Shown in pieces: positions 1 through 64,000 of a DNA stretch of 64,000 nt. The stretch's first letter is position 1, and each line of letters starts with the position of its first letter. Both the position numbers and the translations under genes were made by a program. Below the pieces are notes generated by a model. That model was not told the origin of the DNA. It made no database searches and saw only the letters and a list, made by a program, of their open reading frames with translations. The DNA lies in contig JBCCCR010000019.1 in NCBI GenBank assembly GCA_039033415.1, positions 1-64,000 on the forward strand, given 5' to 3'. The DNA is from Pseudomonadota bacterium (GTDB taxonomy: Bacteria; Pseudomonadota; Gammaproteobacteria; Xanthomonadales; SZUA-38).

Positions 1-243
1 CCTTACATCGGCGTCCGTGCCAGTACAATTGAAAGAGAATGATTCTTGTCTTTCCCTTTCAGAATCAGTTATCTGCGTACCCTCAAGCTTTCCAGTGTAT
101 TCCTGCGTAATGAGGCCAGGATTCCTCTCCTGGGCACCAGATTTCCTTGTATGACGGGGCTTGCAAGCCTCTCTTGGCCACTCTGGCCTTTTTGATTTTC
201 AGCCACTAGTCGACGTCCTCGCCGAATCAGCGCGGATGGCCCG
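1..243. other. No gene recognised
   Basis: The left edge of the window up to the end of the HxlR-family gene holds no reading frame with recognisable protein character. A short minus-strand frame overlapping the HxlR 3' end is low complexity and Arg-rich and looks spurious. No terminator, repeat or RNA gene was recognised here. Confidence 0.5.
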
Positions 244-795
244 TTACCTTGACCGGCCGCGTGAAGTCCGGCTCGCTCCATCCTTGGACGGTTCAATCCA
301 GGCGTAGTACTCGCTAAACCGCTCGTGGCGGATGTGGGGCGAGGCAGGGAAGGCTGGCCCAGGCCCGGCGATGAGATGCCGAGGGTCGATGGCTTCGCCG
401 GTGTGTTGATCTACTAGTACCGGCGTGACCGGCTGGCCGGTGCGCTGATCATAAAGTTGGACAGGCTTACCCTCGCCACCGAAATACCAGCGCTCTCCAA
501 AAGGCATCATCGCGAGCAATACCCGGCAGGCGTCAAATCCTTTCTCAGTCAGGTGGTACTCATAGCGTGGTGGCCGGTCCTGGTAACAACGCTTCGACAA
601 CAGCTCCTGCTCCACTAATAGTGTCAGTCGGCGGGTCAGGATGTTGCGACTGACGCCCAGCCATCGCTGCAGCCCATCGAATCGGTTAATGCCATACAAA
701 CACTCGCGGAGGATCATGGGGCTCCACCAGTCGCCCAGCACGTCAAGCGACCGAGCAATCGAGCAAGGTTTTTCGCTGAAGGATTTTCTTTCCAT
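244..795 (-). CDS. HxlR-family transcriptional regulator
   Basis: A 183-residue protein of the MarR-like HxlR winged-helix family. The N-terminal half has the family signature: a Cys-Ser-Ile-Ala start of helix 1, then LGDWWSPMILRECLYG, the recognition region with VSRNILTRRL, and the wing with PPRYEYHLTEKG. HxlR proteins are dimeric DNA-binding regulators, often controlling divergently transcribed enzymes for electrophile or redox stress. The gene is divergent from a MAPEG-family gene, which is the obvious candidate target. The residues after about 115 (GGEGKPVQLYDQRTGQPV and on) form the longer C-terminal tail seen in some family members. The inducer cannot be read from the sequence. Confidence 0.9.
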   Translation of the reverse strand: MERKSFSEKPCSIARSLDVLGDWWSPMILRECLYGINRFDGLQRWLGVSRNILTRRLTLLVEQELLSKRCYQDRPPRYEYHLTEKGFDACRVLLAMMPFGERWYFGGEGKPVQLYDQRTGQPVTPVLVDQHTGEAIDPRHLIAGPGPAFPASPHIRHERFSEYYAWIEPSKDGASRTSRGRSR

Positions 796-822
796 TGACG
801 CAGTCTATTAAGTTGCATGATA

Positions 823-847
823 GAACTCAATAATCTATGCTCAGTTC
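823..847. promoter_or_regulatory. Possible operator in the HxlR/MAPEG divergent region
   Basis: GAACT (823-827) and AGTTC (843-847) form an inverted repeat with a 15-base AT-rich spacer, placed between the two divergent start codons. The position fits an autoregulatory HxlR operator. It is short, so chance is possible. Confidence 0.3.
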
Positions 848-931
848 CATTATGAAATGCACTGACAATATTGAAGGGAGCGGCGATCTTGCCAGCCACC
901 TCAACTTCCACCGGGGAACGAGGGATTAGTG

Positions 932-1321
932 ATGAATGTTGTACCCGTCTACGCGGCGCTTCTAGCGCTCATGTTTGTGGCACTCAGCGTGAGAACCCTG
1001 ATGCTGCGTCGTTCGCTGGGCATTGCCATCGGTGATGGTGACAACACGCGCATGCTCCGGGCGACACGGGTCCATGCAAACTTCGCCGAATATGTTCCGC
1101 TGACGTTGCTGTTGCTGTTTCTGGCTGAGTCCAGAGGCCTGGCCGAATCAGCGGTACACATGCTGTGCGTCTGCCTGACGGCAGGCCGAATGATTCACGC
1201 CTGGGGCGTCAGTCAGGAAGCCGAAGCGTTTCTGTTTCGGGTCTCCGGTATGGCGCTCACCTTCACGTCGCTGATCGGAGTTGCGGTTGCGCTGCTTCGG
1301 CAGTCGTTTTCGGCAATTTAG
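932..1321 (+). CDS. MAPEG-family membrane protein
   Basis: A 129-residue protein of the MAPEG family (membrane-associated proteins in eicosanoid and glutathione metabolism). It has four hydrophobic segments. After helix 1 comes RSLGIAIGDGDN, then RATRVHANFAEYVPLTLLLL, the conserved MAPEG motif with His-Ala-Asn and Glu-Tyr-Val-Pro. Bacterial members are small inner-membrane proteins, usually of unknown substrate; some have glutathione transferase or peroxidase activity. The ATG at 932 was preferred to the GTG at 929 because an AGGG-type ribosome site lies just upstream. It is divergent from the HxlR regulator, which probably controls it. Confidence 0.85.
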   Translation: MNVVPVYAALLALMFVALSVRTLMLRRSLGIAIGDGDNTRMLRATRVHANFAEYVPLTLLLLFLAESRGLAESAVHMLCVCLTAGRMIHAWGVSQEAEAFLFRVSGMALTFTSLIGVAVALLRQSFSAI

Positions 1322-1325
1322 CTGT

Positions 1326-1359
1326 TTAAGACTAGGCCCTTCTTAAGACTTGGCCCTTC
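1326..1359. repeat. 17-bp tandem repeat after the MAPEG gene
   Basis: TTAAGACTAGGCCCTTC (1326-1342) is followed directly by TTAAGACTTGGCCCTTC (1343-1359), one mismatch. The second copy runs into a perfect 12-bp palindrome CCTTCGCGAAGG (1355-1366), which may serve as a weak terminator of the MAPEG transcript or as a protein site ahead of the alcohol dehydrogenase gene. No T-tract follows. Confidence 0.7.
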
Positions 1360-1522
1360 GCGAAGGCGAGGGGAGGGACGCTCCCTCGATTATCACCTAC
1401 CTGTACCGAGAAATACCCTTAGCTAGGGCCAGACTCTTCCGAATTGTCCGTTGCCCACCGTCAAACCTAAGCTTGTCCCATAGCAAAAAATTGCTCGCCT
1501 AATACCCACTGAGGAGGAAGTC

Positions 1523-2701
1523 ATGGCTTACTACTTCTTTATGCCGACGGTGAACATCATGGGAACTGGCGGTCTGGCGGACGCCGGCCGGGAGATCCAG
1601 GCGCTCGGCTTCAAAAAGGCGCTGATTGTGACCGACGCGCCACTGCATCGGGGGCTTAAAGTCACCCAGGTTTTGACTGATCTGCTGGATAAAATCGGCG
1701 TCGACTACGCCGTTTACGACGAGGTCGAACCGAACCCCACGACAGCTCAGGTTGATGCTGGGGCCGCCCTGCTCCGGGACGAGGGGTGCGACTTTATCGT
1801 CTCGTTTGGCGGCGGCTCACCGCACGACGCGGCGAAGGCCATGGGAATCCTCGCGACGCATGGCGGAGACATCCGAGACTTCGAAGGCGTCAACAAGTTG
1901 ACCAAGCCCATGTTGCCGCTCGTGGCGATCAACACAACCTCGGGAACCGCGAGCGAAATGACCCGATTCGCCATCATCACCGATGAAACCCGGCACGTAA
2001 AAATGGCGATTGTCGATTGGCGCACAACCCCCACGCTTTCTGTTGATGATCCTGAACTGATGGTCGCCATGCCGCCGGCGCTGACGGCTGCCACCGGCAT
2101 GGATGCCCTGACGCACGCAATCGAAGCGTACGTTTCAACTGCCGCTACGCCGGTAACGGACTCGGCTGCGCTGCACGCAATCAAGCTGGTCAGCGCTTTT
2201 CTCGCGCGTGCCGTTCAAGACGGCCACGACCACGAGGCCCGGGAGATGATGACCTACGCCGAGTTTCTCGCAGGAATGGCGTTCAACAGCGCAAGCCTGG
2301 GGTATGTTCACGCGATGGCCCATCAGCTTGGCGGCTACTACGATTTACCCCACGGCGTATGCAACGCGATCCTGCTGCCGCATGTGCAGGCCTACAACGC
2401 TCAGGCGGTGCCGGAAAGGTTTGTCGACATTGCCCAGGCTATGGGCGTTGATACGCGCAACCTGGCGTCATCTGAGGCGGCAGAGGCGGCCCTGGCCGCC
2501 ATACGCAAACTGTCCGCTGAGATCGGCATACCCCCAAATCTAGCGGCTCTTGAGGTGGTCAAACCCGACGATTTTACGACCTTAAGCGACAACGCAATGC
2601 TGGACGCATGCGGCGCTACCAACCCGAAACAGCCGACCAAGGAAGAGGTGATTGCGCTTTACCACGCCGCCTACCAGGGGCATTTGGAGCGTGTGGCGTA
2701 A
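1523..2701 (+). CDS. Iron-containing alcohol dehydrogenase
   Basis: A 392-residue group III (Fe-type) alcohol dehydrogenase, full length for the family. The NAD-binding GGGSPHD motif is at residues 96-102. The metal ligands expected for the family are visible as Asp194 and His198 (GMDALTHAIEAY), His263 (GYVHAMAHQLGG) and His277 (DLPHGVCNAILLPH). It most resembles the ethanol/1,3-propanediol/4-hydroxybutyrate branch and would interconvert a primary alcohol and aldehyde with NAD(H) in the cytoplasm. A strong GAGGAGG ribosome site precedes the ATG. It stands alone, with a hairpin downstream, so its substrate cannot be inferred from neighbours. Confidence 0.93.
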   Translation: MAYYFFMPTVNIMGTGGLADAGREIQALGFKKALIVTDAPLHRGLKVTQVLTDLLDKIGVDYAVYDEVEPNPTTAQVDAGAALLRDEGCDFIVSFGGGSPHDAAKAMGILATHGGDIRDFEGVNKLTKPMLPLVAINTTSGTASEMTRFAIITDETRHVKMAIVDWRTTPTLSVDDPELMVAMPPALTAATGMDALTHAIEAYVSTAATPVTDSAALHAIKLVSAFLARAVQDGHDHEAREMMTYAEFLAGMAFNSASLGYVHAMAHQLGGYYDLPHGVCNAILLPHVQAYNAQAVPERFVDIAQAMGVDTRNLASSEAAEAALAAIRKLSAEIGIPPNLAALEVVKPDDFTTLSDNAMLDACGATNPKQPTKEEVIALYHAAYQGHLERVA

Positions 2702-2726
2702 CGCCCACTAGGAAACACCTACAGTG

Positions 2727-2751
2727 CATGGCCCGCAGTTCGCGGGCCGTG
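2727..2751. terminator. Hairpin between convergent genes
   Basis: GGCCCGC (2730-2736) pairs perfectly with GCGGGCC (2742-2748) around the loop AGTTC, and the stem extends to about ten pairs with one G-T. It lies between the 3' ends of the alcohol dehydrogenase and the His-rich gene, so it may terminate both. There is no T-run on the plus side. Confidence 0.55.
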
Positions 2752-2783
2752 CCATCAAACAGGTTCTGCGCGATTTCATTACG

Positions 2784-3131
2784 TCACGCCAGCTCGATAG
2801 GCCCGTGATCGTCGCAGTGGTCGCCATGTGGATGGTGCAGGTGGCCGTCGACGAGATAGTCGATATGGTCACCGTGCGGCACGGCTTCGTGGCCGCAGCC
2901 GGGGCCGTGGACGTGTCCCTCCTCATGACCTGAGCACCGATGATTGGGTGTACAGAGGTCGGGATTGGTTTCGCTGACTTCGATCACGTGTTCATCGGTG
3001 TGCCCCTCATGAGGGTGGTGAAGCTCCCCGTCGTGCAGATAGTCGACGTGGTCGCCGTGGACGATGGCCGTATGGCCACAGCCCGGGCCGTGAACGTGCG
3101 GATGATCTTTGACTGGCTTACAGGTGTCCAT
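2784..3131 (-). CDS. Histidine-rich metal-binding protein (internal duplication)
   Basis: A 115-residue soluble protein made largely of His, Asp, Gly and Glu. Two homologous halves are visible: each has HVHGPGCGH, then HGDH(V/I)DYL and a (E/H)LHHPH block (about residues 12-41 and 73-105), so the gene arose by internal duplication. Cys and His content fits binding of several Zn(II) or similar ions. It lies 21 bases after an ArsR/SmtB-type gene on the same strand, with a GGAGGA ribosome site, so it is probably expressed when that repressor senses metal. A role as a cytoplasmic zinc store or chaperone is inferred; there is no signal peptide and no enzymatic motif. Confidence 0.75.
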   Translation of the reverse strand: MDTCKPVKDHPHVHGPGCGHTAIVHGDHVDYLHDGELHHPHEGHTDEHVIEVSETNPDLCTPNHRCSGHEEGHVHGPGCGHEAVPHGDHIDYLVDGHLHHPHGDHCDDHGPIELA

Positions 3132-3152
3132 CGTTGGGTATTCCTCCGTTTG

Positions 3153-3494
3153 TTATTGATGATCGTCCGCGGCGTGCGAAAGCAGGTTGCGGACCAAAAT
3201 GCGTACATGATCGTCGGCCAAGCTGTAGTACACGTGTTTGCCTTCCCGACGTCGGTGAAGCAGCTCAGCGTCTGTCAGCACCTTCAGCCGCTGTGAAACC
3301 AGGGACGTAGATTCACCGGTTTCCGCGGTTAGCTCGGAGACGCAGTGTCGGCCCTGCAGCAGCAGCGCGAGCAGCGTTAAGCGCCCGGGTTCGCCCATGG
3401 CCGAACCCATCCTTGCGGCGCGCTGCAGATGCTCGGCGTCAAGCGGCGGATGTTCGTGTTCGGGATGATCTTCGGGCGCGCAGGTGGCGTTCAT
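3153..3494 (-). CDS. ArsR/SmtB-family zinc-sensing repressor
   Basis: A 113-residue winged-helix repressor. The recognition helix region is ETGESTSLVSQRLKVLTDAELL and the wing is RREGKHVYYSL. The C-terminal helix carries Asp-Asp-His, then eleven residues later another His, then Asp-Asp-His, matching the spacing of the alpha-5 zinc site of SmtB/CzrA (Asp, His, His, plus a fourth ligand that here would be Asp or His). A Cys in HCVSEL sits where ArsR-type alpha-3 sites occur, but the CVC motif is absent. The N-terminus is itself His-rich. Zinc sensing and control of the downstream His-rich gene are the simplest reading. Confidence 0.85.
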   Translation of the reverse strand: MNATCAPEDHPEHEHPPLDAEHLQRAARMGSAMGEPGRLTLLALLLQGRHCVSELTAETGESTSLVSQRLKVLTDAELLHRRREGKHVYYSLADDHVRILVRNLLSHAADDHQ

Positions 3495-3510
3495 AGTTTT
3501 AAACAGTTTA

Positions 3511-3537
3511 ACGATCGTACGAATGATAGAGTATCAT
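3511..3537. promoter_or_regulatory. Palindromic operator/promoter region of the ArsR gene
   Basis: ATGATA-GAG-TATCAT (3523-3537) is a perfect 6-3-6 inverted repeat, and ACGATCGT (3511-3518) is a second palindrome nearer the start codon. Read on the minus strand the former includes TATGAT, a possible -10 box. An ArsR-family operator overlapping its own promoter is the expected arrangement. Confidence 0.45.
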
Positions 3538-3540
3538 AGC

Positions 3541-3857
3541 CCGGCGATAACGCAACGCATTTTTTAGCCCGTCAGGCAAGAGCATGCACCGGCTAAGCGG
3601 TCGGCTTTACCAGGTCCCGTTGGGTGCTGAGGGTTGACCATAGCCTGACACCAGAACCCCTTTTTGAAATCCCCAAGCAGTCGACCCATAATCGAGGCAG
3701 CAGCCGGCTCTCCGAGCTGTTCCTTGGTTAAGCAAGGAACTCTCCGGGGTTACCCCGGGGGTAAGATCAAAGCACGACATTTCATTGCCGGTACGGTCAC
3801 TGCGCTCCGCGCAGAGTTGCACCGGAGCTACGAGACGGGTCGGAGACCGGTTGCTTC
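3541..3857 (+). ncRNA. Candidate retron msr-msd leader
   Basis: This non-coding stretch directly ahead of the reverse transcriptase is unusually rich in perfect hairpins: GTCAGGC (3571-3577) with GCCTGAC (3643-3649) closing a 65-base domain; GTTCCTTG (3719-3726) with CAAGGAAC (3733-3740), loop GTTAAG; CCGGGG (3744-3749) with CCCCGG (3753-3758), loop TTA; and CTGCGC (3800-3805) with GCGCAG (3809-3814), loop TCC, itself flanked by CCGGT/ACCGG. Retron RTs are normally preceded by their template RNA, so this is the expected msr-msd place. I could not identify convincing a1/a2 complementary ends or the branching guanosine, so boundaries are only those of the gap. Confidence 0.4.
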
Positions 3858-5168
3858 TTGGCAGATCGCACCCACAAGGCACGCCTGATCGCGCAGGCGC
3901 TCCGTTCAGGCGAGTGGCGCCGGGACGCGGTAGCTGATCGGCTTGCCCGTACGCTTCCGCCGGGTATGGTAGATGCTGACTGGCTCGCGACGAGGCTGCT
4001 CTATTGTTTTGGCGGGTCAGCCGCGCCGAACCTTCAGGTGCTTACCCGCTATCTGCTCGACGAAGACCTCCTTCAACGCTTCCTGGCGGACAATAAACGG
4101 CATTGTCGTTTTGTTACCGACTCACCGGCGACAGCGCCGCCCCCCGGCAAACTCGCGACTCGACCGCTGCCGCGCATCAGCACCATTAAAGATCTGTGTC
4201 TTTGGCTTGGGCTCTCCGATCGGGAGCTCCAGTGGTTCGCCGACTGCCGAGGTTCACAGCATGGGGTTGCTGAGTCCAAGCTCCACCACTATCGCTACGG
4301 CTGGCTGAACAAGGCTGATGGCTCGCTTCGGATCATCGAAAAACCGAAGGCGCGTCTTAAGGAAATCCAAAGGCAGATCCTGGCGTATGTCCTGCGCTGG
4401 ATTCCGCCCCACGACAGCTCCCACGGGTTTACACGGGGACGGTCAACCAGGAGCCACGCCGCGCTGCACGTTGGGCAGCCCGCGCTACTGTGTCTGGATC
4501 TCAAGGACTTCTTCACCACCGTTTCCATGGCCAGGGTGGCCGCGCTGTATCGAACCTTGGGCTATCCGCCAGCGGTTGCGCGGCTCCTGACCGGTCTCTG
4601 TTCCAACACCGTTGCGCCGGTGCTGGCGGGCCCGAACTTTCAGACACTGGACTGGTATTCGCAGAAGAGGCTCAAAGAGAAACACCTCGCTCAGGGCGCT
4701 CCGACCTCCCCCGTGCTGGCCAACCTCTGCGCATGGCGGCTCGACTTTCGCCTGGAAGGCCTCGCACGGCGACTGGGTTTTCGCTACTCCCGATACGCGG
4801 ACGACATGGCTTTCTCGGGTGACGCTCGGCTTGCCCGGCGTGCATCGAACCTTGCGTCGCAGGTCGGCGCTATTGCCTTGGAGGAGGGTTTTCATTTAAA
4901 CCACCGCAAAACCCGACTTCGGACCGCGTCGCAACGTCAGCGCCTGGCGGGCATTGTGGTGAACACAAAACCGAACTGCTCGCGGCAACAGTTCGACCGA
5001 CTCAAGGCCATTCTTCATAACTGCGCAAAGACCGGACCCGAGGCTCAGAACCACGCTGACCATCCTGACTTCGGGGCACACCTGCTGGGGCGAATCAGCT
5101 ACGTGAGGTGGCTAAACCCTGACCGGGGCGAGAAGCTCCTCAGACTTTGGCGACAGGTTGAATGGTGA
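3858..5168 (+). CDS. Retron-type reverse transcriptase
   Basis: A 436-residue RT with a TTG start, the first possible start after an in-frame stop at 3762. RT motifs run in order: HYRYGWLNKADGSLRIIEKP (RT-1/2, about 144-163), HDSSHGFTRGRS (the place of the retron NAXXH motif, 185-196), LCLDLKDFF with the motif A Asp214, QGAPTSPVLANL (279-290), YADD (313-316), and LAGIVVN (363-369) where many retrons have VTG. The C-terminus ends with the HPDFxAHLLGR and NPDRG blocks. The long N-terminal helical region (about 1-105) and overall sequence recall the myxobacterial retrons (Mx162/Sa163 type) rather than group II introns: there is no maturase or HNH domain. No separate effector gene is recognisable; the next gene encodes an exported phosphatase. 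Confidence 0.88.
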   Translation: MADRTHKARLIAQALRSGEWRRDAVADRLARTLPPGMVDADWLATRLLYCFGGSAAPNLQVLTRYLLDEDLLQRFLADNKRHCRFVTDSPATAPPPGKLATRPLPRISTIKDLCLWLGLSDRELQWFADCRGSQHGVAESKLHHYRYGWLNKADGSLRIIEKPKARLKEIQRQILAYVLRWIPPHDSSHGFTRGRSTRSHAALHVGQPALLCLDLKDFFTTVSMARVAALYRTLGYPPAVARLLTGLCSNTVAPVLAGPNFQTLDWYSQKRLKEKHLAQGAPTSPVLANLCAWRLDFRLEGLARRLGFRYSRYADDMAFSGDARLARRASNLASQVGAIALEEGFHLNHRKTRLRTASQRQRLAGIVVNTKPNCSRQQFDRLKAILHNCAKTGPEAQNHADHPDFGAHLLGRISYVRWLNPDRGEKLLRLWRQVEW

Positions 5169-5229
5169 CGCGGACCTCTTGACCCAAAGGCACTGGTCGA
5201 TGCTTCAGCTTGACGGGTATCCTGTTCAC

Positions 5230-7029
5230 ATGAAAACACGACGACCAAAGAGCCTGGTTAATCGGAACGCCGCCTGGCTGGCAGTGCTGCTGTTCTCGAC
5301 GCTGACGGCGACCGCTTGGGCTGAGAGCCCGTATCGCGTTCAAACGCCATCACCGGTAGTGATTATCGGCGACGTCCACGGCGCCTTTGACGCGCTGGTC
5401 TCCGTGCTTCGAACGGCAGGTTTGGTCGACGAAAGCCTGAGCTGGACGGGCGCTGATACCCATCTGGTCAGCGTCGGTGACGTGATCGACCGCGGTGACA
5501 AATCGCGTGAGGCGATGGATCTGCTCATGCGCCTTCAGGATGAAGCATCGGCGGCTGGCGGCGCGGTTCACGTGATTCTGGGCAATCACGAGGCGCTGAA
5601 TCTGTCGCGCGACCTTCGCTATCTGACGCCCACCGAGTTGGCCGCCTTCGCGGAGTTTGATCCGTCCGGAAGCAGCAACCCGGTGCTGGGACATCGGGCC
5701 GCTTTTGGATCGGATGGCCGCTACGGTCGGTGGCTACTTGAGCTGCCGCTGGCGTTGATTGTGAACCGAACGCTGATTGTTCATGCGGGCGTGTCTGAAG
5801 ACTTGCTGAGTCTGAGCCTTGAAGAGGTCAATGCCAAAGGGCTGGCCCAGCTTAAGCACGTGGTCGAGGCGATGGAGACGTTGGTGGCTGAAGGGCACGC
5901 TCGGCCAGAGGACGAGTACCGAGCGGTACGTCAGGCTGGAAAAACGATAGCGGCCGGCGATTCTCCGCTGAAGGCGATGGCTACCAAGCTCGTTGACAAC
6001 CTCAATAATGGTCTGGCGTTCAGCCCCGACGGGCCACTGTGGTATCGAGGGAGCGCCATGTGCCATCCGTTCACCGAGTCGTCCGTTGTCGATGCTGCGC
6101 TGGCCCACTTTGACGTGGATCGGATTCTGATCGGCCACACGCCGACGCGCGATGGTCGTCTCCACCAGCGGCTCGATGGGAAGGTGATTCGTGTCGACAC
6201 AGGTATGAATACGGCTTACTACGGCGGAGCGCCGACCGCAGTGCGGATTGTCGACGGCAGCCTCGAGGCGATCTACGTGGAGTCCGGGGCCGGATTTGTG
6301 ACCGAGTCGGCCAGGGTCTGGAAGCGTCCCGGTGGCATGAACGACGAGGAGATCGAGGCGTTTCTTCGCACGGCAGAGGTCGTCAAGACCGAGGACTTGG
6401 CTGAAGGCGTCACCAAGCCCAAGCGCCTGACCTTGACCGCCGGAGATCAAACGCTGCGGGCGGTTTTTAAGACCTTCGACTCCGATCCGGGGCTTGAGCG
6501 AGGGCGTTGGGGACGTTTGGGGGACAAGGCCGATCGCTATCACTTCGACGTTGCTGCCTACTACCTGGATCGGCTCCTGGGTCTGGAGATGGTGCCACCG
6601 GCGGTGCTGCGAGAGGTGGACGGGACGCCCGGAACGGTGCAGCTCTGGATGGAAAACGCGGTGAACGAAAAGGCTCGGCAGGAACGACAGCTGCAGCTCA
6701 GCCCGGTGTGTGACCTGTCCGATCAGTACAACCTGATGAACGTGTTTGACGCGCTGATCGTCAACGAAGACCGTAACTTAAGTAACGTGCTCTACGTTCA
6801 GCCGACCTGGAAGGTTTGGCTGATCGACCACACGCGCGCATTTCGATCGGACACGAAGCTCCCCAAGATGGATCGGCGAAATTCGGTAACGGTGACAAAC
6901 GCGATGGCCAAGGCGCTGGCAAACTTAAGCGATGAAGCCCTGGATGAAGCTCTCAGTCCCTATCTGCACAGCCGGCAGTTGAAGGGAATCAAAGCGCGCC
7001 GGGATCGCCTGATCAAGCTGGCGCGCTGA
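5230..7029 (+). CDS. Exported calcineurin-like phosphatase with kinase-like C-terminal domain
   Basis: A 599-residue protein. The ATG at 5230 gives a clear signal peptide (basic start, hydrophobic AWLAVLLFSTLTATAWA), so upstream in-frame starts were rejected. Residues 42-350 are a PPP-like metallophosphatase: GDVHG 47-51, GDVIDRG 83-89, GNHE 118-121, then VHAG and GHTP metal-ligand motifs, as in Shewanella-type phosphatases. Residues about 395-599 look like an atypical protein/lipid kinase: a RAVFKTF lysine near 412, a catalytic-loop-like VNEDRNLSNVL near 511 and a metal-loop-like WLIDHTRAF near 530. It follows the RT by 61 bases on the same strand, and its 3' end overlaps the convergent transporter gene by 17 bases. 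Kinase activity is inference. Confidence 0.82.
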   Translation: MKTRRPKSLVNRNAAWLAVLLFSTLTATAWAESPYRVQTPSPVVIIGDVHGAFDALVSVLRTAGLVDESLSWTGADTHLVSVGDVIDRGDKSREAMDLLMRLQDEASAAGGAVHVILGNHEALNLSRDLRYLTPTELAAFAEFDPSGSSNPVLGHRAAFGSDGRYGRWLLELPLALIVNRTLIVHAGVSEDLLSLSLEEVNAKGLAQLKHVVEAMETLVAEGHARPEDEYRAVRQAGKTIAAGDSPLKAMATKLVDNLNNGLAFSPDGPLWYRGSAMCHPFTESSVVDAALAHFDVDRILIGHTPTRDGRLHQRLDGKVIRVDTGMNTAYYGGAPTAVRIVDGSLEAIYVESGAGFVTESARVWKRPGGMNDEEIEAFLRTAEVVKTEDLAEGVTKPKRLTLTAGDQTLRAVFKTFDSDPGLERGRWGRLGDKADRYHFDVAAYYLDRLLGLEMVPPAVLREVDGTPGTVQLWMENAVNEKARQERQLQLSPVCDLSDQYNLMNVFDALIVNEDRNLSNVLYVQPTWKVWLIDHTRAFRSDTKLPKMDRRNSVTVTNAMAKALANLSDEALDEALSPYLHSRQLKGIKARRDRLIKLAR

Positions 7030-8692
7030 CCTCAAAACGCGGATGGCCCTCCAGTCCGTGCTCGATGGTAAAGCTGGCGTTCACCTCTAGACCCTCATAG
7101 TCGCGGGCCACCAGCTCGATTTCCACCGTGCCGCTTGTCGCCGCCGGCGGGCGCATTGTGAAGGTCTGATTGTGCCGGTCGAAGCGAACCCAGCGCGGGA
7201 GAGTGCCGCCGCCGGCCAGCCGGGCCTGGTAATCGAGCGTGTCGCCGGGATCCGGATCCATAAAGTAGCCGTCGGAGATGCTGAACATGAGCATCTGGCC
7301 AGCCGGGACGTAAACATTCGGCAGCGGCGCCACAATCTTTGGCGGCAGGTTCTTCATCCGCTGGCGAATTTCCTCGCGGTGCTGACGGCGGATGCTGAGC
7401 GCGGCCCAGAGCGCCACGCCGCCCAACGCGAACGCCAGCACAAAAAAGGCGGTGATCGACAGGTTGAGCTGGTCGATCAGCAAAAATACCAGCACCGCCA
7501 CCAGGCCGTCGCCGGCCCGGAAAAAGAAGGTGTCGATCGTGGTTTTTCCGACGTACTTCTGTTCCCGGTTCAGCGGCAGATAGAGCGCCTGATTGGCCGT
7601 ATTCTGGATGGAGTAGCTGACCGCGTTTTCCGCAATCTGCAGCCCCCGAACGAGAAAGAAGCCTGGGATCAGGAGCAGTATGCCCCAGTGCAGAATCACA
7701 AAAGCGGGCAGGATCAGCACCACGGCACGGATGCCGATCGCCCGCATCAGCCGCGAGACCACCAACAGCTGCAGCACCATGGAACTCAGCGTCACCCAGG
7801 CGTAGTAGTCACCCCAGAAGCGCCCCAGGTACTGAACTTCCGTGAGTCCAGCGCCGGCGGCCATCGCTTCGGCCCGCTCGTCGACGAGGTAAGACAACAC
7901 AAACTCGCCAACCGTATTGACCATCGTCAGCGTCATGACAAGGATTGCCAGGGCGACCAGGTACCGACTCTTGAAGACCACGTCGAAGCCGCCGACGAGG
8001 TCGGCCAGCGCAAAACGCTGGGACTCGGGCTGCTCGCGGTTGTTGTTCTCCGAGCCCTCCGGCACGCAGCGCTCGGCCAAGATGGACAGGATCATCGGCA
8101 GCGCGAGCACGCCAGCGGCGAGCAGCATGAGCCCATATTCGCCCACCACGGCAAAAAGGTATTTGGAGGTTTGACTGCCCAGCCAGCTACCGATGGATGC
8201 ACCGACCATGATGACAACAAACAGTCGCTGTCCGCTGCGGGTGTTATAGAGGTCCGCCGCAAATGCCCAAAACTGTGCAACAACCGTCACGTTGAAGATG
8301 CTCAGCCAAACGTAAAACGGCACGCTGATTGAAATCCCGCCGCGGCCCAGCAGGCAGAACACGAGCAGGTTTGAGATGAAAAACGCTGTCACCCAACGAA
8401 GCACGAGGGATCGGCTTTTTTTGTTGGACAGCCCCGCGTAGAGCTGCTTGTACAGCGGCAGCAAAAACGCCAGCGTCACGGCCACAATTCCCTGCGCGTA
8501 GGCTTTGATCTCCGCACTGCCTTCCGCAAGAATCAGGGCGTCTCGCACGGGCTTCAGGATGTAATATGAGCCCATCAGCACCAGGGCCGTGAGGAACAGG
8601 TGCTTGACGCTACGCCCCTCTCCCGGGCGCACAGACGTAAATAAGGTCAGGAAACGCTCAAAGAACGTCAGCCGGGCCAAGTCTACCCGCAT
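7013..8692 (-). CDS. Npt1/Npt2-like MFS transporter with C-terminal cadherin-like domain
   Basis: A 559-residue membrane protein. Residues about 30-435 contain some 11-12 hydrophobic helices with the start SVKHLFLTALVLMGSYYILKPVRDALIL, typical of the Npt1/Npt2 (nucleotide-transporter-like) branch of the major facilitator superfamily found in many free-living bacteria with unknown substrate. After a basic linker (RRQHREEIRQRMKNLPPK), residues about 455-559 form a beta-rich soluble domain with DGYFMDPDPGDTLDYQARL and PRWVRFDRHNQTFTMRPP, resembling the dystroglycan-type cadherin-like (CADG/He_PIG) fold of surface proteins. That fusion to a transporter is unusual. The gene is convergent with, and overlaps, the phosphatase gene. 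Confidence 0.8.
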   Translation of the reverse strand: MRVDLARLTFFERFLTLFTSVRPGEGRSVKHLFLTALVLMGSYYILKPVRDALILAEGSAEIKAYAQGIVAVTLAFLLPLYKQLYAGLSNKKSRSLVLRWVTAFFISNLLVFCLLGRGGISISVPFYVWLSIFNVTVVAQFWAFAADLYNTRSGQRLFVVIMVGASIGSWLGSQTSKYLFAVVGEYGLMLLAAGVLALPMILSILAERCVPEGSENNNREQPESQRFALADLVGGFDVVFKSRYLVALAILVMTLTMVNTVGEFVLSYLVDERAEAMAAGAGLTEVQYLGRFWGDYYAWVTLSSMVLQLLVVSRLMRAIGIRAVVLILPAFVILHWGILLLIPGFFLVRGLQIAENAVSYSIQNTANQALYLPLNREQKYVGKTTIDTFFFRAGDGLVAVLVFLLIDQLNLSITAFFVLAFALGGVALWAALSIRRQHREEIRQRMKNLPPKIVAPLPNVYVPAGQMLMFSISDGYFMDPDPGDTLDYQARLAGGGTLPRWVRFDRHNQTFTMRPPAATSGTVEIELVARDYEGLEVNASFTIEHGLEGHPRFEVSAPA

Positions 8693-8797
8693 CGTTGATC
8701 AATCCCCTTTTGCCAACGCCAGTTTGGCCCGCGCGGGCGCGTTGAATCAACTCCGGAAGGTCATACCTTGGGATCTGGCAGGATTCCGGCTGCGTGT

Positions 8798-11737
8798 CTA
8801 CTCGAACGAGTCGGAGAAAATGGTCCCGCTGGCGACGGTGGAGAACCGCACGTTGACCCGCTTAACGTTGCCCTGGTTGTCCGCAACCTCGGCAAGCACT
8901 CGTGCGCCGAACAGCGAGCTGCTCAGCGGCGCGCCGATGGGGATTTCAAAGACATCCTGCGTCACCTCGATCGCCAGGTCTGCCAGCTCCGATCGGGGCG
9001 CGCGGCCCTGCACCGGGAAGGACGCGGTCACCGAGAGCGAAGCCGCGTTGATGCCGGTATAGGCGTCAGCCATGCCAAAGCGGATCACGGTGGGAGGCGT
9101 TGCGTTGTAGTTGGGCCGTGGGCTGCTGATGGTGAGCGTTGGACGAAGGTCGTCCAGAAACCACCCCATACCCGGGTTGCCACGCGTTGCAGCCACATCG
9201 ATGGGTGCACCCAGGTCGACCCAGCGAGCGAACGTTATGCGCTGGTCGCGCGTCAGCGCGGGCATGCCGCCGGCGGGGTGCGCGCTGCTGGGAACAAAGT
9301 CGAGGTCAGCTCGGTTGGGGTTGGCGCCCGGCGGCAGCGTTGACGCATCGCCAGGCGTTGACTCGGTGGGATGGTCATCGTTGGACCAACCGTCCAAACG
9401 GGCGCCAAAGATTTTCCAGATCAGCAGACTGCGGCGGCTTTGAAACATGCGCACATAGCGACTGGCGTTTGATTGGCGCCAGCGCGCGTTGCTGATGACG
9501 GCGGGGTAACCCCACTCAGCGGCGCTGTCGTCAGCCAGCCGCCGGTAATCGCCGGGCAGGTTGCTGTCCATGCTCAGATCATTGAGGTTCAGGTTGCCGG
9601 CGTTCTGACCTTCGTTATGACAGGACACGCAGTGTGCCTGCAGCAGCGGGCGTATATCGGCGTAGAACTCGACGTTGACCAGCGCCTGGTTCAGCTCGGT
9701 AAGCCCAGGATTGCCGCCGCTGTCCTGCGTGAGCATCGGCGTTTCGCGGCTGAGATCATAAACCTGGTAGCCGGGCTGGCTTGCCGCCGTTCCCTCAAAG
9801 GCGAGCGGAAGCTGGCTGTGGGCGTGACAGCCGCCGCAGTCGGTGCGCACTTCCCCGGGCCGGACCTGATGCCAGGTCTGCGTCATGTTGAGCACCAGGC
9901 CGTTGCGATCGATCGTCTGGAAGGTAAAGGGGGTATCAGCCGGCATCTTGAACAACACGCTGGTGTCCGGGTTGCCTTCACTATCCGTGATTCCGGCACC
10001 CTTTCGCAGCGGGATCTCCCCGAGGATCCTGAGCCGCTCGTTCGCGTGTGAATGGAAATCGGTGCCGTCCAGCTCACTCGCATTGGGGCCATAAAGGCGG
10101 GAGGTGTTGCCCTCCATCGCCAGCACGCGGACGGCCCAGATGTCCGAGTCGTCGTAGATGCCCGCATCAGCGCCCTGATAGGTCCAGTTGCTGCTGGCGT
10201 CGTTTTGAGCGGTGTTGAAGGCATCCAGCCCGTCAAAGGCGCCGTCCCCGCGTCCGGGGAAGCTCTCGCGCTTGTAAAAGCTGCTGCTGCCAACCAGCCC
10301 GTGCGGCGTGCCCTCGGGCAGCAGCGTGTGGTCGCTACCATCGTTGGGCAGCCAGGGCAGTGTGGCGGGCTCCGCCACGCCGTGCACCGCTGAGTAGGGC
10401 ACCACCGCTCGGGGCCACGCCTCGTTGTAGGCGAGATCGTTTTTGATCAGGAGCAGTTCGTCCGGACTCCAGACGGGATTTGAGTTATCGATGACGTAAA
10501 GCCCAGCGTCATACCGGGGTGTCTGCGTAGGCCGGTTCAGGTCGTTGGCCGGACCCGGCGTCCACACGACCAGCAGATCGTTGTTGGTGGTGGCCGAGGG
10601 ATGAGTAAACTTGCCGACGCGGGTGGTGCCATCAGCGCCCAGCGGCGCCGCGTTGTCCTCCATGTGCGTCATGGGCGTAATGGCGTGGTAGCCATAGGGC
10701 GTGAAACCGATCTGGAAGGTCGTCGGACCAAAACTGCGGGTCTCGTCGATCGGTGGGTTTTCCGAAGGGAAGGCGCTGCCGAAAGCCGGAACGCCTTGCG
10801 GCGGTCGCACAGGCAGGCCGAACAGCGCACCAAAGCCGTTGTTGTTGAGGTTGTAGTAGGCCTCCACGACAATCTGTCCATTGCTGGTCTGGGTCATGAA
10901 GTGATAGGCCTCGGGTGCGCTGAGGCTGCTCACGATCGGCCCCCAGTTTCGGCCGTCCGGATAGATGGACCAGATGCCCCAGACGCGCCGATCCCGGATC
11001 CCCTGCGCCTCGTAGCTGGAGAACATCAGGCGACCGTCGCGAAGGATGGTGGGATGCAGCGCGCTGCCGATATTCATCGGTGCAATCTGCTCGACGTTTT
11101 CGCCGTCCACGTCCATCACAAACAGCTGCAGCGTAGGGTTCGTAAAGCCTTTGGTGGGGATTTGGCCGTTGCGATTGGACGTAAACGCCAGGCGGTCACC
11201 CGGCAGCGGCATGGCGCCCAGATTGAGGATGCCGTAGCCCAGTCGATTGAACTGGTTAGGTGGATTGACCGGGTTGGACTCGTCCCAGGTCCCGGCGCCC
11301 AGATTAGGGGTGAATTCACCGAACGTCAGCCGCTCGATCTCCCTCGTCTTCAGGTGCATGCGGTAGATGTCCGCGCCATCGTGGGGCAGGTCGCCACGCT
11401 GATAGTTCAGCGATTCCTCCCGCAGATCGGGAAACAGGCTGTAGTAAACCCAATGGGCGTCAAAGGACATGACCGGGTCGGTCACGCTGCAGTGGTCGCA
11501 GTCCACCAGCACTTCTTCATTGCCGTCGGGGTGCAGCAGCATGAGATCGGCCCCGGCGTCCAGCCGGCCGGGATGAAAGACCTCAGGCCAGATCGTGTTG
11601 ATCAGATCGCCAAAGCGCGGTTGGCGGACGTAGACGATGTCGTAGCTGCGGGTATACGTTTGCTGGGACCCAGCCTCCGCCGTCACGCCGGCGGCGCTCA
11701 GCAGCAGAATGGCGATTAGGCATGATGGCCGACCCAT
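8798..11737 (-). CDS. Exported diheme hydrazine-synthase-alpha-like beta-propeller protein
   Basis: A 979-residue secreted protein with an N-terminal signal peptide (MGRPSCLIAILLLSAAGVTA). The first two thirds contain PD40/TolB-like propeller repeats (DIYRMHLKTREIERLTFGEF, LAFTSNRNGQ, QLFVMDVDGENVEQI). Two c-type heme sites follow: CGGCH near residue 635 and CVSCH near residue 702; then a beta-rich C-terminus ending in IFSDSFE. Propeller plus two CXXCH resembles the HZS-alpha family, named for the alpha subunit of anammox hydrazine synthase but common in bacteria that are not anammox. No hydrazine synthase beta or gamma gene is nearby, so hydrazine chemistry is not implied. A periplasmic redox enzyme or electron carrier is likely; substrate unknown. 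Confidence 0.75.
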   Translation of the reverse strand: MGRPSCLIAILLLSAAGVTAEAGSQQTYTRSYDIVYVRQPRFGDLINTIWPEVFHPGRLDAGADLMLLHPDGNEEVLVDCDHCSVTDPVMSFDAHWVYYSLFPDLREESLNYQRGDLPHDGADIYRMHLKTREIERLTFGEFTPNLGAGTWDESNPVNPPNQFNRLGYGILNLGAMPLPGDRLAFTSNRNGQIPTKGFTNPTLQLFVMDVDGENVEQIAPMNIGSALHPTILRDGRLMFSSYEAQGIRDRRVWGIWSIYPDGRNWGPIVSSLSAPEAYHFMTQTSNGQIVVEAYYNLNNNGFGALFGLPVRPPQGVPAFGSAFPSENPPIDETRSFGPTTFQIGFTPYGYHAITPMTHMEDNAAPLGADGTTRVGKFTHPSATTNNDLLVVWTPGPANDLNRPTQTPRYDAGLYVIDNSNPVWSPDELLLIKNDLAYNEAWPRAVVPYSAVHGVAEPATLPWLPNDGSDHTLLPEGTPHGLVGSSSFYKRESFPGRGDGAFDGLDAFNTAQNDASSNWTYQGADAGIYDDSDIWAVRVLAMEGNTSRLYGPNASELDGTDFHSHANERLRILGEIPLRKGAGITDSEGNPDTSVLFKMPADTPFTFQTIDRNGLVLNMTQTWHQVRPGEVRTDCGGCHAHSQLPLAFEGTAASQPGYQVYDLSRETPMLTQDSGGNPGLTELNQALVNVEFYADIRPLLQAHCVSCHNEGQNAGNLNLNDLSMDSNLPGDYRRLADDSAAEWGYPAVISNARWRQSNASRYVRMFQSRRSLLIWKIFGARLDGWSNDDHPTESTPGDASTLPPGANPNRADLDFVPSSAHPAGGMPALTRDQRITFARWVDLGAPIDVAATRGNPGMGWFLDDLRPTLTISSPRPNYNATPPTVIRFGMADAYTGINAASLSVTASFPVQGRAPRSELADLAIEVTQDVFEIPIGAPLSSSLFGARVLAEVADNQGNVKRVNVRFSTVASGTIFSDSFE

Positions 11738-11763
11738 ACTTCAGTATAGGGTCGCGTACCCCC
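11738..11763 (-). promoter_or_regulatory. Promoter-like elements abutting the diheme gene start
   Basis: On the minus strand TATACT ends five bases before the ATG of the diheme protein gene, so the transcript could be leaderless or nearly so. A TTTCGGGGGG block lies where a -35 element would fall, and a similar TTTCGGGGG block lies upstream of the CSLREA gene. No ribosome binding site is seen. Confidence 0.35.
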
Positions 11764-11803
11764 CGAAAGGTGACGCTCGTCACATGTTGGGTCGGCGGGC
11801 GCA

Positions 11804-11823
11804 GCTCGGCGACAACGCCGAGC
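11804..11823. terminator. Hairpin downstream of RND operon
   Basis: GCTCGGCG (11804-11811) pairs perfectly with CGCCGAGC (11816-11823) around an ACAA loop, just after the stop codon of the RND permease gene (minus strand). It is the likely end of that transcript, though no T-run follows. Confidence 0.5.
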
Positions 11824-11829
11824 GGCTGA

Positions 11830-14800
11830 TCAGGGATCGGTCGCCAGCCTGCCCCGGGCGCCAAAAACCTTTGCTTTGAGCCGGCCGGCAAGTTCGCTCA
11901 CGTCCAGGCCAATGGCATAGATTGCGGGCACCAGCAGCAGCGTCACAAAGAACGCCACAAACACACCTGACGCGAGCGCCAGCACAATCGGCTGGAGAAA
12001 TTTCGCCTGAATGGAGCGCTCGAGCATCATGGGGATCAGGCCGATAATGGTGGTGACCGTGGTCAGCAGGATCGGGCGGAACCGGGCCACACCCGCCTCG
12101 ACGATGGCGTCGCGCCGAGCCATCCCCTGGTCGCGCAGACGATTGCAATGATCCATCAGCACGAGGTTGTCGTTCACCACGACGCCGGCAGCGGCCGCCA
12201 CACCGAAGTAGCTGAAGATCGCCATGGTCATGTCGAGCATGAAGTGGCCCATAATTGCGCCGACAAAAGCAAAGGGCATGGCAACCAGGATCAGCGCGGG
12301 CTGCCAGTAACTGCGGAAAGCCACCGCCAGGATCGCGTACATGCCGAACAGCGCAATGGTGTACAGCCCTAGCAGCTCGCGTACAAACCGCTGTTCACCC
12401 TCCGCCTGGCCAACCGACCCGCGGACGATGCCCGGGAATCGTTTTTCCCAGGCGGGGAAAAAGTTCTCGTCCAGGTCGTCCATGATGTCCTGGCGTACGT
12501 CGTCTTTCAGGTCTGCGCTGACCCGCGCGGCGCGGTTGCCGTTCCAGCGCTGGATGCGCTTGATGCCGGGGGCAAACTCCAGATTGGCGACCGACAGCAG
12601 AGGCACCTCGCGGCCGTCAGCGGTCCGAACGCGGAAGTCTTTCAGGCTCTCGATCGAGCGCCGAGACTCGATGGGGTAGTGCACCATCACCTTCACGTCC
12701 TGACCGTTGCGCGGCAGGCGCTGTACCTCTTCACCGAAGTAGGCCTGGCGCACCTGGCGATTAACCTCCGCCAGGGTCAGGCCGAGCTTGGTGGTGCCGG
12801 GCTTAAGCGAGATGCGGATCTCCTCGGAAGCGCCTTCGAGATTGTTGCGTACGTCGTAGAGTGATTCGTAGGTTCTGAGCTGGTCTTCCAGCTCGGCCGT
12901 AGCGGCCCGAAGTACCTCGAGTTCGGGGTGACGAATGGACAGCTCAAAGCCTGGGCCGCCGCTGTTTTTAGAGTACTCGACCGACACCTCTTTGGCGTCT
13001 GGCACTTCACCCATCAGCTCGCGTAGGCGGATCGCTGCGTCCTTGGCGCTCATGTCGCGCACTTCCGGGGGTGCGAGTTTGACGATAGCGATTACGCTGT
13101 CGCGGCGTGACCGGGTATACCAGTTTTCGATCAGCTCCCCGGTGCCTTCGGTACGCTGGTTGACCTCTTCCTCAAGCGCTTTCTCCGCGCGCTGCATTTG
13201 TCCGAGAATTTCCAGCGCACGGCTGTAAGGCGCGCCTTCCGGCAGCACCACGTTGACGATGATCTCGTCCGACTCGATCTCGGGCATCAGGCTCTTTTTC
13301 ACCCACCCGGCACCAAAAGCCCCGAAGCCGACGATCACGACCGCCAGAAAGATGCTGGTGGTGAGATACCGATTGCGGGTACACCAATACCCGATGCGTC
13401 GATAGTGATTGACGGCAAAATGAATGATGCTGTCGGCAACCGCTTTCTGGACCCGACCGAAACGACCGAGCACCTCGCGCGGCCGAAGCTTGGAGAGGTG
13501 AGCCGGCAGGATGAAGAGCGACTCGATCAGGGAAAACGCCAGCGCAAGAATCACCACCCAGGTGATATGGCGAGTGAATTCACTGGTGGAATCACTGAGA
13601 AACAGCCAGGGAAGAAAGGCGAGCACCGTGGTCAGTACGCCGAAAATCACCGGTTTGGCAACGAGCGAGGTGCCGGTGGCGGCGGCTTTGACCGGGTGGT
13701 CGATGTTGTGCGACTGCGTGTGGATGCTCTCGCCCACAATAATCGCGTCGTCCACCACAATCCCGAGCACCAGCAGGAATGCAAAGGTGGACAGCATGTT
13801 CAGCGATACGTCGACCGAAGGGAGGAACACGAAAGTGCCGGCGTAAGCGGTGGCGATGCCTACAGCCACCCAGAAGGCCACGATAGGTCTTAACGTGAAC
13901 AACAGCACCAGCATCACCAGCAGCAAACCCTGGCCAGCGGCGCTGCCAATCGTCTTCATGCGGCCCTTAAAGTCGACCGCGTTGTCGGTCCAAAGGGTCA
14001 GTCTGGCCTCGGGCGGCAGGGTGTCGCGACGCTCGTCCAGCCACGTCCGGATGCTCTCGGAGGCTTTGACGATGTCCATCGTTTCGGTGGTCATCACCTG
14101 CAGCAGCACCGCCGGCTCGCCGTTCAGCGTGGCAAGAATTTCATTGTCCTCGAAACCATCGACCACCGTGGCGACATCGCCAACCCGGATCGTCCCGCCC
14201 TCTGCGTTTTGGCGGACGATGATGCTGGCAAAATCGCTTTGGGTATCAGCCTGGCTGCGAACCTTAAGCTGGTAGGTGCCCACCTCGGTACGCACGGCGC
14301 CGGATGACTGGTTAAGCGAGTTTGCACGGATGGCATCCGCCACGTCGGCGAAGGTCAGACCATAGCGGCGCAGCGCTGACTCGCTGACCTGGATTGACAC
14401 TTCTTCGCGGCGGGTGCCGAACAGCTCTACCACCGTGATAGCGGGCAGCGCGGCAACCTCTCGGCGAAGCTGTTCCGCCAGCCGCTTGAGGTCACGCTCG
14501 CCGAGATCACCGTGCACGGCTACCCGGATGAATTCGTCTCGGTTGAACCACTGCTGGACGCGGGGCGGCTCGACGTCGCGCGGAAAGGAAGAAATGCCGT
14601 CGACGCGGATTTTGACGTCGTTCATAAACCGCGCGAAGTCCACCTGCTGCTCCGCCAGGATATAAACTTCGCCACTGCCTTCACCGGAGCTCGAGCGGAC
14701 CCACTCGATGTTGTCCAGATCGCGCACCGCTTCCTCGATGCGGCTGACGATCTGCTCTTCGACTTCCTGCGGTGCTGCACCGGGCCAGGCCACCTGGATC

Positions 14801-14940
14801 TGAAGGCCCGGGAACCGCACCTGCGGCTCCATCTCCCGCTCAAGCTGGCCGAAGCCAATGATGCCCGCGACAAAAATACCGACCATCATGAGATTGGCGG
14901 CAACCGGATTACTGGCCCACCAGGAAATCAGCCTCTTCAT
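11830..14940 (-). CDS. RND efflux permease (HAE1/AcrB-like)
   Basis: A 1036-residue inner-membrane RND pump with the usual twelve helices and two large periplasmic loops. It starts MKRLISWWASNPVAANLMMVGIF, and the proton-relay Asp pair is in VLGIVVDDAIIVGESIH. The second half has VAAAAGVVVNDNLVLMDH. Its sequence is of the divergent HAE1-type group often called the acriflavin-resistance/AcrB-like family that works with a single adaptor; no outer-membrane partner is encoded beside it. It follows its adaptor gene by 15 bases. It would export hydrophobic or amphiphilic compounds; the actual substrates are unknown. Confidence 0.93.
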   Translation of the reverse strand: MKRLISWWASNPVAANLMMVGIFVAGIIGFGQLEREMEPQVRFPGLQIQVAWPGAAPQEVEEQIVSRIEEAVRDLDNIEWVRSSSGEGSGEVYILAEQQVDFARFMNDVKIRVDGISSFPRDVEPPRVQQWFNRDEFIRVAVHGDLGERDLKRLAEQLRREVAALPAITVVELFGTRREEVSIQVSESALRRYGLTFADVADAIRANSLNQSSGAVRTEVGTYQLKVRSQADTQSDFASIIVRQNAEGGTIRVGDVATVVDGFEDNEILATLNGEPAVLLQVMTTETMDIVKASESIRTWLDERRDTLPPEARLTLWTDNAVDFKGRMKTIGSAAGQGLLLVMLVLLFTLRPIVAFWVAVGIATAYAGTFVFLPSVDVSLNMLSTFAFLLVLGIVVDDAIIVGESIHTQSHNIDHPVKAAATGTSLVAKPVIFGVLTTVLAFLPWLFLSDSTSEFTRHITWVVILALAFSLIESLFILPAHLSKLRPREVLGRFGRVQKAVADSIIHFAVNHYRRIGYWCTRNRYLTTSIFLAVVIVGFGAFGAGWVKKSLMPEIESDEIIVNVVLPEGAPYSRALEILGQMQRAEKALEEEVNQRTEGTGELIENWYTRSRRDSVIAIVKLAPPEVRDMSAKDAAIRLRELMGEVPDAKEVSVEYSKNSGGPGFELSIRHPELEVLRAATAELEDQLRTYESLYDVRNNLEGASEEIRISLKPGTTKLGLTLAEVNRQVRQAYFGEEVQRLPRNGQDVKVMVHYPIESRRSIESLKDFRVRTADGREVPLLSVANLEFAPGIKRIQRWNGNRAARVSADLKDDVRQDIMDDLDENFFPAWEKRFPGIVRGSVGQAEGEQRFVRELLGLYTIALFGMYAILAVAFRSYWQPALILVAMPFAFVGAIMGHFMLDMTMAIFSYFGVAAAAGVVVNDNLVLMDHCNRLRDQGMARRDAIVEAGVARFRPILLTTVTTIIGLIPMMLERSIQAKFLQPIVLALASGVFVAFFVTLLLVPAIYAIGLDVSELAGRLKAKVFGARGRLATDP

Positions 14941-14955
14941 GCTTGCGGTACCGGT

Positions 14956-16119
14956 TTAGTTGAGGGCGAGTTCGGTGATCGGCTGCACCAGCATGCCGTC
15001 CACCGCTGAAGCGATCGTGGAGGTGACCACCCGTTCTCCGGGGTGCACGCCGCTGCTGATCATGACCTGCTCTTCGTTGCTGGACAGCACGTCCACGGTG
15101 CGGATCTCCAGCCGATCGTCGCTGTTGACGACATAAACCTTGTCGGCATTTCGCAGGGCGCTGCGCGGCACCACGCGCGCGGTGGTGCTGTCGCTGCGTT
15201 GAATGCTGGCTGAGACAAACATGCCGACCGCAAGCGGTACGGTAACGTCAGCGCCATACGGGTCAGCGACTTCAACCACCGCGTTGATGAGGCGCGTTTC
15301 CCGGTCAACCGCTGCGTGCACCCGGGCGATACGACCCTGCCAATGCACTAGCTCGCCACCGACCTCCGCGGTCAGATCCACGTTCGGACCCGCGGCGGAG
15401 CCGGCCACAAATCCCATCGGAAGATCGAGCTCTTCGAGCTGGGCATCGGTCAGCGGCAGCGTCACCTCTACAACGTCAGTGGCAAAGATTCGTCCCAGGG
15501 AGGACGCCGCGCCGACGAAGCCGCCAACGCCGGCGGTGCGCTGCATCACGCGCCCGTCAAACGGTGCCGCGATGCGAGTACGCTGCAGATTGAGTTTGGC
15601 CTCCGCGAGATCCGCGTTGGCCGAGCGCAGCTTGGCCTCAGCTTCCAGGACCTGGGGCTTGTTCACCTGCAGCGGGCTCGGCTCATGGGTTCGGCCAGTC
15701 GTTTCCCATTGGCGTCGCTTGATCTCTGCCGTCGCTTTCTGGGTCATGACGGCCACGTCCGCTTCCGCCACCCGGGCCTCAGCGCGGGTTACGGCCAGCT
15801 GGTAGTCCTGGTCGTCAAGCATGACCAGCGTATCGCCCTTCTTAAAGGACGCGCCATCCGCAAACTGCTCGGCGATGGCCGCGATGTTGCCGGACACGCG
15901 GGGCGTCAACTCGATCTCGGTTCGGGCGCGGACCTCACCCTGGCTCTGCACTGAGAGCGTTACGGTTTCTTCCCGGACCTCGTCGACAAACAGCGAGACC
16001 AGCCGCTGGGTGTCTTCTTTTTTCTCGGGTTCAGGTTTGGCAGCGACCATGGCCTGCACGCCGGCCAGCGCCACGACGAGCACCAGGATTGGTGCAGAAA
16101 TTTTGATGAGCTTCTTCAT
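14956..16119 (-). CDS. RND efflux periplasmic adaptor subunit
   Basis: A 387-residue membrane-fusion protein. An N-terminal signal/anchor (KISAPILVLVVALAGVQAMVA) is followed by a barrel-sandwich half (VQSQGEVRARTEIELTPRVSG), an alpha-helical hairpin (about 95-165, with AVTRAEARVAEADVAVMTQ and AEAKLRSANADLAEAKLNLQ), the second barrel half (RIAAPFDGRVMQRTAGVGGFV) and a beta-barrel. It links the RND permease encoded just downstream to an outer-membrane channel that must come from elsewhere in the genome. A two-gene operon with the permease is clear. Confidence 0.92.
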   Translation of the reverse strand: MKKLIKISAPILVLVVALAGVQAMVAAKPEPEKKEDTQRLVSLFVDEVREETVTLSVQSQGEVRARTEIELTPRVSGNIAAIAEQFADGASFKKGDTLVMLDDQDYQLAVTRAEARVAEADVAVMTQKATAEIKRRQWETTGRTHEPSPLQVNKPQVLEAEAKLRSANADLAEAKLNLQRTRIAAPFDGRVMQRTAGVGGFVGAASSLGRIFATDVVEVTLPLTDAQLEELDLPMGFVAGSAAGPNVDLTAEVGGELVHWQGRIARVHAAVDRETRLINAVVEVADPYGADVTVPLAVGMFVSASIQRSDSTTARVVPRSALRNADKVYVVNSDDRLEIRTVDVLSSNEEQVMISSGVHPGERVVTSTIASAVDGMLVQPITELALN

Positions 16120-16382
16120 GAGCTTCCTCTCGGATGTCCTCGCCCGTTTCCCGCCTTGTCTATTGGCATAACGTTCGGTGTCGCAGTTTGTTACAGCGGT
16201 TCAACAAGCACTGCGAGCCGGCGTTTCCCATTCGCGCGTATACCAACATATGCGTTTGTGAGAGGCATGGGCCATGAGTCAGCGGCGAGGCCCTGCCGGA
16301 AGTCATGCCGGTTTCAGGTACCCGGCTGCACCGAAAATACCGGACAGCTGAGCGGTGCGTGAAAAGGGGATTGGTAGAGGCG

Positions 16383-17108
16383 TTACCGACTGAGTGCTGC
16401 GGCTGAATCCAGGGCAAGCATCCGGCGGATGGACTCCTCGATCTGACCGCCGCAGTAAGTCTTTCCGTAAACCTCTTCTTGCGAGGCGACAAAGTCAGCT
16501 AGCGAGGGCTTGACGCCGATCAGACTGCAGTGGACAAAAACCTCCGGTGCGTGCCGGCGTAGATCTGACTCGAGTTCGGGCAGGCACCGAATCATGTTGC
16601 CGAACAGGGCATAAACCGCGATATCAGCATAGGTCACCGATGGCGTTCCAAAGCAACCGCGGCGCAGCAGGTCTTCGAATAGCTGCATCCATCGTGGCAG
16701 ACGGCGTGAGCGGAATTCGACCCACGCGTCACGCTCCCACATGATTGAGCCGTTGTAGCGGCAGATCTCCATCAGCACGTCGTTACAGTCCATCAGCACT
16801 TTCATGGCGTAAGCCTGGTCTTTTGGATCTTCAGGCTGGAGGCCGAGATCGGGAGCCACGTAATGCACAATCGCCGGCATCTGGCTGATTGATCGGCCCA
16901 TTTTTCGGTCGTGCAGGACCGGCGGCCCGATGAAGGGTATGGCTTGCTCATTCGGAGCCAGGTGCTGGTGGGCGCTGATCTCTTCGTAGACGTCCGCTTC
17001 CGCGAGCGGCTCGTTGCGATAAGCGAAAAGGTAGCTGACAAAACACCCTCGGAAGGGAATCGGCCAGTAAACGAGTTCGTAGCGGGGGTCTGCGGTCGGA
17101 TCTGACAC
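16383..17108 (-). CDS. Glutathione S-transferase family protein
   Basis: A 241-residue protein with a thioredoxin-like N-terminal domain (YELVYWPIPFRGCFVSYLFAYRNEPLAEADV; SQMPAIVHYV carries the usual Ser in place of the Glu-Ser glutathione clamp) and a helical C-terminal domain with the conserved N-capping region SVTYADIAVYALFGNM. It resembles the GST branch with an aromatic/proline-rich active site start rather than a classical Ser/Cys catalytic residue, so catalysis cannot be assigned. It is monocistronic, flanked by gaps of about 90 and 260 bases; the larger gap (16120-16382) holds no feature I recognise. Confidence 0.85.
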   Translation of the reverse strand: MSDPTADPRYELVYWPIPFRGCFVSYLFAYRNEPLAEADVYEEISAHQHLAPNEQAIPFIGPPVLHDRKMGRSISQMPAIVHYVAPDLGLQPEDPKDQAYAMKVLMDCNDVLMEICRYNGSIMWERDAWVEFRSRRLPRWMQLFEDLLRRGCFGTPSVTYADIAVYALFGNMIRCLPELESDLRRHAPEVFVHCSLIGVKPSLADFVASQEEVYGKTYCGGQIEESIRRMLALDSAAALSR

Positions 17109-17201
17109 GACGCCTGCTCCTGGGTTGCCTCAATCATCCGAAGCTTGCACGAGGAAAGCCCCCTCATCAAAGATCGGAGGGTGGCACAACCAGGACGGCG
17201 A

Positions 17202-19124
17202 TCAGCCTTTGCCCTGTCGGCCAGACCTTGGCCAGCTGATCGTGAGCTTGGTGCCTGGCTCCACGGACTCGATAAGCAGTTCGCCACCCAGACGATGGGC
17301 CCGCTCGGTCATGTTTTTCAGCCCCCGACCGCTGGAGGGGTGACGCGGCAGTCCTCGACCGTTGTCAGCAACCACCAGAGAAAGCATGCCAGCCGTTTTG
17401 GTCGACAACCGGACCGCAACCGACGTTGCCTTTGCATGGCGAAGCACGTTGGAAAAGGCCTCCTGAAGGAAACGGAGCACGTTGAGCATACCGTCGACGC
17501 TCAGCCGTTCGTTTGCTGCGTCGGCGTCGATCACCCAGGAGAGCGCCAGGCCCGCTTCGGTCAGGCTGGGCTCGATCCTTTCACGAAATCCTCCGAGCGC
17601 CAGGCCAATCGATTCGTCTGCGTGATCCAGGGACGAAACGATCAGGCGAAGATCATCGAGGGCGCGCGCGACCTCCTGTGCCGCATCGTCGGTGCTGGCC
17701 TGGCCGCCTCGCAGTCTGACCAGCAGCGACACCAGCTGGCCACCCAGCCCGTCGTGCATGTCCCTCATCAGTCGCTGCCTTTCTTCCAAGACCGTTCGCT
17801 TCTGGCTCTCCTCCTGTTCGCGTTGATGGCCAGCTCGCAGTTCAACCTCCTGGGCTGCCAGCCGCTGATCGAGCACCCGGTTGAGCTGTTCCATCATGCG
17901 GCGCGCGCGAACACTTTGCCCAATGAGCACGGTGCTGCCGCCCAAGGCGAGGAGTAGCCCGCAAACCGGGGCCGCATAAAAGGTCAGGAACAGTTCCTCG
18001 GAAAAGGGCAGGCGCAGGTCAAAGCGGTCGTCCAGCGCGTCCACCACCACGGAGGTCAAGCAAATCGAGAACAGGATCGTCTCGTACCGTCTCGGCCAGG
18101 AGCCGGCCGAGCCATAGCGAAGAAACTGGACGATCGCGATGGGCACCAGCGTAAAGGTCAAGAGTGATTCCACCGGAAAGAGCCAGCGAAAGATCTGGCG
18201 CGATTCACCGACCATCCCAAGCGGCACCGCCGCTGCAATCAGCAGTGACGCGCCGATTCCGTAGCCGACCGACCAGCGCCGGCCCGCGCCAGTCCAGCTG
18301 GCGGCAAACCAGGCCAGGGCAAACAAGAACGCAAAGGTGATCTGGTAATGCAGGACCTGCTGCCATACGGGCGACAGCGCGGCGTCCAGCCCGAAAAAAC
18401 TGAAATTCCGGAGGCTCCAGGCGAGCAGAAGCACAAGAAGCGCGCGGGCACGAGCTTGGTCTGCTGGTGGCCACGGTATGGCGACCACCAATAATCCAAT
18501 GAACAGCATGATGCCGATGGCCGCCACGGGAAGCTCAACGCTGATCAGGCGCGACCACCAATAGGCTGAGAGGTGGTCAGCCTGGGTGCCGACAAAAAAG
18601 GCGGGGAGGATTTTGAGCCGCGATCCCAATACACGGAATTCGAGCATATTCTCACCCGGCAGCAGCAGCGCGTTCGGCAGTGCAAATAACGTTGGGTCGA
18701 AGCCGCCCGCTGCACCCGGGAGCTCCGACGGCAGCTGGGCTGTCAGCGTTTGGCCGTTGAGGCGCACTTCGGCCACCCGCCGTTTCCAGCTGAGGTAAAC
18801 CCCCAGCGAATCATCGCCAGCCGGTGCCTGGAAGCGGTGGGTAAACACCACTGAAGGTTCGCGCTGCGGGTCGACGTAGCGATAGCCGGGCACCGGGTGC
18901 AGAGGCACCCGAACCGTAGCAAGCGCGAGGCGGTTGTTTTCGGTGGGCGCCAAAACCTCGACGTCCGGGGCGTAGCTCAGGCTACCTGGCAACACCGCCC
19001 TTTCGCCAGCGCCAAGGCCAACAAAAAACATCAGCTGGCTGACGGTGAGCAGCGCCAGCGCTTGGAGCCAAACGCGTGACCGACCTACTGACAGCTTGGC
19101 TTCGCCAGCGGTCGGCGTACTCAC
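17202..19124 (-). CDS. NarL-type sensor histidine kinase (7TM, HisKA_3)
   Basis: A 640-residue kinase. One N-terminal helix leads to a periplasmic beta-sandwich domain (about 70-185, with LGVYLSWKRRVAEVRLNGQTL), then seven hydrophobic helices (about 195-400), an architecture like 7TMR-DISM receptors. A coiled coil (MMEQLNRVLDQRLAAQEVEL) leads to the HisKA_3 dimerisation box RLMRDMHDGLGGQL with the phosphoacceptor near His457, then a HATPase domain with an N box (FLQEAFSNVLRHA) and G box (VVADNGRGLP, GRGLKNM). It ends five bases before the response regulator start in gene order, so the pair forms one operon with the regulator first. The stimulus, probably a small periplasmic ligand, is unknown. 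Confidence 0.92.
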   Translation of the reverse strand: MSTPTAGEAKLSVGRSRVWLQALALLTVSQLMFFVGLGAGERAVLPGSLSYAPDVEVLAPTENNRLALATVRVPLHPVPGYRYVDPQREPSVVFTHRFQAPAGDDSLGVYLSWKRRVAEVRLNGQTLTAQLPSELPGAAGGFDPTLFALPNALLLPGENMLEFRVLGSRLKILPAFFVGTQADHLSAYWWSRLISVELPVAAIGIMLFIGLLVVAIPWPPADQARARALLVLLLAWSLRNFSFFGLDAALSPVWQQVLHYQITFAFLFALAWFAASWTGAGRRWSVGYGIGASLLIAAAVPLGMVGESRQIFRWLFPVESLLTFTLVPIAIVQFLRYGSAGSWPRRYETILFSICLTSVVVDALDDRFDLRLPFSEELFLTFYAAPVCGLLLALGGSTVLIGQSVRARRMMEQLNRVLDQRLAAQEVELRAGHQREQEESQKRTVLEERQRLMRDMHDGLGGQLVSLLVRLRGGQASTDDAAQEVARALDDLRLIVSSLDHADESIGLALGGFRERIEPSLTEAGLALSWVIDADAANERLSVDGMLNVLRFLQEAFSNVLRHAKATSVAVRLSTKTAGMLSLVVADNGRGLPRHPSSGRGLKNMTERAHRLGGELLIESVEPGTKLTISWPRSGRQGKG

Positions 19125-19129
19125 GTGGC

Positions 19130-19801
19130 TTATGGGTCCTCCAGCTGGATAAGCTGCTGCCGGATGGCAACACTGACCGCCTCTCCTCGAGAGTGGACGT
19201 GGAGCTTCCGGTATAGCCCTTTTACATACTCACCGACGGTATGAACCGACAGGTCGAATTGCCGAGCAACGTCCTTATAGCTCAAGCCCTGTGCAAGGCA
19301 TTCGAGCATCTGGAGCTCCCGAGTGGTCAGTCCATCTCCGCCGGTCTCAGCGGCCCGCAGCGCGGGCTTGTCCTGGCGAAAACGCTTCAGCAGGTGGCGA
19401 GCAACACCCGGACTGATGGGAGCATCGCCAGCCATAACGGACCGCAGCTGCGTTTCCAGCGTCTGCACGCTGGCATCTTTCAGCAGGTATCCGTCAGCGC
19501 CGGCCTCGAGGGCCGCCACCACCGTTCGTTCATCTCCCAGGACGGAAATCACCAGGATCTTTGCTTCCGGCCGATCACGACGACTGACCCGAATCAAATC
19601 AATGCCGCAACCGTCGTGTAGGTCCAGGTCGACGAGCAGCAGGTCGAAGGGGGTTGCCAGCAGCGCCAATCCCTCAGAAAAACCGCTGGCGGCGCCTTTG
19701 ACCTCAAAGCCGCTGGTGCGATTGATCAGCGAGGTTAGCGCGTCGCGGGTGGCGGGCTCGTCCTCGACCAATAGAATTTGGAGGCGATCAGCGTTCTGCA
19801 T
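19130..19801 (-). CDS. NarL/LuxR-family response regulator
   Basis: A 223-residue regulator. The receiver domain has the acidic pair in LVEDEP, phospho-acceptor Asp58 in LLLVDLDL, the Ser in ILVISVLGD and the Lys in YLLKDAS. The C-terminal LuxR-type HTH is clear: LTTRELQMLECLAQGLSYKD, then VARQFDLSVHTVGEYVKGLY. It is the cognate partner of the kinase encoded immediately downstream. Targets are unknown; the CSLREA gene next door, with a C5-N6-G6 palindrome upstream of it, is a candidate. Confidence 0.93.
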   Translation of the reverse strand: MQNADRLQILLVEDEPATRDALTSLINRTSGFEVKGAASGFSEGLALLATPFDLLLVDLDLHDGCGIDLIRVSRRDRPEAKILVISVLGDERTVVAALEAGADGYLLKDASVQTLETQLRSVMAGDAPISPGVARHLLKRFRQDKPALRAAETGGDGLTTRELQMLECLAQGLSYKDVARQFDLSVHTVGEYVKGLYRKLHVHSRGEAVSVAIRQQLIQLEDP

Positions 19802-19877
19802 CGATACGACGAAATAGTAGCAGGGTCAGCGAGAGGTGGCCGGATCCAAGTTAAGACGGCATCGACTAGCGCGCGCT

Positions 19878-21983
19878 TCAGCGGGTCATCTCGTCAATCC
19901 TGCGCGCGAGCAGTCCCAGCTCATCTTCGAAGCTGTCGGAAAAAACCTGGCCGGTCGCCGTTTCATCCTCGGCATTGTTGTCAATGAGACTGAGCTCAAG
20001 CTGCGAGGCGGGCGCAAAAACTTCTGCGATGTTGAGCAGCCGGCCCCGAAAGCTCGGGTCGGTTAACGCGTTCAGCGTGAAGACGGCGGTCGCGCCGGCA
20101 TCCAGGTCAACCAGCTCATCAATCGAGCCGCTGCCGTTGGCAGTACAGGCAGCGCCCGACCCGGGGGTGCAGATCCAGTTTGCCTGGCTGACGCCGACGG
20201 GCAGGGTGTCGATCACCCTCGCGCTCTGGACGTTGGTGTCGCCGCTGTTGTTTACCGCAATGGTGTAAGTCAGGGTCTCACCGGCGGTGAAGAAAACGCG
20301 GCCGTCATCCTTGCTGATAGAAAGGTCTACCACACGCTGGCAGTCCACCTGAACGGACGTCAGGTTGCTGCCGTTGAGCGTGCCGGTACCGCCGGTAACG
20401 CTGCAGAGCTGGTCGGGATTGTCCGGTTGGCTGCCGACGGTGACAGCGTAGGGCTGAAGGTCTTCCAGCGGTGTCGCAAAAACGAAGGTGCCGTTGCTCG
20501 CGACGTTCAGCGTGTCAGCGCCATTGAGCGTCAGACTCAGGCCGGTGCCCTCCAGGCCGCTCACCACCCCGCCAACGGTAAACGTATCCGTCGTGCAAGT
20601 GACGAGTAGAGTGATGTCCTCCGAGCCGGCAACGCCACCCGATGACTGGGCCGTGCAGCTTTGCGAAGGCGATACAACCTGACCGCCAATGTCGAACGTA
20701 TAGCTCAGGCCCGCAGGCAGACTGCCCAGGTAGGTTGGACCGCTGGCGGTAACCGTGACGGCGCTGCCGCCACTCAGGCTCGCTGTCAGTCCGGAGCCCA
20801 GATAGTTTTGGGTGACAGCAAAAAGGTTTGAGCCCTGTTCCTCGTAGGCGCCGACGTCGCACCGCGCCGGGGGTTGGCCATCACCTTCGGAAGGCCGGCG
20901 CAGGCCCCGCGCGTCTTCGCTGATGCCGCCGCAATCGTCGGTCCGATCCAGGGCGGGCGAACCGAGCCCCAGCGCCCGCGTTGGCACCGGACCGCCGAAG
21001 TCGGCCAGGTTGGTCAGCAGCGGGTTGACCTGGGCAACCGGCGCACCGCCGCAGCTACCGTTCTCGTCGATGGAGCTGGCGTCGATGGTGATGGTGGCGC
21101 CGGTACCCGTATTGCAGTTGTTTGCTGCGTCAGCAAGGATCGATCGACGAATCAAGACCTGGCTGTCGTCAGAGGCCACAACCTGGGCTGCACCGGTGTT
21201 GCCCGTAATAGTGTTGTTGTCAATAAACACGGTGGGCTCAACGGGACCGCCGCCAAAGCGGAGTCCAGAACCGCTGGAGCCGGCGCTGTTGCCGACAACC
21301 GTGTTATTACGCAGCACCACAAGACCGTTGCGCACAAAAATAGCGCCCCCGGCGAACCCGGCGCTATTGCCGACAAAGGTCGAGCTCAGGACCGCGCCGC
21401 CCTGGCCGTCCAGGTAAATGGCTCCACCTTGATTGGCGCCATTGCCCTGAAAGAAGCTGCTCCTGACCTCCGACGATCCCAAGCTTGAAATCGCGCCGCC
21501 AGCCTGGGTGAAGCTGTTCTGATTGTTCAGGAAACGGCCGCGGATAATCGTTACGTTGGCACCAGGCTGTACCGTCAATGCGCCGGACCCTGCGTTGGAA
21601 AACGTCAGATCGCGAACTTCGATGACGCCGGCGGAAAACGTCAGCACCGGATACCCGATGGTGCTGGGTTCAACGCGCAGCAGGTCGTCTCCCGGACCAA
21701 CAATTTCGACATCGGTGCCGCCGGTGCCGAAAGACAGAGAACTATCCACCAGCAGGACGCCGGAAAGGCCGGTCAAAAGCACCGAGTCCTCCGGACCGAA
21801 CGCACCCTGAGCCACACAGCTGGTTTGACGGACGTCAGCGACCGTTACGGACGCCAGGGCCTCGCGCAGGGAACAAAGGCCGTCCCCGTTCGTCTCAGAA
21901 TCTACGAGGGTGTTGACGGTGAGGGTTGCCGCCTGACAGGTAGCCCCAAGCAGCACGGCTGTCCAAGCCAAAATCCATTTCAT
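19878..21983 (-). CDS. Secreted CSLREA/parallel beta-helix protein with DUF11 domain
   Basis: A 701-residue exported protein with a signal peptide (MKWILAWTAVLLGATCQA). The CSLREA domain starts directly after it (LTVNTLVDSETNGDGLCSLREALASV). Residues about 100-330 are right-handed beta-helix repeats with alternating GNSAG/GNTG and VVLRNNTV-type turns, a fold used by polymorphic outer-membrane and adhesin-like proteins. Then come two beta domains and a DUF11 repeat (SKDDGRVFFTAGETLTYTIAVNNSGD). Near the C-terminus is VFSDSFE, followed by a short polar tail. A cell-surface or secreted structural role is likely; no enzymatic residues stand out. Confidence 0.82.
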   Translation of the reverse strand: MKWILAWTAVLLGATCQAATLTVNTLVDSETNGDGLCSLREALASVTVADVRQTSCVAQGAFGPEDSVLLTGLSGVLLVDSSLSFGTGGTDVEIVGPGDDLLRVEPSTIGYPVLTFSAGVIEVRDLTFSNAGSGALTVQPGANVTIIRGRFLNNQNSFTQAGGAISSLGSSEVRSSFFQGNGANQGGAIYLDGQGGAVLSSTFVGNSAGFAGGAIFVRNGLVVLRNNTVVGNSAGSSGSGLRFGGGPVEPTVFIDNNTITGNTGAAQVVASDDSQVLIRRSILADAANNCNTGTGATITIDASSIDENGSCGGAPVAQVNPLLTNLADFGGPVPTRALGLGSPALDRTDDCGGISEDARGLRRPSEGDGQPPARCDVGAYEEQGSNLFAVTQNYLGSGLTASLSGGSAVTVTASGPTYLGSLPAGLSYTFDIGGQVVSPSQSCTAQSSGGVAGSEDITLLVTCTTDTFTVGGVVSGLEGTGLSLTLNGADTLNVASNGTFVFATPLEDLQPYAVTVGSQPDNPDQLCSVTGGTGTLNGSNLTSVQVDCQRVVDLSISKDDGRVFFTAGETLTYTIAVNNSGDTNVQSARVIDTLPVGVSQANWICTPGSGAACTANGSGSIDELVDLDAGATAVFTLNALTDPSFRGRLLNIAEVFAPASQLELSLIDNNAEDETATGQVFSDSFEDELGLLARRIDEMTR

Positions 21984-22040
21984 GGTCCCATCTCCAGCTG
22001 GTTACAGCGTCGATGGTCAGCGTTGAGTGGTAGCCAGGCC

Positions 22041-22060
22041 ATCCCCCGAAACTGGGGGGT
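22041..22060. promoter_or_regulatory. C5-N6-G6 palindrome upstream of the CSLREA gene
   Basis: ATCCCCC (22041-22047) and GGGGGGT (22054-22060) flank GAAACT, giving a seven-pair inverted repeat with one T-G pair about 58 bases before the CSLREA start. It could be an operator for a dimeric regulator or a hairpin. Its CCCCCGAAA half also occurs just upstream of the diheme gene. Confidence 0.4.
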
Positions 22061-22219
22061 GCCCGGTCAATCTTTTCGGTGACTAAAGCTGGCGGCCATC
22101 CATGGCGCCCGCCTTCCCTGGGCTCGATTGAAGCAAGTGGTTGTCGGCTAAAGTTTTATTGGTGGCCGCCGATAGCATCCGTGTCTCTTTTGGGCGCACC
22201 TCAGCGCCGCCGGATCAGG

Positions 22220-23995
22220 ATGGAAGCGGAACTCTTAAACGATATCGTCGAGTGGGCGGGCGAGGTGGCGTCCATCGGCTACTGGTCTTACGATCCGGAG
22301 ACGGGGCAGGTCACCTGGTCGGATCAGGCCGCTAAACTGCTGGGTTTGACGCCCGGCGCCATGACCGCTTCCAATGAGAGCTTCTTTCAGGTGTTTTCCG
22401 ACGACGAAACGGTTTCGTCGGACGGCGACTTCGACGACTGTCTGTCGCAGGATGCCCCCTTTGTTGTCGAGCGGAATATCCAGACTGCTGGGTCCGGTGA
22501 GCGACGGGTTCGGATGATCGGGCGGAAGCGGGCGGCCTCTGACACCATGTCCGAGCGGCTGGTGGGAATTGTGCAGGACACGAGCCAGGAGCATGCGCGT
22601 CAGCAGTCGCTGGGTACCGCGCTTCGCTGGCTGGAAACCGCCAGTGAAATCGCCAGCCTTGGCTATTGGTACCTCGACGTCACCAACCAGAACCTGGAGT
22701 GGTCGGACGAGGTCTTTCGAATCCACGGCTACGAGCCCGGCGAGTTTATCCCGGAACTGGAAAACGCGATCGACGCTTATCATCCCGACGACCGGGAGCG
22801 GATCACCGCAGCGGTCCAGCGGGGGCAGGAAACCGGGGAGCCCTGGGCCCTGCACGCATGCCTGGTTCAGCGAGACGGCAGCATTCGGCAGGTCATGGCT
22901 CGAGGCAAGCCGCTGTACGAAAGCGGCCGCCTGATGGCGCTTTTCGGCGTGCTGCAGGACATCACGGACCAGGAGCAGCGGCTGGCGAATGAGCGGTTGT
23001 TTGTCTCCCTGGTTCAGCAAACGCCGGAGGGGATTTGCATTACCGACGTCAACGGTCACTGCGAATGGGTTAACGAAGCGTTCGAGAAGCTCACCGGATT
23101 TTCGGCGAACGAAATGCACGCGCAGAAACCCGGGCAGCTGCTGCAGGGGCCGGAAACCGATCCTGAGACCGTCGCCCGCATTGCCCAGGCGCTTGAGGCG
23201 CACCAGCCCTACTCCTGCGAGATTCTGAATTATCGTCGCGACGGATTGCCTTACTGGACGCGGTTGAGCATCTTTCCGCATTTTGACGAACACGGCGAGC
23301 TGACCCATTACATGTCGATCCAGATCGACGTGACGGAGCAGCGGAAGGCCGAAGAAAAGCTGGCGGAGCAGACGCGATCGCTTGAGCTCAGCAATTTTCA
23401 GCTTTCCCGGCAGCGGACGACAGCGGAGATCATCGCCAGGCAGGATCGCGAGATCCGCGAGGAGCTGGAAACGGCGGTTGAGCGCAGTCGAGAGCTCCAG
23501 GACGAGCTCCGGCGTCTCGCGCATTTTGACGAATTGACGGGCCTCCCGAATCGTCGCCACGTCCTCGAGCGGGCCGAGGCGGAGCTCAGGCGCTCAGTCC
23601 GCTACGGCCGGCCGCTATCCATCGTGATCACCGATATCGACCACTTCAAGCAAATCAACGATGGCTATGGCCACCAGGTCGGGGATGAAGCGATTCGGCA
23701 TGTGTCTGCGCTGCTGGCTCAATCGCTGCGCGAAGAAATCGACATGTGCGGTCGGATCGGCGGCGAGGAGTTTCTGCTGCTACTGCCGGAGTCGGAGGTC
23801 ACCGCTGCCGCGTTGCTGGCTGAGCGGTTGCGCAAACTGATCGAGGAATCCCCGCTGCGGTGTGGCGCACAATTCACCTGCAGCTTCGGCGTGGCTGAGA
23901 GGGATACGCACGAGACGCTCGAGGCGCTGATCAAGGCTGCCGACAGCAAGCTCTACGAAGCGAAGAACGGCGGGCGCAACTGCGTCCACTTTTAG
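22220..23995 (+). CDS. Multi-PAS diguanylate cyclase (GGEEF)
   Basis: A soluble protein of 591 residues from the ATG at 22220, chosen because it opens directly into the first PAS domain; an upstream in-frame start would add a Trp/Pro-rich stretch without homology character. Three PAS domains follow in order (WSYDPETGQVTWSDQAAKLL; ASLGYWYLDVTNQNLEWSD; GICITDVNGHCEWVNEAFEKL), then a coiled coil and a GGDEF domain with FDELTGLPNRR, DIDHFKQIND and active-site GGEEF. The inhibitory RxxD site is not conserved (Glu-Glu-Ile-Asp at that position). It should make c-di-GMP in response to a PAS-sensed signal. Confidence 0.92.
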   Translation: MEAELLNDIVEWAGEVASIGYWSYDPETGQVTWSDQAAKLLGLTPGAMTASNESFFQVFSDDETVSSDGDFDDCLSQDAPFVVERNIQTAGSGERRVRMIGRKRAASDTMSERLVGIVQDTSQEHARQQSLGTALRWLETASEIASLGYWYLDVTNQNLEWSDEVFRIHGYEPGEFIPELENAIDAYHPDDRERITAAVQRGQETGEPWALHACLVQRDGSIRQVMARGKPLYESGRLMALFGVLQDITDQEQRLANERLFVSLVQQTPEGICITDVNGHCEWVNEAFEKLTGFSANEMHAQKPGQLLQGPETDPETVARIAQALEAHQPYSCEILNYRRDGLPYWTRLSIFPHFDEHGELTHYMSIQIDVTEQRKAEEKLAEQTRSLELSNFQLSRQRTTAEIIARQDREIREELETAVERSRELQDELRRLAHFDELTGLPNRRHVLERAEAELRRSVRYGRPLSIVITDIDHFKQINDGYGHQVGDEAIRHVSALLAQSLREEIDMCGRIGGEEFLLLLPESEVTAAALLAERLRKLIEESPLRCGAQFTCSFGVAERDTHETLEALIKAADSKLYEAKNGGRNCVHF

Positions 23996-24006
23996 GGTCA
24001 AGCCCG

Positions 24007-25395
24007 CTAGGTCCCCCAGCCGCCCCCCAGCGACTTATAAAGCGCTATGAGGGCCACCACGGCGGCGGTCTCGCTGCCGGCAAGCTGATCTTCGGATTCC
24101 AGCACTCGGCGCTCGGCGTCCAGCACCTGCAGAAAATTATCCACGCCGGCCCGATAGCGACGTCGCGCGAGATCTGCGGCGCGAACGTTGGCGGCGGCAG
24201 CGTCTTTCAGGGCGGCAACCCGAATCAGCTCACTTTGAAAGCTGACCAGCGCCGACTCGGTTTCTGCCAGCGCATTGAGCCAGGTTTGTTCGAGCGTGTT
24301 CACGGCCGCCAGGGCCCGACCATCCGCGGCGCTGATCCGTGCGCGGACCCGGGCAAGGTCAAGTACCGGCCAGCTGAACGCCGGGCCGATGCTGTAGCTC
24401 CGGGTATCGCTGTCCGACAGGTCCCCGACGGAGAACGCCTGACGCCCCAAGCTGCCCAGCAGGTCGAAGCGCGGGTAGAGCTCCGCTGTGGCAACACCAA
24501 TACGATAGGTGGCGGCCGCCAGGAGTCGCTCGGCGGAGCGGACGTCGGGCCGTCTTCGCAGCAGCTCGCTCGGAGCGCCGACGGCGATGTTGACGGGTAT
24601 TTCAGGCAGGCGACCATTGGGTGTGATCTGCGCCGCAATCTGTGTCGGGGTTTGCCGCGTCAGCACGCCCAGCCGATAACGTTGGCCCTGGACGCTGGCA
24701 TACAGCGACGGAATCAGCGCCTGGGTGGCAAGCAGCTGCGCCTCAGCCCGCGCTACATCCAGATCCGTGCCGCGACCGCCGTCCCGCAAGGTCCGCGTCA
24801 GGTCGAGGGTTGTGCGTTGGTTAGCGGCGTTGCGGCGGGCAACCTCTAGTCGACGCTGCGTGCCGCGCATCTCGGCGAACGCAAGCCCCACCTCGGCCGC
24901 CACCGCCACCTGCGCGTCTTCCAGGCTGGCTTCCGCGGCTTCAACTTCCGCGGCGGCGGCGGCGGTGGCGCTTCTGACCCGGCCGAAGAAATCGAGCTCC
25001 CAGGTGGTGTCGATGCTCAGGCGATACACCTCGTTGGCGTCGACGCTGAAGCCGGGAAACACCTGGCCCTGACGCTGTCGGGTGGCGTTGCCGGCGGCGC
25101 TTCCCACCGGCAGACGGACACGGGCGGTTTCGGCGTAGGTTGCGCGCGCGACCTGCAGGTTGGCGCGGGCGATCTCAACCGTGTTGTTGGCCTCCAGCGC
25201 TTGATTCACCAAAGCGAGAAGCTCCGGTTCGCCTAGCGTGACCCACCAGCGTTCCATCACCTCACCGGTGCTGAGTGGCTGTTCAATCGGGCGGTGAAAC
25301 GCCGGGTCCTGCGCTAGCTCGGGCGTTTGATAGTCAGGCCCAACCGTGCAGGCTGCAATCAGTAGCGCAGACGATGAGGCGAGCAGTCGTCTCAC
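24007..25395 (-). CDS. RND outer-membrane factor lipoprotein (NodT/OprM family)
   Basis: A 462-residue outer-membrane efflux channel. It begins with a lipoprotein signal ending in the lipobox LIAAC, then TVGPDYQTPE, the classic NodT-family start. Two OEP repeats with long helices (VEIARANLQVARATYAETA; LEDAQVAVAAEVGLAFAEMRG; VAALKDAAAANVRAADLARR) give the trimeric barrel-tunnel. It overlaps the upstream RND permease gene by four bases, making the third member of a complete tripartite pump operon. No transcriptional regulator lies beside the operon. Confidence 0.94.
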   Translation of the reverse strand: MRRLLASSSALLIAACTVGPDYQTPELAQDPAFHRPIEQPLSTGEVMERWWVTLGEPELLALVNQALEANNTVEIARANLQVARATYAETARVRLPVGSAAGNATRQRQGQVFPGFSVDANEVYRLSIDTTWELDFFGRVRSATAAAAAEVEAAEASLEDAQVAVAAEVGLAFAEMRGTQRRLEVARRNAANQRTTLDLTRTLRDGGRGTDLDVARAEAQLLATQALIPSLYASVQGQRYRLGVLTRQTPTQIAAQITPNGRLPEIPVNIAVGAPSELLRRRPDVRSAERLLAAATYRIGVATAELYPRFDLLGSLGRQAFSVGDLSDSDTRSYSIGPAFSWPVLDLARVRARISAADGRALAAVNTLEQTWLNALAETESALVSFQSELIRVAALKDAAAANVRAADLARRRYRAGVDNFLQVLDAERRVLESEDQLAGSETAAVVALIALYKSLGGGWGT

Positions 25396-28300
25396 GAGGT
25401 CTCTCCCACCGGCTCAACGGTGGTGGTTTCTTTAGGGCCACGCACCCAGCGCCGAATCACCACGTAGAAAACTGGCGTCAAGAAAAGCCCAACTAGCGTA
25501 ACGCCGAGCATGCCGCTGAAGACCGCGGTGCCCAGAACCTGACGCATCTCGGCGCCCGGCCCGCTGGCAATCACCAGGGGCACAACACCGAGGATGAACG
25601 CAAACGAGGTCATGAGGATGGGGCGCAGGCGAAGCTGGGCCGCGTTGGTGGCGGCGTCATAAATACTTTTGCCGAGACTCTCCTGCTGCTTGGCAAACTC
25701 GACGATAAGAATCGCGTTCTTGCTGGCCAGACCGATCAAAACAATGAACCCGATCTGGGTCAGGATGTTGTTGTCCATCCCGCGAAGGGCGATGCCCAAA
25801 AGCGCAAACAGGATGCAGAGCGGAACGATCAGTAGAATGGCCAGCGGCAGCGACCAGCTTTCGTATTGCGCCGTGAGCAGCAGAAAGACGAACAGGACGC
25901 TCAGCGGAAACACCAGCAGGCCGGCGCTGCCGCCGGAGCGCTGCTGGTAGGCCAGCTCGGTCCACTCGTAACTCATGCCGGCGGGCAGGCTGGCATCAGC
26001 AAGGTTCTCCATGGCGGTCAGTGTTTGACCGCTCGAAACGCCGGGCGGGGTGGCACCTTGCACCTCGGTCGCCGGATAAAGGTTGAAGCGCACCACACGG
26101 TCGGCCCCGGTGGTGGTTCGCAGGCTCGCCACGGAGCCGAGCGGCACCATGGCGCCGTCGTTGTTTCTTGCGCGTAGCGTCAGGATGTCTCGCGGATCGA
26201 TCCGGAACGGACCGTCCGCCTGGGCGGTCACCCGGTAGGCGCGGCCAAACAGGTTGAAGTCGTTGACGTAGGCAGACCCCAGGAAGACCTGCAGCGTCTC
26301 AAACACATTTTCTACCGGCAGGTTGAGCATCTCCGCCTTGGTTCGATCGATATCGAGAAAATACTGGGGCGAGGCGGTGCCGAAGGTGGTGAAGACCTGA
26401 GTCGCTTCGGGCAGCTGGTTGGCCTGGCCGATCAGCTGCCAGCTGGCACCCTCCAGTGTTTTCAGGCCGCGGCCGCTGCGGTCCTGCACCATCATTTTGA
26501 AGCCGCCGCCGTTGCCCAGGCCCGAGACCGCCGGCGGTGCGATTACAAACACCTGGGCTTCTTGGATGGCGCCTAAGCGTCCCCAAAGCTGACCAATAAC
26601 CGCATTCGCCGATTCCTCGGGTCCCCGCTCCTCAAAAGGCTTCAGAGTGACAAACATGGCGCCGGCGTTTGAGGCATTGGCAAAGGTGGCGCCGGAAAAG
26701 CCGGCGAAAGCCACAACCGGGCCGGTGCCGGGCGTTTCGTTGATGATGCCGATGGCTTTCTGGATGACCGCATCGGTTCGCGCCAGCGACGCGCCTTTCG
26801 GCAGCTCGGCGGCCACGATGACGTAACCGCGGTCCTGCTCAGGAATAAAGCCGGTGGGCACCCGCTGTAGGGCCAGGACTGTCAGGCCGATCATCAGCAC
26901 AAACAGCACCAGCGAGATGGCGGGGCGGCGGCTGAAGCGGCAAACGGCGTCACCATAACCGTTGGCCAGGCGCGTGAAGCCGCGATTGAACAGGCGGAAG
27001 AAGCCACCGAGAACCCGCTCCCACAAACGTCCGAAGACGCTGTCGTCCGAGCCTTTGGGACGCATCAGGATGGCCGCCAGCGCCGGGCTGAGGGTCAGGG
27101 AGTTCAGTGCGGAGATGATCGTGGCGGAGGCGATGGTCAGCGCAAACTGCCGGAAGAACTGCCCCGAGATACCGCCCAGAAACGCCGCCGGGATAAACAC
27201 GGCGCTGAGCACGAGCGCAATCGATACCAGTGCACCGCCGACCTCGGTCATGGTGATGCGCGCCGCGTCTCGCGGTGCTTCACCTTCCTCCATGTTCCGC
27301 TCAACGTTTTCGACCACCACAATGGCGTCGTCGACGACAATGCCGATGGCCAGCACCAGACCGAATAGGGAAAGATTGTTGAGCGAAAAGCCGAACCCCG
27401 CCATGACGGCAAAGGTTCCGATCAGAGAGACGGGGATGGCGGCAATGGGTATCAGCGCCGCACGCCAGTCCTGCAGAAAGACGATGATGACGAGGATGAC
27501 CAGCAGCACCGCCTCAATGATAGTGGTATACACCGCTGCTACCGACTCGGCGACAAATTCCGTCGGGTTGTAAACCACCCGGTAGTCCAGGCCCGCCGGA
27601 AAGTCCTTCTGCAGCCGCGCCATGGTGGCTTGGATTTCTTCCGCGGTCTGCAGCGCGTTGCTGCCGGGCCGCTGGAAGATGGCGATGGCCACCGCCGGAT
27701 CCCCATTGAGGTAGCTGTTGGTGACGTAATCGCGCGCGCCGAGCTCCACCCGCGCCACGTCGCCTACGCGAACCAGCCGACCGTCGTCGCCGGCGGCGAC
27801 AATGACCTCGCGGAACTCCTGGGCCTCGGTGAACCGGCCCTGGGTGTTCACCGTGTACTGAAACGCCCGATCGGCGTCCAGCGGCGGCTGTGCAAGGCTG
27901 CCGCCCGCCACCTGCACGTTCTGACTGCGCAGGGCCGCGACGACGTCGCTGGCGGTCAGGTTACGCTGGGCCAGGCGATCCGGGTCAAGCCAGACCCGCA
28001 TGCTGTATTCACGGGCGCCAAACACCGTGATGCTGCCGACCCCGTCGATTCGCGCCAGCACGTCCCGAATCTGGAGAAACGCGTAGTTGGAGATGTACAG
28101 CTGGTCGTAGGTGTCGTCCGGCGACAGCAGGTGAACGACCATCATCAGATCTGGCGAGCTTTTTTGCGTCACAACGCCCAGCCGCCGGACCTCTTCCGGC
28201 AGCCGTGGCTCCGCGCTGGCGACCCGGTTCTGGACCAGCACCTGGGCGGTGTCAAGATCTGTGCCCAGCGCAAAGGTGACCGTCAGCTGCATGACGCCAT

Positions 28301-28559
28301 CGGAGGTCGAGCTCGACTGCATGTAAAGCATGCCCTCGACGCCGTTGACCTCCTGCTCGATCGGCGTAGCCACCGTGTCGGCAATGATCTCCGGCGTTGC
28401 GCCGGGGTAGGCGGCGCGCACCACGATGGTCGGCGGTGCCACTTCCGGATACTGCGCAACGGGCAGGCCGCCGTAGGCGATCAGGCCAAGCAGGATAATG
28501 AAGATCGACAGCACCGCGGCGAACCGGGGCCGGTCGATGGAAAAGTGGCCGAGGTTCAT
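25392..28559 (-). CDS. RND multidrug efflux permease (AcrB/MexB type, HAE1)
   Basis: A 1055-residue inner-membrane RND pump, close in length to AcrB and MexB. It starts with the typical short cytoplasmic N-terminus (MNLGHFSIDRPRFAAVLSIFIILLG), has the proton-relay pair in VLAIGIVVDDAIVVVENVER, and a second-half signature GFIVLIGLASKNAILIVEFAKQ. Start and stop overlap the adaptor and the outer-membrane factor genes by four bases each, so the three are translated together. Substrates are probably lipophilic drugs, detergents or metabolites. Confidence 0.95.
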   Translation of the reverse strand: MNLGHFSIDRPRFAAVLSIFIILLGLIAYGGLPVAQYPEVAPPTIVVRAAYPGATPEIIADTVATPIEQEVNGVEGMLYMQSSSTSDGVMQLTVTFALGTDLDTAQVLVQNRVASAEPRLPEEVRRLGVVTQKSSPDLMMVVHLLSPDDTYDQLYISNYAFLQIRDVLARIDGVGSITVFGAREYSMRVWLDPDRLAQRNLTASDVVAALRSQNVQVAGGSLAQPPLDADRAFQYTVNTQGRFTEAQEFREVIVAAGDDGRLVRVGDVARVELGARDYVTNSYLNGDPAVAIAIFQRPGSNALQTAEEIQATMARLQKDFPAGLDYRVVYNPTEFVAESVAAVYTTIIEAVLLVILVIIVFLQDWRAALIPIAAIPVSLIGTFAVMAGFGFSLNNLSLFGLVLAIGIVVDDAIVVVENVERNMEEGEAPRDAARITMTEVGGALVSIALVLSAVFIPAAFLGGISGQFFRQFALTIASATIISALNSLTLSPALAAILMRPKGSDDSVFGRLWERVLGGFFRLFNRGFTRLANGYGDAVCRFSRRPAISLVLFVLMIGLTVLALQRVPTGFIPEQDRGYVIVAAELPKGASLARTDAVIQKAIGIINETPGTGPVVAFAGFSGATFANASNAGAMFVTLKPFEERGPEESANAVIGQLWGRLGAIQEAQVFVIAPPAVSGLGNGGGFKMMVQDRSGRGLKTLEGASWQLIGQANQLPEATQVFTTFGTASPQYFLDIDRTKAEMLNLPVENVFETLQVFLGSAYVNDFNLFGRAYRVTAQADGPFRIDPRDILTLRARNNDGAMVPLGSVASLRTTTGADRVVRFNLYPATEVQGATPPGVSSGQTLTAMENLADASLPAGMSYEWTELAYQQRSGGSAGLLVFPLSVLFVFLLLTAQYESWSLPLAILLIVPLCILFALLGIALRGMDNNILTQIGFIVLIGLASKNAILIVEFAKQQESLGKSIYDAATNAAQLRLRPILMTSFAFILGVVPLVIASGPGAEMRQVLGTAVFSGMLGVTLVGLFLTPVFYVVIRRWVRGPKETTTVEPVGETS

Positions 28560-29746
28560 CGGCCCTGCTGGTCGGTGGCGGTGCTGGGTGAGACCACCAT
28601 GCCCGGGCGCACGCGCTGCAGTCCGGTGAGAATAAAGCGCGATTCCGCGGTCAGTCCCGTCTCAACCACCCGCAGGCCGTCCTCCGTCAGGCGACCGGGT
28701 GTGATCACCTGCTGGCTGACCGTGTTTTGATCGTCCAGAACATACACAAACTGCCTGGACTGGTCTGTGCCGATGGCGGTATCGGGTATCAGCAGCGCCG
28801 GATAGGGGCCTCTGCCCTGCAGCTGAACCTTCGCAAACAGGCCGGGAATGAGGATCCCGTCGGGGTTCGGAAAGATGCCGCGACCTTCGATGGTGCCGGT
28901 GGATGAGTCCACCACGTTATCGACAAAGTCCATGGCGCCGATATGAACATAGCCGTCTTCGTCAGAAACTTTCAGGCGCAGCGGATTGGGCGCCACCCGG
29001 GAACTGGGCCGATCGCCCGACTGGGCAAGACGCTGATACTTCAAATAGGCGTCTTCCGCCGCGGTGAAATACGCGTAGACCGGGTCGCGGCTGACGATCG
29101 TGGTCAGGAGCGTGGCGTTCGACTGGCCGCCGCTGATGAGATTTCCGCGGGTGACCAGCGCCCGGCTGGTCCGGCCACTGATCGGCGCCTTGACCCGCGT
29201 GAACTCCAGATCGAGACGGCTCTGCGTCAAAGCCGCATCCGCCGCCTTGACGGCCGACCGGGCCGACTGGACGTTCTGCGTTCTTGCGTCGAACTCCTCT
29301 TCGGAGATGGCCCGGGAGTTAAAGAGGTCCTTCGCCCGCTCAAGGTCGTTGTCGGCGAGCTGGGCGCTCACCTGTGCCTGCTGCAGCACCGCCTCGGCCT
29401 GCGCCACCGCCGCCTCGAAGGGGCGCGGGTCGACCACAAACAGCAGCTCACCCTGCTCGACCGTGTCGCCGTCGGTAAAGTCCACCGACTCGAGATAGCC
29501 GCTGACCCGGGCTCGCACCTCAACCGCTTCCACCGCGGCGATGCGCGCCGTGAACTCATCCCAGTCCGTGATAGCCCGTTCCTCGGGCATGGCGACGGTA
29601 ACCTGCGGTGGGGGAGGTGCCTCGCCACCGCCCTGCGGCTGTGTGTTACATCCGGTGAGTGTCGTCGCGGCGATGAGCGTTGCCAGCGCGGTAAAACAGT
29701 ATGCGAGCCTGGGGTGTGGCTTGGGTCGCCGAAAGGCTGTGTACAT
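28556..29746 (-). CDS. RND efflux adaptor lipoprotein
   Basis: A 396-residue membrane-fusion protein from the ATG at 29746. That start gives a lipoprotein signal with lipobox LTGC; the in-frame start 72 bases upstream was rejected because it would bury this signal. Domains in order: barrel-sandwich (RARVSGYLESVDFTDGDTVEQGELLFVVD), helical hairpin (AVLQQAQVSAQLADNDLERAKDLF), second barrel half (RVKAPISGRTSRALVTRGNLI) and beta-barrel with TGTIEGRGIFPNPDG. It is the first gene of the MFP-RND-OMF operon. Confidence 0.94.
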   Translation of the reverse strand: MYTAFRRPKPHPRLAYCFTALATLIAATTLTGCNTQPQGGGEAPPPPQVTVAMPEERAITDWDEFTARIAAVEAVEVRARVSGYLESVDFTDGDTVEQGELLFVVDPRPFEAAVAQAEAVLQQAQVSAQLADNDLERAKDLFNSRAISEEEFDARTQNVQSARSAVKAADAALTQSRLDLEFTRVKAPISGRTSRALVTRGNLISGGQSNATLLTTIVSRDPVYAYFTAAEDAYLKYQRLAQSGDRPSSRVAPNPLRLKVSDEDGYVHIGAMDFVDNVVDSSTGTIEGRGIFPNPDGILIPGLFAKVQLQGRGPYPALLIPDTAIGTDQSRQFVYVLDDQNTVSQQVITPGRLTEDGLRVVETGLTAESRFILTGLQRVRPGMVVSPSTATDQQGR

Positions 29747-30051
29747 AGATAGAAGCTCGGATGATTTCGGGCGCTGGGGGGCGCTGATGACGACCCGCTG
29801 AGGATACCACCCCGGCATGCTGTTGGTGTGACAAAAGGCCCGATCAAACGGGGTTTCGGTGCCGGTTCACGACGGTGCCCGCAATTGGTGCATACAGCAC
29901 CATGTTGGGTCGCCCTTTTTCTTCGAGATACAACGCTGTGTCTGCATATTGGCGATAAGCATCTGATCCTGTTCGGGTTACTCGCTTGCCAAAGAAATGG
30001 CACGCAATTTGATTAAACGGTTGTTGAATACCTACGACGAAGGATCAGGTC

Positions 30052-30582
30052 ATGCCCAGCGAACACGAAGCCATGTACGGAATCTCGCGCATCGATTCAG
30101 CGAAGGAGCGCGCCCACGCCTGGCGCGTGAGCCTGCGTCGCAACGGTAAGCGGCTCGTTAAGAATTTCACTGACCGACACTACGGCGGCAACAAAAAAGC
30201 GCTGCTGGCGGCGCAGCACTATCGGGACGATCTCCTCCGCCAGCACCCGCCGATGTCCCGCAAGACATTTGCCAAGATTCTGCGCTCCAACAATCTGACC
30301 GGCGTCAGCGGCGTTTATCGCTATGCCAAGCGGTACCGGCTTAAAGACGGCACCCAAAAAGAATCCTGGTACTGGGAAGCGAACTGGCCCACGTCACCCG
30401 GCGTCAGTGCTAAAGCCACGTTTTCCGTCAACCGCTACGGCGAGGACATCGCCCGCTTGATGGCGCTGCAGGCTCGCGAAAAAGGCCTGGCCGCCGTCGA
30501 AGGGGTCTTTTGGGCTTCAGCCCGCGGTGAGATGCCGTCTGCCGGCCGCGCGGGCCATGACGACGATCGCCGGGTCGCCTAG
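30052..30582 (+). CDS. Tandem AP2/ERF-like DNA-binding protein
   Basis: A 176-residue basic protein with a good ribosome site (AAGGATCAGG). It carries two AP2-like units. The first is YGISRIDSAKERAHAWRVSL, then RLVKNFTDRHYGGNKKALLAAQHYRDDLL. The second is LTGVSGVYRY, then SWYWEANW and AKATFSVNRYGEDIARLMAL. Each has three strands, with Trp in the third, and a helix. AP2 domains in bacteria are mostly fused to HNH endonucleases of mobile elements; here no nuclease motif is present, so this is more likely a stand-alone DNA-binding or nucleoid-associated protein. It is monocistronic with no functional context from neighbours. Confidence 0.72.
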   Translation: MPSEHEAMYGISRIDSAKERAHAWRVSLRRNGKRLVKNFTDRHYGGNKKALLAAQHYRDDLLRQHPPMSRKTFAKILRSNNLTGVSGVYRYAKRYRLKDGTQKESWYWEANWPTSPGVSAKATFSVNRYGEDIARLMALQAREKGLAAVEGVFWASARGEMPSAGRAGHDDDRRVA

Positions 30583-30983
30583 CCCCGAACCAGGCGATTT
30601 ATGTCGAGTTTGGGCGGCTCGCTGAGCTACCGGCTCGCAACATCAGGCAGCAGGCGTGGGGCAGACGCCACCGCCCAACGCGCTTTTGCTTGAGCTGACC
30701 GCGAGAGCAGGGTGACTGCCGATCAGCCGACAGAGTTCTATGGGACTCAAAAAACCCCCGGCTGATCGGCACGATCTCTGTTCGCGCATCGTGATGTCAC
30801 TATCTCCGTGCCCGGCGCCCCGTTGCGCCGGCTTTCCATACCTCTCCTGAGACTCGCTGCACGCTCTCCGACTAAAGACCTGAGTTCACTATGGCTCGCT
30901 GCAGCCCGGCGTCCTCAGAGGTTGCCTAATCCGCTTCGGTAGTCGAAAATTCACATCCTTTTGTCTCAGTTTGCGCAACGTTC
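30583..30983. other. 400-base non-coding gap with two hairpins
   Basis: No coding frame is apparent between the AP2-domain gene and the bkd operon. It contains TGCCGATCAGCC (30717-30728) and its perfect complement GGCTGATCGGCA (30760-30771) across a 31-base loop that includes CAAAAAACCCCC, and CCGGCGC/GCGCCGG (30812-30818, 30825-30831) across CCCGTT. These could be AP2 terminators, a small RNA, or part of the bkd leader. Neither hairpin has a convincing T-tract. Confidence 0.55.
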
Positions 30984-32219
30984 ATGGCTAACCCCTCTCG
31001 ACTGCATATCCCTCATCCAGCCGCTCGACCCGGCGAAAAACCCGATTTCAGCAGCCTCAAGCTGTCTCCGGCGGGGGCTGTTGAGCGTCCCGATACCCGG
31101 ACCGCGACCAGCGACATGGAGTACTTGGCGCACGACCTGGTGAGGGTTTTGGACGATGAACATCGCGCCCAGGGGCCTTGGAATCCTCACCTTGAATCGG
31201 CTGAGCTGCAGGTTGCGTTGCGTCAGATGATGCTGACCCGCGCGCTCGACGATCGGATGCATCGGATGCAGCGTCAGGGCCGCATCAGCTTTTACGTGAA
31301 ATGCCTTGGCGAGGAGGCGGTGTCGATCGGGCAGGGCATGGCGCTCGAACCGAAGGACATGCTGTTCCCCAGCTACCGCAACCAGGGTTTATACATCCTC
31401 CGGGGCACCGGCCTGGTCAACATGATAAGTCAGTGCCTGTCCAATACCAGGGACATGTGCAAAGGCCGTCAGCTCCCGGTGATGTACCACAATCAGGAGG
31501 GTCGGATTTTCTCGATCTCCGGCAACCTCGGCACGCAGTATCCGCAGGCAGTCGGCTGGGCGATGGCTTCAGCCATCAAAGGGGAGGATCATGTGGCCGC
31601 CGCCTGGGTGGGTGACGGCAGCACGGCGGAAGCGGATTTCCACCACGGGCTGACCTTCGCCGCGGTCTACCAGGCGCCGGTGATCCTAAACGTGGTCAAC
31701 AACCAGTGGGCCATCTCTACCTTCCAAGGTTTTGCCGGCGGCGAGCAGCGCTCGTTTGCGGCGCGCGGCCTTGGGCTGGGTATTCCCGGAATCAGGGTTG
31801 ACGGCAACGATCTGCTGGCGGTGTATTCGGTGACCCGCTGGGCCGCCGAGCGAGCGCGCAAGTCGCGGGGGCCAACCCTGATTGAGCTGGTGACGTACCG
31901 TGCCGGCGCCCACTCGACCAGTGACGACCCCAGCCGTTATCGGCCCAAAGAAGAATGGGCGGCGTTCCCGCTCGGCGATCCGATCGAGCGTTTGAAGCAG
32001 CACCTCATTTCGGAGGGAAACTGGACCGAGGAAAAACACGCCGCGCTTGAGCAGGATTTGAAGGAGCGTGTGACCTCCGCCTGGAAGGAGGCCTGTAAGT
32101 TCGGAACCATGAGCGACGGCCCTCAGCTTGATCCGCGGGAAATGTTTGACGACGTTTACGAAGAACTGACGCCACAGCTCGCGGCCCAGCGCGCAGAAAT
32201 GCTGGCGTTGGAGGACTGA
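30984..32219 (+). CDS. bkdA1: Branched-chain 2-oxoacid dehydrogenase E1 alpha subunit
   Basis: A 411-residue thiamine-diphosphate E1 alpha subunit. The ThDP-binding motif runs from GDGSTAEADFHHGLTFAAVY to NVVNNQW, and the loop YRAGAHSTSDDPSRYR is the conserved region that carries the phosphorylation site in mitochondrial BCKDH. The N-terminal extension (PRxHIPHPAARPGEKPDFS-like) and overall length match Pseudomonas BkdA1 rather than pyruvate dehydrogenase E1 alpha. It catalyses oxidative decarboxylation of the 2-oxoacids from Val, Leu and Ile with E1 beta. First gene of a three-gene operon; no E3 gene follows. Confidence 0.93.
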   Translation: MANPSRLHIPHPAARPGEKPDFSSLKLSPAGAVERPDTRTATSDMEYLAHDLVRVLDDEHRAQGPWNPHLESAELQVALRQMMLTRALDDRMHRMQRQGRISFYVKCLGEEAVSIGQGMALEPKDMLFPSYRNQGLYILRGTGLVNMISQCLSNTRDMCKGRQLPVMYHNQEGRIFSISGNLGTQYPQAVGWAMASAIKGEDHVAAAWVGDGSTAEADFHHGLTFAAVYQAPVILNVVNNQWAISTFQGFAGGEQRSFAARGLGLGIPGIRVDGNDLLAVYSVTRWAAERARKSRGPTLIELVTYRAGAHSTSDDPSRYRPKEEWAAFPLGDPIERLKQHLISEGNWTEEKHAALEQDLKERVTSAWKEACKFGTMSDGPQLDPREMFDDVYEELTPQLAAQRAEMLALED

Positions 32220-32221
32220 TC

Positions 32222-33238
32222 ATGGCTCAGATGAACATGATTCAGGCCATCAACTCGGCCATGGACGTTATGATGGAGCGCGATCCGACGGTGATTGTGC
32301 TAGGCCAGGACGTCGGGTATTTCGGGGGCGTCTTTCGCTGCACCGAGGGCCTGCAGCGGAAGTACGGCGAACATCGCGTGCTGGACGCGCCAATCGCCGA
32401 AGGCGGGATCGTCGGTTCCGCCATCGGTATCGGCGTCAATGGACTGAGGCCGGTCGCAGAGATCCAGTTTGCGGACTATATCTATCCCGGTTTCGATCAA
32501 ATTGTGAGCGAGCTGGCGCGGCTACGGTATCGCTCGGGCGGTGAGCAGTCGTCGCCGGTCACGATCCGCACCCCCTGTGGCGGCGGCATTCGCGGCGGAC
32601 AAACCCACTCGCAGAGTCCGGAGGCGATCTTCACCCACATCTCCGGCATTAAGACGGTAATGCCTTCCAACCCCTACGACGCCAAGGGACTGCTGATCAG
32701 CGCCATCGAAAGCAACGATCCCGTGGTGTTCTTTGAGCCAAAGCGGATCTATAACGGCCCCTTTGACGGAGACCCAGACAAGCCTGCGGTGCCGTGGACC
32801 ACGCACCCAAAGGGTGAGGTGCCGAGGGACTACTACACGGTGCCGCTCGACAAAGCGGACGTGGTGCGGTCCGGCAGTCAGCTCAGCATCATCACTTACG
32901 GAACGCTGGTGCACGTTGCGCAAAGCGCGGCCGAGCAGGCCGGCGTGGACGCAGATATTATCGACGTGCGGACGCTCGCGCCGCTCGACGTCGAAACCCT
33001 GGTCAAGTCGGTTCAAAAGACCGGTCGCTGCCTGATTGCCCACGAGGCGACGCGCTTCAGCGGTTTTGGTGCCGAGCTGTCGGCCACGATTCAGGAAAAC
33101 TGTTTCTGGCACCTCGAGGCGCCCATCGAGCGTGTCGCGGGCTGGGACACCCCGTATCCGCACGCGTTTGAATGGCAGTATTTTCCCGGCCAGAAACGTA
33201 TGATTGCCGGGATCAACCGAGTGATGTCGCATGGGTGA
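32222..33238 (+). CDS. bkdA2: Branched-chain 2-oxoacid dehydrogenase E1 beta subunit
   Basis: A 338-residue transketolase-like E1 beta subunit. Recognisable blocks are VLGQDVGYFGGVFRCTEGL near the start, VLDAPIAEGGIVGSAIGIGV, the pyrimidine-domain GGGIRGGQTHSQSPEAIF and the C-terminal GWDTPYPHAFEW. It pairs with E1 alpha to form the alpha2-beta2 heterotetramer. Only two bases separate it from E1 alpha and it overlaps the E2 start by eight bases, so co-translation is likely. Confidence 0.95.
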   Translation: MAQMNMIQAINSAMDVMMERDPTVIVLGQDVGYFGGVFRCTEGLQRKYGEHRVLDAPIAEGGIVGSAIGIGVNGLRPVAEIQFADYIYPGFDQIVSELARLRYRSGGEQSSPVTIRTPCGGGIRGGQTHSQSPEAIFTHISGIKTVMPSNPYDAKGLLISAIESNDPVVFFEPKRIYNGPFDGDPDKPAVPWTTHPKGEVPRDYYTVPLDKADVVRSGSQLSIITYGTLVHVAQSAAEQAGVDADIIDVRTLAPLDVETLVKSVQKTGRCLIAHEATRFSGFGAELSATIQENCFWHLEAPIERVAGWDTPYPHAFEWQYFPGQKRMIAGINRVMSHG

Positions 33239-34475
33239 ATTCGTATTTAAGCTGCCCGACCTGGGGGAAGGAACGGTCGAGGCGGAGATAGCCAAGTGGC
33301 ACGTGGAGGCCGGGCAGGTCATCTCCGAGGATGACCCGCTGGTCGACATGATGACCGACAAAGCCGCCGTCGAGGTGGCCTCGCCGGTATCCGGCAAGGT
33401 TCGGCTGCTACACGGGGAGGCAGGCGCGATGATGGCCGTCGGTTCAGCGCTGGTGACCCTGGACACCGAAGGCGAAGCGGCTGCGTCAGACGAGGCTGAG
33501 CCTGCGGCCCCGGCGGCAGAACCGGCCGCCGCCCCGTCGGCCGCGCCGACCGAAGCGCCAGCCGCAAAAAGCAACGGGCACGCCGGCGGCAGCGCGCGCG
33601 GCGGCAAGGTGCTGACCTCGCCAAGTATCCGGCGCCTCGCCCGGGAACAGAACATTAACCTCGGTGACGTAAGCGGCAGCGGGCCCAGCGGCCGGATACT
33701 GCGCGCTGACGTCGACGCCTTCCTGGCAGCCGCGGCTGCTCCGGGCGCTGCCGTTGTCGGCGGCCCTGTCAAGGCGCACGGCACCGAGGAGATCAAGGTC
33801 ATCGGTTTGCGTCGGGCTATCGCCCAGCGCATGTCGCAGGCCAAGCGGGATATTCCGCATTTCTCTTACGTTGACGAGGTGGATATCACGCAGCTCGATC
33901 TGCTGCGCAAGCACCTGAACCAAACCTCCGGTCAGCCCAGGCTGACCTATCTGCCGTTGATCGCCGCCGCGTTGATTCGAGTGCTCAAAGACTTTCCCCA
34001 GTGCAACGCCACCTATGATGACCAGCGCAACGTGATTGTGCGTCACCACGCTGTGCACTTAGGCATCGCCACCCAGACCGACGACGGCCTCAAGGTGCCG
34101 GTGGTCGATCACGCGGAGGCGCTGGACTTCTGGCGGCTGGCATCCGGCATGCGGGACCTGACCGAGCTTGCTCGCAGCAACCGCGCGAGCCGCAGTCAGC
34201 TCAGTGGCTCAACCATCACCATTACCAGCCTCGGCAAGCTCGGAGGCATCGCCAGTACCCCCATCATCAACGCACCGGAAGTCGGCATCATTGGCGTCAA
34301 TAAGGCGGTCCAGCGACCCATGGTCATCGATGGTGAGGTCCAGATCCGGCTGATGATGAACCTGTCGACGTCGTTCGATCATCGGTTCGTCGATGGTTAC
34401 GACGCCGCGGCCATGGTGCAGGGGATGAAAGAGCTGCTGGAAAACCCCGCCGCCATTTTTATTCCCGCTCCCTGA
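33231..34475 (+). CDS. bkdB: Branched-chain 2-oxoacid dehydrogenase E2 (lipoamide acyltransferase)
   Basis: A 414-residue E2 with one lipoyl domain (residues 1-80, lipoylated Lys44 in TDKAAVEV), an Ala/Pro-rich linker, a peripheral subunit-binding domain (LTSPSIRRLAREQNINLGDV, about 127-163) and the acyltransferase core ending with the catalytic SFDHRFVDGYDAA (His383, Asp387). It transfers the branched acyl group to CoA and builds the complex core. The lipoamide dehydrogenase (E3) must be supplied by another locus. Confidence 0.95.
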   Translation: MGEFVFKLPDLGEGTVEAEIAKWHVEAGQVISEDDPLVDMMTDKAAVEVASPVSGKVRLLHGEAGAMMAVGSALVTLDTEGEAAASDEAEPAAPAAEPAAAPSAAPTEAPAAKSNGHAGGSARGGKVLTSPSIRRLAREQNINLGDVSGSGPSGRILRADVDAFLAAAAAPGAAVVGGPVKAHGTEEIKVIGLRRAIAQRMSQAKRDIPHFSYVDEVDITQLDLLRKHLNQTSGQPRLTYLPLIAAALIRVLKDFPQCNATYDDQRNVIVRHHAVHLGIATQTDDGLKVPVVDHAEALDFWRLASGMRDLTELARSNRASRSQLSGSTITITSLGKLGGIASTPIINAPEVGIIGVNKAVQRPMVIDGEVQIRLMMNLSTSFDHRFVDGYDAAAMVQGMKELLENPAAIFIPAP

Positions 34476-34483
34476 GAAGCTGT

Positions 34484-34507
34484 CGCCGCCGAGACCCGTC
34501 GGCGGCG
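34484..34507. terminator. Terminator-like hairpin after bkdB
   Basis: CGCCGCCG (34484-34491) pairs perfectly with CGGCGGCG (34500-34507) around an 8-base loop, followed by a short CGTTCTT. It sits between convergent bkdB and the MDR reductase gene and probably serves both. Confidence 0.7.
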
Positions 34508-34512
34508 CGTTC

Positions 34513-35496
34513 TTAGGAATCTGTCAGATCGAAGACCACTTTGCCGAGGGCTCTACGGCCGCTGATGTCGGCAAAAGCCGTGGCATAGTCCGTTAGCGGA
34601 TAGCTGGCAGAGATTCGCGGTTTTAGCTTGCCCTCCGCCACCATGTCCGCCATCAGCCGCAGATTGCGGATCTGCTCCTGTGGCTGGCGGCTGGCCCAGG
34701 TACCCCACCAAACGCCGGTGATCGACCCCTCCTTGAGAAGTGTGAGGTTCGCCGGGAACTGGGGAATCTCTCCGCTGGCAAAGCCAACCACCAGATAGGT
34801 GCCCTGCCAGGCCAGGGCTTTCAGCGAAGGCACGGCCAGGTCGCCGCCGACCGGATCCAAGACCACATCAACACCCCGGCCGGCTGTCAGTACCTTCAGT
34901 TCCTCGCGCAGCGAGACCTGACTGTAGTCGATGGTCTCATCCGCACCGCAGCGCTCGGCGAAGTTCAGCTTGTCGGCGGAGCTGGCGGCGGCAATCACCT
35001 GAGCCCCACGCGCTTTGGCCAGCTCGATGGCGGCACTTCCGACACCGCCAGCAGCCCCCAAAACGAGCACGAGCTGGCCCTCTTTTACATCGGCCAGGTC
35101 ATAAAGGCCGTGGCACGCGGTACTGTAGGTGATCAGAAAACTCGCCGCTTCCGCGTCGCTGAGCTGGTCGGGCGTCGGCGCCACCTCCCGTTCCTTGACC
35201 ACAATGTATTCGGCAAACATGCCATGCGTGGCGGTGACCATCACGCGCTGACCGGTCGCTACGGCACTGACGCCCGCACCCACTGCTTCGACCGTACCGG
35301 CCGCCTCCAGACCCGGGATAAACGGCGGCGGGATGTTGACCTGGTACTGCCCGCTAACAAATAGCAGGTCGGGAAAGTTCAGCGCGGCGGCGTTGACCTT
35401 GATCAGCACCTCTCCCAGGCCGGGTTCGGGGGTCGCCAGCTCCGTTAGCTTCAGCGACTCGGGTGGCCCGTAGGCCTCGCAGAGCAACGCTCTCAT
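34513..35496 (-). CDS. NADPH:quinone oxidoreductase-like MDR family protein
   Basis: A 327-residue zinc-free medium-chain reductase. The N-terminal GroES-like half has PPESLKLTELATPEPGLGEVLIKV and FIPGLEAAGTVEAVGAGV; the Rossmann half has the NADPH motif LVLGAAGGVGSAAIELAKARGA. The catalytic zinc ligands of alcohol dehydrogenases are absent. Family members reduce quinones or enoyl (including enoyl-CoA) double bonds. The gene overlaps the upstream cysteine hydrolase by four bases and is the last of a thiolase-hydrolase-reductase operon, which hints at a role in acyl-CoA catabolism rather than quinone detoxification. Confidence 0.88.
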   Translation of the reverse strand: MRALLCEAYGPPESLKLTELATPEPGLGEVLIKVNAAALNFPDLLFVSGQYQVNIPPPFIPGLEAAGTVEAVGAGVSAVATGQRVMVTATHGMFAEYIVVKEREVAPTPDQLSDAEAASFLITYSTACHGLYDLADVKEGQLVLVLGAAGGVGSAAIELAKARGAQVIAAASSADKLNFAERCGADETIDYSQVSLREELKVLTAGRGVDVVLDPVGGDLAVPSLKALAWQGTYLVVGFASGEIPQFPANLTLLKEGSITGVWWGTWASRQPQEQIRNLRLMADMVAEGKLKPRISASYPLTDYATAFADISGRRALGKVVFDLTDS

Positions 35497-36122
35497 CGAG
35501 CCAGGCCCGCCAGGTATTCGGTGACCTGCGCCTCAGAAACCACGTCCGCGTACTTGGCGTTCATGTCAAAGAGATTGGCCTGGTGCGGATCGTCATGTCG
35601 GTCGCCGCAGGCGTCAGCGACGACAATCGGTATGAAGCCATACGAGCAGGCGTCGATGCAGGTTGCCCGGATGCAGCCGCTCGTGGTGAGACCGGTAATG
35701 ATCAGACTATCGATGTTGGCGGCCGTCAGCGTCGAGGACAGCGACGTGCCAAAAAACGCGCTCGGATACTGTTTGGTTACCACCAGCTCATCGGGTGCCG
35801 GGTCGAGGCCGGCCGGCCACGCGCCCATCGGATTTCCGCGGATCATGTTGTGCAGCGGTTTGGCCTTGCGAAAGAAAACGCCGCCGTTTAATCCGTCGGC
35901 GTCATAAACCACGTTGGTATACATCACCGGAACACCGGCCCTCCGCGCCACTTCGCGGATGCGTAGCGCGCTGTCGAGCTCCGCCTGAACGTCGGCAAAG
36001 AGTTCGCAGTCGGGTTCGAAATAGGCCTGCACAAAATCGATCAGGATCAGCGCCGGCCGCTCACCGTAGCCGAGCTGATTGTCGTAGGCCTTCTTATAGT
36101 TTTCCGCGAGATTGTCCGTCAT
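35493..36122 (-). CDS. Isochorismatase-like cysteine hydrolase
   Basis: A 209-residue alpha/beta hydrolase of the cysteine-hydrolase (N-carbamoylsarcosine amidase/isochorismatase) family. The catalytic triad is visible: Asp29 (ALILIDFVQ), Lys117 (LVVTKQYPSAF) and Cys150 (GLTTSGCIRAT), with the conserved cis-peptide neighbourhood before the Cys. Sequence is nearest to the carbamoylsarcosine/maleamate amidase branch, which releases ammonia from amides. The ATG at 36122 was chosen because the upstream in-frame extension overlaps the thiolase gene and has no family character. It sits between a thiolase and an MDR reductase. Confidence 0.88.
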   Translation of the reverse strand: MTDNLAENYKKAYDNQLGYGERPALILIDFVQAYFEPDCELFADVQAELDSALRIREVARRAGVPVMYTNVVYDADGLNGGVFFRKAKPLHNMIRGNPMGAWPAGLDPAPDELVVTKQYPSAFFGTSLSSTLTAANIDSLIITGLTTSGCIRATCIDACSYGFIPIVVADACGDRHDDPHQANLFDMNAKYADVVSEAQVTEYLAGLAR

Positions 36123-36160
36123 GGATCGATCCTTTTCTGGTCGGATTGTACTGAGTGACT

Positions 36161-37375
36161 TCAGGCGGCTTCGAGCACCAGGGCAATACCCTGGCCGACG
36201 CCGATGCACATGGTGCAAAGTGCGTAGCGACCGCCCGTGGCCTGAAGTTGACGCGCCGCGGTGGTGACCAGTCGGGCACCGGACATCCCGAGCGGGTGTC
36301 CCAGCGCAATGGCGCCGCCCCAGCGGTTCACGTGCTCCGCGTCGTCCGGCAGTCCCAGGGCCCGCAGCACGGCGAGGCCCTGCGCGGCAAACGCTTCGTT
36401 GAGTTCGACGACATCCACGTCAGACACGCTGAGTCCCGCGAGCTTCAGCGCTTTGCGAGACGCTTCGATAGGACCCACCCCCATAATGCGCGGCGCAAGG
36501 CCCGTGCTGGCCGCGGACACCACCCGGGCCATCACCTTCAGCCCCTGCGCCTCGGCGCCCTCCGCGGAGGCCAGCAGCAGTGCACAGGCACCGTCATTGA
36601 TGCCCGACGCGTTGCCCGCGGTAATGCTGCCGTCCGCGCGAACAAACGGCTTCAGCCGGTTGAGCGCCGCCAGATCGGTATCGGGCCTGGGATGCTCGTC
36701 GGTATCCACAACCACCGGCTCTCCCCGCCGCTGCGGAATGGTGACGGTGCAGATTTCGCCGGCCAGGTGCCCGGCGCTGATCGCAGCCCCGGCTTTCTGC
36801 TGGCTGCGTAGCGCAAACTGATCCTGATCCTCGCGGCTGATCTTGAAGTCGTCCGCGACGTTTTCGGCGGTCTCCGCCATGGAGTCCACCCCATACTGAT
36901 CTTTCAGCCGTCGATTGATGAATCGCCAGCCCAAGGTGGTGTCGAACATCTGCTGGCCGCGATCAAAAGGCGCCGTCGCTTTGCCGAGCACCATCGGAGA
37001 TCGGGACATCGACTCCACCCCGGCCGCGATACCGAGCTCGATCATGCCGCACTGAATCGACTGGGCGATCATCGCGACCGCATTGAGCCCTGAGCCGCAC
37101 AGTCGATTCACCGTCACACCCGGGACTGACTCGGGCAGGCCCGCAAGCAGGGTCGCCATCCGGGCAACGTTGCGATTGTCCTCGCCGGCCTGATTGGCGC
37201 AGCCCATGATCACGTCTTCGACCGCGGCGGGATCCAGGCTGGGGTTGCGTTCCAGCAGCGCCGCGAGTGGTACGGCGGCCAGGTCGTCGGTGCGCACGGT
37301 GGACAGCGCGCCGCCGTAACGGCCTATGGGGGTTCGGATGGCGTCACAGACAAATGCGTCTCTCGGTGCGTTCAC
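36161..37375 (-). CDS. Thiolase (3-oxoadipyl-CoA thiolase-like acetyl-CoA acyltransferase)
   Basis: A 404-residue degradative thiolase. Catalytic residues are Cys93 (NRLCGSGLNAV), His360 (GHPLGMSG) and Cys390 (CTMCIGVGQG). The start AFVCDAIRTPIGRYGGALSTVRTDDL and the block ESMSRSPMVLGK are strongly reminiscent of PcaF/PaaJ, the beta-ketoadipyl-CoA thiolase of aromatic catabolism, which cleaves 3-oxoadipyl-CoA to succinyl-CoA and acetyl-CoA. Other long-chain substrates remain possible. It is first in a three-gene operon and divergent from a molybdenum hydroxylase pair. Confidence 0.9.
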   Translation of the reverse strand: MNAPRDAFVCDAIRTPIGRYGGALSTVRTDDLAAVPLAALLERNPSLDPAAVEDVIMGCANQAGEDNRNVARMATLLAGLPESVPGVTVNRLCGSGLNAVAMIAQSIQCGMIELGIAAGVESMSRSPMVLGKATAPFDRGQQMFDTTLGWRFINRRLKDQYGVDSMAETAENVADDFKISREDQDQFALRSQQKAGAAISAGHLAGEICTVTIPQRRGEPVVVDTDEHPRPDTDLAALNRLKPFVRADGSITAGNASGINDGACALLLASAEGAEAQGLKVMARVVSAASTGLAPRIMGVGPIEASRKALKLAGLSVSDVDVVELNEAFAAQGLAVLRALGLPDDAEHVNRWGGAIALGHPLGMSGARLVTTAARQLQATGGRYALCTMCIGVGQGIALVLEAA

Positions 37376-37504
37376 GGCCGGTTCCTGGCGGTTGGAAACC
37401 GTCGATTGTGCGACAAGCGGCGCCGGGTTGCATCATCCGATCGCGGTTCTTTCACGGCGTTGGTTTACACTTTCCCCCCTGGCGAATGAATTAGAGGCAC
37501 TTCC

Positions 37505-37975
37505 ATGACGATCGAATTCCAGTTGAACGGCAAAACGGTGCGCACCGACGCGCCGACCGACAAGCCCCTCCTGTGGGTGCTGCGCGAAGATCTCGGCTCG
37601 ACGGGCACAAAATTTGGGTGCGGAATTGCCCAATGTGGAGCGTGCACGATCCATCTTGACGGGTCACCAACCCGCAGCTGCGTGCTGCCCATCGCTGCGG
37701 TGGCTGGACGCAGCGTTACCACGGTTGAGGGTGTCGACTCGAAAGCCGCCATGGCGGTTCGCAAGGCCTGGCGCGAGCTGGACGTGGTCCAGTGCGGGTA
37801 CTGCCAGAGCGGCCAGATGATGTCGGCCAGCGCGCTGCTGGAGGGCAACCCGGCCCCGACGGACGACGAGATTGACGCCGCCATGGGCGGGAATCTCTGC
37901 CGCTGCGCCACCTACCACCGCATTCGGGCCGCCATTCATCAGGCTGCCGAAGACTTGAATGGAGAAAGCGCATGA
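37505..37975 (+). CDS. [2Fe-2S] small subunit of molybdenum hydroxylase (isoquinoline 1-oxidoreductase alpha-like)
   Basis: A 156-residue iron-sulfur subunit of the xanthine dehydrogenase family. The plant-ferredoxin-type cluster is bound by Cys residues in GCGIAQCGACTIHLDG and a later Cys; the second cluster by CGYCQSGQMM and CRCATY. It transfers electrons from the molybdopterin subunit encoded just downstream, whose start overlaps its stop by four bases. A GAGG ribosome site precedes the ATG. There is no FAD subunit nearby, as in the IorAB and aldehyde-oxidoreductase types. Confidence 0.93.
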   Translation: MTIEFQLNGKTVRTDAPTDKPLLWVLREDLGSTGTKFGCGIAQCGACTIHLDGSPTRSCVLPIAAVAGRSVTTVEGVDSKAAMAVRKAWRELDVVQCGYCQSGQMMSASALLEGNPAPTDDEIDAAMGGNLCRCATYHRIRAAIHQAAEDLNGESA

Positions 37976-40185
37976 GCCGGTTTATGGACAAGAAGTCAGT
38001 CGGACAGGGCGGCTCAGGCCTGAATCGACGCAGGTTCCTCCAGGTGAGCGCCCTGGGCGGTGCGGGTTTTCTGATCGGCTGCAGCGAATCGGATACCGCG
38101 GCGCCGGCGGCCCAGACCGAGGCCGCAGCGCCCTTGCCGGCGGCAATCGACGCCGAGCTCAACGCTTTTGTCAAAATCCAGGCTGACAACACCGTCACGG
38201 TGGTCGTCAAACACCTCGACAAGGGTCAGGGCGTGACCACCGGACTGCCCGCCATTGTGGCCGAGGAGCTCGACGCCAGCTGGTCTCAGATGCGCACCGA
38301 GTTTGCGCCGGCTGACGCCAACCGTTACGCCAACCTTGCGTTTGGTGTTGTCCAGGGGACGGGAGGGTCAACCTCAATCGCCAACTCCTGGGAGCAGCTC
38401 CGCCTGGCCGCCGCCGGCGCACGCGCTATGTTGGTGCAGGCCGCCGCTGAGCAGTGGGGCGTTGCCGCCGACACCATCGCCGTCGCTGATGGTCGGGTCA
38501 CCAGCGGTGATCAATCCGCCAGCTTTGGCGAATTGGCGGGCCTCGCCGCGGCACAGACACCGCCCGAGCGACCCGCACTGAAGGACCGATCCGAGTTCAA
38601 GCTGCTAGGGACTAACCTGCCGCGGCTAGATTCGGCCGACAAGACCGACGGCAGCACCGAATTCACGATCGACGTGAAACGACCCGGCATGCTGATGGCG
38701 GTAGTCGCCAGGCCCCCGCGCTTCGGCGGCAAGGTAGCGTCCTTCGACGCCAGCAAGGCGCTGGAGGTGCCGGGCGTTGCGCGAGTGGTCGAGATTCCGC
38801 GCGGCGTTGCCGTGCTGGCCGACAGCTACTTCACCGCCAACAAGGCGCGAGGCATGCTGGAGGTTGAGTGGAACTTCGATGACGCCGAAAACCGAAGCTC
38901 CTCAGAGCTGGAAGCTGACTTTACGGCCATGATGGATCAGCCGGGGCTGGAAGCCCGCAACGACGGTGATGCGCCGGCGGCCCTGGGTTCGGCCGCGCAG
39001 ACTATCGAGCAGGAGTTCCACTTCCCGTTCCTGGCGCATGCCACGATGGAACCGATGGACTGTGTGGTTGAGCTTGCGTCCGATGGCTGTGAAATCTGGA
39101 CCGCCTCTCAGATTCCGACGCTGGACGTCGGAACCACCGCGGCGATCACCGGCCTGGACCCGTCCAGCATTAAGATCCACACCCGCTTCGCCGGCGGCAG
39201 TTTTGGGCGCCGCGCTGTGCCCGACAGCGATTTTGTGGCCGAAGCGGTGATGATCGCCAAGGCCATCGACGGTGAGGCCCCGGTCAAGCTGCTGTGGTCG
39301 CGCGAGGATGACATGGCCGCTGGCCGCTATCGGCCGATGGCCGTCCACCGGGTGCGCGCCGGTCTCGACGAAGACGGCAAGATCAGCGCCTGGCACCATC
39401 AAGTTGCGAGCCCGTCGATCCTGAGCGGCACCGCTTTTGCCGCCATGATGACCAGCGAGCTCGACCCTTCGGTCGTCGAAGGCACCACCGATCTTCCCTA
39501 CGCGATCCCCAACGTTCGCGTAGACGGCTACCAGCCTCAGACCGGTGTGCCGGTACTGTGGTGGCGGTCGGTTGGTCACACGCACAACGCCTATGCGGTT
39601 GAGGTGTTCTTTGACCAGCTTGCCAGGACCATGGGCCGCGATCCGTACGAGCTGCGCAAAGAGCTGCTGACGGAGCATCCGCGTCATCTGGCGGTGCTGA
39701 ACAAGGCCGCAGAGGAAGCGGGCTGGGGCACCGATCTCGGGCCTGGTCGAGGCCGAGGCATTGCGGTTCACGAGTCGTTTAACTCGTTTGTCGCTGAGGT
39801 GATTGAGGTGACGATGGCTGAAGGCGGCAATTTCTCCATTGACCGGGTGGTTTGCGCGGTGGACTGCGGCTTTGCGTTGACCCCGGATGTCGTTAAGGCG
39901 CAGATGGAAGGCGGAATTGGGTATGGACTGTCCTCTGCACTGCGCGAAGCCATCACCCTGACCAACGGTGAGGTCGATCAGAAAAACTTCGATCGCTACC
40001 GTCCGCTGCGAATCAGCGAGATGCCGAAGATTGAGGTGCACATCGTGAACTCCGGCGAGCCGCCGACGGGCGTGGGTGAGCCGGGTACGCCGCCTTCCGC
40101 GCCGGCGCTGGCTAACGCCATTGCGGACGCCACGGGCCGCTCGATCTCGCGGCTGCCGATCGCCGATCAGCTGAAGACCGCTTAA
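37972..40185 (+). CDS. Molybdopterin large subunit, Tat-exported (isoquinoline 1-oxidoreductase beta-like)
   Basis: A 737-residue molybdenum hydroxylase large subunit with an N-terminal twin-arginine signal (LNRRRFLQVSALGG, Arg19-Arg21) that ends in GFLIGC, so it may also be a lipoprotein. Family motifs include VVVKHLDKGQGVTTGLPAIV, the Mo-cofactor loop FAGGSFGRRAVPDSDF and the catalytic Glu in GVGEPGTPPSAPAL. The IorB branch hydroxylates N-heteroaromatic rings or aldehydes using water and passes electrons to a cytochrome or quinone partner. No cytochrome subunit is encoded next to it. The true substrate is unknown. Confidence 0.9.
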   Translation: MSRFMDKKSVGQGGSGLNRRRFLQVSALGGAGFLIGCSESDTAAPAAQTEAAAPLPAAIDAELNAFVKIQADNTVTVVVKHLDKGQGVTTGLPAIVAEELDASWSQMRTEFAPADANRYANLAFGVVQGTGGSTSIANSWEQLRLAAAGARAMLVQAAAEQWGVAADTIAVADGRVTSGDQSASFGELAGLAAAQTPPERPALKDRSEFKLLGTNLPRLDSADKTDGSTEFTIDVKRPGMLMAVVARPPRFGGKVASFDASKALEVPGVARVVEIPRGVAVLADSYFTANKARGMLEVEWNFDDAENRSSSELEADFTAMMDQPGLEARNDGDAPAALGSAAQTIEQEFHFPFLAHATMEPMDCVVELASDGCEIWTASQIPTLDVGTTAAITGLDPSSIKIHTRFAGGSFGRRAVPDSDFVAEAVMIAKAIDGEAPVKLLWSREDDMAAGRYRPMAVHRVRAGLDEDGKISAWHHQVASPSILSGTAFAAMMTSELDPSVVEGTTDLPYAIPNVRVDGYQPQTGVPVLWWRSVGHTHNAYAVEVFFDQLARTMGRDPYELRKELLTEHPRHLAVLNKAAEEAGWGTDLGPGRGRGIAVHESFNSFVAEVIEVTMAEGGNFSIDRVVCAVDCGFALTPDVVKAQMEGGIGYGLSSALREAITLTNGEVDQKNFDRYRPLRISEMPKIEVHIVNSGEPPTGVGEPGTPPSAPALANAIADATGRSISRLPIADQLKTA

Positions 40186-40205
40186 TCTGAATCGTTGACC
40201 GACAC

Positions 40206-40233
40206 GGAGCCACCTTCCCGCGAAGGTGGCTCC
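40206..40233. terminator. Strong terminator hairpin
   Basis: GGAGCCACCTTC (40206-40217) and GAAGGTGGCTCC (40222-40233) form a perfect 12-bp stem with a CCGC loop, followed by GGCCTTTCCTT. It lies between convergent genes and probably terminates both directions. Confidence 0.85.
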
Positions 40234-40269
40234 GGCCTTTCCTTCGCCGGTCGCCTACGCGCAGGGCCC

Positions 40270-41916
40270 TTACTCCTCCGCTGAAGGCTTCGACGACTCC
40301 AAGCTAATCTTCCCGTTCAGCTGGTCCCGGCGCGCGGCATCAGGATCGCGCAGCGCCGGATCACCTCGGCCGCCGCCGCCGGCGGTTTCCAGCACAAATA
40401 CGCCGCCGGCTGGAATCAGGCTGCGGCCCATGCCGCTGAGGGTATCACCCCCTCGAATATACGTGCGGGCGCCGTCGCCGTCGCCGCCACCGTCGCGTCC
40501 GCGCGGCGGATGCACAATTCGATCAAACATCCTCGATACGACAAACGGCTCGGCATCGCGGTGGCAGAATTCCATCACCTGCCCCAGACCGCCTCGGAAT
40601 TGACCTGAGCCACCCGAATCTGGCCTGAACTCCTTGCGCAGGATCAGCAGCGGCGAGGTGGTTTCGGTGATCTCGACCGGCGTTGAGCGAACGCCGGAGG
40701 GAAACGCGGTACAGGAAAGTCCGTCTTTGGACGGCCGCGCGCCGCTGCCGCCGGTGTAGAAGGCGTTGATGACAAACGGCTCTGACGAGCTCCCGGAAAC
40801 GACGCCGCGCCCGCCCATAAACACCGGGCCAAACAGGCACGATGCGCCTTCCGCCGGCACCTGTCCCTGGAGCGGTTGCTGCAGGCAGCCCAGCACAACA
40901 TCGGGCAGCATCTGGCCGACGGCATGGCGCGCCGACACGGCGCTCGGCCGTTCGGCGTGCAGAATGCACCCGGCGGGCGCCGTAACCTCCACCTGCCCGA
41001 GGCTGCCGGCGTTGTTCGGGATGTCGTTGCCGACAACGCAGCGCACGCCGAACGACGCATAGGCCTGGGTGTAGGTCAGCGGCACGTTGATTCCGCGACC
41101 CGACGCCGGCGAGGTTCCCGCGAAGTCGACCCGGATCCGTCCGTCAGCGATCGTGACCTCGCAGGCGAGGGTCACCGGTTCGTCGTAGCCGTCCACGGTC
41201 ATGGTGTAGCGCCAGCTGGCTTCGGGCAGCGCCCGTATTTCGGCTTCCATCGCCCGGGCCGAGCGCTCGACGATGATGTCTGCGAGCGCCTGGAGGGACG
41301 TCAGGCCAAACTCGTCCAGGGTGGCGAGAAGCGCCTGGGATGCGCTGAAGTTGCAGGCGGTCAGCGAATACAGGTCACCCTCTGCCGCTCGCGGGTCTCG
41401 GACGTTGGCGCGCAGGATTTTCAGCAGCGTTTCGTTGGGCTCACCGCGGGCAAACAGGCGGCTGATCGGTATATTGAGCCCCTCCTCAAACACCTGCCGA
41501 CCGTCCGGGCCGAAGCCGAGACCGCCGACATCAGCAATATGGGAGGTTGCGGCGATCAGTGCGATGAGCGTGTCGTCCCGAAATACGGGCGTCACAACCG
41601 TAAAGTCGTTGAGGTGCCCGGTGCCGTGCCACGGATCGTTGGTCAGCAGCACGTCCCCGGGTTCCAGCTGGGCGGCCGGCAGATGTTTGAGGAACTCACC
41701 GACGCTGCTCGCCATCGCGTTGACGTGTCCCGGCGTGCCGGTCACGGCCTGGGCCAGCATCCGGCCGTCTGCGTCGAAGATGCCCGCGGACAGGTCGCCG
41801 GCTTCCCGAACCGTCGTGGAAAACGCGGTACGCATCAGCGTTTGTGCCTGTTCTTCCACGATGGCCAGCAGCCGGTCCCAGAGTATCTGGAGGGTGATCG
41901 GATCCATGTCAGGCAC
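40270..41916 (-). CDS. Hydantoinase B/oxoprolinase-family subunit
   Basis: A 548-residue HyuB-family protein. It starts DPITLQILWDRLLAIVEEQA, with the conserved VLLTNDPWHGTGHLNDFTVV block and a C-terminal GGRGVVSGSSSEPFVINAF region. HyuB subunits act with HyuA in ATP-dependent hydrolysis of cyclic amides (5-oxoproline, N-methylhydantoin) or, in acetone/acetophenone carboxylases, in carboxylation. It overlaps hyuA by eight bases. The last gene of a six-gene operon with a nitrile hydratase-like enzyme, it may act on the amide that enzyme makes. Confidence 0.9.
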   Translation of the reverse strand: MPDMDPITLQILWDRLLAIVEEQAQTLMRTAFSTTVREAGDLSAGIFDADGRMLAQAVTGTPGHVNAMASSVGEFLKHLPAAQLEPGDVLLTNDPWHGTGHLNDFTVVTPVFRDDTLIALIAATSHIADVGGLGFGPDGRQVFEEGLNIPISRLFARGEPNETLLKILRANVRDPRAAEGDLYSLTACNFSASQALLATLDEFGLTSLQALADIIVERSARAMEAEIRALPEASWRYTMTVDGYDEPVTLACEVTIADGRIRVDFAGTSPASGRGINVPLTYTQAYASFGVRCVVGNDIPNNAGSLGQVEVTAPAGCILHAERPSAVSARHAVGQMLPDVVLGCLQQPLQGQVPAEGASCLFGPVFMGGRGVVSGSSSEPFVINAFYTGGSGARPSKDGLSCTAFPSGVRSTPVEITETTSPLLILRKEFRPDSGGSGQFRGGLGQVMEFCHRDAEPFVVSRMFDRIVHPPRGRDGGGDGDGARTYIRGGDTLSGMGRSLIPAGGVFVLETAGGGGRGDPALRDPDAARRDQLNGKISLESSKPSAEE

Positions 41917-43984
41917 CGTTGTCCCGCGTGATCACAAGATTGCCGTCAGGATCGACCTCGAGTGAGCAGCCCGACGGCACAACCGTTGTGGTCTGGTCTT
42001 CGGTGATCAGGGCGGGTCCGTCCAGCTGACTGCCGACAGGCAACGTCTGACGGTTGATCACGCGCGCCTCCACCGATTGCCCGTCTTCGGCTACCGAACA
42101 TGTCACCACCTCGTCCGGAGAACCGTCGGACGTCGTCGCGGCGGCCGAAACTTCGCTTGGCGCCGGCCCGCTGAGGGCGAGCGTCAGGCTGAGCAACTCG
42201 ATGTCGACGCCGTCGATTGTTCTTCCGTAAAGCTGTTCGTAAGCGCGTTCGAAAGCGCCGGAAAAGTGCTCCGCGGCGCTCGCGTCGTAGACTTCGACGG
42301 GCAACACAATCGGCAGCTCGTGCCCTTGGCCCGCGTAGCGCATATAGCCCTGGCGCTGCTCGGTCAGCGGCTCGCCGCCCGCGGCGGGTGCCAGGACCGC
42401 CTCGGCCTCGGCGCGCATGTCGCTGAAGAGCCGGTTGACCGTGGACGGATCCAGCTGGCTGACCGTCATCGGCCGGCTTCGCACCACTTCAAAACTCAGT
42501 CGAGCCAGGAGAAACCCGACCGCTGACCCAACCCCGGCCTGGGGCGGGATGATCACGCGGTTGACGCCCAGGCGCCGGGCCAGACTGGCCGCGTGAAGCG
42601 GGGCCGCGCCCCCAAAGGCCACCATGTCGCGCTGACGAAGATCGAGCCCAAACTCCGCGGCATGGGCCCGAGCCGCTGCCGCCATACTCTCTTCCACCAC
42701 ATCGCTGATGCCCTGCGCCGCCTGGCCAACGGCCAACGCCAGCGGGCTGGCAATGTGTTTGCCGATGGCGGCCGCGGCGGCCTCACCGTTCAGGCTCAGC
42801 GCGCCGCCCGCAAATCGTTCGGGGCGAATCTTGCCGAGGGTCACGTCAGCGTCGGTGACCGTCGGCGAGGTGCCACCTCGTCCGTAGGCCGCCGGCCCCG
42901 GTTCCGAGCCCGCGCTGCGGGGGCCCACGCGCAGCCGCTCCAGCTTGTCGACATGGGCGATCGATCCGCCTCCCGCCCCGATCTCCACCATCTCAATGAC
43001 CGGGATTCGCAGCGGCAGCCCGCTGCCTTTCTTGAATCGATAGCTGCGGTCGACCTCAAAGCTGCGGGACACGAGTGGCTTGCGTTGATCGATCAGGCAG
43101 AGCTTGGCCGTGGTGCCGCCCATATCAAACGACAGCACCCGATCTGCCTGACAGCCGCCGGCGACGCTGGCCGCCAGGATTGCGCCGCCGGCGGGCCCCG
43201 ACTCCACCAGCCGGATCGGGAAACGCGCGGCGGTGTCGAGGTCCGTCAGCCCGCCGCCGGAGGTCATCAGCAGGAACGGACAGTGGACGTCCAGTGCCTC
43301 CAGGCCGTCTTCGAGCCGCCGGAGGTAGCTGTCCATCAGCGGCTGGACGTAAGCGTTCGCGCAGGCTGTGGACAGCCGTTCGTACTCCCGAATCTCCGGA
43401 CACACTTCGCTGGACAGCGTGATGGCGAGGTCGGGTCGCAGCTTTGAAATCAGCTCAGCGCAGCGCTGTTCGTGACTCGGATCCCGGTAGCTGTGCAGCA
43501 AGCCGACGGCGATGCTCTGAACCCCGTATTCGTCCAGGGATTGCAGGGCATCGGCAACGGACTGCGGATCGAGCGGCGTGTGGACGCGTCCATCGCTTAG
43601 GAGCCGTTCGGTTACCGGCCGGCGAAGATGGCGTGGCACCAGGGGTCGAGCCCGGTCGATGTTGATGTCGTACTGCTCGAACCGGTCTTCAAACGCCATT
43701 TCCACGGAGTCTCGGTGGCCGGCGGTCGTGAGCAGGGCTGTGGTCGCGCCGCGCCGCTCGATCAAGGCATTGGTGGCGAGGGTGGTGCCGTGGAGCACCA
43801 TGGAGAGATCCGCCGCAGGGATGCCGGCGCTGCCCAGGACACGTTCGATTCCCTCGAGCAGGGCCTGCTCCGGCTGGCTATGGGTGGTCAGCAGCTTGTC
43901 CGACCAGCGCTGTCCCTCGGCGTTTTGCAGCACCACATCGGTAAACGTGCCGCCAATGTCTACGGCAATTCTTGCGGCACCCAC
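41909..43984 (-). CDS. Hydantoinase A/oxoprolinase-family ATPase subunit
   Basis: A 691-residue HyuA-family protein with a GTG start. The actin-like ATP-binding motifs are visible: RIAVDIGGTFTDVVL at the N-terminus, MVLHGTTLATNALIERRGATTALLTT, and VLSFDMGGTTAKLCLID in the middle. It phosphorylates or activates the cyclic amide or carbonyl substrate for its HyuB partner. The pair is shorter than eukaryotic 5-oxoprolinase, which fuses both. It follows the nitrile hydratase alpha gene by 12 bases. Confidence 0.9.
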   Translation of the reverse strand: MGAARIAVDIGGTFTDVVLQNAEGQRWSDKLLTTHSQPEQALLEGIERVLGSAGIPAADLSMVLHGTTLATNALIERRGATTALLTTAGHRDSVEMAFEDRFEQYDINIDRARPLVPRHLRRPVTERLLSDGRVHTPLDPQSVADALQSLDEYGVQSIAVGLLHSYRDPSHEQRCAELISKLRPDLAITLSSEVCPEIREYERLSTACANAYVQPLMDSYLRRLEDGLEALDVHCPFLLMTSGGGLTDLDTAARFPIRLVESGPAGGAILAASVAGGCQADRVLSFDMGGTTAKLCLIDQRKPLVSRSFEVDRSYRFKKGSGLPLRIPVIEMVEIGAGGGSIAHVDKLERLRVGPRSAGSEPGPAAYGRGGTSPTVTDADVTLGKIRPERFAGGALSLNGEAAAAAIGKHIASPLALAVGQAAQGISDVVEESMAAAARAHAAEFGLDLRQRDMVAFGGAAPLHAASLARRLGVNRVIIPPQAGVGSAVGFLLARLSFEVVRSRPMTVSQLDPSTVNRLFSDMRAEAEAVLAPAAGGEPLTEQRQGYMRYAGQGHELPIVLPVEVYDASAAEHFSGAFERAYEQLYGRTIDGVDIELLSLTLALSGPAPSEVSAAATTSDGSPDEVVTCSVAEDGQSVEARVINRQTLPVGSQLDGPALITEDQTTTVVPSGCSLEVDPDGNLVITRDNGA

Positions 43985-43996
43985 CGGTCGAAAAGC

Positions 43997-44668
43997 CTAT
44001 GGCTCTAAGTCGTCGCCGGCGTCGATGCCGGCGGCCGGGAGCGTGCGCTGCGTGCCGATCAGCGAGTCTCGGGTCACCAGTGATCGTAGCTTGTCTTCCG
44101 ACCAACCTTCGGTGCCCGCAGGCCGCTGCGGCAGCACCATGTAGCGAAGCTCAGCCGTCGAGTCATGAACCCGGACCTGAATCTGGTCGTTCAGCTCGAC
44201 CCCAAACTCGGCCAGGACGGCCCTCGGTTCCCGAACCAATCTGGAACGATAGCTAAGGGATTTGTACCAGGAGGGTGACATACCCAGCAGCGCTCGCGGA
44301 TAGCAGGAGCAAAGGGTACACACGATCACGTTGTGCACCTGCGCGCTGTTTTCCATCACCGTAAACTCGGCGGGCTTCAGGTCGAAACCCAGTTCCGTGA
44401 TGGCTTCGCTGCCGTCCGTCAGCAGGCGCTCTTTGAACGCCGGGTCGGTCCAGGCCCGCGCCACCAGACGGGCGCCGTTGTCGGGTGATGCGCCCTGCAT
44501 CCGGCTGATCATCGCCGCCTCTTCGGCCCGGGTGTAGTGGCCTGCCTCGAGCAGCAGCTCCCTCAGGGCCAGCCCCACGCGCGCAGCGTCGCTCGTCGGC
44601 TCGGGATGGTCCGGTTGTAAGGTTTGATCATGGCCATGATCGTGGTCATGGTCGTGGTCGTGACCCAT
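43997..44668 (-). CDS. Nitrile hydratase alpha / thiocyanate hydrolase gamma-like subunit with His-rich N-terminus
   Basis: A 223-residue metal-bearing subunit. The claw-setting motif VCTLCSCYP (Cys117, Cys120, Ser121, Cys122) has Thr at the second position, the cobalt-type form. Downstream [19 protein letters not shown] is typical of the family, but YPRALLG replaces the common YPWPVLG. The N-terminus is a striking His-Asp repeat ([13 protein letters not shown]), a likely metal-loading tail. It catalyses hydration of a nitrile (to an amide) or of thiocyanate. Stop and start codons share one base with the preceding beta-C gene. No separate activator or cobalt chaperone is seen. Confidence 0.9.
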
Positions 44669-44973
44669 CAGGCGGGCTCCAGCCAGTGTTCGAAAACCTC
44701 AACTTCCAGCGTATCGTCGTCAGGTCCCCGGTAGCCCGGCCATAGCTGCGCCTGCGGAATGCAGATTCGATAGAGACGGGTTTCCGGCCGCCCATCACCC
44801 CGCACAAAAGTCTCGGGCTGCCCGTGGAGTCCGCAGACCCGCTCGACCGTACCCTCTTGCCCCTTTACATACCGGGGGACCCGATGATGAACACCCGGAT
44901 GGCGATCGTGAATGCGCACTCGCTGCCCTCGATGAAAGCGGGCCTGTGACTCGGTCGGCTGGACGTTACTCAT
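44668..44973 (-). CDS. Nitrile hydratase beta C-terminal-domain protein (thiocyanate hydrolase alpha-like)
   Basis: A 101-residue protein equal to the C-terminal SH3-like barrel of nitrile hydratase beta: [36 protein letters not shown], ending in [13 protein letters not shown]. In ordinary nitrile hydratases this is fused to the helical domain encoded here by the preceding gene. The motif position where family members have RYVRG reads RYVKG, so one of the two arginines that contact the claw in the Rhodococcus enzyme may be replaced by Lys. It overlaps the upstream gene by four bases. Confidence 0.88.
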
Positions 44974-45290
44974 GATGTCAGCGCCTGCCGCGCGGCGATC
45001 TCTGCCATCTTTTCCTCAAGCGCCGCCTGCGTGACCAAACCTTTGTCCAAAAGCGTGTAGGCCAGCGACTTGGCCCAGCGTTCGTAGTAGCTCAGGTTTT
45101 CGTAGTCGGCGGGACCTAAGTGTTCAATGCCGTCCCGAAGCTCCGCAAAATCGCTAATCAGCCCCTTGCCCAGCGCCAGCCGCACCATCGCGTCGACCTG
45201 CCATTCCCACCAGGCTGTGTCGTGTTCGCCTCGCTCAATCGGGCCGGCCTCGAGGCCGCCGACGTCATGCGGATCGCTCGGCTGGTTCAT
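44970..45290 (-). CDS. Nitrile hydratase beta N-terminal-domain protein (thiocyanate hydrolase beta-like)
   Basis: A 106-residue helical protein equal to the N-terminal half of nitrile hydratase beta: it begins with DVGGLE, then TAWWEWQVDAMVRLALGKGL, ELRDGIEHLGPADYENLSYYERW and LLDKGLVTQAALEEK. The Arg in ELRDGIE aligns with a claw-contacting Arg of the Rhodococcus beta subunit (by memory of that sequence). The gene order beta-N, beta-C, alpha is the same as scnB-scnA-scnC of thiocyanate hydrolase, and also recalls three-part enzymes such as ToyJKL. It overlaps the FAD oxidase gene by four bases. Confidence 0.86.
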   Translation of the reverse strand: MNQPSDPHDVGGLEAGPIERGEHDTAWWEWQVDAMVRLALGKGLISDFAELRDGIEHLGPADYENLSYYERWAKSLAYTLLDKGLVTQAALEEKMAEIAARQALTS

Positions 45291-46660
45291 GAGTCAACCA
45301 CTCTCCCCGGGTTAAGAATGTTTTTCGGGTCCATCGCCTGCTTCAGAGATTTCATCAGCGCAATTTCCGTCGGGCTGCGGCTCTGAGGCAGCCAGCGTTT
45401 TTTTAGCGTGCCAATCCCGTGTTCGGCGCTGACGCTTCCGTTGGCGGAGGCCGTGTGTCGGTAGACCACCGCCTCGATGCCCGCCTTGTCCTCCGCTCGC
45501 CCCGTCGAGGCGACCACGTGCAGATTGCCGTCGCCGATGTGGCCGAAAAGCAGGGTCCGGCAGCCGTCCAGCTCCTGCCCAAGATCGCGTTCAATGGCGC
45601 TGGCAACCCGGTCCATAGCTGCCAGGGGAATGCCCACGTCGAACACCGCCAGGTGCTCCATGGTAGGCATAATGTCGCCGATCGCGTCACGCAGCTCCCA
45701 CAAACGTCGACTGTCCGCCAGACTGCTGGCCAACACGCCGTCCGTGACCAGCTCCCGCTCCAGCGCCTGCTCAAAGCACCGTTCCAGATCGTCGCTGAGC
45801 GAGCTGTCATTGCTGCCCTCGGTTTGAATGAGCACGGAGAACGGCGCGGGTTCGGAAAGCGGATTCGGCTTGCCGGTGGCCCCAACCGCCACGTCAAAAT
45901 ATCCGCGCCACATCACCTCGAACGCCGACACTACCGGGAGCGTTTGGCCGCAGTGGCGCAGCAGCCTGATGACCGCAGGAAAATCAGCGCAGGCGCACAG
46001 GGCGGACGCGCTGGCGGGCTTGCTGGGGTTGAGTCTGAACGTAACTTGAGTGACCACGCCCAGCGTTCCCTCCGTGCCGATAAACAGCTGCTTGAGATCG
46101 TAGCCTGCGTTGTTCTTGAGCAGCTTGTTGTCGGCTTCGATGACGGTGCCGTCGGCAAGCACAGCCGTCAGCCCGAGGACGAGGGAACGCGTCATGCCGT
46201 GCTGAATCACCTGATTACCGCCAGCGTTGGTCGACACGATGCCGCCGGCCTGGCAGGAGCCTCGCGCGCCGAGGTCCATCGAGAACTCCAGTCCTTCAGC
46301 CGCGGCGGTGTCCTGGATGACCTGCAGCGGCATGCCGGCTCCGACGGTCATTGTCATACCCTCACGGTCGAACTCGACCAGCTGATTCATCAGCTCGAGC
46401 GACAGGCTGTGTTCGCCGGCTCTTGGCGTTGCGCCGCCGGCCAGTCCAGTCCGGCCTCCCTGGATGACAATTGGCTGGTCGTTGGCGTGACAGGCGGCAA
46501 GGATTTCGCTCACCTGCTTAGTGGTTTTCGGTCGAAATACCACTGCCGGCAGCACGGGATTGCTTCGAGTCCAGTCGCAGGCATATGCCTCGCCGACCGC
46601 ATCGCCGGTCAGGTAGATAGCGGGGTCGAGCGAATCAAGTACAGCGGATGAGGTTTGCAA
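45287..46660 (-). CDS. FAD-linked oxidase (GlcD/D-2-hydroxyacid dehydrogenase family)
   Basis: A 457-residue PCMH-type flavoprotein, TTG start. The FAD-binding block is IVIQGGRTGLAGGATPRAG, followed by DLGARGSCQAGGIVSTNAGG and the C-terminal GHIGDGNLHVVAST and NGSVSAEHGIGTLKK motifs. The family oxidises 2-hydroxyacids such as glycolate, D-lactate or D-2-hydroxyglutarate and passes electrons to an acceptor. It is the first gene of the operon with the split nitrile hydratase-like genes and hyuAB, all linked by overlaps, so it likely oxidises the hydroxyacid product or precursor in that pathway. Confidence 0.88.
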   Translation of the reverse strand: MQTSSAVLDSLDPAIYLTGDAVGEAYACDWTRSNPVLPAVVFRPKTTKQVSEILAACHANDQPIVIQGGRTGLAGGATPRAGEHSLSLELMNQLVEFDREGMTMTVGAGMPLQVIQDTAAAEGLEFSMDLGARGSCQAGGIVSTNAGGNQVIQHGMTRSLVLGLTAVLADGTVIEADNKLLKNNAGYDLKQLFIGTEGTLGVVTQVTFRLNPSKPASASALCACADFPAVIRLLRHCGQTLPVVSAFEVMWRGYFDVAVGATGKPNPLSEPAPFSVLIQTEGSNDSSLSDDLERCFEQALERELVTDGVLASSLADSRRLWELRDAIGDIMPTMEHLAVFDVGIPLAAMDRVASAIERDLGQELDGCRTLLFGHIGDGNLHVVASTGRAEDKAGIEAVVYRHTASANGSVSAEHGIGTLKKRWLPQSRSPTEIALMKSLKQAMDPKNILNPGRVVDS

Positions 46661-46708
46661 GCTGCGATCGGGGTTTGGGCGGCCCCTGAGTCTAACCGAT
46701 TGCCCGGA

Positions 46709-47890
46709 TCAGCAGAAATCCGGGGTCAGCTGCGCCGGCCGCAGCGCTCGTTCCAGGCTGACTCGGTTGCGGCCGTCGCGTTTCGATCGATACATGGCCC
46801 GATCAGCGCGCTGGAGCAGGTCGTCCATCGAGTGATCGTCTTCGCGCAGCGTGGCCACGCCAAAGCTGGCCGTGATGTGAAAAGGCTCCGGACGCCAGCC
46901 GATTTCGGTGCCGGCGAGATCTCGCCGGAGCAGCCGTGCGGTCTTCTCCGCCTGGGCGATGTCGGTATGCGGCAGCGCCAAGGCAAACTCCTCCCCCCCG
47001 ATCCGACCGAAGACCGCCCCTTCGCGCAGGCTCGCCTGCAGCACCTTCGCCAGCACGAGCAGCGCGCGATCGCCGGCGCTGTGACCATGCTGATCGTTGA
47101 CCTCTTTGAAGTTATCCACGTCGCAAATGATGACCGACAGAGGCTGATTGCCGCGCCGAGCGCGAGCGATCAGCGGGCTGCTTGTGGACTCGAAGCCCCG
47201 CCGATTCAAGATGCCCGTCATGGGATCGGTGTTAGCCAGGCTCTTCATCTGCATCGAGAGATCTGACGCCACGATCAGCACGGTAAACATGCCGCTGCCG
47301 ACGTAGCCCGCCGGCAGAATCAGAAAGTTGATCTGCCGGTAAATCTCGAGCCAGTGGGCGTCGGGCGTGGGTCCCTGCATCAGCGCCGCAACGCCGGCCA
47401 GAATCTGGGAAGCACCAAACAAGGCAAGAACGCTGGCGGCCGCTAACTCGACGTCTCTCGAGACGGCCTGCTGGCGGTAGATCAGCTGAGCGCATAACAA
47501 ACACAAAATGCCGGCGTAAGCTGGCCCGATAAACATCTGTATACCCACGTGCGGCTGCCCAAAGGTGAACCAGGCGAGCGAGAGCACGGTCGCGAAGCCC
47601 GTGAGCGCAAGCACATCCGCTCGCACCCAGCGTCCCGACCATAGGCGAAAGCCGGCCAGCGCTAGTGAAACGGTAAGCGCGCCAAGCGCCGATACAAGTA
47701 CCCAGTAAATCCGACGGTCGTCGAACAGGCTGTCAGCCAGCAGGTTCACGCCGTATTGAACGGCACCAGCGAGAAACGTGGCGGACCATACAAGGGTGTG
47801 GGTCTGGCGGCCAAAATTTTGCCAGGCCAGCAGGAACACCACGCTCAAAGTCAGGCTGCATAGCAGCAGGGCGATAATCAGATAAGTCAT
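46709..47890 (-). CDS. Membrane diguanylate cyclase (GGEEF)
   Basis: A 393-residue protein with about seven hydrophobic N-terminal helices (1-215), as in integral-membrane sensory cyclases, and a C-terminal GGDEF domain with DPMTGILNRRGFE, DVDNFKEVNDQHGHSAGD and active-site GGEEF. The RxxD inhibitory site is absent, so product feedback should not apply. It should make c-di-GMP in response to a membrane or small-ligand signal. It is transcribed away from the hybrid kinase upstream. Confidence 0.9.
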   Translation of the reverse strand: MTYLIIALLLCSLTLSVVFLLAWQNFGRQTHTLVWSATFLAGAVQYGVNLLADSLFDDRRIYWVLVSALGALTVSLALAGFRLWSGRWVRADVLALTGFATVLSLAWFTFGQPHVGIQMFIGPAYAGILCLLCAQLIYRQQAVSRDVELAAASVLALFGASQILAGVAALMQGPTPDAHWLEIYRQINFLILPAGYVGSGMFTVLIVASDLSMQMKSLANTDPMTGILNRRGFESTSSPLIARARRGNQPLSVIICDVDNFKEVNDQHGHSAGDRALLVLAKVLQASLREGAVFGRIGGEEFALALPHTDIAQAEKTARLLRRDLAGTEIGWRPEPFHITASFGVATLREDDHSMDDLLQRADRAMYRSKRDGRNRVSLERALRPAQLTPDFC

Positions 47891-48271
47891 GGTTGGATTT
47901 TCCCTGGCTCGCGGCTCACCGCTAGCTGCGGTTCATCCGTTGGCCTCTCTCCAGTGCCATTGGGTTGCTTTGTGAATATGGCGTTATTGTAAGGGCTAAG
48001 CTCGTCGATTCTGGCCGGCGATCGGTAAACGATCGTTAATAAGGAAAGGCGGACAGGTCATTGATTCTGCGTCTACTTCTCGTTGTGTCCCGCAGGCTGA
48101 ATGGCTGGGTCCTCCGGGGGTTTTCCAGTATGATCCCGCCATTCAGAATACGGGTCTCCCGCCATTAGCACACGACTCATCGCCTGCTGTGCGCTCCTTT
48201 TTGTCTGGTGCTCTGCCGTAGCGCAGACCGAGTCCGCTGCTGACCTCGTCGCGCGAGTACTCAGTCGGTCG
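47891..48271. other. Intergenic region including the unannotatable start of the hybrid kinase
   Basis: Between the divergent cyclase and hybrid kinase genes. Two CGATCG boxes five bases apart (48019-48024 and 48030-48035) may be an operator. From 48134 to 48271 the hybrid-kinase frame stays open and encodes a signal-peptide-like stretch (RLIACCALLFVWCSAVAQ, 48173-48226) but has no ATG, GTG or TTG before 48272. Confidence 0.6.
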
Positions 48272-50788
48272 GTGCCGCCCAATGAGCAGATGGACCTGAT
48301 CGATCGGGCCCTTGAACTGCTCGCCGAATCCCCGAACGCCGACCCGGCGCTCCTGGGTGATGCCTACATCGGACGGATCCAAGCGACACAGCTGCTCGGT
48401 AGGCTCGATGAGGCCGAGCAGGCGGCACGGGACGGTTTGAAGCTGGTCAACTTGGAGGATCAACCCGATCAGTATCTTCGTCTGGTGACCGCGCCGGCCC
48501 TGCTCGACTATTTCCGGGGCAAGCCGGAGGCGGCCAAGGCAGCGCTGGATCAGATCCTCACCCAAGACTTTAGCGCCGCCGACCCGAAGGTCTTCGACGG
48601 CGTACGCTCCAACTACGCCACCGTGCTGCAAGAGATCGGCGAGACTCTGCGCGCAATTGAAATCTATCAGGAGGTACTACGGCGCGCACTGGACCGGTCT
48701 GACGAAAGTATGGCAATGATCCTGGCGAATAACTTAATCGTCATATTGATCCTGCAGGGTCTGCACGAAGACGCTCGCAACTGGCTGAATCAGATCGCCG
48801 ACCTTCGGGCGCGGTCGCAGATCCCCTGGGCCAGGGAATCCCTGCTGCTGCACGATCTTGAGCTCCAGCGGATTTTCGGCGATGCCGAGGGATCCGCGGC
48901 GGGCTTGCGACAGTTCATCGCGGCGACCGGTGAGGAGACCGCCATCACTAATGTGGGCAACGCGTATGAGTTCCTGGCCGAGGCGCTGATTGTTACCGGC
49001 GATTTTGCCGGTGCTGAAGACGCGGCGAGGATGGCCATCGACAAGCTGACCGATTTGCCCTCAGAGCTCGCCGAGGCCCGGCTGGCTCTGGTGAGAAGCC
49101 TATTTCTGCAGGGCAAGCTTGCGGAGGTGCCAGCGGTGCTCGACGAGATTGATCTCGACAAGCTGAGCCCGAGTCGCCAGGCGCGCGTTGCGGGTCTGCG
49201 GCTGGAGCATCGGCTGCGGGTGGCCGGCGATCGGGACGGTGTGGCCGAGCTGCTGCGATTTCTTGATGCGTCCGGGGACGCGGAAAATGCGCGAACCGTG
49301 CAGAGCGTCCAGTACTACAACGCGAAGCTGACGGCCCAGCGGCAGCAGGCCGAAATCGCCCGGATTCGTGAATCGGAAATCCGGCTGGCCGCCGAGGCCG
49401 ACGTCAGTGCCGCCCGGGCCAGCGAGCTGCAGGCGCGCGAGCAGGTGGTGAAGAAGAATCGGAATCTGCTGCTGGCGGTGGTGATATTGACAGCCGTCGT
49501 GCTGATGACGCTTCTTTATACCCTCAATCGGCGTGGCTATCAGAAGCGAATTCTTGCTCGCGAGCAGGCCCTCAACCTTGAGCTGACCCAGACCGTAGAG
49601 GAAAAGTCTGAAGCGCTGCGCCAGCAGCTGGGCGAGCAGGCGGAGCTGGAGCGTGCGCTGGACCGAAAAAAGCGCAACGAGCTGGTCGGCCAGCTGACGA
49701 GCAACGTGGCGCACGATTTCAACAACCTGCTGCAGGTGATCTCCAGCGCTAACGAACAGTTTGAGCCGCTCACCGAGACGCCGGCGCAGCGAGCCGTGCT
49801 CGGCGCGTCCAACGATTCGATTCGTTACGCCAGCGAAATGATTCACCAGCTTCTCGCCTATTCGCGGCAGCAGGAGCTTCAGGCGACGGCAACGGATATC
49901 AGCAAGCTGCTGGACGGCACCCGGACGCTGTTTCGGTCGGCCGTTGGTGAAGAAATCACGCTGACCTTTGGCGACTTCCCTGCCAACGCGGTGGCCTTGG
50001 TGGACCCGGCGAAGCTCACCAGCGCCATCCTCAATCTGCTGCGAAACGCCTCCGATGCGGTCAACGAAGCTGGCGCGATCCGGGTCGACGTCTCGCGCGA
50101 AACGCTGGATAAGCAACAGACCCGCGCCTGGCCGTCTCTCGAGGCCGGCGATTACGTGCTGGTTACGGTTGAGGACAACGGCCAGGGCATGGATTCGGCA
50201 ACGCTGGAACGGGCAACCGAACCGTTCTTCACCACCAAATCGGAAACCACCGGCACGGGGCTTGGCCTGAGTTCAGTTCATGGCTTTGTGCGGCAGTCGG
50301 CGGGTGACCTGCTGCTGCGTAGCAGCCCCGAGGACGGTACCCGCGTGACGCTGGCGCTGCCAGCGAGCGAGATGGCCGTGGCTCCCGCTGAGCCGTCCGC
50401 GGTGGCGAACGACAGCCTTCAGGGCAAACAGGTCCTGGTGGTCGAGGACAATGAGATGGTGGCCAGAACGGTGACCGTTGCGTTACAGAGCGTCGGTGCG
50501 CAGGTGTGCTGTCTCGACTCGGCTGACGAGGCGCTCAATCATCTGGCGGCCAACCGGGAGTATCACTACCTGCTGACTGACGTTCGTATGCCCGGCAGCC
50601 ACAACGGTTACGATCTGGCGCGGTGGGCCTCCGACCATTGCCCCGCTATGCCGATCATCATCATGAGCGGCTTCACCGAGCGGACCGATACGTCTGACGA
50701 GTTTACGATGATCAGCAAGCCGTTCACGCGAGCGGCGCTGATCGAGGCGCTGCAGCAGGCCTCGGTTCGAACCACCGCCCAGGCCTAA
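48272..50788 (+). CDS. Hybrid sensor histidine kinase with periplasmic TPR-like sensor
   Basis: At least 838 residues from the GTG at 48272. The first 370 residues are helical TPR-like repeats (IDRALELLAESPNADPALLG; DRSDESMAMILANNLIVILI), a coiled coil follows, and one transmembrane helix (RNLLLAVVILTAVVLMTLLYTL) lies near residue 395. The kinase part has QLTSNVAHDFNNLLQVI with phosphoacceptor His near 480, N box, VEDNGQGMD and GTGLGLSSVHGF, then a receiver domain with VLVVEDNEM and phospho-Asp near 768 (LLTDVRMPG). For the TPR region to be periplasmic a signal peptide is needed, and one is encoded in frame upstream (48164-48226), apparently from an ATT codon at 48164 or through a frameshift. 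The listed start is therefore probably too short. Signal unknown. Confidence 0.88.
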   Translation: MPPNEQMDLIDRALELLAESPNADPALLGDAYIGRIQATQLLGRLDEAEQAARDGLKLVNLEDQPDQYLRLVTAPALLDYFRGKPEAAKAALDQILTQDFSAADPKVFDGVRSNYATVLQEIGETLRAIEIYQEVLRRALDRSDESMAMILANNLIVILILQGLHEDARNWLNQIADLRARSQIPWARESLLLHDLELQRIFGDAEGSAAGLRQFIAATGEETAITNVGNAYEFLAEALIVTGDFAGAEDAARMAIDKLTDLPSELAEARLALVRSLFLQGKLAEVPAVLDEIDLDKLSPSRQARVAGLRLEHRLRVAGDRDGVAELLRFLDASGDAENARTVQSVQYYNAKLTAQRQQAEIARIRESEIRLAAEADVSAARASELQAREQVVKKNRNLLLAVVILTAVVLMTLLYTLNRRGYQKRILAREQALNLELTQTVEEKSEALRQQLGEQAELERALDRKKRNELVGQLTSNVAHDFNNLLQVISSANEQFEPLTETPAQRAVLGASNDSIRYASEMIHQLLAYSRQQELQATATDISKLLDGTRTLFRSAVGEEITLTFGDFPANAVALVDPAKLTSAILNLLRNASDAVNEAGAIRVDVSRETLDKQQTRAWPSLEAGDYVLVTVEDNGQGMDSATLERATEPFFTTKSETTGTGLGLSSVHGFVRQSAGDLLLRSSPEDGTRVTLALPASEMAVAPAEPSAVANDSLQGKQVLVVEDNEMVARTVTVALQSVGAQVCCLDSADEALNHLAANREYHYLLTDVRMPGSHNGYDLARWASDHCPAMPIIIMSGFTERTDTSDEFTMISKPFTRAALIEALQQASVRTTAQA

Positions 50789-50808
50789 GTCCGGGCTGGT
50801 TGAGCGGC

Positions 50809-51843
50809 TTATTCCGCCGGCAGCGCTATCCCGCCGCAGAAGCTGTCTGGCGACAGGCGGATAATGTCGACGGTAGCGTCGCCGACTGCCGGATCATCAA
50901 AATCCCAGCTTAAGATGGCGGTGCCGCAGCCCGTGAACTGGATCACGAGCGTTCCTACCGACTCGACGGTGGTGCTCGTGGGATCGTTGAATACCCCGCC
51001 CGTGTTGCGGGAAATGGTGAGCGTCGCGGTGTCCCCCGAGAACGTGCCGCTGGCGGTCAGCCAGCGGTGCTGGGTACTGCCAAAACCTTCGCCGTCGTCG
51101 CCGTCGGGCGGGTTGACGTCATAGGTAAACCAGGCGACAAACACCTCCTGGCGATCACCGTCATCGATGATGTCGATCAGCCAGCCCTGGCCTGCGGTTG
51201 CCGCATTAAACCAGGTTCCGGCGAGGCCCGGATTGATCTCGAAGCCGTCTACCTCGGTGATGACGGTAAAAATCAGGTTGTCGCTGGTCAGATCTTCCAG
51301 CCCGGCGAACTCGCCGCTGAGCTTGACGGGAACCGTGCCGAGCGCGGCCTGTCCCGTGTTGATGCGCACCAGCGAGTTGATCCGATCGACCACCTCCATG
51401 CCGTTACCGAGCACCCGACCAAAAACCGTGAACCCGCCGTTTTCGTTGTCCAGCGCCGCATTCGCGTCATCCATGTTGATGAACCACTGGCTGTCGGCGC
51501 TGTCCGGATCACCCGCGATTTTTGCCATGGCGACCGTGCCACGAACGTTTGAAAGGCCGAACTCGTTCGCGATGGTTGCATCGACCGGTACCTGGCCAAA
51601 CTGGCCGTCAATAAAGGTAAAGCCGCCGCCTTGGATCACAAACCCGTATTCGATCCGGTGAACGATGCTGTTTGCATAGTCGCCGTCCCGCACGTAGTTG
51701 AGAAAGTTCGCCACCGTGCGCGGCGCCTCTTGCTCGAGCAGATCAATGTAGAAATGGCCGATCTGGGTGTCGACCCGCACCACGCTCGCCTGAGCGAGGG
51801 GCGCAAAAAGCAATGCCAGCAGGGCAACTTTGAATCTGGTCAT
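50809..51843 (-). CDS. Periplasmic cyclophilin peptidyl-prolyl isomerase with extra C-terminal domain
   Basis: A 344-residue exported protein; the ATG at 51843 gives a signal peptide (MTRFKVALLALLFAPLAQAS). Residues 20-190 are a bacterial cyclophilin: VANFLNYVRDGDY, catalytic-Arg region IVHRIEYGFVIQGGGF and SADSQWFINMDD. The second half, from about residue 205 (PGLAGTWFNAATAGQGWLID, VFVAWFTYDVNP, RWLTASGTFSGDTATLTI), is a beta-rich domain that I recall from secreted proteins of Wenzhouxiangella-like bacteria, with no known function; it has two Cys residues near its end. Its start overlaps the stop of nei by four bases. Confidence 0.87.
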   Translation of the reverse strand: MTRFKVALLALLFAPLAQASVVRVDTQIGHFYIDLLEQEAPRTVANFLNYVRDGDYANSIVHRIEYGFVIQGGGFTFIDGQFGQVPVDATIANEFGLSNVRGTVAMAKIAGDPDSADSQWFINMDDANAALDNENGGFTVFGRVLGNGMEVVDRINSLVRINTGQAALGTVPVKLSGEFAGLEDLTSDNLIFTVITEVDGFEINPGLAGTWFNAATAGQGWLIDIIDDGDRQEVFVAWFTYDVNPPDGDDGEGFGSTQHRWLTASGTFSGDTATLTISRNTGGVFNDPTSTTVESVGTLVIQFTGCGTAILSWDFDDPAVGDATVDIIRLSPDSFCGGIALPAE

Positions 51844-52667
51844 GGGTTCTCCGGGGTTGTTCGACGGTCTGGCTGGAAACAGTTCTGACACGCAGGACAC
51901 CAGTAGGTGCTGCGATGATGCCGCCCAAGGCGGGTATATGCAACGGGGTGGTCACAACGCAGGCACGGGAGGCCTTCGCGGCGGTAAACCCACAGCCTGC
52001 CCGCATTGTCTCCCTCGCGGCGCGTCACGCGGCGTCCGCCGCCGAGATTGGATCCCAGAAGTTTGCTGGCGGTGGCGTAAAGCGCCTTGAGCTCTGCGTC
52101 GTCGCAGCATCCAAGCTCGCAAGTCGGCGGAACGCGGTGAATGAACAACACCTCCGATTTGTAAACGTTCCCAATCCCGCTGGCGACCCGCTGATCGAGG
52201 AGCACATCGGCGAGGAGCGTATCGGGTTCGCACAGCTCCCGGACCCGGCGGACGATCAGGTCGAGATCGACCGCGCCTGCCGTTAGGTCGGGGCCGAGGC
52301 GGTGGTCCACCACCGAGGAGCGGACGCTGGGCGTGCGGATCAGCTCCACCTCCTTGGCGTTAAAGCAGACGTAGTGGTTGTCGTTCACCGTGATGACAAC
52401 GCTCGCCCGCGATCGAGGCTTGCGCCAGGGTTCACCCAGCGGATAGCGATGCCAGCTGCCGTGCATGCCGAGGTGGCTGCGGACGCTCTGGCCGTTGTCC
52501 AGATCGACAAAAAGGTGTTTGCCGGCCGCACGGACGCTTTTGATGCTTTTCGCGCTGACCGACCTTTCGGCGCAGCGATCCGCCAGCACCAGCGATTCGA
52601 GCGGCTGGCCGTCCAGTCGAGGCTTCAGGTAGTTCGCGATCTTGTGGATCGTATCGCCTTCAGGCAC
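51840..52667 (-). CDS. nei: Fpg/Nei-family DNA glycosylase (endonuclease VIII-like)
   Basis: A 275-residue base-excision repair glycosylase/AP lyase. The GTG at 52667 was chosen because cleavage of its Met exposes the required N-terminal Pro-Glu (PEGDTIHKIA), with Pro2 as catalytic nucleophile and Glu3; an upstream start would block this. Other family features are the Lys of AAGKHLFVDL, the H2TH region RVASGIGNVYKSEVLF and a C-terminal zinc finger with CLRCDHP and CPACQ. It overlaps the 3' end of lhr by eight bases, an lhr-nei pairing I recall from actinobacteria. Confidence 0.93.
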   Translation of the reverse strand: MPEGDTIHKIANYLKPRLDGQPLESLVLADRCAERSVSAKSIKSVRAAGKHLFVDLDNGQSVRSHLGMHGSWHRYPLGEPWRKPRSRASVVITVNDNHYVCFNAKEVELIRTPSVRSSVVDHRLGPDLTAGAVDLDLIVRRVRELCEPDTLLADVLLDQRVASGIGNVYKSEVLFIHRVPPTCELGCCDDAELKALYATASKLLGSNLGGGRRVTRREGDNAGRLWVYRREGLPCLRCDHPVAYTRLGRHHRSTYWCPACQNCFQPDRRTTPENP

Positions 52668-55600
52668 CGGTGGCGGCTCCGTGGGGCTGCATGTCAATCA
52701 GGCCGCCGTAGTCCAGGGTGAAGCCGAGGCGGCGGAAGTGAGGCAGCAGCGGCGACTCCTTCACCGGTTCACCATCGATCTTTTCGATGACAACCATCGC
52801 GCTGCGGCGGCCGGTTTTTGGCAGGCCGCGCAGCGTTTCTATGGCGGCGTCCAGGGCGCCCGAGTCATCTTCCAGGCTTTCCGGAAAAGTCACCAAATGC
52901 CGATTGCGGGCGGTGACAAACAGCAGCGGACGCCCTCGCGCCAGCAGCACCCACGCTCCCGCGACCCGCCGCGGCTTGGCGCGCTTGGCGTTGGCGCAGG
53001 TCGGCCAGGGGACCAGCGCACCAAACGGATTGGCCGGGTCGATGGCGCACAGCACCACAATATCGGCCCGACTGATCGGGGTGTCCCGCTCCTCGGCGTC
53101 GCTGCGCGCGCCTCGCAGCCGGTCCACCGCACCGGCCAGCGCAAACTGTGCGCCGGCAAGGCCGTCAACAAAATGCCCGCGGCGACAGCGACCCTGTTCC
53201 GCGAGCTCTCGCAGCACCTTGTAGATGGCCGAGAAGCCGCCGGGGATATCCTCGGCCTGAGCACACTGGCGGCTGACCACGCCGTAACGGTCGAGCAGCA
53301 GGCGGGCTTTGGCCAGCGCCCGCTCGGTGTCCGGCACCGGCACGGCGACGAGGCTCGCCACGGCCGACCAGCGTCCGCCCGCCGTCGACGGGCCGGGCGC
53401 GCGGCGCGCGCCACGGCGGCGGGTGCCGCCGGAGAGCGAGCGAAAGGGACTGAACGTATCGTTCGTGATTTGACCGTCCCAGACCAGGTCCCAGAGCGCG
53501 GTGGCAAACTCTTTTGCGCCGTGGCCGCTCTGCTCCAATACGGCCTGCATCTCAAACGAAAATGACGCGCCGTTCTGGGTGAGATGGTCCAGGATTTGCG
53601 CATGCAGGTCGCTGGCCGGCTCGTAGGGTGGAGGCGGGGTGAGAAGCTGGCGCACCTCGCTGCGCAGGTACAGCGCAACCCGGCCGTCTTTGGGTCCGCT
53701 GGCGCCGCGCCCAACCCAAACGACCGAGCCGTCCGCCGCCAGCATGTCCAGCATCTCTGGACGAAAGCCGGCCACGCGGCGCGGCAGGATGATGGTGCTG
53801 AGCGTGGACCAGGGCAACGCGAGATCCTGCAGCTGGCCGATCACCTCGAGCAGCCGCTGCGGCCCTCCGCGCTCGTCGTCCAGCCCCTGCCACTGGGGCA
53901 GGTACAGGGCCAGGCTGGGGGTGTCGACCGCCGCCGCCTCGTCTCGCAGGCTGGCCAGGTTGCGTCGCTTGAGCCTTCGAAGGACCTCAGCATCACACCA
54001 GTCCAGCTCCACGCCGCCGGGGCGAATCTCACCGCGGGTCAGCACGCCGCGCTGCTCCAAAAGCTGCAGCGCCGGTTCGAGCTGAGCGGGTCGAAGACCC
54101 CACTGGGTTGCCGGGTCAGCGGTGACAAACGGCCCGTGATGGCGCGCGTAGCGCTTCAGCATCTGCTCGAGCGGCTGCTCCACGGTAGCGGTAAACGCGT
54201 CTGGCACCCCACCGGGCAGCGCGACGCCCAACGCGTCCCGGTAGAGCCCGCTGTCCTCCGCGGCAATCCAGCGCTGCTCGCCACCGATGGATACGCAGAG
54301 TGCACGACGCTGCTGCTTGAGCTCTCCCAGCCAGGCTTCGGTGGGCCCGGCGGAGCGAAGCTCGAGATCTGCCTGACTCAGGTCGCCGAGGCGTCGCAAC
54401 AGATCGTGCAGGTCGTCAGCATCACGGGCCTGGTAGTCCTCGGTGAGTCGTTGGAGCTCTTCTTCCAGCTCCGCCAGCACGTCCCGGTCGATCAGGTCGC
54501 GCAGCTCGGCCTGGCCCAGCAGCTCCCCCAGCAGCGCGCGATCGAGCGTCAGCGCCTGCGCGCGCCGTTCGGCCAGCGGCGCGTCCTGCTCGTAGAGGTA
54601 GGCCGCCACGTAGGCAAACACCAGCGAACGAGAAAACGGTGAGGCGCTGGGGGTTTCCACCTCCTCGACGGTGATTCTTCTCCCCGCGATGTCACGCAGT
54701 AAGTCTTTAAGGCCAGGTAGATCAAAGACGTCGGCCAGCGCCTGGCGATAGGTTTCCATGACAATCGGAAAGCTGGGGTATTGCCGGACCGCCGCCATCA
54801 GATTCTGTGATTTGAGCCGTTGGGCCCACAGCGGAGATCGCTGGCCCGGACGGTTGCGCCGCAGGAGCAGCGATCGCACCGCGTTTTCCCGGAACAGGCC
54901 CGCAAAGAGCGCGGTGCCGGCCAGCTGGTCGGTGATCAGCTCCTCGACTTCCTCGGCGCCGGGGATCAATGCATCCAGGGCCGGCAGCTCGTCAGCGTCG
55001 GCGAGTCTTAAGACAATGCCGTCGTCGGTGTACATCACCTGCATCTCAAAGCCAGCGAGCTCACCGAGCGTCCGCTGGAGCGCCATGGCCCAGGGGGCGT
55101 GGATGCGCGCGCCGAACGGTGTGAGGATACAAACCCGCCAGTCTCCCAGCTCGTCGCGAAATTTTTCGACGACAATATTTTGATCGGTGGGCAGGGTGCC
55201 GCAGTGGCTCTTTTGCTCGGTCAGATACTCCGCCAGATTCTGGGTGGCGAGCTCGTCGAGCGGCGTGTGGCTCGCGATCCACTGACGGGCTTTGGCGGGA
55301 CCGTAGCGGCCCGCCTTGCGAATGAATTCACCGATCGCCTGACCCAGCTCGATCGGCCGGCCCGGTCCGTCCCCGCGCCAGAAGGGCAGGCGACCCGGTT
55401 CGCCGGGGGCGGGAACCACTAGCACGCGATCGCGCGTAATGCCCTCAACGCGCCAGGTGCTGGCGCCGAGCATGATGTTGTCGCCGACCCGCGTTTCGAA
55501 CACCATCTCCTCGTCCAGCTCTCCGACCCGAGGGCCGTCTTCCCCGAGATGGACACCGTAGGCGCCGCGGTCGGGAATGGTCCCCGCATTCATTCGGGTA

Positions 55601-57123
55601 ACCATGGCAGCGCCGCGACGAGGTGACAGGGTGTCGTTGCTGCGGTCCCAGGACAGCAGTGGCTTGAGATCCGCAAAGTCGTTGGAAGGATAGCGCCCGG
55701 TCAGCATATCCAGCACGCCCTCGAGCGCCTGGCGTGACAGGTTTCGATAAGACCACGCTCCGCCCACCAGGCTGGCAAGCTCCTCCACCGTTCGGGGCTC
55801 GTCACAGCAGGCCGCCACCAGCTGCTGCGCCAGCACGTCCAGCGGATTGTCTGGCACCTCGATCGACTCGAGCTCGGCCTCAAGCATGCGGCTGGCAACC
55901 ACGGCGCTCTCCAGCAGATCGCCGCGGAATTTAGGAAAGACCCTCCCGTGGCTGATTTCGCCGACGCCATGGCCGGCTCGGCCAACGCGCTGAAGGCCGC
56001 GAGCCACCGACCCGGGCGACTCCACCAGCACCACGAGATCCACCGCACCCATATCGATGCCGAGTTCCAGGGAGCTTGTGGCCACAATGCCGCGGATGGC
56101 ACCGCTCTTCAGCCCCTCCTCGATCTCGGCGCGTTTGGCGTGGGAGATGCTGCCGTGGTGCGCTCGCACCAGCTCCTCCTCAGCCAGTTCGTTGAGCTTC
56201 TGCGCCAGCCGTTCACAAAGGCCGCGGCTGTTGACAAAGACAATTGTGGCCCGGTTTTCATGGATCGCCCCGAGGAGCTGGGGATAGATCGCCGGCCAGA
56301 TGCCTCGCTCTGCCTGCGGGGTGCCAACCTCTCGACTGTACAGCTCGCCGAGGATGGATCCGCCGCTGTCGGGTTGGGGCTGGGCCGGCGGGTTTTGCAT
56401 GTCCGGCACCGGCACCTTCACCTCAACCGCAATCCGCGGTTTTGCCGAACAGTCGATGACCTGCACCGGGCGCTGACCGCCGAGAAACTTGGCTACCGCC
56501 TGCAGCGGCCTGACGGTGGCCGAAAGACCGATACGTTGGGGTTCGTGCTGGGCGAGTGCTGACAGTCGTTCGAGCGACAGTGCCAGGTGGGTGCCTCGCT
56601 TGGTCGGCGCCAGCGCGTGGATTTCGTCGATGATGATCGTGTCGACGGTCTTCAGGTTGGCAGCGGCTTTGGAGCCCAGGATCAGGAAAAGTGACTCGGG
56701 CGTCGTCACCAAAATCTGCGAGGGGTGTTTCGACTGCTGCTGACGCTCGCGCTGGGGCGTGTCGCCGGTGCGTACGGCCACGGTGGCGGCGTGGAAGGGT
56801 TTGTCGATTCTTGCTGCCGTGCGGCTGATGCCCACCAGCGGGGAGCGGAGATTGCGCTCGATATCGTAAACGAGCGCCTTCAGGGGCGAGATGTAGAGCA
56901 CGCGAACGCCCGCGGTTGCCTCGGCGTCAGCCGCGCTGCTTTCCCGGCCGAGCCGGTCGATGCCCGACAGGAAGGCGGCCAGGGTTTTCCCGCTGCCTGT
57001 CGGGGCTACCAGCAGGCAGTGCTCCCCCTGACGGATCGCCTCCCAGCCTTGGGCCTGGATTGCCGTGGGGTGAGAAAAGTTCTCTTGAAACCACTGGGCG
57101 GTGGCGGGATGAAACTGCTTCAC
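52660..57123 (-). CDS. lhr: Large helicase-related protein Lhr (ATP-dependent DNA helicase)
   Basis: A 1487-residue superfamily 2 helicase, close to full-length Lhr of E. coli and mycobacteria. Walker A PTGSGKT (41-47), DEIH (166-169), motif III GLSATVRP and motif VI QRVGRAGHG are present, followed by the winged-helix and beta-barrel Lhr core and a long C-terminal extension (about residues 880-1487). Lhr translocates 3'-5' on single strands and unwinds DNA-RNA hybrids, linked to DNA damage tolerance. It leads a transcript lhr-nei-cyclophilin with overlapping ends. Confidence 0.95.
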   Translation of the reverse strand: MKQFHPATAQWFQENFSHPTAIQAQGWEAIRQGEHCLLVAPTGSGKTLAAFLSGIDRLGRESSAADAEATAGVRVLYISPLKALVYDIERNLRSPLVGISRTAARIDKPFHAATVAVRTGDTPQRERQQQSKHPSQILVTTPESLFLILGSKAAANLKTVDTIIIDEIHALAPTKRGTHLALSLERLSALAQHEPQRIGLSATVRPLQAVAKFLGGQRPVQVIDCSAKPRIAVEVKVPVPDMQNPPAQPQPDSGGSILGELYSREVGTPQAERGIWPAIYPQLLGAIHENRATIVFVNSRGLCERLAQKLNELAEEELVRAHHGSISHAKRAEIEEGLKSGAIRGIVATSSLELGIDMGAVDLVVLVESPGSVARGLQRVGRAGHGVGEISHGRVFPKFRGDLLESAVVASRMLEAELESIEVPDNPLDVLAQQLVAACCDEPRTVEELASLVGGAWSYRNLSRQALEGVLDMLTGRYPSNDFADLKPLLSWDRSNDTLSPRRGAAMVTRMNAGTIPDRGAYGVHLGEDGPRVGELDEEMVFETRVGDNIMLGASTWRVEGITRDRVLVVPAPGEPGRLPFWRGDGPGRPIELGQAIGEFIRKAGRYGPAKARQWIASHTPLDELATQNLAEYLTEQKSHCGTLPTDQNIVVEKFRDELGDWRVCILTPFGARIHAPWAMALQRTLGELAGFEMQVMYTDDGIVLRLADADELPALDALIPGAEEVEELITDQLAGTALFAGLFRENAVRSLLLRRNRPGQRSPLWAQRLKSQNLMAAVRQYPSFPIVMETYRQALADVFDLPGLKDLLRDIAGRRITVEEVETPSASPFSRSLVFAYVAAYLYEQDAPLAERRAQALTLDRALLGELLGQAELRDLIDRDVLAELEEELQRLTEDYQARDADDLHDLLRRLGDLSQADLELRSAGPTEAWLGELKQQRRALCVSIGGEQRWIAAEDSGLYRDALGVALPGGVPDAFTATVEQPLEQMLKRYARHHGPFVTADPATQWGLRPAQLEPALQLLEQRGVLTRGEIRPGGVELDWCDAEVLRRLKRRNLASLRDEAAAVDTPSLALYLPQWQGLDDERGGPQRLLEVIGQLQDLALPWSTLSTIILPRRVAGFRPEMLDMLAADGSVVWVGRGASGPKDGRVALYLRSEVRQLLTPPPPYEPASDLHAQILDHLTQNGASFSFEMQAVLEQSGHGAKEFATALWDLVWDGQITNDTFSPFRSLSGGTRRRGARRAPGPSTAGGRWSAVASLVAVPVPDTERALAKARLLLDRYGVVSRQCAQAEDIPGGFSAIYKVLRELAEQGRCRRGHFVDGLAGAQFALAGAVDRLRGARSDAEERDTPISRADIVVLCAIDPANPFGALVPWPTCANAKRAKPRRVAGAWVLLARGRPLLFVTARNRHLVTFPESLEDDSGALDAAIETLRGLPKTGRRSAMVVIEKIDGEPVKESPLLPHFRRLGFTLDYGGLIDMQPHGAATGA

Positions 57124-57331
57124 ATTCTGGTTGGTATCAGCATCGCGTTAGGCCGGCAACCGTAGCAACCGACGGGTCAATGCGCTGTGTTTGTGTGAAC
57201 CGGCGCACAATGTCTGAATTTTCCTACAGTAATACCCGCCGTTCCCTGTAGCAATCGACACCCGAGGCTGAGGCTTGTGCTGTCGTTTCCCGAGATAATT
57301 AACGTGTCGCTTTTCAACAAGGATCGTGCTG

Positions 57332-57739
57332 ATGGGTAACTGGAAACTGGCTGACCGAGATTTAAGCGGGTTCCTTCGGGATCTGAAAAACGCTTGCCAC
57401 AAGGTCGACTGCGGCGAGCCGCCGCCGGCCTGGCTGAGCGATGACGATCAGTGGCGGGGGGCAACGCCCAGCCTGCGCCAGCAGGTCCTTCGGCGCCTCT
57501 GCGAGTCGCGTCGGCTCACGCAGGCCTACGATACCTGGAAGGAGCGCGCGGAGCAGCTGCGGACCCGCTCCCGCGTGCAGCGGCGCATGGGTGAGCGGGC
57601 ATTGGCTGAACGCACCCATCGATGGGCGAATCGTTTCTGGGATCGCGCGCTGCTTGCCGCGGCGCTGGCCTTTGAGCGCGAGACCCGCGCCGAGCGAGCC
57701 TGGCTAGACTTCTGGCGACGAAAGAAAGTGCCGAACTAA
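57332..57739 (+). CDS. Small basic protein of unknown function
   Basis: A 135-residue soluble protein, rich in Arg and Trp and mostly helical. The ATG at 57332 has an AAGGA ribosome site at the right spacing, so the upstream GTG was not used. Conserved-looking elements include WLSDDDQWRGATPSLRQQVL and ERTHRWANRFWDRALLAAAL. I do not recognise the family. It is divergent from lhr and its 3' end overlaps the convergent ligase gene by four bases, so a repair-related role is possible but unsupported. Confidence 0.65.
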   Translation: MGNWKLADRDLSGFLRDLKNACHKVDCGEPPPAWLSDDDQWRGATPSLRQQVLRRLCESRRLTQAYDTWKERAEQLRTRSRVQRRMGERALAERTHRWANRFWDRALLAAALAFERETRAERAWLDFWRRKKVPN

Positions 57740-59271
57740 CCTCCCGCTTGGTGAAGCTGGCGCACCGTCGTCAGGGTGTCAGCTTCCAGCGGCGTTTTGT
57801 CTTTGCGGTAGCGCTTTACCCGGGCGAAGCGTAGCGCCATCCCCGCGGGATACTGCGGGCTGGTTTGAACGTCGCTGAAGGCGATCTCCACGACCAGTTT
57901 CGGTCTCACGAAGACGACATGTCCCTCGGTGTGGGTCTGGAGGGCCAGCAGCCGTTCGGTTTGCCAGGCCAGCAGCCGATCGGTCAGCCCCTTAAAGGTC
58001 TTGCCCAGCATGACAAATTCCCCTGACTCGGCGTCGCGGGCACCCAGGTGTAGATTTGAGAGCTTGCCCTTGCGCCGGCCGCTGCCCCATTCGGCCGCCA
58101 GCACCACAAGATCCAGCGTGTGGGCCTGCTTGATCTTGAGCCAGTCGGCACCGCGGCTGCCAGCCATATAGGGTGCCGTCAGCGACTTCGCCATGACGCC
58201 CTCATGCCCCGCGCTAAGCGCGTCGGTGAGGAACCGCGTGGCCTCCTCGCGGCTGGCGCTGATCAGCCGGTTGACCCGCAGCGACGCGGGCAGAGCCTGT
58301 TCCATGGTCCGGATGCGTCGGCTCAGGGGTTCATCGATAAGCGACTCGCCGTTGAGCATCAGACAATCGAACACGAAGAGCTGCAGCGGAATTTTTTGGG
58401 TCATCTCCGCGACGTTGAGGCGTCGGCCAAAGCGCCGCATCGTCACCTGGAACGGCAGGGGCCGGCCATCCTCGCGCAGCGCCAGCACCTCACCGTCAAA
58501 GATGCCTGATTCCAGGGGGAGATCCGCGACGATTGCCGCGATCTCCGGCAGCGACTCGGTCACCGGATTGAGCTGGCGACTGTAGAACTCCACGCGCGTG
58601 CCTTCCCGATGTATCTGCACGCGGGCGCCATCCAGCTTGATCTCCAGCGCCGCCTCACCCAGCGCCTCCATCGCGCCCGGCATGTCGTCCGCCGGCTGCG
58701 CCAGCATGGGCTTAACCGGTTTGAACAGCTCCAGCTTAAACTGCGCCAAGCCCGCCAGGCCGTCGGTCCAGGCAGCTACCGCAACCGGGGCGGGGTCGCC
58801 GGCCAGCATCACCGCGCGCCGCAGCTCGCTCGCGGGCAACTCGGTCGCGTCTGCCAGCGCGTCGATGAGCACGCCTTCCAAAGCACCCTGCCGCAGCTCG
58901 CCCAGCACCAGGCGGCTGACAAAGCGGCCCTCGTCGTCGCTCAGGCGGGCGTAAAGCTGGGTGAGCGTCTCTTGCCGAGCCTTGCCCGAGCCAGCGCCTT
59001 TGGTCGCGGCGATCTGGTCGAAGGTCTGATCAAGCTCTAGGAGCTCAACGGTTGAGGGTTCCGGACCCTGGCCCGGGGTAAGCTTGCTGATCAGCGCCGG
59101 CCCCAGGCCGATCTTGCCCTGAGGCAGCGCGCCGCTGAGGTAGTTCACCACCAGCGCCCGCTCCTCTGGGAGCGTGGCGCCTAAACAGGCCGCGAGCGCC
59201 GCCCGCTTTTTCAGACGGCTGCGGGTTGCGGCGACCGCGCCGGAAGCCGCGACCAGGTCTCTTAGCAGCAT
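57736..59271 (-). CDS. ATP-dependent DNA ligase
   Basis: A 511-residue ATP-dependent ligase of the archaeal/LigB-like type: N-terminal DNA-binding domain (about 1-185, QGKIGLGPALISKL), nucleotidyltransferase domain with the adenylated Lys212 in EIKLDGARVQIHR, downstream FDGEVLAL and EGVMAKSL motifs, WLKIKQAH, and an OB domain ending in PAGMALRFARVKRYRKDKTPLEAD. Bacteria usually rely on the NAD-dependent LigA, so this is an accessory repair ligase. It lies near lhr and nei on the same strand but in a separate transcript. Confidence 0.94.
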   Translation of the reverse strand: MLLRDLVAASGAVAATRSRLKKRAALAACLGATLPEERALVVNYLSGALPQGKIGLGPALISKLTPGQGPEPSTVELLELDQTFDQIAATKGAGSGKARQETLTQLYARLSDDEGRFVSRLVLGELRQGALEGVLIDALADATELPASELRRAVMLAGDPAPVAVAAWTDGLAGLAQFKLELFKPVKPMLAQPADDMPGAMEALGEAALEIKLDGARVQIHREGTRVEFYSRQLNPVTESLPEIAAIVADLPLESGIFDGEVLALREDGRPLPFQVTMRRFGRRLNVAEMTQKIPLQLFVFDCLMLNGESLIDEPLSRRIRTMEQALPASLRVNRLISASREEATRFLTDALSAGHEGVMAKSLTAPYMAGSRGADWLKIKQAHTLDLVVLAAEWGSGRRKGKLSNLHLGARDAESGEFVMLGKTFKGLTDRLLAWQTERLLALQTHTEGHVVFVRPKLVVEIAFSDVQTSPQYPAGMALRFARVKRYRKDKTPLEADTLTTVRQLHQAGG

Positions 59272-59310
59272 GCGTTCAGCAGACTTTGAGCAAAGCGGTG
59301 GGATCGAACA

Positions 59311-62300
59311 CTAGACGGTCACGGCATTGCCGCGGAAGATCCGCGCCAGGTAGCGGCTGTCCTTGGGCCGCGGAGCCGGGACCGAACACTGGAGTACCGC
59401 TGCAACCAGACGCTGCATTTCCTCTGCGAGCTCCTGATCATTGCTCGGCTCCTCGGCCCGGGCTCGCCGGGTCAGCTGAACCTGATTGATCGCCGGGGCC
59501 GTCGGCAGCCTTTCGCCTTCGACGCCGAGCGTCACGGTAAAGGCGTGCAGCGAGTTCTTGGCAAACAGCGCCAGCGCAAACTCCTCCCGCGTGGAGGCGC
59601 GGGAAGTGCCCGAGGTCACCAGCACAATCTGGCACCCTTCGATGAGCGCGGCTTTCTTGGCGGCTCGGAAGTGGTGAGTCAGATGATTGCCCACCACGTC
59701 GGCGAACTCCTCAGTGGTGAGTACCCGATCCCAGCTTCGGCCAGCGTCTGCGGCTAGAGGCTTGAGCGGCATGCGAACAAACGGTGTGCTGACCACCACG
59801 TCGATAGACCCCATGGCGGCCCGCGCCTCATCCATCGCCTTTTCGATATGGTCGGTGACCGGTCTGACCGTCAGATTGATGCCGTCGAGCTTGGCCATTC
59901 TTGCGGTCAGCGTTTTGGCGGTGTCTTCGCTGCTGACCAGCAGCGTCAGCGCAGCAATCTTGTGCTCAGCAAACCCCTCCGCAATCGCCTGCAGCTCCTC
60001 GCGCATGGTGTCGCCGATCAACACCACCTTCTTGCCGTTGAGCTGAGCCAGGTCTTCCTTGCCGGGGTGGAGCATCATTTCTCCTTCGGTCACGGATCGA
60101 TCAAACTTCAGGCCGCCCGACGGATGGAACGTCTCACCGCTGACAATCTGGTCGGCCAGGCTGAAGACGGTGGAGACCGCCACCTGTTCGTCGGTGGGCA
60201 TCCGATGAAGGTGCAGTCGATTGATAATACCCGCCTCGATCTTCTGGGCCGCGCGCTCGATGTCTCCGGCTTCAAAGAAGTCGCCTTCGGGTGTCTCGCA
60301 GGCATCGAGAAAACGCTCGCTGTCGGCAGCGCTGATTTGCCCACCGACTTCGAGGCGCCGGCACAGCTTCTCTGCCAGCGGGCCGCTGAGGAGATAGTCT
60401 GAGGCGTTGGCGACCGCTGAACCCTCGGCGGCCTGGGTGATCAGCGTGGCCAGGGCTCGCGGTGCGTCGGCCCACTCGCTGAGCTGATCCAGGCGATTGA
60501 TCGCGAGCTTTTGCAGGCACGATTTCAACACGTCATCGGGGGCGGTCAGCAGGGCGCCGTACACCTTGTTGAGCCGGATGTTCTCCAGGATCAGCCGCCC
60601 GCGGCGCGAAAAGAGCCCCGGTGCGCCGCCGAGGCCGCGCAGCCGGGCGCCGTCAACCGGACCCGGTGCCATCGCATTGATCTGAATCTCCGGACCCAGA
60701 TGCCGGGACAGGATTTCCGCCAGGACCCGCTGCCCCGCTTTGGACACCGAGTAGTCCGCGCGATTGGGATAGGCGACAGCCAGATACTTTTCGCCACCAA
60801 AATAGCTGGACACGTTCAGGATATTGCCGCTGCCATGGTCTTTCATCGTTGGCGCGAACATCCGGATCAGCGCGTAGTTGCTGATCAGATTAGCTTCCAT
60901 GGTGCGGTTCCAGTCGTCGAGACTCATGTCGACAACCATCTCCTCCGCGCCTGAGATGCCGGCGTTGTTGATGAGAAAGTCCACGTTGCCGAACAGCGCC
61001 ATGGCGTGGTCGAACAGCTTCTGGAGCGCTGCGGCGTCGCCGACGTCGACATCGGGAAGGATGAACACCCGGTTTTCCGGATCGCCGTACCCCGACAGGC
61101 GCAGCTCTTCGACGATGCTGTCGCGGGCGCTCGCGAGCTTTTCTTCGCTGCGCGCGCTGAGCAGCACCCGCGCGCCCGCCAGCGCCAGAAAACGTCCGAG
61201 CTGCAGGCCGATACCCAGACTGCCGCCGGTGATCACCGCGCTTTTCCCTCGATGCAGGCCCGGCAGCACGCGCTGGATCGACATCGGCATCGACGACTTG
61301 CCGGTAGCGCGCTGGATGGACTTCGGCAGCCAGAGGTTGATCGCGTCCATCTTTCGTACACGATTGTTCAGCGTCACGCACCAGTCTGCGGCGAAGGCCA
61401 CGTTGTCGGGTTCGCTGTTGTCGAACCGGACCAGCTGGTTGGGGCTGAGTGCAAACGGTCGCGTACCTGTCCTCAGCTGATGTTCAGACTCCAGGCGCCA
61501 GACGCGGATCAGCGCCTCGATGGCAGCTCGGCTGACGTCGTTCAAGAGATTGCCTCGCCCGTCGTCGGGGTTGGTCACGAACGTGACGGCCGGCGCCGCC
61601 TGCTGCTTCGGCCAGGACGCGAGGCGCTCGCTCAGGGCCGACGCAAAGGCGACCGGCGCGGCCAGCTCCCGCTCAATGAATTGTGCAACGTCGCGATCTT
61701 CCGCGCTAGCCAGCGCGTGACCGTGGTCGGCGTTGGCGGTTGCCGGGAGGTAGATGACGCCGTCGAGCTGTTCGAACTGATCGCCGATCAGCTCGAAAAC
61801 ACGCTCCAGCGATTCGGGCCGGAGCGGATTGACGTGCTGCAGCTGAATCCAGCGGTCCTCGCCGCTCGCCAGCTGCGCTCGGGCATGACCGACGGCTTCC
61901 AGCGAACGAAAGCCGATGACAACCTGCGCACCGTGGTTTCGGTTGCGCCGCGCGAAGGTCAGCGCGTCGTCAACGTCGCTGCCGCCGATAATGAGGATGA
62001 CCCGATGTCGGAGGTCAACCAGCCGGCTGTCCGGCCACGAAACCAGCTTAAAGCGGCTTTGGGCCGGCACCTGCATGCCGTGCGTCACCTCCAACGCGTG
62101 GCCGGATAAGCCGCTGGATTCCTCGCTGGCCAGCCAGGTGATGGTGTCCGCGACGTTGGTCGGCGTGGGGTAGCGAAAGTCCAGCTGCCCGTCGTCGTCC
62201 GCCTTTTTGACGGTCATCAGCCCGCGGAAATGCTCTGAAGTGCTTCCCGACTCGAGCTGCTGCAGCTCGTCCATGGCGGCAAACACGGTGTCGATGCGTT

Positions 62301-62934
62301 CCGACTTGATCGGCCCAGGGAACACCGTGTTGACCCGCACCGCCTGTCTACTGGGGCCGAGCTCGCGCGCAAGGCCCAGCGACAGGGCGTTCAGCGCCGA
62401 CTTGGGGACAACGTACGGGATCCGACCGAAGTATGGCGTGCGAGAGAATATGGTTGATACGTTGATCACCGACGCGCCGTTCGACAGTCGGGGCAGGGCG
62501 GCTCGTGTCATATTCCAAGGTCCGCCCAGCAGGTTCATGCAGGCCTCGAAGAGCGTCTCCGCATCGCCGATCTGCAGTTTCTGGTCCTCGCTGAACGGGA
62601 TGTGCTCCAGCGTTTGTTTTGGGCCCGCGCCGCCGGCATTGTTGATCAGGACGTCGATGTCGCCAAAGTGTTCGGTTGCGGCGCCAACCACGGCTTCGCA
62701 GTCGGCGGGCACCGCGCAGTCACCCGCAGCACAAAGGATGCTGGAAGCGTCAAATCCCTCTTCGACCAGCTGCTCGGCCAGCTCTGTGAGCTTTTGTTCC
62801 GTGCGGCCGTTCAGCACAACCCTGGCGCCCTCCTGGAGCAGGTGGCGGGTAATGTGGGAGCCGATATTGCCGGCGGCTCCGGTCAGAATGATGTGGCGGC
62901 CGGTGAGCCGGCCAGTGCTGATTGATTCGCTCAT
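59311..62934 (-). CDS. mcr: Malonyl-CoA reductase, bifunctional (3-hydroxypropionate pathway)
   Basis: A 1207-residue fusion of two SDR-type reductase halves, matching Chloroflexus Mcr in length (about 1220) and order. The N-terminal half has TGAAGNIG (18-25) and YVVPK near 175, and in Chloroflexus reduces malonate semialdehyde to 3-hydroxypropionate. The C-terminal half, from about 560, has ITGGSLGIG, NRADYSVSK near 728 and SGETFHPSGGLKFDRS, and reduces malonyl-CoA to the semialdehyde. Blocks such as NVSSYFGGEK, QINAMAPGPVDG and the RRARAEEP end are the ones I recall from Mcr. Both steps use NADPH. The gene overlaps the upstream reductase by four bases. Confidence 0.92.
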   Translation of the reverse strand: MSESISTGRLTGRHIILTGAAGNIGSHITRHLLQEGARVVLNGRTEQKLTELAEQLVEEGFDASSILCAAGDCAVPADCEAVVGAATEHFGDIDVLINNAGGAGPKQTLEHIPFSEDQKLQIGDAETLFEACMNLLGGPWNMTRAALPRLSNGASVINVSTIFSRTPYFGRIPYVVPKSALNALSLGLARELGPSRQAVRVNTVFPGPIKSERIDTVFAAMDELQQLESGSTSEHFRGLMTVKKADDDGQLDFRYPTPTNVADTITWLASEESSGLSGHALEVTHGMQVPAQSRFKLVSWPDSRLVDLRHRVILIIGGSDVDDALTFARRNRNHGAQVVIGFRSLEAVGHARAQLASGEDRWIQLQHVNPLRPESLERVFELIGDQFEQLDGVIYLPATANADHGHALASAEDRDVAQFIERELAAPVAFASALSERLASWPKQQAAPAVTFVTNPDDGRGNLLNDVSRAAIEALIRVWRLESEHQLRTGTRPFALSPNQLVRFDNSEPDNVAFAADWCVTLNNRVRKMDAINLWLPKSIQRATGKSSMPMSIQRVLPGLHRGKSAVITGGSLGIGLQLGRFLALAGARVLLSARSEEKLASARDSIVEELRLSGYGDPENRVFILPDVDVGDAAALQKLFDHAMALFGNVDFLINNAGISGAEEMVVDMSLDDWNRTMEANLISNYALIRMFAPTMKDHGSGNILNVSSYFGGEKYLAVAYPNRADYSVSKAGQRVLAEILSRHLGPEIQINAMAPGPVDGARLRGLGGAPGLFSRRGRLILENIRLNKVYGALLTAPDDVLKSCLQKLAINRLDQLSEWADAPRALATLITQAAEGSAVANASDYLLSGPLAEKLCRRLEVGGQISAADSERFLDACETPEGDFFEAGDIERAAQKIEAGIINRLHLHRMPTDEQVAVSTVFSLADQIVSGETFHPSGGLKFDRSVTEGEMMLHPGKEDLAQLNGKKVVLIGDTMREELQAIAEGFAEHKIAALTLLVSSEDTAKTLTARMAKLDGINLTVRPVTDHIEKAMDEARAAMGSIDVVVSTPFVRMPLKPLAADAGRSWDRVLTTEEFADVVGNHLTHHFRAAKKAALIEGCQIVLVTSGTSRASTREEFALALFAKNSLHAFTVTLGVEGERLPTAPAINQVQLTRRARAEEPSNDQELAEEMQRLVAAVLQCSVPAPRPKDSRYLARIFRGNAVTV

Positions 62935-64000
62935 CGGAGGGTCCCTGCTGATCCCGTATCCACCTGTTCAAAGTCTTCGCCTCGGGCCTGGGCCTCAGCG
63001 ATGGCCCATGCGCGGTAAAGCTCGTCGCGGGTTTTGAGCCCCATCCGAGGCAGCGCGTGCAGCGCCACGTAGGTGGCTCCCTCGTGGCGGTTTTCCCACA
63101 TCGCCTGGTGCGCCGCAGCCACCTCGTCGAAGGCCACCGGCACCGGCTCGACGACGTCGATCATGCCGGCAGCGATGCGCTCCTGAACCTCGCTGAATTC
63201 GCGAGCCGTATTGAGATGGGTTCCACGGATTTCGGCGGTTGGCATCAGGATGCGTCGTTGCCGCATCCAGACCTGCGGTGCGTAAAAACTCAGGCGGCGG
63301 CCGCTTAAGCTCTCGCTGTAAACCACCTTGCCTGTGTTCGGTTTAACCAGCGACGTGGACAGCGCCAGCGAGTCGCGGCCGCGGCGCTCGAACACGACGT
63401 CCGGCAGGCCCCGCCGATCCATCGTGTTGCGCAGCAGCGGCCCAATCGCTGAGCCGATGGGCTTCAACGTTCGGTCGGAGAAGCGGCGCACGGCCTCCTT
63501 GAAGCTCGGTGACTCGGTAAAGGGGTCGGGCATTGGGGCCAGCGGACCCGGCGGATCAAACTCGTCACCCAGCCGACGCTGAATCTGCTCGACGCTGACC
63601 ACGCCGGCGAGCTGCGCACCGAAGCCCAGCGAGGTGACGAACTCGCGCTGCTCGATCGTATCAGCGAGCACCGCTACCCGGGCGCCGATGGCGCAGCCGG
63701 CCTCGATTGCCTCGATGCCTATCGGGTCCACCACACCGTCTTCCGCGCCGGGACCGTAGATCACCAGGAGCGACTGGCCAGCCCGCAGCCGGGCGCGACG
63801 CAGCGTTTGGGGCACTTCCTCCTCACCGCTTTTGCCCATAAACGAAAAACGGTAGCCCGTTGAGGCGCCAAAGAAGGTCAGAATGCCGCCGTCACCCAAT
63901 AGCTGGAAAGAGCGGCCGAAGGCTCGTTCGCCAGCGTGCGACACCACAAAGTCGAGCGGTCCACCCACCTGGCTATGTGCCTCGTTCACAAAGGTCTCGC
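62931..64000 (-). CDS. MDR-family enoyl-CoA reductase, partial; probably C-terminal domain of propionyl-CoA synthase
   Basis: The frame runs off the right edge of the window (no start codon is needed inside), so only the last 356 or so residues are visible. They hold the Rossmann half of a medium-chain reductase (LLGDGGILTFFGASTGYRFSF, GARVAVLADTIEQREFV) and a terminal block with VKPNTGKVVYSESLSGRRLSFYAPQVWMRQRR and HQAMWENRHEGATYVALHALPRMGLKTRDEL. I associate this ending with the acrylyl-CoA reductase domain of propionyl-CoA synthase, which would reduce acrylyl-CoA made from 3-hydroxypropionate. Overlap with mcr supports that, but a separate acrylyl- or crotonyl-CoA reductase is possible. 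Confidence 0.7.
   Translation of the reverse strand, partial: ETFVNEAHSQVGGPLDFVVSHAGERAFGRSFQLLGDGGILTFFGASTGYRFSFMGKSGEEEVPQTLRRARLRAGQSLLVIYGPGAEDGVVDPIGIEAIEAGCAIGARVAVLADTIEQREFVTSLGFGAQLAGVVSVEQIQRRLGDEFDPPGPLAPMPDPFTESPSFKEAVRRFSDRTLKPIGSAIGPLLRNTMDRRGLPDVVFERRGRDSLALSTSLVKPNTGKVVYSESLSGRRLSFYAPQVWMRQRRILMPTAEIRGTHLNTAREFSEVQERIAAGMIDVVEPVPVAFDEVAAAHQAMWENRHEGATYVALHALPRMGLKTRDELYRAWAIAEAQARGEDFEQVDTGSAGTLR

Follow-up and report, generated by a model that had tools for sequence, protein, structure and literature searches.

Six genes on the minus strand (positions 46660 to 40270) lie head to tail in the window, by which we mean the whole 64,000-nucleotide stretch that was analyzed. They encode a flavoenzyme, three pieces of a nitrile hydratase (betaN, betaC, and alpha), and the two subunits of a hydantoinase-type hydrolase, HyuA and HyuB (Table 1). 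By their coordinates, the FAD gene and betaN overlap by 4 bases, betaN and betaC by 4, betaC and alpha by 1, and HyuA and HyuB by 8; the sole gap, of 12 bases, is between alpha and HyuA. The first-pass annotation had described this tight joining, as well as a three-part nitrile hydratase-like enzyme, a hydantoinase A/B pair, and a 2-hydroxyacid flavoenzyme, and the coordinates and Pfam matches (on three adjacent open reading frames for the hydratase) bear it out on all four. The six genes are a genuine operon of one gammaproteobacterial genus, and we infer that they are co-transcribed. A terminator-like hairpin is placed between HyuB and the convergent gene for a molybdenum enzyme. At the other end, the spacing between the GGDEF gene and the FAD gene is identical in a second species of the genus (locus L004), so the transcription unit may exceed six genes.

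Table 1. Features of the operon and its surroundings, in window coordinates
Feature	Coordinates	Strand	Details
FAD-linked D-2-hydroxyacid dehydrogenase gene	45287..46660	-	TTG start; FAD_binding_4 and FAD-oxidase_C (Pfam)
Nitrile hydratase betaN piece, AnhD-like	44970..45290	-	NHase_beta_N, 59.3 bits (cut-off 21.5)
Nitrile hydratase betaC piece, AnhE-like	44668..44973	-	NHase_beta_C, 69.3 bits (cut-off 27.7)
Nitrile hydratase alpha subunit	43997..44668	-	NHase_alpha, 257.1 bits (cut-off 27.2)
HyuA, ATP-binding subunit of a hydantoinase/oxoprolinase/caprolactamase-type hydrolase	41909..43984	-	GTG start; Hydant_A_N, Hydantoinase_A, Hydant_A_C
HyuB, metal-site subunit of the HyuAB hydrolase	40270..41916	-	GTG start; Hydantoinase_B, 486.1 bits (cut-off 26.8)
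Terminator-like hairpin	40205..40234	.	13-pair stem, 9 G-C; consensus match only
GGDEF protein gene	46709..47890	-	Pfam GGDEF; 48 bases upstream of the FAD gene
Mo/[2Fe-2S] oxidoreductase	37505-40185	opposite to operon	Convergent with HyuB
Isochorismatase-fold amidase	35493-36218		Best solved match N-carbamoylsarcosine amidohydrolase, 157.5 bits

The translated alpha subunit has a His-rich N terminus and the cobalt-type motif VCTLCSC, and its best matches in the PDB are alpha chains of cobalt-type nitrile hydratases. Alignment to solved beta chains (for betaC, that of a cobalt enzyme) showed that betaN retains the ELRDGIE segment and betaC the RxPRY segment, as RVPRY; presumably, the arginines of both segments contact the modified cysteines. 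In a tree of 73 alpha sequences, the 29 from betaN-betaC-alpha loci, betaC-alpha-betaN loci, and thiocyanate hydrolases split from the other 44 with 99% support (SH-aLRT), and the window's alpha falls within a clade of nine that has 100% support. Alpha-first cobalt nitrile hydratases, with fused or split beta subunits, share the fold family and the metal motif with the window's alpha but lie across the 99% branch from it. On NCBI's model for the alpha subunit (TIGR01323), the window's alpha scored 246.2 bits, which is 3.6 bits short of the cut-off (249.85) but nearer to it than its score on the thiocyanate hydrolase model is to that model's cut-off (207.6 against 291.45). Five relatives that do not belong to the thiocyanate hydrolase clade were scored as well: three are above the cut-off (250.3, 255.4, and 257.0 bits), and the other two, which come from the window's own alpha clade, miss it (242.7 and 235.5 bits). 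By motif, fold, and tree, the trio appears to work like a cobalt-type nitrile hydratase, while falling short of the TIGR01323 cut-off.

Alpha-first cobalt nitrile hydratases also differ from the window in having a P14K-type activator. Counting an activator gene if it was within 3.5 kb of a nitrile hydratase-superfamily locus, we found a P14K-like gene near 38 of the 39 alpha-first loci outside the model and a P15K-like gene near all eight thiocyanate hydrolase loci (five of them in the model), and neither gene near any of the 22 loci with the order betaN-betaC-alpha or betaC-alpha-betaN. Two loci (L172 and L173) joined these counts after their annotation was seen; without both, the counts are 37 of 38 and 0 of 21. 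The window's own genome has a single match to PF21006, which is betaN itself, with no second copy, and no match to the P14K profile; within the window, the sole match to the P15K profile is again betaN. The trio seems to belong to a branch of three-piece nitrile hydratases that lacks the usual helper protein.

The closest known system is AnhD-AnhE-AnhA of Streptomyces canus CGMCC 13662. As described in passages of PMC7329996, its gene order is anhD-anhE-anhA, it has a cobalt-type motif and no activator gene, as here, and it was demonstrated to mature without an activator, with AnhD as the chaperone. We liken the two systems by gene order and motif; in the window, however, the trio is followed by HyuAB and preceded by the FAD dehydrogenase. 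A plasmid of Streptomyces sp. NBC_01176 carries a trio in the same order, but with an aquaporin and a nickel/cobalt transporter alongside. Three other genomes (G442, G553, and G272) carry a trio as well as an alpha-first nitrile hydratase with its P14K-like gene; in these, the trio could make use of that system's activator. We also considered whether a His-rich alpha N terminus might be a cobalt tail that is special to the activator-free branch. We rejected this idea, as there was no difference in histidine content: the median was 5 in both the 21 activator-free and the 45 P14K-type sequences (Mann-Whitney p 0.54; of 75 sequences, one was left out as it had no usable start).

HyuA contains the ATP motifs DIGGTFTD, DMGGT, and GSEPGP, which correspond to the family's DxGGTxTD, DMGGT, and GxxPGP (passages of PMC8453981). 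The metal ligands D41, H99, and H124 of CapB align with D41, H101, and H126 of HyuB. As for the ligand D101 of CapB, position 101 of the printed chain is Leu; an Asp comes immediately after it and is aligned with D104 of HyuB. The subunit architecture, the ATP motifs, and three metal ligands are common to caprolactamase CapAB (PDB 6yra), N-methylhydantoinase (PDB 7hk5), and IaaCE. HyuAB falls short of the models for caprolactamase: the scores were 489.5 bits for CapA (NF050156) and 150.4 bits for CapB (NF050157), both far below the cut-offs of 1000. According to passages of PMC8453981, relatives of HyuAB open lactams, N-methylhydantoin, and, as proposed, 2-oxoindoleacetate. Four annotated plasmid relatives of HyuAB are beside transporters, aminotransferases, a racemase, or kynureninase; two other plasmid records (L064 and L070) have no annotation.

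The flavoenzyme belongs to the GlcD/LDHD/D2HGDH superfamily, and its best match in the PDB is human D-2-hydroxyglutarate dehydrogenase (D2HGDH, 274.8 bits). It shares the FAD fold and the metal- and glycolate-binding residues with D2HGDH and LDHD (PDB 6lpn and 8jdc), and the catalytic and metal residues R386, H434, H441, E475, and H476 are all kept in the alignment. In contrast, all four residues of D2HGDH that bind the second (C5) carboxyl of 2-hydroxyglutarate are replaced (T390G, K401V, Y432F, and N443V). Passages of PMC7801405 and PMC10589216 tie these positions to substrate choice. Because Thr390, Lys401, Tyr432, and Asn443 are replaced, we rejected D-2-hydroxyglutarate as the substrate. 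A single-sequence structure prediction for the flavoenzyme had a mean pLDDT of 40.8 and was left unused.

The search for relatives covered 61 genomes, of which two are from the same genus and four are from the same family. A scan of the class gave 25 places beyond the window's own genome, and we examined 20 of them, all but G383 and four very weak matches; eight of the 20 are thiocyanate hydrolases. We also examined 40 of 60 places from a scan of the phylum and eight loci from a scan of genome contigs with two narrow patterns, including the contigs of G001 and G003. At several loci (for instance L008, L043, L045, L049, L052, L056, L060, L135, L145, and L158), the contig ends near the gene, so the absence of neighbors there is weaker evidence.

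The second species has an intact copy of each of the six genes, in unchanged order, with 81-89% amino acid identity. Between that species and the window, dN/dS is 0.075-0.132 across the six genes, which indicates purifying selection, and the close joins across module borders are still kept at a dS of about 0.7-1.5. That the order is retained under such selection points to more than chance. Among the neighborhoods we examined, the full set was present in just these two closely related species of one genus: in none of the 67 other neighborhoods (0/67) did the FAD gene and HyuAB occur together beside nitrile hydratase-superfamily genes. In the sister genus, the trio stands without either of them. 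There (G003), the HyuAB orthologue is away from the trio, beside a beta-eliminating lyase, an amino acid dehydrogenase, and a nitroreductase, and no orthologue of the FAD gene was found (the best match is 35%). Roughly 7 kb in the window, and roughly 9 kb in G003, separates the trio from the gene for Fpg, on the same strand; this arrangement suggests an ancestral position for the trio.

Outside the genus, the trio stays together at all seven loci of its clade, and its neighbors are unlike the window's at all seven. Just three of these loci (L008, L009, and L011) have a neighborhood in common, with an amidohydrolase gene directly before the trio (72-94% identical among the three) and a deacetylase-like hydrolase downstream. 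At L009, the amidohydrolase gene and the trio overlap by 4 bases. Thus, the trio is also coupled to a C-N hydrolase in a lineage other than this genus. An earlier proposal that the six genes form a single pathway was tested by the recurrence of the gene order. The order held in the second species but not outside the genus, and the modules are apart in the sister genus, which weakens the idea; with the six-gene set confined to two closely related species, a single pathway remains a guess.

The most economical reading is that the modules of this operon act jointly on compounds of the nitrile, amide, and hydroxyacid types, with a putative order and putative substrates. More fully, the operon would be built around an activator-free three-piece nitrile hydratase, with co-transcribed modules cooperating on such compounds; we see this proposal as evenly poised between right and wrong. 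Alpha would load cobalt and oxidize the cysteines of its CTLCSC motif with help from the free betaN protein, which would serve as a chaperone besides making up half of the beta subunit. The assembled enzyme would convert a nitrile into an amide by hydration. The flavoenzyme may act on D-2-hydroxyacids whose side chain is hydrophobic, oxidizing them to 2-oxoacids, and HyuAB, with ATP, may open a cyclic amide (a lactam or a hydantoin). The trio would be the older part, with the flavoenzyme upstream and HyuAB downstream added in this genus. There is no amidase gene within the operon, and the final hydrolysis of the amide might be due to an amidase elsewhere in the genome, which has eight proteins with the amidase signature outside the operon, some of them probably housekeeping. 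In agreement with the first-pass annotation, we found no described pathway with this set of genes in the open-licence literature. Within that literature, nitrile hydratase was not mentioned together with oxoprolinase, nor with both hydantoinase and thiocyanate hydrolase; with hydantoinase, it appeared only in what are, by title, biocatalysis reviews; and a broader search had nothing on this gene set among the matches listed.

Alternatively, the operon might be a chance assembly, in which a nitrile hydratase is flanked by two other catabolic modules that are co-transcribed but act on unrelated substrates. The differing neighbors of the trio at all seven clade loci outside the genus fit this view, as do the other neighbors of HyuAB in G003 and on plasmids. 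However, the 4-base overlap between the FAD gene and betaN and the 12-base gap between alpha and HyuA have been kept under purifying selection at that dS of about 0.7-1.5. We consider chance assembly possible but doubtful.

A ring-cleavage route is unlikely. Here, the Mo/[2Fe-2S] oxidoreductase would make a lactam from an N-heterocycle, HyuAB would open it, and the isochorismatase-fold amidase and a PcaF-type thiolase would finish the process. This is consistent with the substrates of HyuAB's relatives, with the amidase's best solved match (N-carbamoylsarcosine amidohydrolase, 157.5 bits), with a thiolase score above the pcaF cut-off, and with the adjacency of these genes, which is kept in the second species. 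However, the Mo pair is on the opposite strand, and the other genes are beyond it and the hairpin, in other transcription units (the amidase is about 4 kb from HyuAB); also, none of these genes is labelled in the 19 kb around the HyuAB orthologue of G003. In the creatinine/N-methylhydantoin pathway, N-carbamoylsarcosine amidohydrolase goes with HyuAB; here, the relative of that enzyme is the amidase just described, in a separate transcription unit.

About as unlikely, the operon would be a dedicated route for the products of aldehydes with cyanide and ammonia, mirroring Strecker and Bucherer-Bergs chemistry in catabolism. The self-maturing nitrile hydratase would hydrate cyanohydrins and aminonitriles, the flavoenzyme would oxidize the resulting D-2-hydroxyacids, and HyuAB would open the hydantoins formed alongside.

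We think it very unlikely that HyuAB acts on the nitrile hydratase's amide directly, whether as an amidase that uses ATP or once the amide has cyclized spontaneously, as the first-pass annotation's pathway had it. The HyuAB genes do adjoin the hydratase genes downstream in an operon without an amidase, and another lineage joins the trio to a different hydrolase, the amidohydrolase. But hydrolysis of plain amides needs no ATP, the genome has the amidase-signature proteins noted above, and the gene order does not extend outside the genus. Finally, the suggestion that the trio instead attacks thiocyanate is largely refuted: thiocyanate hydrolase (PDB 2dd4) does have three separate subunits and the identical gene order betaN-betaC-alpha, and its gamma subunit is among alpha's PDB matches (193.7 bits), but alpha scored 207.6 bits on the gamma model TIGR03887 (cut-off 291.45), as against 387.7, 396.6, and 393.1 for three true thiocyanate hydrolases, it lies outside their clade, which itself has 100% support in the 73-sequence tree, and the P15K-like gene present at all eight of their loci is absent from the window.

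Returning to the reading that we prefer, in which an activator-free nitrile hydratase works with its neighbors, the link to HyuAB and to a D-2-hydroxyacid dehydrogenase would, if functional, be a new context for nitrile metabolism. The activator pattern would extend activator-free maturation from one Streptomyces enzyme to a whole branch. If the pattern holds, then one branch of the nitrile hydratase superfamily builds its oxidized cobalt site with no separate activator, relying on one half of its beta subunit as a free protein. Comparing the branches would then reveal what the activator replaced, and expression of the activator-free enzymes, whether for making amides or for the clean-up of nitriles, would be simpler.

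All six genes lie exactly where the first-pass annotation placed them, closely joined on the minus strand: four joins are overlaps (of 4, 4, 1, and 8 bases) and the other is a 12-base gap. A second species of the genus (G001) has all six genes in the identical order with the same flanks; its HyuA/HyuB border is unlike the window's through the start codon chosen by the ORF finder. Between the window and G001, dN/dS (Nei-Gojobori) is 0.075 for betaC, 0.077 for the FAD gene, 0.090 for alpha, 0.093 for betaN, 0.108 for HyuB, and 0.132 for HyuA, with dS of 0.71-1.54. Because order and flanks are kept, and given these ratios, we conclude that this is a genuine operon, on which purifying selection acts. 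Its proteins evolve somewhat faster than most neighbours (seven neighbouring genes: 0.041-0.107).

Features of the window, within the operon and elsewhere
Feature	Position	Strand	Basis
FAD dehydrogenase	46660-45287	minus	Pfam, NCBIfam
betaN	45290-44970	minus	Pfam, NCBIfam
betaC	44973-44668	minus	Pfam, NCBIfam
alpha	44668-43997	minus	Pfam, NCBIfam
HyuA	43984-41909	minus	Pfam, NCBIfam
HyuB	41916-40270	minus	Pfam, NCBIfam
Terminator-like hairpin	40205-40234		consensus match only
[2Fe-2S]/molybdopterin oxidoreductase, two subunits	37505-40185	plus	
Isochorismatase-fold hydrolase	35493-36218	minus	
Metallophosphoesterase	5158-7029		
Reverse transcriptase	3858-5168	plus	

The 13-pair hairpin lies between HyuB and the convergent oxidoreductase pair, and such sites number 9 in 40100-48400 versus 5.3 in shuffles. 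We found no sigma-70-like promoter in 40100-48400; a GGDEF gene 48 bases upstream of the FAD gene may share the operon's transcript. Judged by eye, the start of the oxidoreductase large subunit resembles a twin-arginine signal. The isochorismatase-fold hydrolase (best solved match N-carbamoylsarcosine amidohydrolase, 157.5 bits) belongs to a closely spaced gene group that also includes a 3-oxoadipyl-CoA thiolase and a gene of the zinc-type alcohol dehydrogenase/quinone-reductase-like kind. The reverse transcriptase, which has a YADD motif, scores highest on the PADLOC models RT_other (474.5 bits) and RT_outgroup, retron (451.9 bits). Directly after it comes the metallophosphoesterase, which has a HipA-like match under the cut-off.

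The hydratase alpha subunit carries the cobalt-type motif VCTLCSC. Its score on the nitrile hydratase (NHase) alpha model, 246.2, is below the cut-off of 249.85. On the thiocyanate hydrolase gamma model it reaches 207.6, where the cut-off is 291.45 and three thiocyanate hydrolases from this analysis reach 388-397; this argues against the earlier suggestion that the enzyme attacks thiocyanate. In a quick tree of 73 alpha sequences (SH-aLRT support only, with 26 of 70 inner branches weak and two long rows), a 99% branch separates 44 rows, alpha-first except one, from 18 betaN-betaC-alpha, 3 betaC-alpha-betaN, and 8 thiocyanate hydrolase rows. The exception, L062, is a long row with a fused beta ahead of alpha. 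The thiocyanate hydrolases are a single clade (100%), and the window and eight relatives form a separate one (100%). Trios in the window's order also occur on one Planktothrix and one Streptomyces plasmid. On Planktothrix agardhii plasmid p1 (L069, 5042-8227), the trio directly follows asnB, and its surroundings (TauD-type dioxygenase, methyltransferase, PLP enzyme) resemble a small biosynthetic cluster. Three-piece NHases carried by plasmids of Microvirga, Agrobacterium, and Streptomyces (L071, L072, L172) adjoin Ni/Co transporter, CbtA/CbtB, or aquaporin genes.

The flavoenzyme retains the metal/glycolate-binding residues R386, H434, H441, E475, and H476 (numbering of human D-2-hydroxyglutarate dehydrogenase). 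In the human enzyme T390, K401, Y432, and N443 hold the C5-carboxyl, whereas the window's has G, V, F, and V. Since these positions are tied to substrate choice (available parts of PMC7801405 and PMC10589216), the predicted substrate is a D-2-hydroxyacid whose side chain is hydrophobic. Compared with what the available part of PMC8453981 describes for caprolactamase CapAB, HyuA keeps all three ATP motifs and HyuB three of four metal ligands; the fourth was not matched owing to numbering. Among solved structures, HyuA is closest to N-methylhydantoinase (372.2 bits) and caprolactamase CapA (6yra, 357.5 bits).

Alpha was present in 3 of 61 genomes searched (relatives and the window's own, which is counted). 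In a sister genus of the family (G003), betaN-betaC-alpha stands with neither FAD nor HyuAB nearby. The G003 HyuA orthologue (62% identity; other copies, 38% or less) adjoins HyuB on a separate contig, among a nitroreductase, a Glu/Leu/Phe/Val-type dehydrogenase, and a beta-eliminating lyase; G003 has no FAD orthologue (best match 35%). Six loci of the trio clade (L007-L012, 73-77% identity) also have neither FAD nor HyuAB nearby. Three of them (L008, L009, L011) share their own neighbourhood, a second recurrent context of the trio: an amidohydrolase gene directly before betaN (72-94% identical among them; L009 shows a 4-base overlap with betaN), with a deacetylase-like hydrolase downstream (76-97% identical). 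The neighbourhoods of L007, L010, L012, and G003 are unlike this one. The genome behind L012 (G427, about 6 Mb) has 35 HyuA matches, versus 0-5 in eight other genomes of that search; the window's own has 4.

Across the class (369 genomes, 24 with a match, own included), a HyuA homologue was near in 2 of 20 neighbourhoods examined (G110 and, on the other strand, G150) and FAD in none; 8 of the 20 were thiocyanate hydrolases. Across the phylum (398 genomes, 58 with a match, own included), 40 neighbourhoods had HyuA near in one (G544), FAD-like genes in two (G698, G787), and both together in none. Ten annotated plasmid regions held no such six-gene set. The order recurs within the genus, in G001; FAD and HyuAB together accompany an NHase-superfamily enzyme in 0 of 67 neighbourhoods examined outside it.

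The first-pass annotation proposed a single pathway. The operon is genuine, and all three enzyme assignments have good support. Restriction of the set to one genus and the separate fates of its modules in the sister genus make one pathway less likely; that a different lineage has coupled the trio with some other hydrolase gene helps slightly. A single pathway for the six genes is reasonable but unproven. A specific route for cyanohydrins, aminonitriles, and hydantoins, suggested by general chemistry, is improbable.

We also asked which loci carry an activator gene (within 3.5 kb of alpha, same strand, at least 45 bits). A profile of six P14K-like activators found one in 38 of 39 alpha-first-branch loci outside the profile model: fused beta, 22/23; beta with one half unmatched, 8/8; split alpha-betaN-betaC, 7/7; and L062, 1/1. 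The Pfam match PF21006 is blind to P15K, because thiocyanate hydrolase genomes G183 and G114 match it once; therefore, a separate profile was built from five P15K-like proteins adjoining thiocyanate hydrolases and applied to loci only. It matched at 8/8 thiocyanate hydrolase loci (3/3 of those outside the model). Neither type was found within 3.5 kb at 19 betaN-betaC-alpha or 3 betaC-alpha-betaN loci, where any activator-profile score (25 bits or less) falls on a beta piece. These 22 rows are related (9 of the 19 are one clade), so the pattern reflects few branches, and the 22 absences are not independent events. For the window's own genome, the P14K profile has no match and PF21006 matches betaN only; seven other trio-only genomes have one PF21006 match each, and G764, G544, G790, G743, G457, and G727 have a second next door. 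In three genomes (G442, G553, G272), a trio coexists with an alpha-first NHase that has a P14K-like gene. Because split alpha-betaN-betaC loci keep the activator, as on a Gloeocapsopsis dulcis plasmid (L173, 3359-5026, followed by an annotated accessory protein), beta splitting alone does not accompany its loss.

The pattern agrees with the sole biochemical case, Streptomyces canus anhD-anhE-anhA (available part of PMC7329996), which is without an activator gene and whose AnhD is a metal and subunit-swapping chaperone. The hydratase falls in a recognisable branch in which no activator gene is detectable, and we propose, beyond what that part of the source states, that activator-free maturation extends to the whole branch.
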